From positions 329,223-393,222 of the forward strand of contig JANPWX010000080.1 in assembly GCA_024734555.1 (NCBI GenBank): a stretch of 64,000 nt of DNA, given 5' to 3'. Origin of the DNA: Trochalopteron elliotii. Lineage: Eukaryota > Chordata > Aves > Passeriformes > Leiothrichidae. The notes beneath the pieces are model-generated. The model was not told the origin of the DNA. It worked only from the letters and a program-made list of their open reading frames with translations, and made no database searches. Below, piece by piece: positions 1 through 64,000 of the stretch. A program made the translations under genes and the position numbers. The first letter of the stretch is position 1. The number at the start of each line of letters is the position of its first letter.

Positions 1-690
1 GTAGCAGGGGGCGGAGGTGAGCGGAGCCGGGAGCGGGGCGGGCGGTGCAGCCTCCGCACGGAGCGGGGCCCGGAGGGACGGTGTCTGTGTGCCCGCCCGG
101 CGTGGCCGTGCCGCAGCCGGACCTGCGGGAGGGCAGCAGCCGCCGGAGGTCACTGGTCCCTTTAGTGGTGGGAGTTAAAGGCAGGCTTTTTTTGCTTTGC
201 ACGACAGATGTTTTAGCATTTCTCTGTCACCTAAAATAATACTTAGCAGGTCATACCTCGTTTTGCGATTGCTGAGAGGCCAGTGTGTTCGTAAACCTAA
301 ATTTGATTTTAGACACCATTTTGGGGGACATTTTGACAGTTTATAGTATTTAGAGGCTTATAGTTGAGGAAGTCTTTGAATATTTCTGAACATTGTTTCT
401 GGATTTGCTTCCCCTGACAATTTGACAGAACTTCTTAGAATCAGGAGATATTTGTTTATATTTCTTAAAGGATGTGTGTGTTTCTTCTCCTGTCCTGACC
501 AAAATACAGTAGAGAGATAAGCAAGGGTTGGTTTGTCAAGGCTTCTCCCACATACATAGGGCTACACAGACACACGTAATGTGCTGTCAGTTTAAGTAGA
601 TTTGTTTAAAAAGGTTCTTAGTTATTTTTATAGCATTTTTTAACGTAGTTTATCTGTCAATACCCTACTTTTATTTTACTCCTTTTCTAG
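1..690 (+). other. DNTTIP2: CpG-rich promoter tail and intron 1 (3' part) of DNTTIP2
   Basis: The first 150 or so bases are very GC- and CpG-rich, with a GC-box-like stretch near 32-46; the rest is AT-rich intron. The intron ends in a pyrimidine-rich acceptor, with AG at 689-690. No ATG suits the DNTTIP2 start here. The frame entering at 691 meets the TAG of the acceptor immediately upstream, so the exon with the start codon must lie before the window. A donor-like GGAG/GTGAGC at 16/17 exists, but the phase-0 frame leading to it has a stop at 2-4, so it cannot be the coding exon 1 end. Confidence 0.6.
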
Positions 691-2432
691 GTGGGATCTG
701 CTGAAATTAGTACTCCTGTGACTAGGAGGATGACTAGAAGAGCTAAATCAGTTCATAAGCCAGAGGTGATTCAGGAATGTCAGCTTGAACAGTTAGACCA
801 TGCAGAAATGAAATCAGATGTCAGTGGTAGCTCCGAGATGCAGATCACTAGGAATGAGAACACAGCTGTTCAGTCAGCACAATCAGTTGCTGAACCACAA
901 GTTGATGGTGACGTGTCAGAAGCAGAATCAAACTGCTCTTCTGTGTCTGGTTTCCAGACACCCTTGTTTGTAAGAGTAACACGAAGGCGACAAATTGTAA
1001 TTCCTTATCCACCAGATTCTGCTGACAAAAAAAGACATGACAATACAGCTTTTGTCAGTAAGTTAAGTAGGATTCTGGATGAGGATGATGTCTCTGAAGC
1101 CGAGTCTTGTTCCTCTGCTGTTTCTGGTGTCCAGATGCTTAACGTTCCCACAAGTACAAGGAGCAGACAAAGTAAAAAGAAATTGCAGCCACAGAGAGTT
1201 TGTGAAGCCCAGAGTGAAGATACTTCTGATGCAGAGTCATGTTGCCTCATTTCTCATGTGGAACCATCTGTCACTACCAAACGAATTACTAGGAGCATGC
1301 AAATGAAATCACAAGCAGAAAATACTAAGCAGACTGAGAAAAAAAATAGATTTGTTTCAGAAGATGAGAATTTAATTGAGGGTGTTATTGAATCTGAGCC
1401 CATTATAATTTCTGATTCTAGACCTACTGTAGATCTTGTCAGTGGCACAGAAGATGCTTCCACCCTCATTGACAGTAATAAAGAACCCAGTTCACCTAAA
1501 AGCAAATGTGCTTCCAAATGTGCTAATGCAACCCAGAGTGAAGACACAAACAAAGAGATTTTAAATGATGTGACATTCAGTCTTACAAAAACAAAACGAA
1601 GAGATACTAAATCACCTGTAAAAAAACAAAAAAAAAATACACAGTCTGTTGAGATAGACCATTCAGAAGCAGTATGTGGCCAAATACAAGATGACAGTAA
1701 AATACTTGCAAGGGAGGGGAGATTAGAGTGTGTGGCTGTTTCTTTGACTGACTGCATGAGTCCCAAACAATTTCTAGAATCCATAGGACAAGTAACACCA
1801 GATGAAAGTAAAAACATTCCAGAATGTGAAAGAGCAGATGCTGAGGCAGATGCACAGCAGTCTTTCTCCTGTGATGATAAATTAAAGAAGAGCAAGCAAA
1901 CTAGTGCAGTGAGCAGCCCATCAGAGGACGTGGCTGTTGCACAGACAACTGGAAGCATTGGTGCTCAGAAAAGCAGGGTGCTCAGAATTGGTGCAAACAG
2001 TGGTGACAACCAAACAAAAGAATTTGAGGTATCCCACAGCAGTGAAAAACCAAGCAGTGATAATTCCTCTGTTGCATTGTTTCTGAGCAGCAGTGACAGT
2101 GATGACTCTGAAAATAGTGATGTGGCAGACATAGATACAGTTGATGAGAATCTGTGTTATAGAAAGTCAGATGAGAGAACTCCTTCCCTCAAAAAATCTT
2201 TAGAAAGTGGCTCACTGCATGTTGATGGTCTTTTTGCAATTGATACTGAGCCTGGCATGAGTTCCAGCCAAAAATATTATCTGGATGATGTAGACCAAGA
2301 CAATGATGCTGAAAGTAAGCATGAAGGAAGTGAAAAAGATAAAGAATCAGACTTGGAAGAGGATGAAGAGGAATTGATAGATGAAGATGAAAAAGATGAA
2401 GATGATGATCTGTTGAAAAATAAGGCTGATAT
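691..2432 (+). CDS. DNTTIP2: DNTTIP2 large exon (exon 2)
   Basis: This single 1742-base exon codes for about 580 residues. It opens after a CTTTTCTAG acceptor and ends at AT/GTAAGT (phase 2). The codon at 691 is GTG and is not a start, because translation enters from the upstream exon. The exon holds several TR-R basic motifs (for example near residues 12-17 and VTRRRQ near 96-101), three SEAES motifs and the acidic run before the donor. Fast divergence outside these motifs is usual for this gene's N-terminal region. Confidence 0.93.
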
Positions 2433-5400
2433 GTAAGTATCTTGTTAGGAATAGCTAAAGAATCTGCATTTCATTTAAGCATATGCACATTAGAATATGC
2501 ACATTAAAAGCAGAATAAATAAGGGATTAGTCTCATCACGTGTCATGTTGCTGCAGAGAATCATTTTGCACGAATTATAAAATATGAGTATGGTCCATAA
2601 ATTTAGGTTTTGAGATGTTTTTCAGTTTTCACACGAACAGAACTGTGAAATTTTTTTTTGGCATCTGGGGGCCTTATACATGTTCAGCTTAAAAAACAAT
2701 GTGAAACTGTATTAAACTGGTCAGGCTGACTGAATTGGTTATTCAGGTCACAGTTTTGTTAATTTTTTTTTTTTCTGGTTGGAATGCAGATAACAAAAGG
2801 TCCAGTGAGTTCCTTACATATTGCCTGATTAGACCATGCTTTTTAAACAGTTGCATATAACTCTGTGTGTCAGTTCTTGCTGTGCTGTGGATGGTGACAC
2901 TTCAGGTGAAACTTAGCATGGAATCAGAGTAATTTAGGTGGAGTGATACTTCTTGAATTCTTGTAGTCCAGCTACTGCAAAAATCCCTTCTTATATTTAA
3001 AGCATAATACACTTTTAGGTTGGATAAACAAATCTTAATCTAGTAAAAACCTTCAGGTAGGCCAGAAGTCTTGGCTAAGAAAACAGCCAAACATTCAGTA
3101 TGAAGGCCTTATTATACAAGATTAGTGGCAGTTTCATAGAAAGTTGTTAAAGGGCTTGAATTAATAAGCATTCAAGCTACAGTAAGTATCTGCTGTACCT
3201 TTTTAGATATTACCAACTTTTCACCATTGTAGTTTAGAGCTTTTAAACATTCTTGTCGTGAAAAACAGCCATTGTACATTGTTTGTGGATACATTCCTTT
3301 GGCTGCCTGAATGAAGCAATGAAACAATTGTGAACATACTAACTTTGAAATTTCATAGAACCATCAGGGCTCTGAGCCATTGACCACGACCCTCTGGATG
3401 CAACTATCCAACCACTTTCTTATCCAAGTTTAGTGACTTTGTTCCTAGTATGGTTATACAGACAAGGACTTAAACATTCCTACAGTGAATTCTAGTTTCT
3501 TCATACTTCTTATTAAGAGTTACAGTATTTTTACCACCAGTTTGTTGGGTTTTTTTCTCTTTAGCTAGCAAGCTTGTCAGTGTATAGAAGGATGCTGGTC
3601 ATGAGTTCTTCTGGCAAGATTAAACAAATTTAAGAATTCAGTGATACATAAGGTAATAATATCTAAGATGAGAGTCCACCATTAGAGATAATATGAAAGA
3701 TTTGATTCCACAAGTATTTTTTAATAATAAGTCTTATTTCATATAATGGCATGAATCCCCCCACACCTGTCATTTCAGGTTTACATAATCTAGATAACAA
3801 GACATAAAATCATTGCAGAACTGAACCTAATTGGGAAGTATAAGAAAAATATTTTTTTCTGTTCATCTTCCTCAGAGGACAATAGAAGGTTTAGCTGCAT
3901 GCGTGTTACAATGTTCTAATTATTAACTGTTTCTCCTTTAGTTTACATCTTTCCAGTAGCATAGACCCTGGGTTGAATGTCAAGAAGCTTGGAGGTTTAT
4001 ATATCAGTTTTGATGCAAAAAATCAGAAACCTAGATCAAATGTAATTGAACCACTGAAGGAGAAGAAGAAGGACCAGGTAATGTGTTTACAATTATTCAG
4101 CTATCTGTGACTACAGTAGCACGAAGGTGTTAATCTAAGGTTGGTTTGTTTGATTTTAAAGAAGAATCCTTTTCACAGTTCATTGAGAATGTACATTCTT
4201 TTTGACCGAAGTGTGGTTTTACGTTTGCTTTTCATGGTGAAAGTTCAAATATACCTGACTTTTCAGAAACTGAAAAACAGTGCAAATTCTAGCATTAACT
4301 TGTAAAAGAAAACGAAGTTGATTATACCTGGAGTTTTGCCTAGTGATACACAAGCCTAAAGTCTGCTGATAAGATATTTAGTCCGTAGCCAGAATAAATT
4401 CTAATAAATGAAAGTCTATACCCTAGTATAGACTTAGCAGTTTTTTTCAAAAGCAGCCTTTGAAATCAAGGGAATGTGTTATTTTTGTTGAGACTCTTTT
4501 CTTTGGCTTATCCCTGATACTCCTCTTTACTCCAGAGGGTTTGCTGTCTCACATCCTCCAGAGCACGAGCTGCTTTCTGTCGTTGTCGGGTGCTCTCTTT
4601 TGAGGATGCTTACTTACCACTCGTGTATTGCATTAGAGTGCTTGCTTAGATTCTGCATGATTCCTTCAGTAGGTTCTGTAAATACAGTTAAGCAGTAAAA
4701 TTTGTATCAGTGAAGTGGCTCTCTAATGTTCAAAAAAATCATTACAGCTCTTGCAGAAGAGTGTAATAACTCCAGACTTTGAAAGAAAGGAATGTGTCCC
4801 ACCCTACAGGGAATCTCTTCACCAGCTAAAGAAACAGCGCAGGGTAAGTGAAGAGCTGCCTCACATAACGAAACAAGCTGTGCTAGAAAGCTGCATGCTG
4901 GGACTATGTGCATATCCAGGCCTCACTGGAAATTGAGTGATGAGCTGCAATTTAGTGTCTTGAGCTGTCCTGTGCAAAGACATCCTTTCAGTCACCAGCA
5001 CAGTGAAGTGAATGGTTATATGCTCAGTACAAATCTGTCGTTGATGCAGTGCTCTTTTCTAATAGTGGTCATAGAATACGTGTTTTAAGGGTACATGTTT
5101 ACATTCTAAATGCTTTATCTGTCTTTTGTAGGGAGGAGTTCCCTTTTCTGTCCTGTCCTAGTTACTGCATGCAAATTCATTGTTCTTGGTATTGCATCCT
5201 AGGCAGAACGAGAGAAAACAACAGGTGATGGCTGGTTTGGTATGAAAGCCCCAGAAATCACAAGTGAACTGAAAAATGATCTTAAAGTTTTGAAGATGAG
5301 AGCTTCACTGGACCCTAAGCATTTCTATAAGAAAAATGATAGAGATGGTCTCCCCAAGTACTTCCAGGTAAGGAAGCAGCAGAAGGTGGTATTGCACTGC

Positions 5401-7563
5401 TGAAGTTTTGAACAGCCCTTTAAGGATAGCAAATTGTGCCTATTTAGTAGGTAGTTTCTATGTTCATTTAATTTCCTATCTTAATTATTAAAGTGTTTTG
5501 ATTACTTGGCTGGAGTTTGCAACTATTTAACTTCGTGTTACATACATGCTATTGATGTTTTTAGCTTTGGCTGATCTCTTAAAAGTGAACAAATATCTTA
5601 CTGAATCCATGTTTTGAACCCTTGGAGGACTAGATTTTCACTGCTTTTTTGGAGTACTGGCCTTTCTAAACAAGTGTGTCGAAAATAATTGGCTTCTGTG
5701 TTCTTACTATCTAATACAGTTTAAATGGAGACAGCTACCTTTGTGATAAGCTGAAATTTTTGCTAGTTTTAGCTCTCAGCTTTGAAATGGTTTGCATCAA
5801 TAAAAATTACTACGGAAAACTGTACAATCTTGAAGCTCAGGCCTTCCTCTCTGCACTGTGCAAGGACACCAGAAGGGACTCTGCATACAAAACAGGACAT
5901 ATTCATTTTGGTATTTTGCACTCTAATTAAGCAGCTGTCATTCTCATCTGCTCTGTAGGTGTCTTCACACTTGTTGCTGCGGATTAAAAAAAAAAAAGAC
6001 AAAATAATCCACATCTTGCTGTTCATGTACAGTAAGAAAGTTTTCATTTTTGTTTCCTAGGTTGGAACTGTAGTTGATTCTCCCATAGACTTTTACCACA
6101 GTCGAATCCCTAAGAAACAGAGGAAGAGAACAATTGTGGAAGAGTTGCTAGCAGATTCAGAGTTCAGAAGGTATTTAAATGTAGTTTTGTAATTCTAATA
6201 TCCCTTGTAAAAGAGGAGTATTTTTAACTCTGTACCCTTTTTTGGTTTTATTCAGCTTGTAGGGTGGTTTTTTATACTTTAAAGAAAAGTTTTTAGTCTT
6301 TTAGCACTTCCATAGTACTGCCATTTAGAAGGTCTAAGGAACCTTTATCTGAGGGAATAATTAGACTGAGATATTGTATATTTCATCTTCATTAAAGGGT
6401 TTTATCCAGCTTCAGTCATCACTGTTGGCAGCCCTCGTAAAGCCTGATTATTTTTTCTTGGCATAATTGATAGAAAAGAACAGCCTGTGTAATTCTGTGA
6501 ATGTTGATATTGTTTCATTTTGTAAATACATCAGTCTGCCACCTGTCATGGAAATCAAAATTGTGCTAGAAGATTTCCTTGAAGATTATGATCAGATTAA
6601 TTAATGTCTGCATAGCGTACAGTTGTTGGAGTAGATCATTTAGGTTGTCCATTTTGGTATTGGTTATTACATGATGTTAACCTGCACTTCTCTTTCTCAC
6701 ATAATGACATGAAGTACTGCATGATTTGGGATTATAGAGTTAATTTTGTCAGACTTGTAAATTAACTATAGTGTTGGGAAGGCAGGTTACTGTATCTATT
6801 TCTTAAGAAGTTTTCTGGTTTGACCTGATTTATTAGGTATTTATTAGAAAGTAGTTTTAAAAATTAATGTATTTGAAATTTGATCAGTTAATTTATATTG
6901 TGGCTAATTAAGGGGTTTAATCATATACTTCAGCATTAGTGAGGTTTTGGTGTTGCATTTAAAGTCTCAGCACTGCTCAGTGTGTGTCTCATACTCATTG
7001 CTAAAGGTATGTAAGAGTCTGTGTTAGAGGAGCTGGCAACTCACATTCAGCAGTTTCCTTGCTCGATGTTTAGTATTCACCTCATCTCAGTTTTCTGTCT
7101 GAAGTACAGTAAGATTCATTATCTTGAGTGTGGTGAGAAGGCACTATAAAAGTGGGTGTAATTTCTTCATGGTATTGTCAGAATTGTTGAGTCTTCCCCT
7201 TACGAGCAGTAGCAGTGTTTCAGCAAACTGTCCAAAATTAATTACAAAATTCAATAGAATTTACTTGCAAATCAAAATTACTTGCATTTATCATTGATCC
7301 AACTGTTGATTCCCCTTTACTTATGCATAAGTGTCTAAATCAAAGAATCTGATTTAGAAAACATGAGAAAACTCAGTTTGGCAAATAATGTGCATAGAGT
7401 ACTGTCCATGTTATCTTTTCTTGAACTTTGGTTTGCCATGCTTAAAAGTAAATTATCTATTTTGTTCAGATATAATAAAAAGAAGTATCAGGAGATCATG
7501 AGTGAAAAAGCAGCTTTTGCAGCAGGGAAGAGGAATCGGAAGAAGAAGAAATTTCACAATTAA
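691..7563 (+). CDS. DNTTIP2: DNTTIP2, Fcf2-domain nucleolar protein (six exons, 5' coding exon outside window)
   Basis: Spliced CDS: 691-2432, 3942-4077, 4748-4843, 5203-5367, 6061-6170, 7470-7563. Together they give 780 visible residues plus a stop; the human protein is about 756 residues, as I recall. All introns are GT-AG and phases match (2, 0, 0, 0, 2). The first two thirds are low-complexity Ser/Glu/Lys sequence with three SEAES-type motifs at residues 74, 133 and 177 and an acidic tract near 555-577. The C-terminal part carries the Fcf2 domain (about 666-765), with GWFGMKAPE, the KKNDRDG and FYHSRIPKKQRKRTIVEELL stretches, and a basic KKKKF tail. The Fcf2 family acts in pre-rRNA processing in the nucleolus (yeast Fcf2 in the small-subunit processome). 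The vertebrate protein is also known as TdIF2, a partner of terminal deoxynucleotidyltransferase and a chromatin-linked coregulator. Identification is by recalled similarity to the human protein and is firm for the C-terminal half. Confidence 0.95.
3353..3480 (-). mobile_element. CR1 LINE relic
   Basis: The stretch with TGAGCCATTGACCACGACCC, CTGGATGCAACTATCCAACC and TTCTTATCCA resembles, from memory, the minus-strand text of bird CR1 elements. In those, the equivalent words are followed by a TTTAGAGACAAGGA-like phrase; a degraded version (ACAGACAAGGACTT) follows here. It is old and has no open frame. Confidence 0.5.
3942..4077 (+). CDS. DNTTIP2: DNTTIP2 exon 3
   Basis: The acceptor is TCTCCTTTAG and the donor CAG/GTAATG. 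The exon completes the split Ile codon, then codes for LHLSSSIDPG and KKLGGLYISF, matching the human segment with the same order of motifs. It ends in phase 0 after a Lys-rich EKKKDQ. Confidence 0.93.
4748..4843 (+). CDS. DNTTIP2: DNTTIP2 exon 4
   Basis: This 32-codon exon lies between ATTACAG and AGG/GTAAGT. It codes for LLQKSVITPDFERKECVPPY and then a Gln/Lys-rich end. The VITPDF and VPPY motifs are conserved in the human protein just ahead of the Fcf2 domain. Reading on past the donor reaches a stop at 4933-4935, so the longer open frame here is not the real exon. Confidence 0.93.
5203..5367 (+). CDS. DNTTIP2: DNTTIP2 exon 5 (start of Fcf2 domain)
   Basis: This 55-codon exon has acceptor GCATCCTAG and donor CAG/GTAAGG. 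It contains the Fcf2 signature GDGWFGMKAPEIT, the LKNDLKVLKMR helix and FYKKNDRDG. This is the most conserved part of the protein. Confidence 0.95.
6061..6170 (+). CDS. DNTTIP2: DNTTIP2 exon 6 (Fcf2 domain)
   Basis: The acceptor is TTTCCTAG and the donor AG/GTATTT (phase 2). It codes for VGTVVDSP, then FYHSRIPKKQRKRTIVEELL and ADSEFR, the basic second half of the Fcf2 domain. The donor is weaker than the others in this gene (GTATTT), but phase and similarity fix it. Confidence 0.94.
7470..7563 (+). CDS. DNTTIP2: DNTTIP2 last coding exon
   Basis: The acceptor is TTTTGTTCAG. The exon completes the split Arg codon and codes for YNKKKYQEIMSEKAA, then a very basic RNRKKKKFHN end and TAA at 7561-7563. 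The basic tail is a plausible nucleolar localisation signal. Confidence 0.94.
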
Positions 7564-8190
7564 GAATTGAAGAAAAATACCAAGCTCAAACAACTTATTT
7601 GTTATAAAACTTTCTTACAGAATGCTTTGGTTGTGGTGTTTTGTTTGTTTGGGTTTTTTTTAAGATTGCAGGATGTGTAAATTGACATTTAGGGAAATTC
7701 TTGCCATGAGAGTTTGCTAGGAAGCTTTAGCAAATTATCAGGTGTCTCAATTTAAATTAATTTAAATTTTAAAATTGCTTTTTATTTTAAATAATATTTG
7801 TGTAAAGAGAAAATTATATGAAAGCATATTGCTAAATCTGAGTACAAAATTCAGCTTCACAGATGGTGGTCTTCTCAGGCTTCAGACTTCACATCAGTTA
7901 ATTAGGAAATTCAGTTTAAAGTTATACATGTAATTCATCTTGGCACATATTGTGTGCCAGAATATTTTCCATGACTTGTCAGAGGTGCTGTTGGCCAAAA
8001 TTGTAATGAAAGGTATTGAAAAATGGTTTGGTTGTGAAGGGTTCATTTCAACACTGACCATTATAGTATAGAGAATATCCTGGAATTCAGTGCCTACACA
8101 TATGTTTTTATATTTATGTGTGTATATATTATTATATATATATTATTTAGAAGATTAAAATTACATATTATTTAATAAATAACTAATACT
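7564..8190 (+). other. DNTTIP2: Probable DNTTIP2 3'UTR with poly(A) signal at 8174
   Basis: AT-rich sequence follows the stop codon. The first canonical AATAAA is at 8174-8179, preceded by ATTAAA at 8154-8159. Further AATAAA copies lie at 8938-8943 and 9079-9084. Which one is used cannot be told from sequence. The stretch 8098-8185 is nearly pure A/T with TATA repeats. Confidence 0.45.
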
Positions 8191-10249
8191 TATATGTAAA
8201 AAAATTAATGATCATATTTTGCATTTATTAATTTTTACAATTTGATTATTGTCTAATGATATTTTTGGAAATAGCTTAACATTGGCATCCATCATCTAGG
8301 GTGTGGTGTGCAGATTGTGTCTGTTAGCTGACTCGGAGTAGCTCAGGGTGAACAGATGGTGTGAGTCTGGAAGGGCTCTGCTGCCACTGTAGAGCCAGAG
8401 ATGTCATCAGCTCAGTTCCCCTTTGTGATTGTCAGAACTGCTCTGGTGTTTGGTTGGTTTTTAATGACTGGGTCATTTTATTGCTGTTACGATTAGTGTA
8501 ACTTAGTTACTGCCCTGAGGTAGCAGAAAAGATGGATAATAGAAGAAATTAAACTGGCACTACATTGTCTTAGGTGGATGGGGTGATTAGGTTCAAGTCA
8601 CTATCAAAGGACCAGTGGTTGATTGTTTCCTTACCACAAGAACACTGAATTTTAAAGGTCACAGATCTTAAGCAAGAAGTGCTTAACTATGTTCTTGACT
8701 AATGTTTAACCATCAAGTTTTCTACCCAGAAGTAGTTCTTTTAAGAATTAGTTATTTATGTTGAAATTACCATCGTGGTATATGTTAAGCACTAACTGAA
8801 GCTTGAAGGAAATTTTCCTCAGATCCTTTGGGGTGTTTTTTATCATTCCAAAGTGGCCATAATGTTTTACTACCAGAAACAGACAGGAATCTTGAGTGCT
8901 TAAAAAGTCTTCACCGCTTGGAGATGAATGGTGTCAAAATAAAGTGAATTCATTGGGAAATACTAAACAAGTACAAGTAGAACCACCTGTCCCCAGGTCT
9001 CAGTTAATATGCACAGGCTATTTTAATGCAATGATATTTATGCCAATATCTCAATTCCCAGTAAATGATAAAAAAGCCAATAAAAACCAACTATGGTGTC
9101 TTGTTCTCTGGCTGAGACATGGAAGCACAAAAAAAATAATACTGAACACTGAGAAAGAAACAAGACACCACAGTAGTCGTTCTGTTGCATCCTGGGGTGT
9201 TCAAGTGCACCTTTGGAGATGCAGCATGTGAGTCTGAAAGACTTAAAAAAAGAGAAATGCAAGCTGTGGTGTTACACAGCAAGCAGCAACTCTGTGCCTG
9301 TTGCTCAGGCTGTTCAGTAGCTACAGAAGTTACTTCATGTGCAGCATAGCTAGAAAGGGATTTGGTTTGTGTTCTATATCCTTTCCCTTCCTTTGATTCT
9401 TCTAATCCCTTCTGTTTTGTCCCATGCTGTGGCCAGCAGTGTTCTGTGCAGACAGGGTGGCATGTGCTGGGTGTTCCCAGGGCGGCAGGGTGGCACTTGC
9501 AGGCTGTGTTGGCCGGCTGTGCCCATCACCTTTGCTTGTGCCTCAGCCTGTCTTAGATCAGGCACTGCACAGAGCACCTTTCCTTACCCACCGGTGTACA
9601 GCACAGACAGATGGGCTTTGAAACTGACATAAAGTTTAAGGTGCTGGAGAGATTAAAACCCAAATGCACCCGTGCTTACTAGAGTTCTCTGACAACATAT
9701 AAAAACTCTGTTGAAGCTTTGCCTATGAATTACCAGAAGTATTTTCTTTTAATGGCAGAAATATTTGTGCTAATTTGTAATTCTGCCTTCTGTAACATCA
9801 CTGACTGTGATGGTTAATGTGCCTGATGGTGTGTTTCATTTTCAGATTTTCCTTTATTGTTTTTAAATAAGCATTATTACAGTTGGAAAGTTACACCTGC
9901 AGGATTAAAAATAATTTATTAAGAAAACGCCACAATTTTAATAATTCAGGAATAATGAATCAGATTAATTAGTTCCATTCTGAGAAAAATCAAGGTGGTT
10001 TGTTTACTGCTGCTACTGTTTTGTTTTACCACCTATTTTGATTGCTGTAATTAAAATGGTTCTTCATCTTCTATCTGTTAGTAAGTTAGAAAAGATGGTG
10101 TTAATTCCGGTGTTCGTCGGCTGCAGTTTGTGGGCTTGCTTCATTACTTGAAAGCAACCAGAACTGTATCACGGTGACCCGTTGTAACTGAAGTGCCTCC
10201 AGGAAAGACAAAGTCTTGGTTTTTCCAGTAAAATGACTTTCCGCAGACT
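8191..10249. other. Intergenic DNA between DNTTIP2 and BCAR3
   Basis: I see no gene here. Open frames up to 111 codons (8896-9231) show no recognisable domain or coding signature. A locally GC-richer patch lies at 9425-9615 (CCAGGGCGGCAGGGTGGCAC and similar) without an obvious function. Confidence 0.6.
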
Positions 10250-10330
10250 GTCGTGGAAGCGTAGCGGCCCCACGGGGCTGGCTGTCGGTTCTGACCGTTC
10301 TGGCGGAGCTCGGGCCGGGCGAGCAGGAGC

Positions 10331-10452
10331 AGAGCCCTTCTCCCGCTGCCCGAGGGCGGCAGGGCCGGGAGGAGGAGAGCAGAGCCCTTCTCCCGCTGCC
10401 TAAAGGCGGCAGGGCCGGGAAAAGGAGAGAGAACCCTTGTCCTGCTCCGCCT
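10331..10452 (+). repeat. 50-base tandem repeat in CpG island, about 2.5 copies
   Basis: AGAGCCCTTCTCCCGCTGCC at 10331 recurs exactly 50 bases later at 10381. Both copies are followed by a GGCGGCAGGGCCGGGA stretch; they differ mainly at CGAG versus TAAA. A third, partial and diverged copy (GAACCCTTGTCCTGCTCCGC) starts at 10431. Confidence 0.85.
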
Positions 10453-10636
10453 TCTCGCTGGCGGCGAGGAAGCTTCGTGTCGCTGGGCCGAGCGGACGGC
10501 AGGTTCGGTCAGGGGCGGCTGTGGCCGCCCGCTTCCAGCGTTCCCCAGACCGCCAGGCACGGCGGGAGGCGGGCCCGGAGAGCCTCGCTGACGGGAGAAG
10601 GGCCAGGCCGGCGCACCGGCTACCTGCGGCGGTGAG
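10450..10636 (+). other. BCAR3: Candidate non-coding first exon of BCAR3 (upstream promoter)
   Basis: The end is set by the donor GGTGAG/GTAAGA at 10636/10637; the start is only a guess inside the CpG island. It would splice to the acceptor at 38434/38435. Because that exon has a stop just before its ATG, the first exon would be 5'UTR whatever its frame. No transcript evidence is available here. Confidence 0.4.
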
Positions 10637-10725
10637 GTAAGAGACGGGAGAGCGCGGGGGAGACATTTCCGCCAAAAAGGCGTAGGGGGCGGGGAAAATT
10701 TATTAAAAAAAAAAAAACCAAGAAG

Positions 10726-10730
10726 AAAAA
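10726..10730 (-). terminator. Pol III terminator of tRNA-Arg(TCT)
   Basis: Five T on the minus strand lie nine bases past the tRNA 3' end. A longer back-up T12-13 run lies further on at about 10705-10717. Confidence 0.7.
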
Positions 10731-10739
10731 GAGAAGACA

Positions 10740-10825
10740 CGACTCCGCCGGGACTCGAACCCGGAACCTTTGAATCCCTTCAACCCTCTAGAAGTCCAAT
10801 GCGCTATCCATTGCGCCACGGAGCC
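10740..10825 (-). tRNA. tRNA-Arg (anticodon TCT), with a 13-base intron
   Basis: Read on the minus strand, the gene starts GGCTCCGTGGCGCAATGGAT and ends CCCGGCGGAGTCG. The acceptor stem GGCTCCG pairs with CGGAGTC, and the last G is the discriminator base. The A box (TGGCGCAATGG) is at 10808-10818 and the B box (GGTTCGAGTCC) at 10751-10761. The anticodon TCT occupies 10792-10790 and reads AGA. A 13-base intron, GAGGGTTGAAGGG, fills 10788-10776, directly after base 37 as in all nuclear tRNA introns; without it the loop is CTTCTAA closed by TTGGA/TTCAA. A T5 run at 10730-10726 (minus strand) just past the 3' end is the probable Pol III terminator. The same tRNA lies beside BCAR3 and DNTTIP2 in human, as I recall, so this is a syntenic copy and not a stray retro-copy. 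Confidence 0.97.
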
Positions 10826-13800
10826 ACCTGTTGGAGTTTCCGCACATCGTCCATAGAGCCTGCGCGTGCCGTCACGCATCAGTCCCGAATGCTTCAGCCT
10901 TTCTTTCTCTTTTTTTTTCAGTTTCAGTTTTCCTAACCAACACGAACAGGGTTAGTCGTACACGCTGCAGCGCAAACGAGTCCGCGCGGCAGCCCCTGCG
11001 TGCTGCCTGAGTGCTGCCCACGGCCCGGGTGGGGCCCACGGCTTCCTGCGCAGCTCTCGCCACAGGGCTGCGGCCTCATTTCTTACGGAAGACCGAGTGC
11101 ATCAGTGATCAGTATAAAATATTTGTTGTCATTCCACTCTGGCGTTTCCAGTATTGAGCCTTATGCTCGAGGAATATAATTATAATCTACAATTGCCTTG
11201 TATTGAGGAGCTCTTCCTCCAGATGTCTGTAAATGCTCAGTAGCACCGCCCTCCCCCGTGGATTCAGAAAGAGATTTTTACATAAAAGCTGTAATTCTAG
11301 TCTGAAAGAAGTCCGCGATACTGTTTTGGGTTTGTTTAGGTTTTTTTGTTTTTTTTCTTTAATCAAGAATAGGCATAATAGAAACCCGAAGAGACAAGAG
11401 TATGCGGTTATTCGTTCTTTAACCTTGCCCTCCGGTATATTGCAAGCGGAGCCTGTGGCCTGCTCTGGGAGGGGGCGCGGGGCTGCCGGCACCGGCCCCG
11501 AGGAGAGCTCCGGGCAGTGAGGCCTGTGCAGTAAAACTGTGAGAACCTCGTGCTGCACTTTATCATCATTTAAAAGTACAGGTATCCATAAGAGTGGAGA
11601 AAAGCGTCTGAATAAGCACACCCTAAAATCTGAGGAACAAGGAAGCTAATCACACCGACGTAAAATAAACTGACTGGGATACACACTCCCCGAGGTATTG
11701 CATCCAGGGCTGAGATACCGAGTGTAATGAATAACCGAGGTGACTCAGGCACTCCGGCAGTGTGTCCTGTGATTCCCAGGAAGCAGCTGCTGTGCCTGTG
11801 GCCAGCAGTAAGCCAGAGAGCTCTTGAGCTGCCTGATGACTGAATAGCTCCTGCAATGCTGCCCAGAAAAGGCAGCTGCTGGAAGGGTTCAGCAGTTACA
11901 GCAAGTACCAAACTGGAGGTACAACCCCCAAGCTAACAGATTGTTGTTGAGTCAGAACATTTGTAAACAAACCAAGAATCACTAAGCTGTATAAGATTCA
12001 GAGCAGGTCTGGTCGAATTTACAAACTCTGGGTCTTGCCACAATTGTTCTGTTATGGACAGAACTCTTCCTAGTGCTCCTGGTAATGGAATGCAAAGTCT
12101 GGAAAATTTGACTCCTCAAAGCCCTATACTGCAGAAAAGAAACAGAAGTCTTGTTTTTAAGAACTGAGTTGATCTTCAGAATAATAATCTTAAATTTATA
12201 TTTGTGCAGTTCAAATAAACCTCTTGTTAGTAACTAAGAATCACTGTAAACATCTTGTAGCTTGTGGACACCTGGGCACGTTCATTGTGGGGTGCACTGT
12301 TGGTGCCTCACCAGTGTGATCTGGTAGTGTGGCACCTTTGAACAGCGTGGCACTAAGTGACTGCAGAAAAGAACCAGAAAAGAACCATCCTTTTCTGTCA
12401 CAAGACTGGTTCTGAGAGTGTAAGACTGAAGAATTGTGACACTCACATGATTATTACTTCCTCTCATATTTTCCTTGTGGATAGTTGGTTTATCAAGGCA
12501 GATAAAGGCTGGTTCCATTCATGCAGGACGACCGACTAGGGAAACGTTTGGAATTTTTCCAGAAATGTTTCAAAATATTCAAGTCGATTTGGTTTTTTAT
12601 TGTGTAAACGTAGTCCCCGGTGCGAAGTCCACCTTTGCATTTGCACAGCAGGTGGAGCTACTGCATGAGAAACAGGGCAGCTCACGGGTCATGAACTGAG
12701 GGAATGTAGCCATAGGCAAAAACGACCGATCTGATTAACCTTTGCTGGCGCCTGGACCCAGATCAGTCTTTTGGACTTTCCCTCCTCTAGGACTGTCTGA
12801 AGTCTAGTTCTGTTGCAAGCCGGCTTTCATTTCAGCTCCTCTTCAATTTTATGTTCTTTGTCAAGGAGCAGAAGTTACTTGGAATAGAGTTGTGTTTAGT
12901 TACTGGCACTCAGAAAATTTGCTGAGCTCAATAATGTGCCATTTTGCTAATTTTTAATGGGAGGAGAAACTGAGGTAGGAATATCTTGAATACACAAGTC
13001 AGAAAGTGCATCGAATGGCAGGAAAAAATATTATCATCATATAACAGTCTTCTATTGATTAAAATAAATCTAGATGTTATTTATAAAATTGAAGTGATCT
13101 TTTAGAGACTTTTTACAAAATGGATTTCAACATCAACTTCTGTTACTGTACTGTAGTGCTATGTACTGTATGTCCAATTACTTTTGGTAAGATTTGTGCC
13201 TTAAAACGTATTAAAACAGCAATTTCCAAATTTGCAGGGATTCCACAGATGTTTGTTGGGAGTACCACCACCTTTCTCTAAGAATAAGTGTAATTGATAC
13301 ACTTGTTGAAAGAGGGCAGAGAAGGTTCTCATGCATAGATTACCTAAATGGGACCCTTACATCATCTGTACATTTCAGGGAGGATTATTACAACCCTACT
13401 GCTCTAATGACTCACCTGTGTAGTGCAGCAAGAGAAAGCACTCTTCAGACTGGCAGGAAAAGATGCTGGGATTCACAAAGTCTGAGGATATGGGAAAGAA
13501 CTCTTTCAGGGAAGGTTTCTTCTGGTAATTTACAATTTGATTATTTTTTTTAAATTTATTTTCTTAACATGAAGATACATATTCTGCATTGTAGATGCTT
13601 CTGCATCTCTGCCTTTTCTTCAGTGAAGGTTTTAATTGCCATGTGACTGTAAGGGTATTGGAGAATTTGTTTGTCAGGCTGCCAGCAGGAAGCTGTTAAG
13701 AACCTCTTCCAATTCTCTTAGTTGTGGTTGTTGTTGGACTAATGCATGTTCTGTCCTCTTGAATACGTTTGGGTAGACAGGAGAAGTTCCCAAGAGCAGT

Positions 13801-16800
13801 GCCTTTAAGGAGTTGGGGACCCATGATCAAGATGTCTTATGCCAGATCATCTCTACAGGGGATTATAATGTTAATTCTCTCTAGTTCTATTAACAGATCA
13901 GGTGCTGCAAGGCCATTTACTTCAAGAGTGCTCCCTAATAGTGCCAAATCTGAGCAGTCTTGTGGCATCCCTCAGAGCACTGCAACAGGATGTTTGGAGA
14001 AGTCCCAGCTGGTGCCTCTTCCAAAAGTGGAGTACATCTGATTTACAGAGAGATGGGAGTCTGTTTCAAGACAATTTCAATGTTTTCTGTTGTTAATTTG
14101 ATCTTGGTTTTTCACCTTTTTTTTTTCAGAAATGCATAAGATTTGTGTAAAACACTTCAAAAATATCCAAAGTGATGTCTTTCACTGTACTTTAAAATTC
14201 TATTCTTAAAAACCCCCCTTTTTTGTTTTTCTTAAAAATAATGTTTATCAGTTTACTTAAGAGCCAAAGCAGTCTTAAAGACTACACCCTTGAGTTAATA
14301 ATTATCAAAGACAAAGGTGGCAGTGCAAAATTTTGTTTTTGTCTTACATTTTGAATGGTGTAACCATTGGGGCTTTTTTTTTTTTAATTAACACTAAGGC
14401 ACCGAATATTTACAGTCAAGTTGTTCCTTAGCAGCTTTACAGGTGTCACTGTAACTCAGCTCCTCTTATGCAGTTCAGGAGAAAAAGTGTATCTGTGGCC
14501 TAGTGATTTAATCCTAAACACCTGGAATTTTATTCCAGCTGTGAGACTGCTGTGCTGGGTGACAGTGGGCAGCCTGATGCTTTTTCCTTTCTGTAAAATA
14601 TGGACAGCAGATGCTTTCTTATTCCACGGGGTGCTGTGCAAGCCAATCATCTGCAAGTTAACTTTAAAAAATTGAGATTAAACTTCCTCCAGAAATTCTT
14701 TATTATTATTCTGTATTTTGCTTGTCACTTTACATCTCTCAAAAGTGAATGGCAAAAGGTAACAGAACCTGGTTAATAAATCCAGGCCTTAAGTGTTGTC
14801 ATTACCTTTCTTTCAGAGGAAAAAAAGCTTTTACTCTGTATTGAATTACACCTTTTCTGATTAGGGACAGAAAGAGAAATGACTGCAGACTCTTGTCTCT
14901 TTGATGAGGGATATTAGTGTCGTGGGATTCACTGCTCTTTTCTCAGAGTGTGGCATTAGTACTGTGTGGACTATTTTTCTCAACAGCTAAAAGTTATTGT
15001 GGGGTCACGATGTCCTATCACTGGATCATCACTGGGTGCTAGATGTGCCCCTAAGCTTGGATGGGTGTAGTCAGTGCCATTTCTGGAAGGATCTTGCCAA
15101 GCATGTTCTAACGGGATGAAAATCTTAATTACATTTAACTTTTCACCCACTTATGAATATGAGTGACTGACTCAGTATTCCATCTAATGCTGACTGATGT
15201 AATCACAGAAACAATTCTATTTTTAAATCGTGTCCTTTTGTCACTATTGTAATTATAAATATTGCACAGGCTGAAAATCTACCCCTGAATAATAAATACA
15301 CTCTTCTCCTGACCCCAACAAGTTTTCACTAAATCTGTTCAATTGTATGTTGATTTTACTATACTGGAAATTTTCAGCAGAATTATCCCTCTGTGGATTT
15401 TCAAACCAGTAAATTGGATTGTATTTTAAAGATTTAAATGTAAATTTGCTTTACCTACTTGAATATTCACTTACTGTAACTGGATCAGAATTTATGAATT
15501 TGATTTTTGTAGCTAAAGTCATTGTGCAATATGAAGTAATGGACTGGATGGCAGAATTCCCAAATTCTAACCCTGGGTTTGTCTTAGGCCTGAAGCACAT
15601 CCAGGCAAGTCATTCACATTTATTTGTAGGGTTTCCTGCAGTTTCCAGCTGCAGGGTTTTAGCTCCATAATATTTCTATGGAATTGATCTTCAGTCAGTT
15701 CCATAGCTTTTTAACTGTTTGGGCACATTCTTCACCCTTCTCATTCCTATTCTTTTACTCCAGGTGTGAAGGAAGTGTGACTGAGCACCAGACCCTGCAG
15801 AGGCACAGCTGTTCAGAGAAGATGCTCAGCAGCTCTTGGTCCACACACACAGCAGACAAGGAAGATCATCAAGCACCTGTACTACAAAGGAGTTACCTGT
15901 GGATTCTTTGTCTCCTTTGAACAAAAAGATGTCACAAAAAGGACATCACTAGGTCTCTTGTATTCGTGCATGCTATCTTCCAAAAGGGAAACAAATCTCT
16001 TCTAATTTCACAAGTTACAGAAAGATCAGAGCAACTTCTTGTGAAAATGAGCGTTCTCTTGTACACAGGTGGAAATCTGGAATTATTTTTATAGTAAGAG
16101 AAGACCTCAGGGTTTTTTTCTGATCTAATTGCTACTAAAGGGTAGATCAGGGGTGCACAGGAGCTAAGGAGCTAACTGAGGAGAAGGAGCTGTGACAGGA
16201 GGTCAGCAGCCTTTATACCATCAGGAAAAAAGGAGAGATCAACAGAAATCAGATGGAAAGCATCGTTACTTTTGGCAAAAGAAGAGAAGGCTCCTTCTCT
16301 GCCTGCAGAAGTGCAATCACAGGACAAATGTGGTGCTGTGGGAAAAGATGAGGATGAACAAGGGCCATTGGGAGAGGCATCAGAGCCAGCTGAACCTGAG
16401 CCAAACATCAACAAGAAGAGTGAAAAACAGCTGGTAAGTACTAGAGATTCTCATCTGTAGGGAATGGAAACATTCATCTGCTATGCTGGTGTGATGTTCT
16501 GAGATGTTTACTGAGTGCCAGGATCCAGAACACTCCAGAGAGACTGTCAAGGCTTGTCTGGGCCTTAGACTTTTGCTCCTTGCTGAGTCTGCATGGGCAC
16601 CAAGGACATATCAGGAGGGACAGTGAAGCTGTGGTGCTGTGGGTGAAGGTTACAAGGGGCCAGGCCTTTTCAGTGGACAGAAGAGGCTGGGATAGGAAAA
16701 AAGACATCCTGAAGGGTTATTGTAATCAAAAGAGAAGTGATGATGCAGGGTCAGTGGTGTCCTTAAGGTAGGGGAGGATCTCATTCTTCCTCTGTGAAAG

Positions 16801-19741
16801 CAGCAGAGCTGGGGGCCTATCCTATGTGTCAGTACATAAATACTTGCAGTATGGAGAAAAGCAGAAGGAATTTGAAGTTTGGGCACAGTTGGAAAACTAA
16901 GATGTCATTAGAAATAGAATAGCAGTTACCTGAAATGTATACTTTAGTTATTACTTTCTTAGTAATTTCTTACCTTTTAAAATTCAATTTGATGGTATCA
17001 AATGGTTTTATGAAAGAAGATTGATTGCAGAATTCCAGTTGTAGGTAGACTGACTCATGATTTAGTGACGTGGTCAAATATCTGCCAGTCCTAGCAGAGC
17101 CAGCTCAGCTCTGACTTACCTCTCTGGAGTTCTACTTCAATCTTCTTTTTCTTATTTTCCATCCATAAAATTGTATGATGAGTCTGATTATGTTAACAGT
17201 TAGACTACTACTTTCAGAACTGTAGATCTACCAAATATATTGCTAGTTGCAATAGACTATGCTCATTATTTGACCCAGATTTGGCATCTTGTTCTGGCCA
17301 AGTTTGACTAATTCGGATTACAGCTGGAAGGCCTAATTTACCATGTGTTGAAGATAACAGATGTACAAAAGGAAAGTGAAAATAGCAAAGTTAGCAAAAA
17401 ACACCAAGCACATTAAAATTTGTTCTTGAGAATCTTTGTTAAAATGACTACCTAAATACACAGCTATCTCTTATATTAGTATGCTATAATACAGAATATT
17501 CATTTGATCAGTGCTTCAAGACTGACAAATGTAAAAAAAAGAAGCTTTGTGTCTGTAAGCACAGTAAATTTGTTTTGGAAGTCATTTAGATCTTGTGTAA
17601 GTGAATGCCACGTTGCAATCTCTCACTAAGCCCAAAAGCAGAACACTGAGCTTGGACTCTGCACCTTTGTAATCTATCAGTGCAACCTTTTCTCTCTTTT
17701 AACAGCCATAGTGGAAGCACACTGAACCAGCAAGTGATTTTTATAGCTAATCCTTGCCTACTCTTTGCTCCATATTCTCTTTCCAATTTTTGTCTCATAG
17801 AACCAGTCATTGAAGTTAAAGCAACTTATCACCCAGCAGAAGTTACAGTATGAAGAAACAAAAAGCTGCACATCAAAGAGTCTTCTGTGCAGACAGAGCA
17901 GACAAAAGGCTTCTTTGTGATGAATGTGCAGAGTTAGCTCTGCCACTCTTAAGTCAGCAGTGAATTTTCTTCAGTTCTAGCATTGAAGTAAAAGAATGTC
18001 CTTTGTTCTTGGAGGGGGTTTACTTTCATTTCCAAACTGCTGGCAGGCAGTAAGCATTGACCTAACAACACAAAAAGGTAATTTCCTGTGTTCAGAATTG
18101 TGATATACTTTTATAGAGGTGTATCTTGGTTTATTCAAATTAATAATAGGTACCAGTCATTCCTGCAGCAAAGTGAAACAAGCAGCTTCCACAGTCAGAG
18201 ATATCTGGAAATCATTGGAATCACTGCTAACAAGACCCCTTATTTTTTGCCACACCCTCCATGGAGATAATGTATTGTTGTTGTTTGTCATTGTTATTGC
18301 AATATATGACTGTAATTAATTTTGTAAATATCTGAGTTTGCAATCACTAGGGTTTGGAATCTAGGAAAATAGTATGAAAGAGCCAGAAGAAATGCCATCA
18401 TAGCTTCCATCCAACATTAGAGGTTAGGGTAGACATTTACACCAATACAGAGGGTCAGGGATATTTCAATCAGATTTCAATACAAGTGGCCTTTTTTCCA
18501 TAAACTTGCTACAAAATATCACTTGCTTTTGTTAATGCTGTGATGACAAGACATTCCTTTGTGTGTCTAAAAAGGGGAATATGGCTTCTTAATTTACCTT
18601 CAAGGACTAATCTTATTCACAGGTAGTTTGGAAGGGAAATAGGCCCTTTTTGCATTTGGTATTAATTTCTATGAAATTGGTATTTGTTACATAGAGGCCT
18701 TGTGCTTTTTGACTGAAAGATTTGCATCTTGTTTGGCAGCAAGGCAGTTATCTACTAGAGATAGTTGTGTGTTTTATGTTACTAATAGGAATAAGAGTGA
18801 AATAGCATTTGGTGAAAGTATGAGAAATTGTATCTCTAGGCAGGCTGGACAAGTAACTTTAACACTGGGTTAAAATTGAATAATGGAATCTGGTAGAAAA
18901 GTTACTTTAGAATCCTTAGAAACTCTGAGAGTGTAAGTGAAAAAAAGAAGGGGCAAAGGGGAAACATAAAGATCTGGATTATGGAGAATGAGAGTAGTGT
19001 TGATAATGATAATAAAACTTTGTGAAGGGGTTGGCTTTGGGTAGAGATTGTTTTTTCAGCGTCTTCACTTCTGCAGTGCAGAATGGGTTTAGAGTGAGTG
19101 TGCAGCTAAAACATGGTAGATAGAACATGATGAAATCAGTTCCTCAAGCTGTATTAAGTTCCTTCTTCATAAAATCAGAAATTCAGATTGTTTTGCCATC
19201 TCTCTTCTGGCAAAGCTTGTATGACATACATCGGATGTGGGAATTTACACCTGCCAGCCATATACAGTCCAACTGTAATATACTTACAGAAATGGCAGAA
19301 TCATTCATTTTCATGAGTTTTAACACTCCTGATGTGATGCCTCTCTTCCTTTGGGTTATATCTAAAAGCAAATTAGTGACCTGTTGATTTGCATCATGAG
19401 ATATGGGTTTGTTATGGTCCCAGTAAGGAAGACAGACTATAAAGTATTGCTTAAAATACCTTTTGTTGTGGCTAACACTGTAAAGGAAAAGGATAGTGTA
19501 GGTAGTTTTATTTCCTTCCAAATGCTGAGTTGTGTAGTATCGAACAGGTCTCAAATCAGAGCTCAGCACACTGGGCAGATCCTGTCCAGGAAAGGGCATC
19601 TGACATTTTGGTTCTTTGAGCTCTTGCAGGATTTTCTTGAAACAATTCTATTTCTCATGTCTACTGTCAAACAGAAATTGAATTCCCTTACAAACTGTTT
19701 GTTGCACTTTTAGATGAAGACAAGGACACACAGGCAGTGAA
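10826..19741 (+). other. BCAR3 long intron 1, first part
   Basis: Mostly AT-rich sequence without a recognisable gene. GC-richer patches lie at 10970-11065 and 11450-11520, probably the shore of the CpG island. There is a TGACTCA AP-1-type word near 11741. An exon-like stretch ends at a strong donor at 16434/16435, and an unusually good acceptor tract lies at 15728-15763; neither can be tied to a protein (see findings). Confidence 0.5.
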
Positions 19742-20056
19742 ATGAGCAGTGTGGAGCGGGAGCCACCAGTGGGCTCCTGTCCTGCAGCTGGCTGTGTCCT
19801 GCAGCCACGGGAGATGTGTCACACAGCCTGGCCTGACCGCCAGGCTCTGCATCAGCACAGCTCCGGCGGGGGCCTCTCATGGCCGTCACTGACTGCTCAG
19901 TACTGGGATCTCCTGCCCAACATCAGTGCCCCTGGCAGGAAACAATCCTTGGATAAAGAGCTGCGAAGTGATGCTGTTACACAGCTAGGTTCTGAGAGCA
20001 CCAGTGTTTCCAGGGCAGATATACAGCCTGGGCAGGTGGGGAGTGAGCCTAACTGA
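19742..20056 (+). other. Orphan GC-rich open frame, 104 codons, coding status unknown
   Basis: An ATG-started frame of 104 codons sits on an isolated GC-rich island inside AT-rich intron. The product would be Pro/Ser/Gln-rich (it begins MSSVEREPPVGSCPAAGC) with no domain or signal I recognise. The context of the ATG (GAAATGA) is fair. It could be an exon of an unknown transcript, a remnant of an old repeat, or chance in GC-rich DNA. Confidence 0.2.
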
Positions 20057-20072
20057 ACTTTTAAGTAACTTC

Positions 20073-20153
20073 CATATCATCATCATCATCATCAATAGTA
20101 ATACTACTACTACTAATAATAATAGCAATAGTAATAGTAGTAGTAGTAGTAGA
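20073..20153. repeat. Compound trinucleotide microsatellite with dyad symmetry
   Basis: (ATC)n runs into (ACT)n, then (AAT)n, a short AGC/AATAGT middle and (AGT)n. The ACT arm and the AGT arm are reverse complements, so the tract can fold into a hairpin around 20125. Confidence 0.9.
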
Positions 20154-23100
20154 ATGTGATGCCTAGAATAGATAAGTTTACCCCTGTTAGTCTGTTGAAC
20201 TCTGGACTGATGGAGGGTGTTTTGAGCTTGTGCATAATTTTACATTGACATGAATTAATTCATTTTGTTGGCGGCAGGGGGGGTGGTGATGTTTGGATTT
20301 TCTTCTTTCTTCCAATTTATAAGTAAACTTTTTAAAAATAATTTTTAATAAGAAATATTTTTTAAAGAAGTAGTCTGCAAAACTCTCAGCTGAAAGTAGG
20401 AACTTCTGTATTTCATAATGGCTCATTGGCAAATAGATGGCACATTTTTCACCTAGTAGAAAAGTAAAAATAATAATTAAAATGTGAAAAAGTTTACTCA
20501 ATACAGTATTCAACTTGTCCTTGATTTAGGGGGAAAAAAATCCAACCTCAGTGCTCAGTTATCCTCACTGTGATTCATCAGCTGCTGTCTCCTGGGCAGG
20601 TCTGACTGCTGATTGGGCACAGAACTTCTCAAGGTGTGTCTTTTGTCAAGAAGCTTTTGCATTTTAAGAGTGCACAGTAGACCATGATAGTCTCCTGCTA
20701 TGGTAAGAACTGTTGTATGTCTATTTATTAATGTACAGTCTGACTGTTAGAAACAGTGCTTGGGGGTTAGTAACAAATAATTACGTGTGTTAGCAGATGT
20801 TTCCAAATCAACTTTTTGTGGGTTTAAAATCTGGAAAGATTTTAATTTTGGATTTTAATTGTGACAGCTCTTGCTCAGTATGCTAGTAGTGATTTTTAAA
20901 ATTCTGCATTAAAATAGCTGTGAATATATAATAGTGAGGGATATCGTCAAATCCAAAGAGAATTACATTAAAATATTTTTTGTAATGTAATACTTTGAGA
21001 GAGAAATATTTATAAGATTTTAGATGGTCTATATTTTTTATAAAAATTGTAAGTGTCAACTATTTGCAAGTTAAGTAATACAAGGAAACATTCTTCTCAT
21101 GTTGCATTATGTTCAGGGCAATTTTATTTTTCCAGAGTTATGAATAGGCTTTGTATTTTCTGTGAATTTATCAATCTAAATTATTTGGAATATAAAATTA
21201 ATCTGCTTTTCACATATCTTTTCAGCTGACTTTGAAAAAATAAGGGAGAATCCTGAGGAAAAATACAGGGATATATTAGAAACATTTTTGCTTTGTAATT
21301 GTTAGGTTCATGACAGCTTCACTATCAAATACAAAGATGCAATCACAGGGATTGAAAAGATTGAAACGTGCTACATAGACAAGTTTGCATGTAAATGTCT
21401 GTGATCTAATACTGTTGGAGGATGGCAGAAAAGGCTTAGGAAAACAGCAGCTGTTATACCCAGCAGTGTAATGTCTGCTCTCCTCCTTCACAGCAGCGCT
21501 GCTCAGAGCTCAGTGCACATGACTGTACTTGTTTCAGCTCTTGGAAAAATGTTGCAGTCATGGCACAAGCACCAACTTCTTTGTGAGTGATGATACATAG
21601 TGAGAGGAGAGCTTCATTGTAATATTACATTAGTAAAAAATTAATTTTAGGATAATACATAAATGAAAACAAAGATCCTTGTAAGGATAAATGATTTAAA
21701 GAGATATTTAAGAAGCAACTCTTTCACCAAACTCTCAAAACCACAGGGGTTTTGTAGATACTCAGACAGAAGTTTCTTGCTATTGAATTACATGGATTGG
21801 GTTCTAGTGCTTCAGCATATTTCTTGGTTTTAAAAGATTTGGTGCTTTACAATTTTGTGTTTTAGAATAGTAAGATTCTTTGTTTGTGTACATGAGGAGT
21901 GTCTTCACATTTAGTAAGGTAGAGTGGATTTTTTCTCAGAATTTTAACTCTGAGCACCAGTCAACACAAGAGGGTGCCGAAACGCTGGTAAAATAGTGTT
22001 ATATACATAATATACTTTTTCTAAATATGGTTGATTTGATCTCTCCCTGCCTTTCCTTGTTTGTATATTCACCTCTGTGATACTGTAATATCAGAATACC
22101 CCTCTTTCTACGTGTTCTTATAATGACACCAAACACACTCTTCTCACCAGCAGCTGGCACCATCAAAAAAAGATTTTTCATTTTGCAAATAAACTTAGCT
22201 ACAACAGCAATTTATGTAATTTATGTCATGTTCTTGTCTTGCTTGTGCTGGCTTTAGTTCTATGTGCAGGGGTCAGAGACTGGTTTCTATTTCTATATGC
22301 CATGCTATCAGCAAAGGAGGAAGATAGTAAAAACTTTGAAATGCATTAATCATTCACGGGCTCTTGCCCATGGACCCTCATGGTACAATTAATTTAACCA
22401 TTCCCTTATTTATGGGATGTTTTTGTCTGGGCTGAAGCTTTAAGGGTCCACATGTGTCCTGCTCTTCAAGCTCATTTCCTCAAAGTCTTGCAGCCAGTGT
22501 TCTGCAACACAAGAACCAAAGTGCAAGTATCATTGATAGAGGCAGTTGCACTATATGAGCTTAGAAATTTGATTTCAAGAAATGAGATGTTGTGTCTTTG
22601 TTGCTTGGATGGCAAAATTATACTATACTCTGAATTACATATTTTTAGGTGGGTTTTGCTTTCAAAAGATAAAGCATGCCATACCTTACAGTCCCTACTG
22701 CTGAGTCACCACATGATATTTCTAGAGCTGGGTGTAGTTCATCAACCAGCTAGAGAAAGATCCATGCATCTGGCTAAAGAATACTCTCAGACAGTACTTG
22801 TCAGACTGGAGTCCATGAAAATCACTCAGCAGTTTCCAATCATTGTAATGGTGGATCACATTAGTGAGTGTCTGCTGTGTGCATTCAGTCCAGTGTTTGT
22901 AAAAGAGCAAATGCTTCTTTGTGTCTTCCTCTTTGGTCACATGCAGTAATAAACTGAGTTCAAACAGCAAACTGCTAAGTCTAAAAGTGTTGAAAACAGC
23001 CATTAATTTCATGTCTAAAACTTTTTCTATGTGTCCCAGCAGCTGATTGCAATCACCAGTGCCAGTGTTTGGACACTCACGTATCTGATTTGTTGCACTG

Positions 23101-26100
23101 AAGTTCCACATCTCAGTGCATTCTTGGTTCCTGCAGTAAATGCCACTCACAAATTGTGCAAGGATTGAGTAATACTTTGCAGTGGATTATATAATTTGAA
23201 TTATAATTAGATGCCAGGCTAAGTACTCTTTTTGTCATATAAAAAGTTTCTGGAAAAAAAAAAGGAAAATAATCTAGTCACTGTTGGAGTCTTTTCTGTA
23301 TATTTTTAATGAAAGACCTGTCATTTTATTTGATGGAGTAGTGTCTTCAGATTAGTGCTGCTTTCTTAACTGTGTCTAATCTCATTTGATTTAAGCATCA
23401 TGGAATAATGAAAAAAATCAATGTAGCATAGGTTTGTTTTGAAGTCAAGGGGGTTAGCAAATCAGTAAACATCAGTTCATCATGTTTAATTAGCTCATAG
23501 GAATTTTCTGAAACCATTAAACAGGATCTTAACAAACAAACTGGATGTAGACTTATTAATTTATAGTGAAGTTCTGGTGTGGAAACTGAAAACTTTAAAT
23601 CTGACTGTTTTCCTTTATAAAGAAATTACAAAACAGTTTGTCTATATAGTTTTAGTAGATCCTTCAATAATGTGAAGCATTTCTCTTAGTCCCCTTTCAT
23701 TAACCTCTGAAGCTGAAAAGATTAATATTTGTCTCCATCACTGGATAATTTGCAAGAACTAAAAGAGCATAAACAACTCAGAAATTCCTTTACATATCAA
23801 TATATCAAATGCAAATACATGAACTGTGCAGTGTTACAGCAGTGACCTTCAACCAGACTCTAAGTCAAGAATTTCTGTTTCCAAGGCTTCTCATTCTTGC
23901 TGAGTATTTTCCTGGCATAATGTATGGATCTTTTGTGGTGTGTTGTTTGCTGGAGAATGAATGGAGGCCCTCTGGCTCATTTATCCTACTGTCTCACTTG
24001 GGATTTGAGCTATTCTGCTAGAAAAGAATGTCTAGTGCTCTCACTTTCAACTCTAATCCCCCATCATTGAGCTTGCTGTAGCAGTTCCCTGTTGCATAAC
24101 TATTTTCTCAGCTATAGAGCCCAGTGATGGTTTTGAAGAGTCACTAAGATTTACAGGATATTCTATGTTTGTGCTATTGCAGCTCTCCATCATATTATAT
24201 CTTAGAATAAGAAAAAATACCTCTATTTTGAGTAATTTTATTTCCCTTCCTCCATACACCTTCTTTTTTCAGTTTGGTTTGTCTCTTTTTTTGTATTGTC
24301 CGTGTCTCAAACAGTTGAAATTATGGCCAGCTGAAACCTTGTCATAACACTGACATAAAAGCTGTAGTAGACTGAAAAGCACGGTGGATTGGTTTGGTTG
24401 GGTTTATTGGGGTGTGGGGAGTTTGTTGTTTAGGTTTGGGTTTTTTTGAAAAAAAAAAAAATACTCACTTTGTATGCAGGCAGATACCATTTAAGAAGAA
24501 AATTATTATTATTAAATATACCTGTCTTGATACCCAAGGTAAGGAAATTATTACTTACTATAAGGTAATTTGGGATTTTTTCATTACAATTCCCCAATAT
24601 TAGTATTTTTTTCTTGCCCTACATCACAACTTCTCCGCATATTAACAATTTTTTTTTCAAATTGCATAGTCCTGCTGTTAACTTTCCCTTAAGACTTGCC
24701 AAAATAAAGCTATTTTAAAAAATGCCTTGAGGACTTCATTACTTCACAGGAATTCAGTCAGAAGACAACATACCAACTGATGCAATTCAACTATGGAATT
24801 TTTTTTAATTAATGAGGAAAAATTATGTATTTAGAAAATAGAAACCTATTATCTAGGCAACTCTTGATCTACTTCTAGAGCTATTAATATGTTTACAGAC
24901 TCTTCCTCTAGTGAAACTGCACTGTTGCTCATGTAACAGCAGGGGAAAAAAAAAAACAAACAAGGAAAATTTTAGTCATTCTCATGTGTCAGCCTTTTCT
25001 CTGATAGTGTTTTACTGCAGGCTTTCAGCTATTTATTTTGGTCTGTGTTAGACTCCTGTTCTCTATTCTCTACTCTCCCTACTTACTTCAACTTAAAATT
25101 TTCTTGATGTCTTTTCATCTGGCTGGTTTTAGCTACTGCTTTTCTTCCTCTTTACTGCATGTCACATTTATCTGTGCCTTTCTTATTAATACCAGGTTTA
25201 TTTCCTAATTTTTGAAAATACTATTTGAAGGATTCTCTAGAAGTGGAATCCATGAAACTGGAAGAGGAAAAGTGAAAATTAAAGGACAAAATAGTTTGAG
25301 AAGCAGGATAAAATGAAGTTGTTTAGTTATACCAAGAAAGAGAACAACTTCAAAAAAACTGCAATAAAATTTTAAAGTATCAGAATTAGCAAAAATGGTC
25401 TAGGAAACTAATCATATTACTTTGCTCATGAAGTTTGGGGACCATCAAAAAGTGCAATGCTCTTGACAGGTGTTCCACTGTTTTCCAAGTACAAGTTCTG
25501 TACACCCATGCCCAGCCATGTCATTAGAACTGAGAGCAGAAAATTTCCATATAATGTTAAGTATCATATGGAAATATTGCTTTATATTATAGTTTAAACT
25601 ACTTGAGAAACTTTAATACAGTTCTCTTAACTATACACTTTAGCCCAATCTGTATTGTGTTACAGATTGGTACACTTCCTCCATCAAATTTCTAGATTTA
25701 TCAGTGTGACTTTTAAAATTAACATAGGTACTGGTGCTAATAAACTGTACCCTCCTCTTCCAGCAGAGATCAGATCCTCTTCCTGCAGCAAGCCTAATGC
25801 AGGCTCACTTGGAAAGTCTTCTATTGAGCAAGCCCTCCAGGACAGGAGATGAGCTGCTTCTGGTTTAGTTCCATTTTGTGGAACACTACTGCTGATGTGC
25901 AAGTCTGTGTTACTTTTGTATGCAGATATACTTTTGTCTTGCAAACACTTAGAATATCTTTGAAATAGGTGGGGTATTAAATGAAGGGAAATGTATCAAG
26001 GCAGAGGTGCTGTTACCACTGCAGAGAGTTGTAACTGAGCTGTCTTTGTCTTTTGTTCTTCTAGTGTAATACATAAAACTTCAGACAGATGGCAGAGGAA

Positions 26101-27519
26101 ATGTTTAATAAGTTAAACTCCGATGCTTAAAAGCACTGAAACTCTCCTTTCAGTTTGCACATGATACACTATAAAATTTTTGATGAGTTAATCTGGTAAT
26201 TACAGGATTACAGCCAACACAACCAAAGCCAAAGTAATACTACAGGTGGAAGGCCAGTGCTTCAGCTGCAGTGCATTAGGATTTTAACCCAAACTAAGAT
26301 ACACCTGTGTCACTGAACAGGAGTTCAGATATTGCTGCAAAGTAAGGGCTTGGCTGAAGCAATCAGCTTTGCTCTGAACCTCAGCTGAGATTCTCTGAGT
26401 TACACTTGAGAACCAAAGTTCTCATGGAAGATGTCCACACTGCAGCAGTATGGATCACCCTCCCTCTGCACTTGTGCTGTTACTGGAGCAGATTGCTACA
26501 GAATATGGTGAGGCACGGCTGGAGAGCTTCTGAGGAAGAGGGTCAGTGCACAGCACAGTGTCAGTAGGAATGCTGCAGAACAGAAGTCAGTAGGTAAGGA
26601 AAACTCAGTGGCCATGACTGAGAAATCAATAGAATCCAGCCTCCATTTAAGGATGGTTGATGGCTTGAATGCTGTAACACTGCATTACAGAGTAGGAGGG
26701 AAACAGGAAGGGACTGGAAAGAAATCCTTTGTGCTATCTACAGAAATACTAATAAAAATGGGATGTGGACAGATTTTGTAAGGAACTAAGCTTGCTACCA
26801 CAAAATTAATCAAAAATGCTTGGAACAAATTTGAATTGGCATGGCAAGTTTAGACTGGCTCAGCATTTTGTTTCATCTACCTGTGATGCTTTTTATCTGT
26901 CTCTAGTACTCCTGGCACTGCCTATACCGTATCTTCAAAGGGAGAGGAAGTAGTTCTTTGTTTATGAGACCTGCCCTGCATTTATAGAAATACAGCTGGT
27001 AGCATTTTTGCATGTAAACTCAGATGATTCAAAGAAATTTCTGTCTTGCTACTAGTGTTTTCTCCAACTGGAACCCAAGTATTTTAACATTTAAACTTGT
27101 TAGCTTTTTGGGTCCAAAGGTGTACTACAAACCAAGTTACTGCTTTTTGCATATACAATCATATGTAAGTAAAGGATCTGTCTGAATCTTACAGACAGAT
27201 TGTCTTGCTAAGAAAGTTGAGGTTATGACCCATCTTGCCCTTTATGGTTGAGCTCTCCATAAAGCAGCTTCCTATGTGTTACAATTTTTAGCCCAACTTT
27301 TAGTGATACTCAGCCGTTTTTGTATTGCTGGTTTTCTCACTGCAAGTTACATAGTATCATTAGCTCCAGCCCTAACTGCCACGTATACAAGGAGATTCCA
27401 GTGAGAAAACATCAATCTGAAATGAAAACAGAATTTATATTAAAACTTTATTTGTTCCAGCTTAGTGCCCAATGCCTTACAGCATCATTCTCATCGAATA
27501 CAATAGTTTATTTTAATAA
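20154..27519 (+). other. BCAR3 long intron 1, middle part
   Basis: AT-rich intron. It includes a G/T-rich tract at about 24383-24450 and short A or T runs. Around 22452-23150 both strands are open for 142-165 codons, but with no recognisable domain, and the two frames overlap; I do not call a gene. Confidence 0.5.
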
Positions 27520-27578
27520 ACCTATTTATTTGATCTTGACCATCTTAAAGGTCTTTTCCAACCAAATGATTCTATAAT
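27520..27578 (+). mobile_element. CR1 LINE 3' end relic
   Basis: GATCTTGACCATCTTAAAGG, then TCTTTTCCAACCAAATGATT and CTATAATTG, match the conserved 3' terminus of bird CR1 elements, which ends in ATTCTATGA-type short repeats. Only the last 50 or so bases are recognisable, as expected for 5'-truncated CR1 copies. Confidence 0.75.
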
Positions 27579-30500
27579 TGTTGATCATCTTCAGGAAATG
27601 CACTATTTTTCTTTTCCTTTTAAATTATGGGTTGATTAAAAAGAAATAAATCAGCAAGTGATTTTACTTTCTGAGGATGTTGAATTTGCAAGTAAATTAT
27701 TTTTGATTTCAAAGTTAATATTTTTTTATTACTTATCATGCAGCTTTTTGAAGCTGGAGGTAGCAACTCGCATGTTATGTTCTGCCCCTAACCCCTAAAC
27801 AGTTCTTATCATTTTGTTGTAAAATAAAAGTCAACAAAAATGAGGGCATAAATAGATATGAAAATGTACCAGGCATGATTTTGTGGCTTGGAGTAGTAGA
27901 CTCCAAGGAGTGGAGGAGGAGTGAGAGGCAAAGAGTAGGAAGGAGAGGACAAATCCTGTTGTAAACTACACAGTTCAGGAGTTTAGAGAGCTGAGCAGTA
28001 AGAATATATATACACAAGAGCAAAGGTAGGTTGCAGAGTAAAAAGGCTCAGGACTACTAAGCTCGTGCAGAAAAGGAGAAACCAAGCTCAGACAAACTAA
28101 ACTTTTTGTTCTAATCCATTTCAATGCAAAATCAGCTTGGTTTGCTCAAACCACGTTTATCAGTGTCTTAAGCTAAAAAGATTGACTTAGCACTGGGGTG
28201 TGTGAGAAGTGCCACCATAGTCCTTCCTTGTGTAACACTGCAAAAACTGCCATGTGGGTGCAGAATGAAGCACAACTTGAGAGCACATTTGTCTGTTGGT
28301 CATGACTTACCAAATGCACCAGTGATGTATTTTGTTGTTATTTCTGCTGCCAGTTTGATTCTTATCACAAGTCAATTTTGGTAGATTAGACAGCACTCAA
28401 ATCCTGGAGTTAATTAGTCATGTGAATATCTCAGCCTTTTTTTAAAAAAACTGGTTTATTTGTAGAATTTCTTAAAAGAAAGACCTAAGTTAACCATAAA
28501 GTTTCAAACACCAGAAGGCAAATAAAAAGAATATTAAAAAAAAAAAAATTGTGGAGCTTTTTCAGAAGTTCTGTGTCTCTGAGCAGCCTTATTAAAAAAA
28601 TATGGCAGTCCTGCTATTTTCTTCCTATTTTGAAGGGCAGAAGAGCTGAAGAGGAATGTATTAAATGATAAAACATTTCAGAAACCCATTGCAGTAACTA
28701 GTAGTTATAGAACTTGAGCCAGGCCGTGGTCCTGGCTCTCACATTTTTTTTAAAAAACACACACTGTGCAGGGACACAATTTTGTGTTTTCAGTAAAATA
28801 GGACCACTTCATGTATCCAGTTTAGCACCTGACCACACAAATGGTAGACTTGGTGCAATGGAGGTGAGGAACTTCTGAGCTGATATGGCTGAGGAATTGA
28901 AAGAAGCAGGATTAGAATGTTGAAGTTGGATCAGCCCACAGTAAAATTTTAGCATAGAATCACAGATGTAAACTCCTTTTTTCTTCATCCCTTCTCCCCA
29001 CAGAGAGCTTAGCATGCTGGCATTAATCAGATTTCTGATTATATGGCATATGTATTTACAGTCTGTTACTGTTGGGTGCTTTATAGGCTCTGGCTGTTCA
29101 AGCTGAGAAGCAGCTGTGGAGTCTTTCACCAGTGAATACTGGCTCCATTTCAGCACTGAAATAACACACTGCTTGTGCAGGTAGGATGAACTCCCATCTA
29201 GCTGCAAAAGACCACACAGACATACAGAAAGAGGAAAGATTTACTAGACTGTAGTGACCAACACTTTCTGTTTAAGTGTTTGATTATCTTAGTTCTATTT
29301 ATTCATTTGAGTCTGGTCACATAAATACTGTTACAATTAGCTCTAGCCTTCAAAAGATCTGCTAACAGTTGCTTGTACTGAATATATTTGGAGATTTGTA
29401 CTACTATTTTCTGATGATGTGCTAGGTTCATTAATACTTCATCACCTGATTGCTGTCATATCACCAGCATTAAGCACAAACATTTGCCATTTCTGGGAAT
29501 CAAAAAACATACATGGCACATTCATTTTAACTTTAGACCAGTGGCAGGAGAATGTACAATGACTAATTTGGCTTTAGAGATAGAGTTAGGGAACTGCCCG
29601 TGCACTGGGTCAAATATTGTTAAAATGTGGAAGAGCAGTGACACTTTGAAAATTCTTTGAACTAATTTGTACTAGTGGAGCAGCTTTGTGCCACATCTGC
29701 ATTCCACATGCAATGCAAGAACATGTGCATAAATTGGGCCGAAAGTCTCTTCCTAGGACAAACTTTTGCTTATACAAGTGTTGTAAGAACATAACTATAC
29801 AGGCATATTTACTACCCCAGCTTGTCACCACAGACGTTAGTAATTCATCCTGTAAGAATCTTCAGAGATCTTGGTTGTGTCTGTCTTGGTTTTAAATAGT
29901 TTTTTATTTGTTGTTTTATCTGCATAGACATCTTTTAAATTCATTTATCCTTTTGCTACCCAGGACATGAGTGGCATGATGGGCCCCATTGGATAAGATT
30001 GTGTGAAAAACTGCTGCTTCTGTTTTAGAACTTTGGCTTAATAATTAAAAATATGTTGATATTGTGAAACAGAGACAGTTATACTCCTGTACGTAAGGAA
30101 AATTAATGAAGGGTGGTTAGTCTATGCCTTCCATAAGCAGTACATAAAGAATGATGAACCACTGTCTTAGTTGTTTCTTGTAAGCTACTGGTGACAAGTA
30201 TTGACATCCCACCAACTGAAAATGCTTGATTTGAAGTCTGACATAAAGTAGCTTGATGTCTGTGGCATTTTTTGTGAGATGTCTGGCATGAAAATCTGCT
30301 GTGTGGTTGCTGAGTTACTGAGTCAGAATGTATTTAACTCCTGATTGGTACTTTGGAGACTATTTATCTTTACACAAACATTGGTCAGAACAACATATAC
30401 AAGTTAAGTAATGTTTTGTATTTCTCTGTTGTCTGCAACATATTTGTTAAAGGTTGGATTGACATAAAAATCCATTTTAGAAGTATCCCTTCAGTCCCTA

Positions 30501-33500
30501 GACTGCTAAAAATATTTATGCTAATAGTTTATTTTCAAAGAATCCAATATCCTTATATCCTTCACAACAATTTCTCGAAATTTTACCAAAAATATTTTGG
30601 ACTTAAAACAGTTTCAAGAAGGAAACATGAAACAAATCAGGGACTAAAATAAATGAATTAGAGTATTGACAGCCTGTTCAGCTTATTACGTGATACTGCA
30701 TATTCCTAATAGTTCTGTCTGCTCTGAGCTATTCTGGTCAAACCACTCCTCTAGGTTCAGGCTGAACAGCGTGTGTAATGTCTGTGACAGTCTGAGCCTT
30801 GGAGATGGAATTGGGTGAACAGAGTCGTCTATTCAGATAAGTGTAGGGGATTCATTCACATGGAAATCATTCCTGGCACAGTTGAAACAAAGTATGAGTG
30901 AAAGAGGAAACAAAAAGGAGCCACAGCGAGCTGCACTCCCAGCGCCAGTAAATCAGCAGAGCTTCATTGTTCACGATAAATGTAAGTTACTTTACATCAC
31001 ATCAGTCTCATCCACAGTTTTAAGAGATGGTGGTGACACATAGTCCTACAGGAAAATATTGCTTTGGATTAATTTGAAACTTCATTCTCAGCTATGTGTA
31101 GAAACCATGTTATACAGCAAGCTTTACAGTGAAACAGCAGCACTTTATACAGTGTAACAGCAAGCTTTAAAGTGAAATGATTTTCACCTTCCTTAAAAGC
31201 CCATAGATGTTTTTCTCTAGTACTGAAAAGTTGGATGAGACAAGCTTAATTCAAAGGGTAGAAAAAGTGCAGAGCTAACTAGTACCAGCAAAAACCTAGC
31301 ATGATACCTAGGAAATCTGTATTTTTCTGAATTTTGTTGTGTCAGATGTGCTTCCAGTAGGAGGAGTTGTCATCACATCCTTACTCTATAAGATTATCAG
31401 ACTTGTGCTTTAATTTAACTCATTTGATTAAAACGTGATAACTCACAATGTAACTATAAGGAATGTATAAAGTTCACCTATGTCTACCTAGCTTGTAGTA
31501 CACAAACTGCTAATTGGTAGCAATATAAATATGAAAAGAAGCTTGCAGCTTATGGTATCCTACAAGCAAACTTATGTTTGTCATTTGCATTATGGCAAAA
31601 ATTAAATGTATTTCTTAGAGATTACGATTTACTTTCAATATCAAGTTTCCCATAGAACTTTGAGAATTTCTGAGTTTTAAATTATGTTTTAATAGTCACA
31701 GTTAGGGGAAAAGCTTGAAATGAAATGCCTAGAAATTCCAAGAAAGAAGACTAAAAGTTAAATCTCATATGTACACAGTCAGGATTTTTTTAATATCTTT
31801 TTTTGTTTAGTACTCACGTTGCAAATACTGATGATGACTTTAAAATATGGTGGTTTAGACATTTTGGTGGGACATTCTTTCATTTGTATTTTAAATTCAA
31901 TGTAATAGAGTCACTGCTTGAATTAAGTGCTTCTTGTGGCCTGTTTGCAAATGAAGCGTTGCCAGATAGTGGTATATTTGGTACACAATTTTGCCTTGGT
32001 TTTGCTACTGTTTTCTTGTATTCATCTCTTTTCAACAAATCATGAAATATGATTCTAGTAAAATGTGTGAGTTTGTCACTTTTCAGTGATATAGCTTCTG
32101 CACAGACTCCCATGGGATTAAGAGATAGAGACCTTAATCGAGCCTGTCCTTTCCTTAAGAGAGAAAGGGACTGTTTAAGAATGCATCAACTTGGTATGCT
32201 TAAAAGGCTTTCAGATTGTTCTAGAGCAAAAGAACCCCAGATTTTAAACTTCCTGGGTATTACAAACCAGAACTGAAATTTTCCATGCAGCTTTATCATT
32301 TCTGCTGTTCAAGGGCCCTGATGTTTTCACTGAATCAAAAAGCTACAGTGACTTGGAGTGCTGCCATTCCCTAGGGAATTATCAGTCTTTTTACTGTAGT
32401 TCCCAGAACACAGTTGGCCAAAGTAAGGAAGTCTGTGCCTCACTTGCTTTATTTTGCAGTCCACGATACATTAAAGGGCTTATTTTTGCATGCAGACTCT
32501 CTTCTGGATGGCAGAAGAGTCCATAACCTGTAGCAGGATTTGACTGGATGCTCAAGGTCACAAATTCTCTTTTGCTCTATAAGCAGCTTCTTGTCATTGC
32601 TTGCTTTGTGGCAGCACAAGCTTTTTTGTGGGTGTACAGTGAAGGAAAGAAGACACCTGAGTTGACTTGAAATAAGTCCCTTCTTCTGGGTAATTTTCTC
32701 TACCAGGTCTAGTGTCTCTCACATCTTTTTTCATTGCTTTCTTGTGTATTTTCTACACGTTATAACAGGGATTTCTCAGTGGTACTATTTTGATAATTTT
32801 ATTTCTTTGTTCCATTTTGTTAAACCATCATCTTTGTAATAACATAACCCTTTTCTTACATTATGTTCTGCTTTTCCCTCTTCACCCTTGGTGCCCTGTG
32901 CATGAGATTTCTACATAGGTCACATTCCCATCTGTGAAACTTTCTTGCTATAGTAGTTCTTCCATTTTAAGATGTTTTTTTATATAAGTCTAGAGTTGGA
33001 ATCTGATTGTACTAATTATTACACAATGGGTAATTGTCACCTATTATTGCTTTTCATGCAGAGTTAACCATAACATCAAGGTTTTGCATATTGTTCCTGT
33101 CTGAAAAAAAGAATGGAGATTGTTTACTTGTGATGTCATCCAGTCTATGTGCAATGTATCATGCTCCATTCCTGTGAATACAGAGAGAAAGGAATTTTTG
33201 GTCCTAGTTTCTAACTCCTTTTAGCCACAGTCCTTGGCCCAATAAGTGCTTTCTCTGGTGACTAGTGCACAGTACCAGCATTTGTTTGATCAGTGTCTGA
33301 CACTTTGATTCTGCTGGTGGATTGCTTTTTAGGTACTTCTGCTGCTTCTGTCTCTTGCCCCATCTTGCAGGTGCCCTTCCCTTTTTGCTAGCAGGAAAGA
33401 TGGACATGGCTTTATAATAGACTTTAGTAAGTGCATTACTGGTCTATAGCTTTATTATGTTAGGAGAACCTTGACCAGTTCTTCACTGGAAAATTTATTT

Positions 33501-36500
33501 AAGGCAGTAGGCTAGAACAAGTGTCATGGAAATAATGGCAAATTACCATTATGGTAGAAACAAATCTCAGAGAAGAAGGTTCCTTTTTTCACTAAAGTGT
33601 TAGTGCTTCTGTGGAGATGAAGCAAGCTTTGGGGTCATTGACTGATACCTTCTGGCTTTTCCACTCTGCCTTTAGTATTCCTTTTACAAAACAGTTATCT
33701 TTTGAGATTTCTCCAAAATACTCAGATTTACTGTCTTAAATTATAAATCTGTGTATTTTCAAAAATTAACTGTACTACTTACAACATGTCTTACACTTGG
33801 CAAATTGTTTAAAGAAGAGAGAGGGAGTTTTTTTGTATTATGGTGGTAAGATCTCTGAGATTTGACTTCACAAGCTTCATGACCTCTTCCAATTTTTTTA
33901 TTTTTTTATTCTACAGCATTCAGAAACTGGCACTCAAATGGCAGAAACTTCCTGCCATTTGAACATGCATTATAATACAACATTCCTGAATGAGTTGCTT
34001 AGTTAAGCACAAATAGTTGTGATCAGCAAAGGGGGCAGACCTTTGGTCACTGTTATTACTCAGTGCCACAACACAGGACCTGAGGTGTACATAATGAATG
34101 GGAAGGTCAGATTTATTGGGGCTGTAATTTAGAGGGTTTGTTGATTTCATTAATGACAAAAAAAAGATAAAGGTACATCTGAAGTGGAAGTCTATCTGAA
34201 AACAAAACTGATGGGCCTTTCATTCAAGTTAGGAAAGCATGCCAAGCTCAAGCGATTAAAAACCTTAAGAAACCTTGGCAAGTGTCCGATAAATCAATTT
34301 ATACTGATAAATTATTTTGTCACAGCAGGAGGCTAGTTTTAATTTGTAAGTACAATCCAAGTCAATTTTGCTGAAATAGAAAAGGCACAATAAGGGAAAT
34401 TACTTTCCAGATGAGATGAAATTGCTGGCTCTGCTGACTCACATGAGTAATTTTGCTGGGGACAGGATTATACCATGATATGTGGCTTGATCCTTGTCAT
34501 ATTACTGCCTGAATCCCAAAGGGAGACTGAAAAAGGAGCATGAATTACTGTGCCTGAAATACCTCCTATAATCACACAGTGATTTGGAGTTACTCAATCG
34601 TGGTGCCTTTGTCATACACACTTTTTAAAAATTACAGTGATGCTAATTTGCAAAGCCATAGCTGAAGTAAGAATCCAATATTACATATTACTTACCTTGT
34701 GTTTGCAGTGTAACAAGCCAATGGCAGCAGCAGCATCTTTTAATGGTTCTGGGATACTGTGATAGAGGAAAGAAGCAATGACTTATCAGTCTAGTAAAGC
34801 ATTGTAGTGTGAACAATAGGATTTAAAACCTACATATAAAACACCATTCTCTGTGTGTTTGCATCACGTGTGGCCCAATATGCGTGACTGCAACTGTGAG
34901 AGAGAATGCAGGAAAGCACTCTGAAAGTAAAAGTTCAGCTCAGTAGATCAGAGAGCCATGTTAGGAATCTCCCATTATTACTAATTTCATAACTTTTTAG
35001 CAGTAACTTGATTTCATAAAAACCTCTGAACAGATGGTGTGCAGAAACAGAATGATACAAATCTAGGTGGGATTAAAATTGTTTATTTTTAAGTGAAAAC
35101 CCCTGAAATGGTATAAATTATGTGGATAGTTGTGCAAGACCTTCCATGCAAGGAGTCCAGAATAACATCGCTCTTGAGCTTGTTAAGTAATAACAGAAGT
35201 CTAACTGAATAAATAGAAGCAATTCATGTAGCCTTAGTGGTTCTGTTCCAAAAATCTGGTGACCTGACTAAACCTATATGATCTCTTTTTGCAGGTCCTT
35301 AGATGTGCAGGAACTGACAGTGTTTAGAATAGATAAATAGAGCAAAGGTCTTGTATTTCTCTGCAATACATGCTGTCATTTTTATTTTCCTTCCTTTCCT
35401 TTCCCTGGAAAGGAAGGATATTAATTTCTTATTAGGGAAAAGGTATGTGCCCAAAATCTGCCACACACTTTGCCAGTGTGTTTATAATCATATTTTGCAT
35501 CTTAAAAAATGTTGGCACTGCCTGCCTTAAGGAAAAATTAGTCCTGTTTTCAGAGATAAAAAGAAATAGTGTAAAAGCAGAATAATAGGAAACTCCCTCT
35601 GCCTACAACCACATCTCATAATGATATATTTAGTGGGTTTTACAATTTGTTTTGCAATTCCATTTTACTCTTAACCTTGATCAGGCTATGAATATATCTT
35701 GAGTCCTGACCACTAGGCTGTACCCTGCATCCAATGAAAAATGTAATATTGGTTAAATAAGAGTTGTGTGAGTTTATTCACCAAAACTACCCTTAGCAGA
35801 AAGACCAGAAAGGCAATTAGTTACCTTGTGAGAAAAAGGGCCTTTTTTTCTCCTTCAGCTGCAGGAAGAAATTTTTCATTAAAACAAAAGAATAAGTCTA
35901 CCAAGGTGTTGGCAAAGTCTTAATAGCATGTAAAAGTGTGCCATAAATAATCCCATTCAAAGGTGTAATTCCAGTATATTTGAAAGCAATGCATCTTATA
36001 TTTCTTGTTGTCATACAAGAGTAACAACATTTTCTGCTTGAATTTTGTTTTGTATGGAGGTTTGGACAACAGGGGTATTAGTATTTTGGTTTGCATTTAT
36101 TTGTTGGCTTGGGGTTTTTTGGTATAAATTAATAACAGAACAAATGCAGCTGGCCAAGCAAGATTATCACTGTTTATCACTGTATTGTTAAAGAGAATGT
36201 TGCTCTGTGGAAATTCTGGGATTCCTTTCGTGCTTAGTGCAGAATTTCTTTGTTCTGGGATGATAAGTGTGATGACTTTCTAGTGATCACTGTAGATTTT
36301 TTTACTTGTCATGTACTAATATGGAAACCTAAGTATTCACAATTAAATATAAAATTTATAGTCTTAAAAATATATTCCTAGTGAAATTGTTAAACAGTTT
36401 TGCAAACCAGCTCTTCTATGACAACAAATTTGAGGCCTCTTACTTTAAAATGTATGAGCCAGAAAAGAGGTGTTTGTTCATGATTTTATTTATGTTTTAG

Positions 36501-38434
36501 CCAACCAGCTGTGGTTTTCCTTTTATCTCTCTGAGAATCATATGCCCTCTGTGCTGACCATGTTGCAATCTGAAAGTACCTGTTTAAAGCAAGCCATAAA
36601 TGAAGGATGTCAGTGCTTGTCCTCACCTCACATAAGAATGTTCTCTGTGGCTTTAACATTCCTCAAGGAAATTCTTTCGTGGTGTGTCAATTAGATGTGG
36701 AGATTTTCTAGTCAATGTTACTCCACAAAATACTCTTAGTTAATGGAATGCCACAGTTCTTTAGGTGTGTGCTCATCATCCATAGCCTGCAATATTTTCA
36801 CAATAATGAAAAATCTGCAAGAAGGCATGTAGCAGAGTATTCTAATGGACAATAGAGGGATTTCACAATACGACCTGCAAATTAGCTGGTTTGTTCTTTA
36901 GCAGACTATGAAGTGACAAATTCCAGAATTACAACTTCCACAGTGTAACTGTGTATGTGTCTCTAAAGTGCAACCATTTTGACTGTTTTCCAAGTTGAGC
37001 ACTGAGGCAAAATTCACAGAGGCTTCCAAAACAACATACAAAATATTTTGTATATTACTAACAGTTGCTGTTCTAATTGAAATACTTTAAAAACATTTCT
37101 AGGAATGTATTGTCCACTCACACAAATAATACTGCTACCATAGTCTACCTTTCTGTAGAACAGTATTTTTATGTTTGCAATTTCTATTAAAAAACAACAA
37201 CAACAAAAAAAAAACAAAGCTTTTGTAGTGTTCCAAGAATTATGAAAATGCAAAATGGCTTTCCCCATCTCACAGAAAGCAACAGTGACTCTTTGCTGAC
37301 CATAACATGTCAGCCTTTGGGGCAGCTTCTTGTGTGTTCAGAGTAGGCAGATGTATTAGAACATGTGGTTTGTGGCTGAAAAGTCATAATTACAATTGGT
37401 TTATCTAGAGCTAATGGGCAACTACTTCTTCTGAAGTATAGATGAGAGAAAGATCTTCAACTAAACATAAAATAACAAAAATATACAATTAAATGCACTA
37501 GGTATCTGAACATGAGCATTTCCTGCTTCTGGCATCAGTGTTCTGACAAAAATGTTCAGACCACAAGTTACAGATTTAGAATTTGGCATCCTTGAATTGA
37601 TTTAGGCTGTGCTCAAACTTGCACATAGATGTGTCTTCAGAAATGCAGCAATTCTTGGAAGCTTAAGTATTTGTGCAGATCTTGCATAACTGCTTACATG
37701 GAGCAGTGATAGCGGGAGAGCTTTTATCTTCTGATGTCCATCATATGTCCATCTTAATGTCTATCTTTTATTTCATTTTAGCAACTGGGGAAAAAAGTAA
37801 TGAAAAATATTTTAATTTATGGATAACTCAAACATCAGATGATGTGGTGAGAACAAACTGTAAAAATCTTTCAGTTGCTTTTTTCATTCAAAATATTCTG
37901 TAACAGGTTGACTTCAGCTATGTTCCCACCTTGGACAAACACCCACCACAGAATCTTAGTCATTTTGACTAAGAGAATGCAGTTTCATTCACACCCTTCA
38001 TATTCTTACAGAAATCACTGCTCCTTTTGCTATTCCTTTTCATTTAATGCACTTTTTCATGTGTCACTCGTGTAAGAGGAATGATGTTATCACTCAACGA
38101 GGTATTGAGAAACATTCTTTGAATACAAAGGCTGAGTGTATTTTAATTGATATTGCAATATCAAGTGACTCTGATTCATCTTCTAAAAGATTAATTCAGC
38201 TGCAATAGCTAAACAAATTATAGTATTCAACATTCCATGCTTGTATGGGGATTACAATTAAACAGTGAATTAAAGGTAAAAATCTTAATGCACAGATAAC
38301 TACCTCTTACCATGCAGCTAAAAATGTTTTAATCTCTTTGGCCATAATAGTGAAACTTGCATTTAGGAAGTGCTTTCTGAGTTCAGTTTAACATTCCTAA
38401 GCAATGTTATTTGTAATTTGGTTTTGTTTTTCAG
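27579..38434 (+). other. BCAR3 long intron 1, last part
   Basis: AT-rich intron with no recognisable gene, RNA or large repeat. There is an A/C-rich simple tract at about 37188-37218. It ends in the acceptor GTTTTGTTTTTCAG at 38434. Confidence 0.55.
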
Positions 38435-38549
38435 AGTCATAGGCATTGGGAAGGAATAGATAATGAAGTATCTACCCATTTCTAACTGGCTGACCCAGCT
38501 TGGTCTTGCAGAATATTGCACACTCTTTGAACAATATGATGGTATAGAG
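38435..38549 (+). CDS. BCAR3: SAM domain exon A, with start codon
   Basis: Acceptor TTTGTTTTTCAG/AGTC and donor GAG/GTGAGA bound a 115-base exon. TAG at 38457-38459 is in frame two codons before ATG (38463), so this ATG opens the protein; its -3 base is A. The 29 codons give MKYLPISNWLTQLGLAEYCT and LFEQYDGIE, helices 1-2 of a SAM domain with the usual W9, LGL (13-15), Y18 and F22. Reading past the donor meets TAA within nine codons, as expected for an intron. Confidence 0.85.
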
Positions 38550-41500
38550 GTGAGAATTGTCCTTTTTCAATAAAATTCTTGAGAAAATGTTAAGTAAGAT
38601 CTTTAAAGCTACTAAAAAACCAATCAAAACGTGTCTACAAAAGTTTCCATTGTGTTACTCTGAGCATCTGCTGTTCAGACTGGAGTTAACAACAATCTTA
38701 GTTTTGTTCCTTCTTACAAACTTTTTGCTGAAGTTTGAAGAGCAAGCATATTGCATTTGTACTCCTTTATGGTTTTTCTTGGAGGATGATTTTGGAACTT
38801 GGGAGAAGTATGTTGGGTGTTTGAGAAAAGCAGTAGGACCCTCTGACACTGTTGCCAAAGTTGAAAAATCCTTTCTACTGAAATGTGAATTCAACATTAG
38901 TACCAACTTTTGCATTTGGGCAAACCTAGAAAGGAATAAATTAGAAGTAAGAATTATGCAACTCTCTACTTTCATGTCATTAGTTATATATGAGTCATCA
39001 TTTGAGAAAGAATATTACATTCTCAGGCATGGCTGAAGTTCTCCAACAGTGAGAACTTTTAGTTCTTTTAAAACAGTACTAGCTAGTGACTTAAGAAATT
39101 GAGGCTTTCAGTAATTTGAGCACTATATACTCTAAAGCAAATAACATCAGGCTTTGGAAGTGTTTTTTGTTTGAAAGAAAGATTTTAAAATTACAGTTTC
39201 AGAAATAGTAGTTCACACTAGTCAATTGTCTTACTATTTACACAGTGAATCAATCTTATTTTGGAGTCTGAATTGCAAATGTCCATTACAAAAAGCCATT
39301 TTCAGTAACATGACTTGGTAGTAACAAAATACTGTGCGTTCTATGTACCTCTCTTTATCTTATTTACAGTGAAAATAGAGAACAGTAAAAATATACAGAA
39401 ATATATTTTGATATATATTTTTCTATTTGCTCTGAAAATTTTCATCATCAAATGAAGCTTTGCACCTACTTATAAATCAACATCAAACTGAAATCCTGTA
39501 CTGTCTTATAAGTAATGTCTGGAGTTATTCAGCAGCTTATTTTGAAAGGAAAATAGTAATGAGTTTTCAGAGAGAAAGTGGATTAAAAGAACAGCTCAGA
39601 TTTGATTACTCAAATGCATTGTATGGAAATTCTTGTTCTTTGAAACAGTCACAACTCATGTTATCTATTATTACAGTGAATATCCTCTTTATTATACAAA
39701 ACCTTCCTTTCCAAAACCGTTATTCCTATCGGTTCATATTGAGATTTATCTTCCTTCATTAAGTGCAATTGGCATACTAGCACTTTTGGGGATTTTTTTT
39801 TTTTTTTCCCTCAAAGGAGTGATAGTTTTTAGGAACTCTCCAGCTAAGCTGATGAGATTTGTTTTGAGAAAACAATTGAGAGACAAGGAATTAATGTTTT
39901 AAAAGAAAAATACCTCGTTCCTTTGATGACGTATCTCATCATGACAAGGGAGCGTCATATAAAATAGAAATACACTTACATTTGTTCTTACATAACTTAT
40001 GGTACCAGAAACAGCAAATATATCTGAAAGACACTTGTATTCTCCTGTATTAATAGTATAATATTTTCCTTATTCTGGCATTTGCTACAGGACTTATTCC
40101 ATCTTACAGAAGTTGATCTTAGAAAACTGGGAATTGAAAATCAAGGCCACCGAACACACCTCATTTCTAATATCCTGCTGCTTCAGGAGGTAAAACAAAA
40201 CAGAGGTAAGATTTCCATGTTGTCTCCTAAAGACTAAGGAGTGAGCTAAGGCAACCTGAGCTTCTCTGTCACAAAGGATGATAAACAAATACTCTGATTC
40301 AGCCTTGGATACTGCTCTGAATGCAGATCACTGGGGGACTTTACACAGACAATAAGAGGAATTGTTAAACATTAGTTTAACAGTAATCAAACATTCATAT
40401 TTTGGCATGGATTTACAAAATAATGTACACTGTATTTTAGAAAAGGCTTCACTTTTATTTCAGTTTCTGTTGCTCTCTCTGTCTTCATCTTAACAAAACA
40501 CTGTAATGTTAACATACCATAATTGACGGAAGTCTGTGTCACAAATATCTTCCTCATTTGGAAAGATCATATCAGAAGGTCTAAAGCAAGCTAATTTGTG
40601 TACATGCCACCTCATTCCTACTCAGGAGAGGATGAGTGTTTGCACAGTTCAGACCCTTCTTTTCCATTAGGGTCTTTGCCATGAATTAAGACTTGATCAC
40701 TGCATCATTTGTTGCTTTTATCAGCTCAGTATCAAAACTCAACTGAAATTCATGAGTTGGAACAAGCCCTGCAAGACATTCTAGTCTGAGTGGAAGGATA
40801 CAGTGAGAACTTATTCAACTATGACTTGTTGAACTGGGTGTTTTGAGAACTGTTCAAAAGATACTGAGATACAAGTATTATGCATTCTGTCCAGTAATTC
40901 TTCAGATCACTGCCAAATGCTTTTACAAATTTAATGTGTAGCAGTTAGTTAGGTATTTGGCTATCAGTCCTGCCTCTACATTCTCTCGGTCAAGATAAGA
41001 CTTTTGCACCATGTGTGGAAATTGATTAATCATAAAATGTGTTTAGCTACTGAAGTTTTCAGAAGGAACTAGAACTGATTTTGTACAAGTAGGTCACTGT
41101 ATCTCCTCAATGTTTTCCGATAATTAATTTAATAATTACACATCTTCCATGGCTCATAGGTTTGACTTTCTTAAAATATGGATGTAACTATGACGTTTTT
41201 GTAACTGCTACTGTGAACAGATTAGGAAATTATTTCAGTTGATGACTGCAATGATTGCAGTGAAACTGGATGTGTTTCAATTGATATCTGTTTTCATGGG
41301 CATTGGGACTGTGTTTTGTAATCTTTTCAGGTACTGAAGTGTGGAATGTATTACAGCTGTCAATGTAGCACTGTTTATCAGAGGAAAGCTACACTTTTCA
41401 ACCATGTCATTGGCATGGTAAATTGATTTGTAGATAGTTATGCAACATTTCGTTCAACTCACCAGAATGTTCTAACTTATGACTGTTCAGCTTCAGATAT

Positions 41501-44500
41501 GTTCAGCCTACATAAAATCTTGATGTATTGCTGATGACTTCTGTGAATATGAATTTGAGTCAAAAAATTCTTTCTAAATTTTTTTTTTTTTTGGAGGGGG
41601 GGGGTTGTTTGTTTTTTGTTTTTTTTTTTTTTTTGTCTGTCCTCCAGAATCAGATTTACAAAGTGACAGCATGATGCCATTTCAGTTTTGATTTTTCTTT
41701 TTGGCAGTTAATTGCTAGAAGTTTTTAAGCTAAATTCTAGTAAAACTAGTGCTGGTTCATATTTTTATGGGCATTTATCTGGAGTAGTGTTTCCACTCAT
41801 TGTTGGGTTTTGACTAATGATAATTAAGCATATAATTGTATTACATGCTTGAAAAAAATACAGACACATTGATCTCCAAGCTCTGTTTACACTAGGATAT
41901 TTACATCCTCAATAGCTTTGCCTGTGGTGTTAAGGATTTCTGGGAAGGTTGAAAACAGATCAGTTCAGTCAGTCATACATGGGTGCAGACTGGTTTGTTT
42001 TCACAGTAGGGACTAATGGTTGTTATCTGGTCTCCAGCCTATTATGACACAGTTTTGTTTTGTGTCTGTCTTTGACAGAATGCTGTGTCTAGGAGCAAAG
42101 TGCCTAATCAGTTACACTGAAATGCTTGTTTTCCAGCAGTGAACTTTACTGGAGTCAGACATTAGACAAAGCTTCTAAAATTTTCTATGACGCTAAATAA
42201 ATGCTAATGTCCTACTAACTTACTGTATCGGAGCAAAGGCTACCTTACTCTGTTTGATGTTATTTTGAGCTTTAAACAACAGCATTGTGTTTGGTGCTGG
42301 TTCAACAGTTTCCAGAGAGTGCTTCAAGTGATAAGTCACATTAATAAGTAAGAATTTGCGCAGGGTCAAAAGCGACATTAGGTTTTGGGAGTATTCGTGA
42401 AAACATTATCTGTTTTCTAAAATATTATCTTGGTTCTGAAACTACTTTGAACAGGACATGGCTCAGTACATTTGGAATAGATTTGGATTCATCCTGTCTA
42501 ACTCTAGCTACTTGGGCTGTGTTTACACAGTCATTATAACCAAGATCTGTGCATTGACATAATGCCCAACAACACATTAGAGCTGAATGAAACATGTGCA
42601 AATGATCACATATCTGTTGAATTAGGCAGAGTACACAACACGAAGTTCACTGGTTTGATGCTTTTACACCGTTTTTATGGCAGCCAGTGATAGGGAAGTG
42701 AGTAGGACAACTGATTTTTGAGTGGCATTAGCTAATCAGTAGGAAAATAAATATTCAAAATTGTAAGTAGATGTTGAGTGAAAACGTGAAAGAACACAGC
42801 AATCCATAGTGATGCTTTCCTAGAATACTTTCTCAGTCTCTAAACATTTAATCTAACAAAATGTTTCAAGAAGGTAAGAATGGGAAGAGATACAAATATT
42901 CATTCCACAGTCTTCTTGCCTATATCTTGACTTACCTTCTGATGCATGCTGTAGCATATTCTGGATCTTGATGTCCTGCCATCTACACCAGTATCCATTC
43001 ATGTACTCCTCAAGTGCTGTGACTCCCTTGGGATGTATTTTTCATTTTCTGTTCCAGGGAAATTAGAGGGATGAGGCCTGCAACATGCCTGGGCTTGTTG
43101 CAGTGTGGAATCAAGGTGCATCCAAAAATTGTGTACTAGCACTTCTAAGAAAAGCAAAAAACATGGGCTATGCTTCCAGGAATATTCTCAGTGGCTATCT
43201 AGCACCTTTTGGAAATACTTGTGTGGCATCTGAGAAAAGCCAGGAAATTACATATCCTCTTCTATAAAAAGTTTATTGTGGTATGACAAAAATTGGTGAC
43301 CAATCAGGTGTAAGCTGACTCCCGTATTACTCAAAAACTCTTCCTTCCCTGAGCATGAGGCATTGCAACAATCAGCAGTTCAAGACACATCCTGAAAGCC
43401 ACAGCCCAGTACTTGTAGGGTAGTAGTAGGGGAGGGTACTTGTAGTGCTTCTGGAAGGAACTGTGGTTTTCCCAGTATCCTCTAATATAACTAAAGCAGG
43501 ATTTATGCTATGTGGGATTGGCCCAGTGTTATTTAATCATATTGTTTTATGTTTGTTGTATTTAATCTCATTTACCATAGTGTGCTACAGTCTGTAGGAG
43601 TGTGATTCTATTGGTTTCTTATGAACTATAGTAAATTAATAAATCATGCTTCAAATGTGTTGAGGAAATGCACCATGATGTGACCAACTCCTTCAGTCCA
43701 GTAGAAATGGTACCTATCGAGAGGGAAATGGAAACACATAAATGAAAATGTCTATTTTGATACAATAAAAAAAGGCCTTGATTATTGCCAGACATGGAGG
43801 ATATTTCTTTTTTCCCTTTAGAGACATGAATTTAAATACAGCATTGTATTTTAGAATTTATTATCATTTGACTGTTAGAATATTTGTATGCATTTGCAGG
43901 TATTAGTGATGTATGTTTCTATATATCACTAGTTGAGTTATGAGTGGAAAGAAATAGAGAGAGCTAAGAGCTAAGTATTTTTAAGGAGGTGTTCTAAGAG
44001 CTAGAACTTCGTTTTTACAGTAACTTCTTTTACTAAGATGAATTCCAAATAAAAGCATTTTATGGCCTCGTGTGATTTCATTAACATCTTGGAGTGTTTT
44101 TCTCTGAGAGGCAAAAGGTATAAAGGAAATTTCCTTTTTGTCTTGTACAGGTTTTCTTATACAGAGAGTTTTAATAGGATATAGGTTTAGATCTCTTTTG
44201 ATTTTTTTTTATCATACAAAGATGGCCAGACTTACTGCATTTAAATGAAATACATACATTGACATAATTTATTGTAGGTAAATATAAAATAATATGCAAA
44301 ACCTGAATCAGATTTAATGCAATTAATATTTCATAACTTTCTGCTTTTAGATTTTGCATTTAAATCCTTAGATAACTGTTTCTGCCTATGTTGTATTTCT
44401 TGCCATGCTGCAGTAGTATGAAGTTAAATATGAAGTGATTTCTTGTCGTCATATGAAAGACATAAGTTGTGTGGTATTAAGAAGAAACATGAGCAAGCAC

Positions 44501-47500
44501 TACAGAGCCTGAATTGTTCTTGGGATAATATAAATGGAGAGTTCTATCTTCAAAAAAACGTGTAAAATAACTGAGGCACTCTCTTTTGTGATTTTATTAG
44601 ACGACCATTATAGTTAGCATAAAGCCATGACTGGTTTGGCATTGTCAACCACAAATATCTTGCCTTTGTCTCTCAGATAAAGTCCTTCCACACATTCTGG
44701 TGCTTTTGCTCTTTGAAACATTATAAATGCAGCCAGAGTGCTTTGGGGCAGTAGTATGTAGTGTCAACCTGTCAGATTCCAACCTCATGCTAAAGTATGC
44801 TTGTAGCTTTGCCAACAGAGGGAGAGGAGGCTGCTTTGAACACTTCAATTTGTGTGATAGAGGTGGCATTGCTACCTGTGTGGTCTGTTTTGCTCTCACT
44901 GACAGACACAAGGATTTGGAGGTTTTTGCTTTCTCTGTTTGAGAAAGTCAGCAATGTAAATGCTGTTACAGGGTTGTTAACAAACACCTCTGACAGTGCC
45001 ATTTCATCTACTGAAAGTTCCAAATTTGCTTACTGGTGCTTTCTGGCCCTCTGTTTATCCTTGCCTCTACATTAGTTATGTTTGAAATGAAAAACATCTG
45101 TCACAGGCAAAGAGAGGCTGGTAATTCCCCTGCATTTGAGACTTTTTACAGAAACATGGAGAAACAGAAACTTGCAAGAAGTCTTAGATCTACCACTGCT
45201 AAAAGCAAAGAGAGGAAAACAGACCCTCTGGTAAAAGGGGACCCATAAGACCTTGTCCAGCTTCTTTCCAGTTTAAGGTATCATTTACCAAAACTAGTCA
45301 ATAAAAGAAAACTGGATTTAGTGCCATTTTACCAGTGTATTTTTGACTTTTGAAAAAGGTCTGTCTAATCAATGCCAGCACAAGTTCCTTCACCTGATTT
45401 TCAATACCAAACTGAAAGAGGGGGACAGGGACACAACGTATTATTGCTGCAGAATCTGTGTGATTTATTTTTAATAATTTTTAAAATTACTAACTATTTT
45501 TTGTTCAAGATGATAGCTTTCTTGTATTATATCTGACAATGACTGAGTTTATGTAACTCTTCAAACTCTCTTGCTGTGCTACAACATTGCAGAATGATCA
45601 GCTATGGGACATGTCTGCTTGCAAGCTTTTCTGAGGCTGGGGATTGCAAGGTTTCTGAACACCAACTCATAACAGATAACTCTTTGGGAGTTTCTGAAGG
45701 ACCTTGTGTCTCCAGACCTAAGACAGATCAAATAGCAAGAGATGATGTTGGTAGTTTTATTATGGAGGTCTGGATAGGTGCTGACTAAACTTGCCTGTTT
45801 CAGTTGGCAGCCAGGGAGGACATTAGAAAGCACAGTTGCCATAGCTCATAGTTTTCAAAATAAATACTGTCAGATTCCAGGTGCTGGAGCATTTTTCAAT
45901 TCATATTGTCATTTTTATTTGTCCTGATGTCTTTGACTAACTTGAAAATTATCAGCAAATAAACCTAATTCCCAAGAGCTATGATCGTTACTTTTTCTAT
46001 GTGGCATCTGTGGGAGTTAAGGCTTGAGTGTAGCATTTTGTTTGTTTGGGTCTTTTTTCTTGCAGGACAAGTTCATGGTAGCTTTGACTTTTGTTAGTCA
46101 GGGAATCTACAAGAACTGCTGTGTGAGCAATCCACACATGCCACATCCTCATCATATGTAATTATTTCAGCATTTTATCACTGCAGCTGCAGAACAGTGC
46201 TTTTGGAGTAAATGTGTTTTCTCCTGGTTATTTGAGAGAGACTGGAATTCTGACATTTAAGGATAAATTGAAAATTTCCACTTGACACCGCTTCTTGTGC
46301 CCCACTGTTTTCTTTGTTTCTGTAAGCCAAGCACATTTGAAAATGGTGTCAAGAACTGGCAAGTACTCTTATGCCAACTCTTGGCATGATTAAGGCATAC
46401 AAGCTATGGCAGCACAGGTCTTGGGACCTATATCCCAATTGTGTTCCTCCTCACTTAACTGTTCAGTTAGCTGCTTTTTTGGGTGTCTTTGCAGGTGAAA
46501 AGATGCACCTGTACATACTCCTCTCCTTCAGAAAGCAGAAGTCAAGGGTGGCCACAGAAGGCCCCAGCAATGTGTGATGTGTGGCCAGCAATGGCCAGCA
46601 CACTGCTGCTTTCTCAGCCTCCCTCAGATTAGTGTTGCAAAGGACAATGCTCCAGTGCTCCAGTCTGTGGCAAGGTGATACACAGACAGCATGATGCCAT
46701 ATAGATAAACAGATGGCTCAGGGGTATGGCAGGTTAACATGGAATGCTGATGGGGAGGGCTTGACAGAGGTGCTGTGCCCCTTTCAGGACATTGATGCTT
46801 CCAGACTTCATCCCACAGCTCAGTGAACTCATTTCCAAAGTAGATAGAAACTATGAAAACAACAAAAGCTTAGCAATGAGGAATCTAATCTAGTTTAATC
46901 TGGAGTAACTCACAACCAGTGAAGCTACTGTAGGCAGTCGAGTGAATTTTTCCTTCTTGCATCCTGTAGGCAAATTCTCTTTAACAGCTTTGCATCAAGT
47001 ATGTGCAAGGATGGGTTGTGTAAATTGTCAAACATGAAGACAAAGACTAATTTTCAATTTCACCTGAAGACAAAATAAAACTTTAGGAAAAGAAGGTAAT
47101 GACTCATGCAAGTAAGATTAATCACAGTTTAGGCAGGGCTGCCCAGCTACAATTCCATTACTTTGCATGTAGTCATGCTACTAAGGAAGTCACTGCCCCT
47201 TTTCTTGTTCTTAGTCATAAAAAAAATGACAAGCATGACACTACTTCCTATGTAACTACAGTGCCTAAAAATTTCCTGAGTGATTAGAATCAGCCAGCAG
47301 AGACCATCTTATGTGCTAACAGATCAGAGTTTTTGGCATGGTTTGAATTGTCTTACCTGAACTGTGAAACATGGGGCTTAGATAGAGAAGCAAGACATTT
47401 TCCTTTATACAATAAGGAAGGTAATAGTTTGCACTTTTGTAACATCTTCCACTTGATAAGCAGATAGAGTACTACAGTCTTCCCTGTGAAAAATAACTAC

Positions 47501-50500
47501 TGCAGTGATGTACATTACAAAAATGTTAGTATATGTCATACAGGAAGTAGGTGGCTCAGAATACTAGAACGGAATGTGGAAACCAGGCATCCCAACTCCT
47601 CTTTCTGTATTCTCACCCTAATGCAAATTTTCTTGCACTGAACATATTGGTGAGGCATTCTGGTGTCCAACATGAGATCACAGTCTGGTGTTCTTTGGTT
47701 TTTTTTCCCCTCCCCCTGCTCCTTCCCTCCCTCTCCCAAGTATATTTAGAAGAAATTGAGTGGAATATTCTATGGGAAATCTCTACAGATTGTTACTCAT
47801 GCCAGTGAAGTTCTGGAATCTGTCACTGTGCCTGAAACATTTCTGGTACCTCTCTATCCTCAATGCTTTTCACAACCAGCAAGACAAATGCAGGGTGCCA
47901 TCAGCTAATCAAGATTTGGTAGTTTTCCTAGTTTATCAGTAACTCAAATGACAAAGCATTTGGGGAAAAACAATTAACAAAAGAACAGAGTGAGGTTTTG
48001 GTGTGCGGTTAAGCTTTGTTTTATGTGAAATTAGTTTGAATTTAGATCTTAACTTAAAGGCTCTGCTCAGTGTCAATAGGATGCTGTAATTTTTTGTAAT
48101 TTGTGGACAGAAAAATATAGAAGTCTGTCAGCATGCCAGAAGTAGTGACTTACATTTCAACACCAGTGAATAGATCTTTTTGAAGGCTGTGGTTTTTCAC
48201 ATTTACCTCAACTTTTCTGTTTTGGAAGTTGTTGTAAAAGGTGCGTGGCAGGCAACACCAACACTGAGAATACTTCCCTGCTGCTCATGCCTGCCTTAAG
48301 GAACTGATGTTGCTATGGGAAGGGGAACACCAGTCAGAAATGCTACTGTGAGCTTCCTTTACCTTAGTGTACTCGATAAATTTAATTTTCTAATCTTCTG
48401 TCTGCATCCCTGACTAAATATTGGAGCACTACTCTCTGCCTTTATTTTCCTTTCTCTTATTTTACACTAAACTTCATCTTACTTGAGCTTTCTTATGCAA
48501 AGCTTCTACTCATATCTATGAAAACTCCTAGACTTTCCCAAGAATTTTCATCTTCAAATACCTACTTCAGCAACTTATGTGATGGCTAAAGAATCTTGTC
48601 TCGATCAGCTAAATGTTTCTTAAACTCTAGCTATGCTTCAAATGAAGGTCCAGTGTTTTTTTCTGAATTGCTTCATTAAAAAAAAAAAAATTGGTTACTG
48701 TGAGATATTTCAGATAGCTGAGATTCCAAAATTCAGTTTTTTGGACAATGCATAAAATGCCAAACTATAGAGAGGTAGATGTCCTAAGTCTACCCAGTAC
48801 TCAGAGATGTCACTGTGGTAAGACACCATGTGGAATTTTAATCCTGCTGCTGTCACTATTGGATGCTTAACTTGCTTAGTGTAAGAACACCAGAATTCCA
48901 CTGATTTTTTTTTATTATTGGCTTGATAATATGCAGCGGTCCTGGAACATAAAAAATCTGATCCTTAATTGCATTTATCATTTAGATATCTTAGGACCAC
49001 AACTTCAGCAACATTATGTAGTCAAGCTCTGAAGTAGATACATCAGAAGCACTCTATTAAAGCTAGTCCTGCTAAAAATGGAGAAAGGAAATGAAAGGAT
49101 TGAACATCAGAGTGAAATGAAAATAGTGCATGAAGAGAATCTCCCAAAACAGAACCACCATGCAACTAGCAGGGATCAAATATTTAATGTGAAAATCAAT
49201 TAAATATTTGATTAGGGAGAAAAGCATTTGCCTCTGGAAAGCTAATAAAACTAGGATAACAGTGAATAGGCTTGAAAAATGAAATCTTATGAATTCTGAT
49301 GCAATTGAAATTGAAAAAACTGGAGTAACTGTGGTAAAACCAGAGAAATGTTGCCCACGTAGCCTGAAAGATTGAGCCACTGGGAAAGAGACAAATACTG
49401 TGTGAAACTGATCGAGACAGTGCTTTAAAAGTCAACCGAGTGTGCCGTGATTTGTATTAAAGCAACAGCCCTGTGGCTGAGTCAATGGTACAGCTGAAGG
49501 TGCTTGAGGTAATTAGTTGAAAATGAAAGTTCTGTCTATAATTATCTCATTGTTTTGAAGGTATACTTTACAAAGGGAGGGTAAGTGGCCATCTGTTCTG
49601 TTAGTAGCTCCTCATTCTGTACAGCTATTTGACCCTTTGTTGTAGAAAATGCGTTTTATCCCGCCAACCTGTTGCACAAATAACTTCACGCGACTCGGTA
49701 GGACGAGGGGGGCGTCTATCAGCTCAAGTAAATTGTGTTTGTAAAGTACGTAACAAGCTCTGAATCGTCCGTGAACAGGGTGGGTTTAGCAAACTTAATT
49801 TTTGCAGTAGTGCTAATCTGAGACACGAAATTATACAGGCCAAGTTGTTAAACCTAAAAGGGCATCGGGGGGTCACGGCCTGCAAGAGCCGGTGTGCCGA
49901 GGGCTCGGCGAGACCCAGCCCGAGCGGCCCGGAGGGTGTGGCCGGAGCCGTAACTCAGGGCCCGGGGGCTGCGCAGCGCCCGGAGCCGCCTCCCGGCCCA
50001 GGTGCGGGGCTCGTGTGGCGGGACAGCCACGGAACCGGGGCCGGGCTGTGGCGGAACGTGCAGCGAGCGATAAGGCGCTCGTAGGAGGCTCTGGTTGAGT
50101 CACCCTTAAGTAATCGCGAACTGCGCTTCTTTGGGACGGGTTGGTGCTGGCTACGCGCCGGCTCCTACCGCGGCGCAGCCAGACCTTGAGCTCTCCCGGA
50201 GACCGTCCCGGTCCATTTTCTGGCAGCGCTCCGGACCGCTGTTGTTGCGGCTCCGGCCTCCGGCCACCCCTCCCAGCTGCCCGCTCCGGTTCTGCGGCCC
50301 CGAGGGAGGGGCGCGGGCGGGACTCGCTGCCGGGAGATCGCTTCGCCGCCACAGACGCTCCAGCCGCTCCGCAGAAAGCCTGGAGAGAAGCAGCAGTGAT
50401 CAGAGCCGGTAACTGCGGGGAGGGCGTTGAGCTCTCGGGCAGAGAAGGCAGAGTTGGTTTTGTGTGTGCGGGTGTCCCTGTGTCCTCACGCCGCTGTCGG

Positions 50501-53500
50501 GGCAGGGGGCGCGGGAGCCGGGCGAGCCCTGCCTGTGACCGGGCTGGTCTGCGGGCTGCTGGAAATACCATGGCTGTGACAGTGAAGACCGAGACATTGG
50601 ATCCAAGTGCTTAAGTTTTGTGGGAATTGATCCCATGGAAATTTGTTTAGGTATAAAACACTGGTGTGTACTCGAGATAGCGAGATACTTCTCCGAGCAG
50701 AGAGAAAAGACGCTGTGTCCTTTTTTTTAATCTTTGTCTTTTGAAGAGGGGAGAACGCAAAAGCACTTCCTTCTGTCCGAATTTGTGATTTCTGAAAGGC
50801 GGTGTTAGTTCGAAATAATAATGCTGAAAAGGTTTTTTCAGTTAAAGTGGGTTGTTTTCTCTTTTTTTGTGGGAACAGAAGACCAGTGAAAATAAATTGC
50901 TTCCTTTACCAGAGAAGGAACAAAAGGTTGTGTTTTTTAAGCATTGGCTGAAAACCACTTAGATTTGACTGTAACCTTGGTAAAGTTTTCTGTTTCTGCC
51001 AGCAAAATGGGGAGAGAAGGTTTATTTCAAGTCAAGGCTTTGTATTGTTCAGGATTACTGAGCTAACTGATTGGGCAATTACATTTCAGAGATAATTTCA
51101 TGGCCAAATGAAGAAAGCTGTACTTATTATTGAATCATCTTCAATGATCACTTTTTCTTGGCATTTTTTGTAGATATGAAGGCATTCTACATGTGCAAAT
51201 TCACAAAGAAAAGTATAGGGTTTATCTGTTTCTCTCATCTTGAAAAAAAAATTTAAAGATAATTTATCCCGGCCTGTGTGTTTTCTGTTATGTGAGAATA
51301 ATAGTTACAAATAACATTTTAAATAGGCTGACCGATTACAACACAAGGATGTATGCGGGGAGGGTGGAAATTGTGTGGCATATATAAAGAGGGAGAAGGA
51401 GAGCATGAACATTGTGATAGCACTTCAAGACCCTTTGGAAGCACTGACCTGACTAATCTTGTGGGGATGTTTGATGTTTGACAGGCTCATGTTTTTTTCT
51501 GATAGTAGCTTAAAGCCTTTGAACTAGTGCATATGCTTTCTCAATCTATGTCTCTGTATCATAACAGGCTGTAGGTTATTGAACCTTAATACTCTTCTCA
51601 AAGTCCTGTGACATGTTTGCTATAGAAGCTTCTGCATCAGTTTTTCATTACAAAAACAGAAATAGAGGTTGCAGAAAGCTGTTTCTAAACCATTTTGGGG
51701 AACAGAAATCCTTTCTTTTCCGTTACAATAAGGAAAAACACTATGCTGCTTCTAGGGAGACAACATGAAATCTACATTGAATTTGTAATGGCTACAGTTT
51801 GATTGTATTAATTCCTATGATATCTTAACTTTAGAGGCTTTTAAATCATGCTTTTCCTTTTTCCCTTATTCTCTTATTACACACAAAAAAATCTGGGGAA
51901 ATTCATCTGCCTTTTAGTCCTGACCTTGACTTTCTTCATCATTAAGGATGTTCACTTTCTTTTTTTATTTTTTTTCTGTGTGTATCTGCATAGTGCATGC
52001 AAATATGCCAAGTAACTTAGCAGGGAGAGGAGAGTAATGGATCTTCCACTTGTTGAAATTTATTGTTGCTGATTTGAAGGGAGGGAGGGGAGATGGGTGG
52101 GAGAAAATTGTGGAGAGATTTGATGTGGCAGAAGCGAGTAGAGCTTTCACGAAAGTTGACTCCATCTTTTAAATATCTGAGAACACTCTGCTGAATATCT
52201 TAAACCATGTTCATGCCCTCTTAGCTTCACAGCATATATAATGGTAAAGATTGGTGATAACACCAGGTATAAACTCCAGGGATTTTGATCTGAGAATCAC
52301 CCAAAAGCTAGATCAATAAGGCTGTGAGAGAAATGTGGGTCTTTTAATGTCCAAAACTGATTTAGGTGCAACTCTGAGTTTTGAAATAGCTTGAGAGTTT
52401 GATTTGGAATTCTTGAGTTGTTTTTCGGTTTCCTTTTATGAGGTTTCCTCTAGCATGAGCATATACAACCTTGGACTGTTTGCTATGCCATTCATGCATC
52501 TCTGATGCTGAACTTTCCCTCACTTCTCTTCCTCCAATATATTGAAACAAGAAAGTAGAAGCCACTGCCATCGGTTTTGTTATGCTGTGGTATGGAAGGG
52601 GCACTTAATCCTATACCAGTGTCATTTTGAATGAACCATCAGAACACTTCCTCAGACTGTGTGAATATCAGAAAGATTTCGTGGGGACAAGCTGAGCTAG
52701 AAAAGTCTTGTTTGCACCTAGTCAGGAGAAATTTGTATGACTACCAAAGTGTTCTGTTTTGTTAGTTGCTGCATCTTGACAAATAGGAATGTGTACAATT
52801 AAATTTCAGTTCCTTTTGAGCCATTGTCCTGTTACAATTTCTACCATTTCTGTTGTTGACTGCATGGCGGCCAATGCTCAAAGCACACTGTCTCTTAGGG
52901 AGTAAAATTTGCAGGGTTTTTATATCTGGAAAAGTCAAACATTCTTTGAATCATATACTGAAGTATTTGAGACATTCCAGTGTCTTCAGCTGAAGAGGCT
53001 CCCACTTTCCAGTGTTTACATTCAATACAGGAAAACTGGATGGATAGTTTGGCAGGACTTTCCTTACTGAGCTTGTTGTAGTTCTCTGTTAACCTTTATG
53101 AAGAGTACATAGTACAGCAGTGCACAGGCAAGCAGATAATTGTGTGGTGGAAGCTAGCAGATCTGTTGTTCTCAGTTTTGTTTGGGTTTTTTTTTTGTTT
53201 GGGTTGGGCTTTTTATTTGTTTGGGTTTTGTTTTGTGGGGTTTTTGTTTGTTTAGGATTTTTCGAGGGTTTTTTTAAGAGGTTTTGCAGGGAGAATTGTC
53301 AGAAATATCAAAGCTGCACGCACACTTGTGGCTAAGTGTATTGAGAGTTCTTGAATGTAGGTGTTTTTATACTAAGTGTGGAACTCTGCCTTGACTCCTC
53401 AAAACAGTACTCAGGTATGAATTTGAGGATTAGGTATTGAATTTGTAATTCATGTGAGTACTACTTAAAAGAAGCGATGATTAGGTCAACTCTGGGAGTT

Positions 53501-56456
53501 TGGTCTTGATTCTTAAGGGCTTCTTAGGAGTAGGGGTGAAATGGAAAATGCTGTACATCAGGGAGTTGTTAATTTGTTGAAAACTCTCAGACTGTTGGAT
53601 TGAAAACCTGCTGGGTTGATGTAAGAATTACCTTGTGATTGGGTTAAGAGAGTGAATTCTCAGTTTTCTTTGTGGATCCTCAAACATGGAGTGGTTGACA
53701 ATTTCACATCACAGTAAGCCTATTGTGGACTCCTGAGCTATTAAACCAAAGCTTTCTATGGTTACATTTATAACCGTTTGGGTTTGATACCTGCTTGCAG
53801 GTAATGTCCTGTGTTGCATTTCAGCATAGCCATGGGAGCCTTGCAGGAAGGGCTAAGGGCTATACTCTCTCACTGGATAACCTGAACTAAAACAGTTGGA
53901 ATTCAGAGGTTTGGGGGTGGTTTTTAGATAAGCCAATAAGAAAGTACAATAATGAAGTGCAGACTCTCAGCAGGCCCTGATAGGAGAACAACAGGATTTG
54001 TACAGTATGAACCAGCTAGCTTCCAGTTTTTCAGACTCCATAAATGGTGTTTCTTGCTTTTCTGCAGTGAATACACAAAGTTGAGTTTCAAATGATTGTG
54101 AGACTTATAAGAAGCCTTTGGTTCCCTGAATTGTTGTAGGTAATTTATATCATTTTGTTCTAATAACAAAGCTGAATTTACAAGAAACAAGCTCAGTCAG
54201 TTTGCTTTAGCCAGAGGAGGTTGCAGGTTTGTAGTAAGCATTTGCATTCTAGATCTTCCAATCTGTGGACCACTTCTTTTGCTTAGAACAGTTGTAATGC
54301 AAAACTGACTTTGCAGCAATTATTGTGAAAATAATTATGTGATATTTTTAGACTTGCCAAAACTAGCAGAAACTGTGTCCTTGAACCGCATCATAAATGG
54401 AGAGATGATTTAGTATTTCACATCACATCAGTATGATAATTTAGGGCAGAATTTTTGTGAGAATGTGTTTGGGTTTCTTTAGCATTTGGTATTTTATTTG
54501 GATCCACATTACAAAAGTTCTTTGCTAACACCTCAAATCTTTTCTACTCTTTTCATCAAGAGATGTGACCAGAGTCAAACAGGTTCTCCCTAGGCAGAAG
54601 TGCTATTTCTGGAGACTTTTTTTTTTCTACTGTAGTGTATACTGTAGTGTATAGTACTTGTGCTGTGACAGAGACTTGGCAAATTGAAGAGTAAAAAAAA
54701 AAAAAAAATTACTGAGTATTTATTGTAGGACTTCCAATACAGGAGAATTGGGAAGGGATTTTTTGTTGAAGTCTGAGAACCTTATCCAGCTGGTGAATCT
54801 CTGCAGTGCAGCTGGCAGGAAAAAGCAGAATTTTTACATACTTTGAGATCAGCTTTAACATTACTGTAAAAGTAAGCCTGTTATGATAACCTCTGGGTAG
54901 AATCAACAGTAGCTTCAGTGCAGAAACATTTTGATGTAGCTGTGATGCTGAGGTTGGAGAAGGGAGCGGGAGGACTACAGAGGCACCTCTGTTTTCCTTG
55001 CAACACCTGTGCATTCCTCAAAACAGGAGGAATACTTGTGCAGCTGTAAGCAGCTGACTTTTGGCTGCTGTGGGCCTTCAGGGTGCTCATCTTATTTTTC
55101 AGCATGGAACTTGACCGAGGTCAGAACAGATTCCCCCTGTCCATAACTGTTATTTCCAAAAGCACTTTTGCTTTCTGAGTTCATATCAATCTCTGCAGCA
55201 TCTGTGGCTGTTGTAGTTTCTATGGGAAGCACCTGGCTGGCTAACACCTAGGTTATATAATACAGGACTGGTTGCCCTTTAGGTCTGGTGGTATGTTCCA
55301 TACAGTGGCTTTTGCAGGCTAATACAACCACATAGGATAAGGCAGCCTGTCTTCTGCAGTACACTATAAACTGAGCACAGGGCAACATTTTTTAAGGAAC
55401 AGAACTGTAATTTGTTAATGAGCCTGAAGTGTTTGTCTCACTTCTGCTCACACTAACAGAAAAACCTGTACTGTATGGCAGACTGCAGTTGATTGTACCA
55501 GAGACTGACAGCTATGCAAATCTCTGTGTCAACAGCGATTTGAGCCAGCAGGCTGGACATGCTGAAGAGGAGAATTCCAGTAATCTGCTCCTGCCCTTAT
55601 CTCTTGGGTAGAGCCGTTTAGTTTACAGCCTGTTAGAAATATGTGACCAGTTATCTGCTAGATTTATTACTTGAGCAAGACTCCTTAGCAACAGGTTTTT
55701 CCTCACAGTGTGCCAACTACTGGGTTTAAAAACATAATTCCTCCAAACCAAGCTGTAGTGTCCTTTATTTTTTGACAAAATGTTCTTAAAACTTTGCTTG
55801 TTGTCAGTGGTTGAAAGTTGATGTCTAGGTCTACAAAGGATGCGAAAAAGAAAAAAAGAGAAACTCTATGGATAAAAATGGAAAATTGTTCAGGGCATGT
55901 TTGTCCAGACTGGTTGTTTTTTTGTTGTGACCTTTAAACATATATAAAGTTATATACATGTGTGCTTGATGTGCATTGGGACCAGCGTGTGGTCTTGAGG
56001 TATCTGACTGCCTCAAAGCAAAGCAAAAGTTCAGTTTCAGATACCTTTGTTAGTCATGCTACTAAACTTCCTTCAAGTAAGGGCTTTGATGATTGATATA
56101 CAGTAAGAAATCTTGGTTTTGTTTTTTCCAGAACCAAAAATGATAGCTGCAGGAAAATATTCAAGTCTTCCCAGAAACAGCCCAGTGAACCACCAGTTCT
56201 CCTTAGCTTCTTCCATGGACCTTTTGACCACAAAACCTTCACCGGCTGAGCATCACTCAAACTCCTTCCAAGGCATCTCTATCCATGGCACTCTCCCCAG
56301 GAAGAAGAGGGGGACAGTTCCCCCTAGGTCTTGTGATATGTTTAGCCACGTGGGAACGTTGCCTTACACCAGAGCGCGGCAGCAGCCACCTTTTGTACAG
56401 GATGTTATAGAAGAGTACCCTCCAGAAAATGGAAAGAGCAGCCAACTCCATGCCAG
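38463..56456 (+). CDS. BCAR3: SAM-BCAR3: BCAR3 isoform with an N-terminal SAM domain (3' part outside window)
   Basis: Proposed spliced CDS: 38463-38549, 40091-40205 and 56132-56456, continuing beyond the window. The first two parts code for a full SAM domain (residues 6-62); the split codon 68 (G/AA, Glu) and PK then lead straight into the usual BCAR3 start, now Met71. Phases are 0, 1 and 2, all introns are GT-AG, and there is no stop. BCAR3 is a cytoplasmic adaptor: its SH2 domain and C-terminal Cdc25-like domain, both encoded further downstream, link receptor signalling to p130Cas and cell migration. A SAM domain would add a protein-interaction or oligomerisation surface. The SAM exons themselves are seen clearly. 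That they join BCAR3 is an inference from strand, order, lack of another acceptor gene and phase match. Confidence 0.7.
38550..40090 (+). other. Intron between the SAM exons
   Basis: This is a 1541-base AT-rich intron. A 159-codon open frame at 38557-39036 is not in the frame of exon A and shows no family features, so it is taken as chance. A T-run lies at 39788-39808. Confidence 0.75.
40091..40205 (+). CDS. BCAR3: SAM domain exon B
   Basis: Acceptor TTTGCTACAG/GACT and donor AGAG/GTAAGA bound 115 bases: 38 codons and one base. It codes for DLFHLTEVDLRKLGI, then ENQGHRTHLISNILLLQE and a basic VKQNR. These are the middle and last helices of the SAM fold, with the hallmark LTE-DL--LGI and GHR---L residues. 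It enters in phase 0 from exon A and leaves in phase 1, the phase required by the exon at 56132. Confidence 0.88.
40206..49859 (+). other. BCAR3 intron after SAM exon B, up to the second CpG island
   Basis: AT-rich intron without a recognisable gene. It holds a T/G homopolymer tract at 41579-41634. Open frames near 44645-45248 overlap on several frames and strands and carry no recognisable domain. Confidence 0.55.
41579..41634. repeat. Poly-T / poly-G / poly-T low-complexity tract
   Basis: About 14 T, then GGA and nine G, then T-runs broken by single G. It could be the A-tail remnant of a minus-strand retrocopy, or simple slippage. Confidence 0.85.
49860..50600 (+). promoter_or_regulatory. 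BCAR3: CpG island, probable internal promoter of canonical BCAR3
   Basis: A 700-base GC- and CpG-rich island starts abruptly at about 49865 in AT-rich intron. It contains a perfect AP-1 word TGAGTCA at 50096-50102. A plausible donor, CCG/GTAACT, lies at 50408/50409, and a TATAAAA word lies at 50652-50658 on the downstream edge. It lies 5.5 kb ahead of the exon with the usual BCAR3 ATG and behind the SAM exons, so transcripts begun here would lack the SAM domain. Open frames inside it (up to 232 codons on the minus strand) reflect GC-rich DNA. Confidence 0.7.
50120..50408 (+). other. BCAR3: Candidate 5'UTR exon from the internal BCAR3 promoter
   Basis: Only the 3' end is suggested, by CCG/GTAACT at 50408/50409; the start is approximate. 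It would splice to 56132, where AACCAAAA precedes the canonical ATG. An alternative donor is TTTAG/GTATAA at 50650/50651. Confidence 0.3.
50660..56131 (+). other. BCAR3 intron between internal promoter and canonical first coding exon
   Basis: AT-rich intron, no recognisable gene. It contains a strongly T/G-skewed low-complexity tract at 53174-53279 and an A-run at about 54692-54708. It ends in the acceptor GGTTTTGTTTTTTCCAG at 56131. Confidence 0.6.
53174..53279. repeat. T/G-only low-complexity tract (GTTT/GGGTTT-like)
   Basis: For about 100 bases the plus strand is almost only T and G, with repeated GTTTGGGTTTT and TTTGTTTG words. There is one CG (TTTTTCGAGG) near the end. Confidence 0.85.
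56132..56456 (+). CDS. BCAR3: BCAR3 first canonical coding exon (N-terminus)
   Basis: The acceptor is at 56130-56131 and the donor CCAG/GTACGT at 56456/56457 (phase 2). The canonical ATG is at 56140, with A at -3, giving 105 complete codons. The N-terminus reads MIAAGKYSSLPRNSPVNHQF and then LASSMDLL; further on come SIHGTLPRKK and FSHVGTLP, matching the human BCAR3 N-terminus motif by motif. The human protein begins MAAGK; here an extra Ile follows Met. The segment is the unstructured, Ser/Pro-rich lead before the SH2 domain. The eight bases before the ATG are also open in the frame coming from the SAM exons (EPK). The next exon, leading to the SH2 domain, is not in the window. Confidence 0.95.
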
Positions 56457-59400
56457 GTACGTTGTAAAACCGTGATTTACATATGTTAATTGCATAGGGA
56501 TTATTACATATTCCTGTAGGCCTCTAAAGGCCCAGTCACAGGTACAGCTGTTTACTGTAACTAAGTTAGATTTTCTCCCTAGTATTCCATATCGGTCTTG
56601 ATGGGAGACCTAAATAATTTTTAATGACTGTGTCTTTCCTCTGCATGTTTAAAAGGCATAATATTGTGTGTACTATTCCCATGGAGGAAATTTTTTAAGT
56701 TACTGAATTGCTTTGATATGATCCTTTGCACTGTTGAAACGGAACAATTTTAAATAAGAAGTCATAACTGTTCAAACTTGATTTTGATTTGTATTCAATG
56801 CAATATGGATGGAGGGCTGAGGGAAAGGGGAGTGGTGTTCCAGCTGCCTCAAATCTCGTGCTATGTGTAAGCCTTCTACATGAAAACTTATTGGAACCCA
56901 ATGTACACTGAGCTAATGACAAATTACCCATATTTATTGTTCCTGCCTGACTTTGTGGTTAAGACATGCATAACTCTTGAGAAAGACCTATACTCTTAAA
57001 GCTTGCCTTTCTTTTGGGAACCTGTTATCATCACTGATATTTCATTGCTTACAAAAAAACATTAATTTTGTAAATGTCCTTTTTTTGTTTTGTTTTGTTT
57101 TGATATTAAGTTCTATAAAATTGGAAAAAAATTACCAGCTAATGAAAGAAAAATTCAGTGTAGTGCAGTGGATCAATTAAAGACATAGAAATGAGAGAAT
57201 GTTTGGTTGCTTGGCTGATGGAGTTAAAGACTGAGAAAAGATATCCAAATTTTAAGTTCTGAATTAGGAGTTACAGCCTTGCTGTGTCCCTCACTACAAT
57301 TTTTTGGTTTTCAAGTCTTGTGAGTGAAGAAGAGTTCTAATTAGGTAAGGTTGTGTTTGTAGAGTGGTTTTCTTGTGCTTTGAGATCAAGTTTTCTTCTC
57401 ACCTAAAAAGACGACTTTCTTCTCTATACCCCATTCATTTTGAAAGAAGAAAGTACCTGAGTGGATTTAGTACTCCTCTGTCACTGATCTATGAGATGTA
57501 CCTGCTTACACGAACTGGCTTTTAAACATAATTTGCTTCTTTTATTTACATGCTTTTAGAGAATGCCAGCAACCTGGGGTGTTGCCATGAAAATAACATG
57601 GTGATACACACTGAATTTCTATTTTATATCTTCTTTTTCAAGAGCAGTTACTAAACACGATTTTCTTGAGAGACCAAATCCTGCTGATAACTTGTCTTAT
57701 GAATATAACCTTGTCTTATAAAGAGCACATTGGTGCACAACCAGTAAGGGTACAAACAGAATGCTTGAGAAGAAAATGTCAGGAAGGTCTGCCTGGTCAG
57801 AATTAAAACATAATGCTTTTGAATAATAAAGAGATTGAAAGGATGTTGTTAGTGCAGCCTGTGAATAGAATTTGTGTCTATTGAGTCATAGCACCAAATG
57901 GTGTTCCTGTTTGATCTTTCAATTACTTTGCTAAAGCACACTCTGAAAGCCATGGTAACAACTTCTAACAATTGGTTTCTTTAATTTTTACAATGAATCA
58001 TTATATGTTCTGTTCCATGACCTGACTGCACAGTTGTGTTAGAGCAGAAGACAATACCAAATTGGCAGTCAGCAAATATATCACTTCTTGAATCTTCTTG
58101 CAATGACACTGCACTTTTCATTAGTTTACTTTAAAGGAAAATTGACAGAGAAAGCCTGATTTTCCTGTGGTAAGCAGTTTGCCATATGTGCTAAGGTCTG
58201 CATTCTAATGCTTGCACTCACATTGAAATTATCTGGGCCTAATAGCCTAGGGGAGTCCATGTTTCCTTATTAGTGTTTTGGGTTTTTTTTTAGAAAGCCC
58301 TTTTACTTCATTGTAGGAATTTGTGAGGTAGCATAACATTACAGGAGTATTCTTCACTCAGGAGTGTATCAGTCTTTCATTGCTATAATGCTGTTTACAA
58401 AAGCTGAACATATGCACACACATTTTAATGAAACATTTTCATGATGCACCATTCAAACCAATTGAACGGTGTTTGATGCCAATGGGCCAGAACTAAATCA
58501 TTAGGATTGCAATGTTCATGGGCACATGGATATGAGTATTTTGAACTGTGGCTCAGTCATGTCATTGTTTGATTAATTCTAACTTAAAAAGCATACCTAT
58601 GATAACATTTTAATAATTCAAAGTGAGTAATACTCTCTTTAATATATAAATGCACATCACATGAGTAGGATTATTTATTATATTCTTTATTATCTGACAT
58701 TGATAATTAAAGCCAAATAGAGCTTAATAGCAATTTTCCTTTGACATGGTCCATGGGTTGTCTTTATTTATTTAGCTCTGCTTTGTATTATGATACCTTT
58801 ATTTAAAGGAAAATTGTTCGAATTCCCATCTGTTGCTTTAACCAGTCATTTTTTCTTTTTGGCCTGTGTCTACTGGCTGCCATCAGTAACTAGAGTGTCC
58901 ACTGCACTTGGATGCACTTGGTCCTTCATGAGTGACATTACAGTTGAGCACACTTGTGGCATTTTCATGCTTTTTCATTAATGCAGCCAAATGTCCCTCA
59001 AATGAACAGGACTTAAAAGCAATGCAGAATTGTCACTATCACAGTAAGTTTGAGTGTGGTGATAAGGACAGCTGTCAAAGGCCTGTTTTGACAATCTATA
59101 TATACCATTTCAGCTGGATGTCAACAGTACTCAGGTAGTCTTGGGTTAACCCAGTAGTTATCTCTGTGGGTCTGGTACTGGCTCTGATATAAACGTACTT
59201 GAATGTTTACCTCATTGTAGAGATGCAAGGAATTTCTTCTGAGACATTGTTGAGAACATGGAACAGAATAGAGACATTTGCAAATGTCCCAAAGCAAAAC
59301 TAGATTCCAGTATTGATACCATGCTCTCTGTTTCATGAGGCAGTGTGATTGCAGGAGATAGCAGAGCAAGTGATTGCTTCTTGGACTGTCTGTCAGCTGG

Positions 59401-62400
59401 CAGCTGTAGTATTTTCTGTTCCTAAACTCATCTTCACCACTAAATGATGTCCTCAAGTGCCATATGCAAATGTTTTTTGATCACTTTCAGGGATGGTAAC
59501 TCCACCCTTCTCTGGGCAGTCTCTTACAATGCTTTACTACCCTTTTGGTGGGAAAAAAAAATCCTAATAAATGTGTTCCTAATAATCTAAATCTCCCTTG
59601 ATGCACCTTGAGGCCATCTCCTCTCATTGTCTCATGCTGACAGTTGTTGCTTTATTGGTAAGCCAAATCACACACCAGGGAGAGAAAAAGAGAGACGAGC
59701 ATGAGGCATATTCTGAAGATTTTTTTCTTCATCTGAGGTTTGAGTGGAAGTTCGAGCAGCTGCAAGATACAAGAATCACAGAATACTGTGAGAAAGGAAT
59801 GTGTCTTTGATACCCCACTGTCAAACAGGTTCCACGGTTGTTTTGTGGGGAGAGAAGTAATTCAAGTGGTATGATGGTTTCGACATTGTGTTGTCAGTGA
59901 GTCAGGCTAATAAAGATGTGATCTTCACAATCAGTTAAAAAACAGTGAAGGAGAGAAAAGATACTCCTTTCTCAGTACTGGTAATTCCTCTATTGCCTGC
60001 AAATAGCCTGCATTCCTGTTGAAATAAACAGGGTTTGTGACAAAATTAAGTGAAATTCAGTTTAATAACAGCTTCAGTGTGAAATTGTAAATTGTTAAGA
60101 GATCAGAAATGGGATCTGGATTTGCACAAAGTTGATGTTGTTGGTGGGCATGATGCTTTGAAAGAATTTAATGTCAATTTTAGGATGGACTGTCTAGCAC
60201 AGTGATAAAATCAAAGCTAGACACAATTTCTTGGAAGTAAGTTTATTAAATTTTTGTGCAGTTTGTAGAGTTACATGCCTTTTTTAAGCCCTTAGTGTTT
60301 CAAATGCCTTAGTGTCCACTTCAGACTTTTCTAAAAAGATACTGAACTGCTAAAAGTATATGTATGAGAAATTCAGTATTTGAAAGACAGAAAAATGAGT
60401 TAATTTTGCCTTTGCCCTGTATGTGTAGTATAGGAGTGTAGAATAGAGCTTTGGATATTTTGGGAGAAACAGTGCAGTCACACATTTGTATTTAATCACT
60501 ATCTTCCCTCTGCTGAGCCTACCCCTAGGAAGTGTTGAAGCACACCATCTGCCAGAAATGATTACTCTAACTTTTCATGCTAATTAAAGCCTTAAAACAA
60601 AGTTGACATTAATTTACACTGGCTGTTTCACATTATACAGGACATGTGTGAGTATGTGCTGGTTTAATTTCTGTTTACTAGTTCTCTTTGCAGTAGCCAA
60701 TTCATTTGCTTGGACTTGTAGAGACAATTTTTTGTTCAAATTCCATTCTTTGTCTATACAGACATTTAAAAAATGGAGTCACTGATAAACAGTAGGGTTG
60801 TGTTGTTCAAACTGGCTTGGAATCAAAATACTTTGAGCATTGCTCTAAATAATGTATAATGCCCTGGGTGCTTTGTTTTATCACTATTCATGAGAGGTTC
60901 TGACCTACCAGCTGGTCAGAATTCAATTTTTTTACCCTGTTTTTGAAGCTTTAGTTTTAACTGTGTATGAATTTGAAGTGTAGAGTTGTAACTACAGAAC
61001 TATAATTTTAATCTCTTCTTCTTTGCTTCTGTTTTAATTTTCTATTCTCAAGCCCAGTAAATTCCTAGCTATGCTGTAAATCCTGATTGTGATTATACTT
61101 ACAACACTACTGTTTAGTGATGTGGCTACAAACAATACATTTTTGTAGGTAGACAAAGCATAGCAGCATTTTTTTTAAAACTGCCGAGATCTAGGGCATG
61201 AACTGTCCATGTCCAGTGTTTTTTTTCACATGGTTTCAAGCATGTTAAAAAAGAAAAATTCAATCTGGTAGGTGTTGGGAGCCATGGAAGAAAAGATTTT
61301 TATTAGCTTATTTCTTTCACTAAGGAAATGGGCAGTCCAGTAGCTCTTAATGTCTTCCAGTGCTCATTGAACCTTATTGCAAACGATCAAAATGTGATAA
61401 ATAGCCTGTAAACTAAAGTGTATTTTATAGACTGGCCCTAATTATCTACACACAGGTGCAAAGAATACACTTATTTTCTGTAGTTCTGAAAGTATGATAA
61501 GTGTGTGTGACTGCGTATTTAGGTAGACTTCAGTCTCTTATTTTGGGTACTGCTCAGCAGACTTTTTTTTCCTTGTTTTTCTTCATCAGCTGTTTCAGAT
61601 GAAGTGCTCTCATCTAGCACTGGACTTTGTACTGCTGTAGCAAGAGAGTAGAGTAGATTAGTTTATCTGGTTGTTTAGGATGTTCTGTTCTCTTCTGAAT
61701 TTCTGATCTTCAAGGCTCTGCATGTTTGGCTGGATGATCCTCACATACTTGTCTCATGTAACTGTCCAGGAAAAAATAAAAATCTGTTCGGTTCTAACCT
61801 TGACTAATACCATGGACATTAACAGGGGAACTTCATCAGCATAAAGCTGAGCAGGCTCACTGTTCTCTACAGTGCTTGCCCTTGTCCCTGGAGGGCAGAA
61901 CATTTGGAAGTTGACCAGGTGTCAGTCTTGAAGTATAAAGCTATTACTGACTGAATTCTGAGTTCCCAAAACTTTTCCTGTTCTCTTAGTGGTGTTATCA
62001 CAACAGATCAGGCCTGCTGAAGTCCTTGAATTGACAGTTGAATTATGAAGAAAAAAAGTTGGCAAGGCTGTGCTTGGTGAGGAAAACACTATTCAGGGAT
62101 TTGCTTTATCCATGTCAGAATTTGCAGCCTGTTTTGGTTCTCCACATGCTGCAAATTCTGCTTTTCTTTCGATTTGGAGAATGGGGTGGATCAGGTATTT
62201 AAACAGCATTTATTTTTTTCTAACTAGTGATTTTGAAAACATGATTATTTGATAATTTTAATTTGAATTTGTGCTACCTTTTTATATTAATACTGTGTAT
62301 ACACTTGTATGAATAGGTGCACTTTGAAAACTAAAAATATTTTTTATCAAGATTTTAATATATCAAGTAAAATAAATATTTTATGTGTTTCCAGTGGGGA

Positions 62401-64000
62401 GTAAAGTGAGTAATACTGGGGTTTTTTTTGGTTTATAAAATGCAATGTAGCTCTTCAAGTATGAATATATTTGCAAGATTACCAGGAAGACCAATACCTT
62501 TGTTCCCTTTTAAATTTTAGGATAAGGTGTGGAGAAATTTTTATAAATGCACAGAATTTTGAAAGTAAAAATAGTAATGGTTTTGGTGTTAGTGGCTGAA
62601 ACTACCTTAGTGTGAGTTTTGTTTTTTAAAAAAACTGAGCCAAACTGTGTGTGGTTGTGTTTCCTTAATAACAGTAACACAAGTACCTTGAATTTGTGAC
62701 TGTTGAGTATCTCACTGACTTCCACACACAGGTTTTTCAGATGGAAGAATTCCTTAGATGTTGCCAATACTTCATGCTTTTTGCCACAGATTTTCCCATT
62801 CTTTCTCTTGATGTGTCCTGTTCACATGTCCACCTGCAGATCTCTGCTGTCTCAGAGGTGGAGCAGAGCTACCCACTAAAGCTGGTAGATATTTGTGGTA
62901 GAGGGAATGCTGTGTTGGATAAGCTAATGGTATCTGCTTACATTCAGTATCAAATCCTCTTATCCTTTAACTCCAGGAGTTCTTTCTCTTTTGGCTTGTC
63001 TACCTTTTCTTTTTAACCTCTCTCCCCATTGTTGGGTTGGGATTCTTCTGTTGTGAAGTTCTATTTCACCCCTTTGTTCCCATTTGATACTCACATCCTC
63101 TTTCTTTGCTTGGTGGACATAGACCTGCAAAACCAATGCTTTGCTGCTTGATTTTTATGGGGATTTTGGAAATCTGCCCACGTGGGATCTTCAGAGAGGG
63201 AAATGAGGAAAACAGGATGAAATGTCTTAAAAAGAGAAACCATCTCTCCAGTATGCGAGATGAATTAAACCACAGTCCTTCAGCTTCTGAGCAGAGGAAA
63301 TGAAGTTCCTTATGGGATGAATGCAGTTGTATCTTTGCTTGAAATTAATTGTGGGATCATGACCTTATTGTTAATGAACAATTTGTCAGGTAAACTTGAG
63401 CCCAAATCCCTCAAAGCCTCTATCAAAATTAGTCAGTGTTATTTTTCAAAAACTTCCTGAAAAATTCTAATTTTTCTCTGTTTCTTCTTTGAGCAGAGGA
63501 CTGTATGTAGTAGAAGTTTCTTGAATTACCCCTTCCATTACACCCAAAGTTCCTTCCCTGGCTCTGCTGTTTTCTGGTCTCTTCTGGAAGTGTTATGGAG
63601 TGCCCTATTCAGTTGTACCAAGTGCTGTGTTGCTCCCTCATTCTGCCTCCTGTTCATATGTGAGCATTTGTTTTCCTTTCTGTCCGTTTTATGCTCTAAG
63701 TAGTAGCTAAATGTTAGGTAGGTGAGTATATTCCTAATGCTTGCTTACCATATCCAATGCAGAGAGGGATATGATGTGACAAGCTTTTTAAAGTGGGCTA
63801 AGGGCATAGACAGGGAGGACAGTTCTTCCTCCCATTATCGTCTTCTTCAGTGCTAAAGCCAAGTATTAGCATTCCTATACTTCAGTCCAAATACACATTC
63901 CTGAAAGACAGGTTAGCCAGGTGAAAAACCATACTTTGTGAATAAAATGTACCTAGAATTAGATGCATTTTGGATTAATTAATGGAGACTGTGATTTTAC
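56457..64000 (+). other. BCAR3 intron after the first canonical coding exon
   Basis: The intron continues past the window end. I searched for the next BCAR3 exon, which should lead to the conserved segment before the SH2 domain, and did not find it. A (TTTTG)n tract is at about 57078-57101. No other gene or recognisable repeat. Confidence 0.6.
57078..57101. repeat. (TTTTG)n pentanucleotide repeat
   Basis: A T-run is followed by three to four units of TTTTG on the plus strand. Confidence 0.8.

What the first reader, a model, noticed from the sequence alone, without database searches (positions are those of the whole stretch)
38435..56456. Hidden SAM-domain exons that splice in frame into BCAR3
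Seen: two 115-base exons with good splice sites code for a complete SAM domain with its own ATG behind an in-frame stop. Exon A to B is phase 0; exon B ends in phase 1. The exon with the usual BCAR3 start accepts phase 1 as G/AA CCA AAA ATG, open through the 5'UTR bases. Known: the BCAR3/SH2D3 (NSP) family is usually described as SH2 plus a Cdc25-like Cas-binding domain, without SAM. Inferred: the locus makes a SAM-SH2-Cdc25-like protein with 70 extra residues. A SAM domain could bring oligomerisation or a new partner to the Cas complex. I cannot say whether such isoforms are already in databases.
Basis: partly seen in the sequence, partly recalled or inferred. Interest (0 to 1): 0.88.

Follow-up and report, generated by a model that had tools for sequence, protein, structure and literature searches.

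The report
SAM-domain form of BCAR3
Two small exons upstream of the usual start of a bird's BCAR3 gene encode a complete SAM domain; a matching longer BCAR3 protein is already listed in databases for species from sharks to songbirds, the papers found describe only the shorter form, and the extra domain is predicted to let this cell-adhesion adaptor dock onto SAM-bearing partners, possibly Eph receptors.

Summary
Exons A (38435-38549) and B (40091-40205) encode a complete SAM domain (Pfam SAM_1, 47 bits) and join in frame to the BCAR3 start exon C (56132-56456). I followed the gene 37 kb beyond the window and assembled an unbroken 895-residue SAM-SH2-Cdc25-like protein. It is not hidden: the same architecture is annotated as BCAR3 (often isoform X1) in passerines, falcon, emu, turtles, gharial, lizard, sturgeon, teleosts, saw shark and rays, 62 SAM-bearing clusters. 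One record lies on a 3406-base contig, too short for the gene's introns, so most likely spliced RNA. The SAM is about as conserved between finch and cartilaginous fishes (66%) as the Cas-binding domain (64%). I found no paper that describes it, and no mammalian or amphibian member, with limited reach. Best mechanism, inferred: an acidic mid-loop with a near-invariant tyrosine, as in the Eph-binding SAM of SAMD5, docks the end-helix of a partner SAM, plausibly an Eph receptor; self-polymerisation looks less likely. The isoform is solid; the partner is a hypothesis.

The parts
38435..38549 (+). Exon A: 28 bases 5'UTR with in-frame TAG, then ATG at 38463 and SAM residues 1-29
   Evidence: tblastn of orthologous SAMs 63-100% identity in the six queries printed
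40091..40205 (+). Exon B: SAM residues 30-67, ends in phase 1
56132..56456 (+). Exon C: joins exon B as G/AA CCA AAA ATG; holds the usual BCAR3 start at 56140; corresponds to the start-codon exon of mouse AND-34
   Evidence: mouse exon 2 in PMC2666772 (passages)
38550..40090 (+). Intron A-B, GT-AG, phase 0
40206..56131 (+). Intron B-C, GT-AG, phase 1; contains the proximal CpG island
49601..50800 (.). CpG island, inferred proximal promoter for the SAM-less isoform
   Evidence: GC 0.57-0.72, CpG o/e 0.83-0.97; promoter role inferred
10001..11100 (.). CpG island, a candidate distal promoter for SAM-bearing transcripts
   Evidence: GC 0.56-0.68, CpG o/e 0.84-1.07; promoter role inferred, no transcript start seen

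Best explanation
Exons A and B encode a complete SAM domain that is predicted to be spliced in frame onto BCAR3 in this bird, as annotated in orthologues from cartilaginous fishes to finches, and that likely works as a docking face for a partner SAM domain such as that of an Eph receptor. Shown: the SAM coding sequence, the compatible phases and splice sites, the unbroken 895-residue frame, the orthologues and one transcript-sized contig. Inferred: transcripts with the SAM start upstream of 38435 (perhaps at the 10-11 kb CpG island), while SAM-less transcripts start at the 50 kb island. Inferred: the acidic mid-loop Y25-D26-x-x-E29-D30...E36...D38 receives the basic end-helix of a partner SAM, as in SAMD5/EphA5 and SHIP2/EphA2, so that BCAR3 brings bound Cas to the partner receptor while its SH2 domain reads phosphotyrosine. 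I put about 0.95 on the isoform being real and conserved, about 0.5 on mid-loop docking, and about 0.3 on Eph receptors as the partner.
Confidence: 0.5

Rival explanations
1. The SAM makes BCAR3 self-associate head to tail and so clusters Cas complexes at adhesions.
For: An acidic mid-loop is one half of what a SAM polymer needs; passerine and falcon members have Gly at the start of helix 5, 6 of 25 rows, the residue that Eph end-helices need.
Against: 19 of 25 rows have V, I, T, L or M at that place, which the published structures say is too large for this interface. Where the EphA2 end-helix has Lys-Arg, BCAR3 has Thr/Ala/Leu/Ile/Val and then His in 21 of 25 rows.
Confidence: 0.2
2. The SAM acts inside the protein, for example by masking the SH2 or Cdc25-like domain, and the distal promoter merely chooses a restrained form.
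For: A SAM is recorded as an autoinhibitory switch in DLC1 (PMC12383349, passages). Helix 5 runs on into the exon C residues (47-73).
Against: The model gives no confident contact between SAM and other domains, but it is too poor to exclude one (pTM 0.23). The stretch at residues 100-180 is poorly conserved (33% finch to cartilaginous fishes).
Confidence: 0.15
3. The SAM exons belong to another transcript (a separate small SAM gene or a terminal transcript) and the join to BCAR3 is a gene-model artefact.
For: Exons A and B lie about 16 kb upstream of exon C, beyond a CpG island. The orthologues are mostly automatic gene models.
Against: The residues around the join are alike in 25 of 25 aligned members (E or D, any, K or R, M); one 3406-base contig carries the whole coding sequence.
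Confidence: 0.03
4. The longer isoform is real but of little consequence, a minor N-terminal variant.
For: SAM-less forms are also annotated in the same birds (for example P0058 beside P0004). The two BCAR3 papers whose passages I read describe mammalian BCAR3 without a SAM.
Against: Conservation of the SAM about equals that of the Cas-binding domain between finch and cartilaginous fishes.
Confidence: 0.12

Closest known systems
BCAR3 / AND-34 / NSP2 of mammals
   Same: Same gene: the C-terminal domain of the finch orthologue P0001 is 76% identical to the solved BCAR3 domain 3t6a; same SH2, linker and Cdc25-like domain; start-codon exon and SH2 exons correspond to mouse exons 2, 4 and 5 (exon 5 is 446 nt in mouse, the matching exon 443 here).
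   Different: 70 extra N-terminal residues with a SAM domain, from two exons that the passages of PMC2666772 on the mouse gene do not mention.
BCAR3 isoform X1 gene models of birds, reptiles and fishes (NCBI, UniRef)
   Same: Same architecture, same start and same join; the zebra finch SAM (P0001) differs from this one at one residue of 66.
   Different: Nothing of substance; this locus is one more orthologue.
SAM domains of SAMD5, SHIP2, ANKS1A/Odin and Caskin1 that bind Eph receptor SAMs
   Same: SAM fold; aromatic residue and acidic residues of the mid-loop.
   Different: Different host proteins; no Phe at the cation-pi position; binding to an Eph receptor not tested.
SH2D3C / SHEP1 / NSP3
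   Same: Paralogue; the one other NSP gene seen in this genome, on contig C206 (that it is SH2D3C is recalled). The name SHEP records Eph-receptor binding.
   Different: No SAM found in 20 kb upstream of its SH2 exons; exons further upstream were not examined.

Membership tests
BCAR3 / NSP family adaptor | SH2 domain | tested here: met
   Pfam SH2 in 25 of 25 orthologues scanned; SH2 exons E and F present in this genome
BCAR3 / NSP family adaptor | C-terminal Cdc25-like domain that binds Cas | tested here: met
   Domain: Pfam RasGEF in 25 of 25; match of finch P0001 to 3t6a at 76% identity. Cas binding itself not testable here
BCAR3 rather than SH2D3C | Closer to BCAR3 than to NSP3 | tested here: met
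   finch P0001: 76% to 3t6a (BCAR3) against 50% to 3t6g_C (NSP3); the NSP paralogue of this genome lies on another contig
SAM domain (PF00536/PF07647) | Profile score over the curated cut-off | tested here: met
   47 bits against 23, and 42.6 against 20.5
SAM domain (PF00536/PF07647) | Five-helix SAM fold | tested here: met
Eph-binding effector SAM (SAMD5/SHIP2 kind) | Acidic mid-loop with Trp/Phe/Tyr | tested here: met
   Y25 in 24 of 25, E29, D30, E36 in 25 of 25; aligned with SAMD5 Tyr27
Eph-binding effector SAM (SAMD5/SHIP2 kind) | Measured binding to an Eph SAM | not testable with these tools
   needs ITC or pull-down
Polymerising SAM | Complementary end-helix and mid-loop on one domain | tested here: inconclusive
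   mid-loop acidic, but end-helix not Eph-like in 19 of 25 rows; by sequence only

The most novel reading that the evidence does not exclude
The ancestral jawed-vertebrate BCAR3 was a SAM-SH2-Cdc25-like adaptor that coupled Cas to Eph receptors by SAM-SAM docking, and mammals, the source of the functional work, carry a derived form that lost the SAM and with it a direct receptor link.
Probability: 0.25. Interest if true: 0.75.

Novelty: new variant of a known kind. Interest (0 to 1): 0.5.

Why it matters
In the papers I saw, BCAR3 is studied as a Cas partner in migrating mammalian cells and in mice, as an SH2 plus Cdc25-like protein. If many other jawed vertebrates make a form with a conserved SAM domain, then fish and bird models may not carry the same protein as mammals, and a second docking site may be missing from the mammalian picture. 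The gap between what databases list and what papers describe is easy to close: the prediction names one tyrosine and a short list of partners. Mouse AND-34 loss ruptures the lens (PMC2666772, passages), and so does loss of ephrin-A5 or EphA2 (PMC3924825, passages); that is a parallel only, as the mouse form as described has no SAM.

Tried and rejected
Literature: BCAR3 with 'SAM domain' gave 2 papers; I read passages of one (PMC12383349), where the SAM belongs to DLC1 and BCAR3 is a gene-signature entry; the other (PMC6844070) I saw only in the listing. BCAR3, SH2D3C and 'sterile alpha motif', two of three, gave 17 papers, seen as a listing, no title on this. NSP family and evolution (20 of 27 listed), AND-34, SHEP1, NSP3 with SAM terms (25 of 682 listed) and BCAR3 with zebrafish, chicken or Xenopus (20 of 12,498 listed, none of the 20 holding BCAR3) showed no description of a SAM in BCAR3. 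Only open-licence papers are held, and most listed papers were not opened.

Mammals and amphibians: no such protein in the three listings, but one search listed 120 of 178, and the turtle query found none of the fishes that one search then found, so reach is limited. The turtle I chose has an atypical mid-loop (YNGVEDI), which weakened that search. Loss in mammals is an inference from these listings plus the mouse gene as described; no mammalian genome could be searched.

SAM in the paralogue: none in 20 kb upstream of the SH2D3C-like gene (589 of 20,000 bases N). A SAM split over exons can be missed: the whole-genome SAM_1 scan missed the BCAR3 exons themselves (52 matches, none on C72).

Structure: the full-length model is poor outside residues 1-70, so I drew nothing about domain contacts from it. 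I saw no other BCAR3 exon in 56457-64000; the next is at 69060 in coordinates run on past the window. No 5' exon upstream of exon A could be named without transcripts.

Full report
What is in the window. Exon A (38435-38549) and exon B (40091-40205) are as described: 115 bases each, GT-AG sites, ATG at 38463 behind an in-frame TAG, A to B in phase 0, B ending in phase 1 and exon C (56132-56456) accepting it as G/AA CCA AAA ATG. The spliced sequence scores 47 bits to Pfam SAM_1 (cut-off 23) and 42.6 to SAM_2 (cut-off 20.5). In the whole genome of 1.04 Gb, the 175-residue query finds only these three exons at E up to 0.001.

The whole gene. The window is G000:C72:329223-393222. Thirteen coding exons, all with AG acceptors and the first twelve with GT donors, give an unbroken 895-residue protein that ends about 37 kb beyond the window. 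Its exon of 443 bases corresponds to mouse exon 5 of 446 (PMC2666772, passages). In the zebra finch orthologue the C-terminal domain is 76% identical to solved BCAR3 (3t6a) and 50% to NSP3. One NSP paralogue lies on contig C206.

It is already in databases. A search restricted to residues 1-135 listed 120 of 178 matches; 41 carry the SAM. A turtle SAM query listed 37, all with SAM and all seen before; a sturgeon SAM query listed 26, all with SAM, 21 of them new. The union is 62 clusters: passerines, falcon, gull, owl, emu, turtles, gharial, anole, sturgeon, eels, shad, catfishes, carps and Danio, salmon, stickleback, pufferfish, bony-tongues, saw shark, devil ray and sawfish among them. Many are named BCAR3 isoform X1; X numbers do not rank abundance (recalled). 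No mammal or amphibian appeared, with the limits on reach told under Tried and rejected.

Splicing evidence. P0003 (source tag lgn, which I take to be the Logan assemblies of public reads; the tool does not explain it) is an 893-residue SAM-BCAR3 on a contig of 3406 bases. The exons span about 63 kb here, so such a contig is most likely spliced RNA; an intact retrocopy is the less likely alternative. It differs from the NCBI zebra finch model at 3 residues and from the UniRef one at 5, so it is a separate sequence. This is one record, not a junction count, and not from this bird: its SAM matches the finch.

Conservation. In an alignment of 25 of the 62, the mean identity of finch with one saw shark and two rays is 66% in the SAM, 64% in the Cdc25-like domain, 76% in SH2 and 33% and 44% in the two linkers; between finch and two turtles it is 74%, 81% and 91% for SAM, Cdc25-like and SH2, so there the SAM is the least kept of the three. 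MK at the start is invariant, as is the Met of the usual start; the join codon is E in 23 of 25 and D in 2. All 25 have SAM, SH2 and RasGEF by Pfam.

Regulation, inferred. Exon A has an acceptor, so a non-coding exon should lie upstream. Two CpG islands, 10.0-11.1 kb and 49.6-50.8 kb, lie before exon A and between exons B and C. I infer that the choice of promoter decides whether the SAM is included; no transcript start was seen.

What is known in print. [quoted passage not shown] PMC8266394 writes of the SH2 and CDC25H domains of BCAR3 (passages). None of the papers listed by my five searches on this showed a SAM in BCAR3. So the architecture is listed by automatic annotation but, as far as these searches reach, undescribed.

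Verdict. Novelty is a new variant of a known kind; the interest is that a conserved domain of a well-studied adaptor seems to be missing from its literature, with a test that a single tyrosine can decide.

Noticed in passing
window 691-2436 (+): A 581-residue open frame upstream looks like the large exon of DNTTIP2 (name recalled; Pfam gave no match), which would keep the DNTTIP2-BCAR3 order known from mammals (recalled).
   Followed up: no
window 10739-10826 (-): A tRNA-Leu gene lies inside the CpG island at 10.0-11.1 kb.
   Followed up: no
orthologues P0030, P0039, P0042: Some annotated bird BCAR3 isoforms begin at or within exon B, so they would carry only the second half of the SAM; their first exon was not identified in the window.
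   Followed up: partly
window 50449-50460 (+): The reading QSWF in the proximal CpG island resembles the MQSWF start of a Geospiza isoform (P0045); a four-residue match may well be chance.
   Followed up: no
P0028, Ural owl: Both the mid-loop tyrosine (Cys) and a conserved helix-5 His (Gln) are changed in this one bird, a possible natural loss of the docking face.
   Followed up: no
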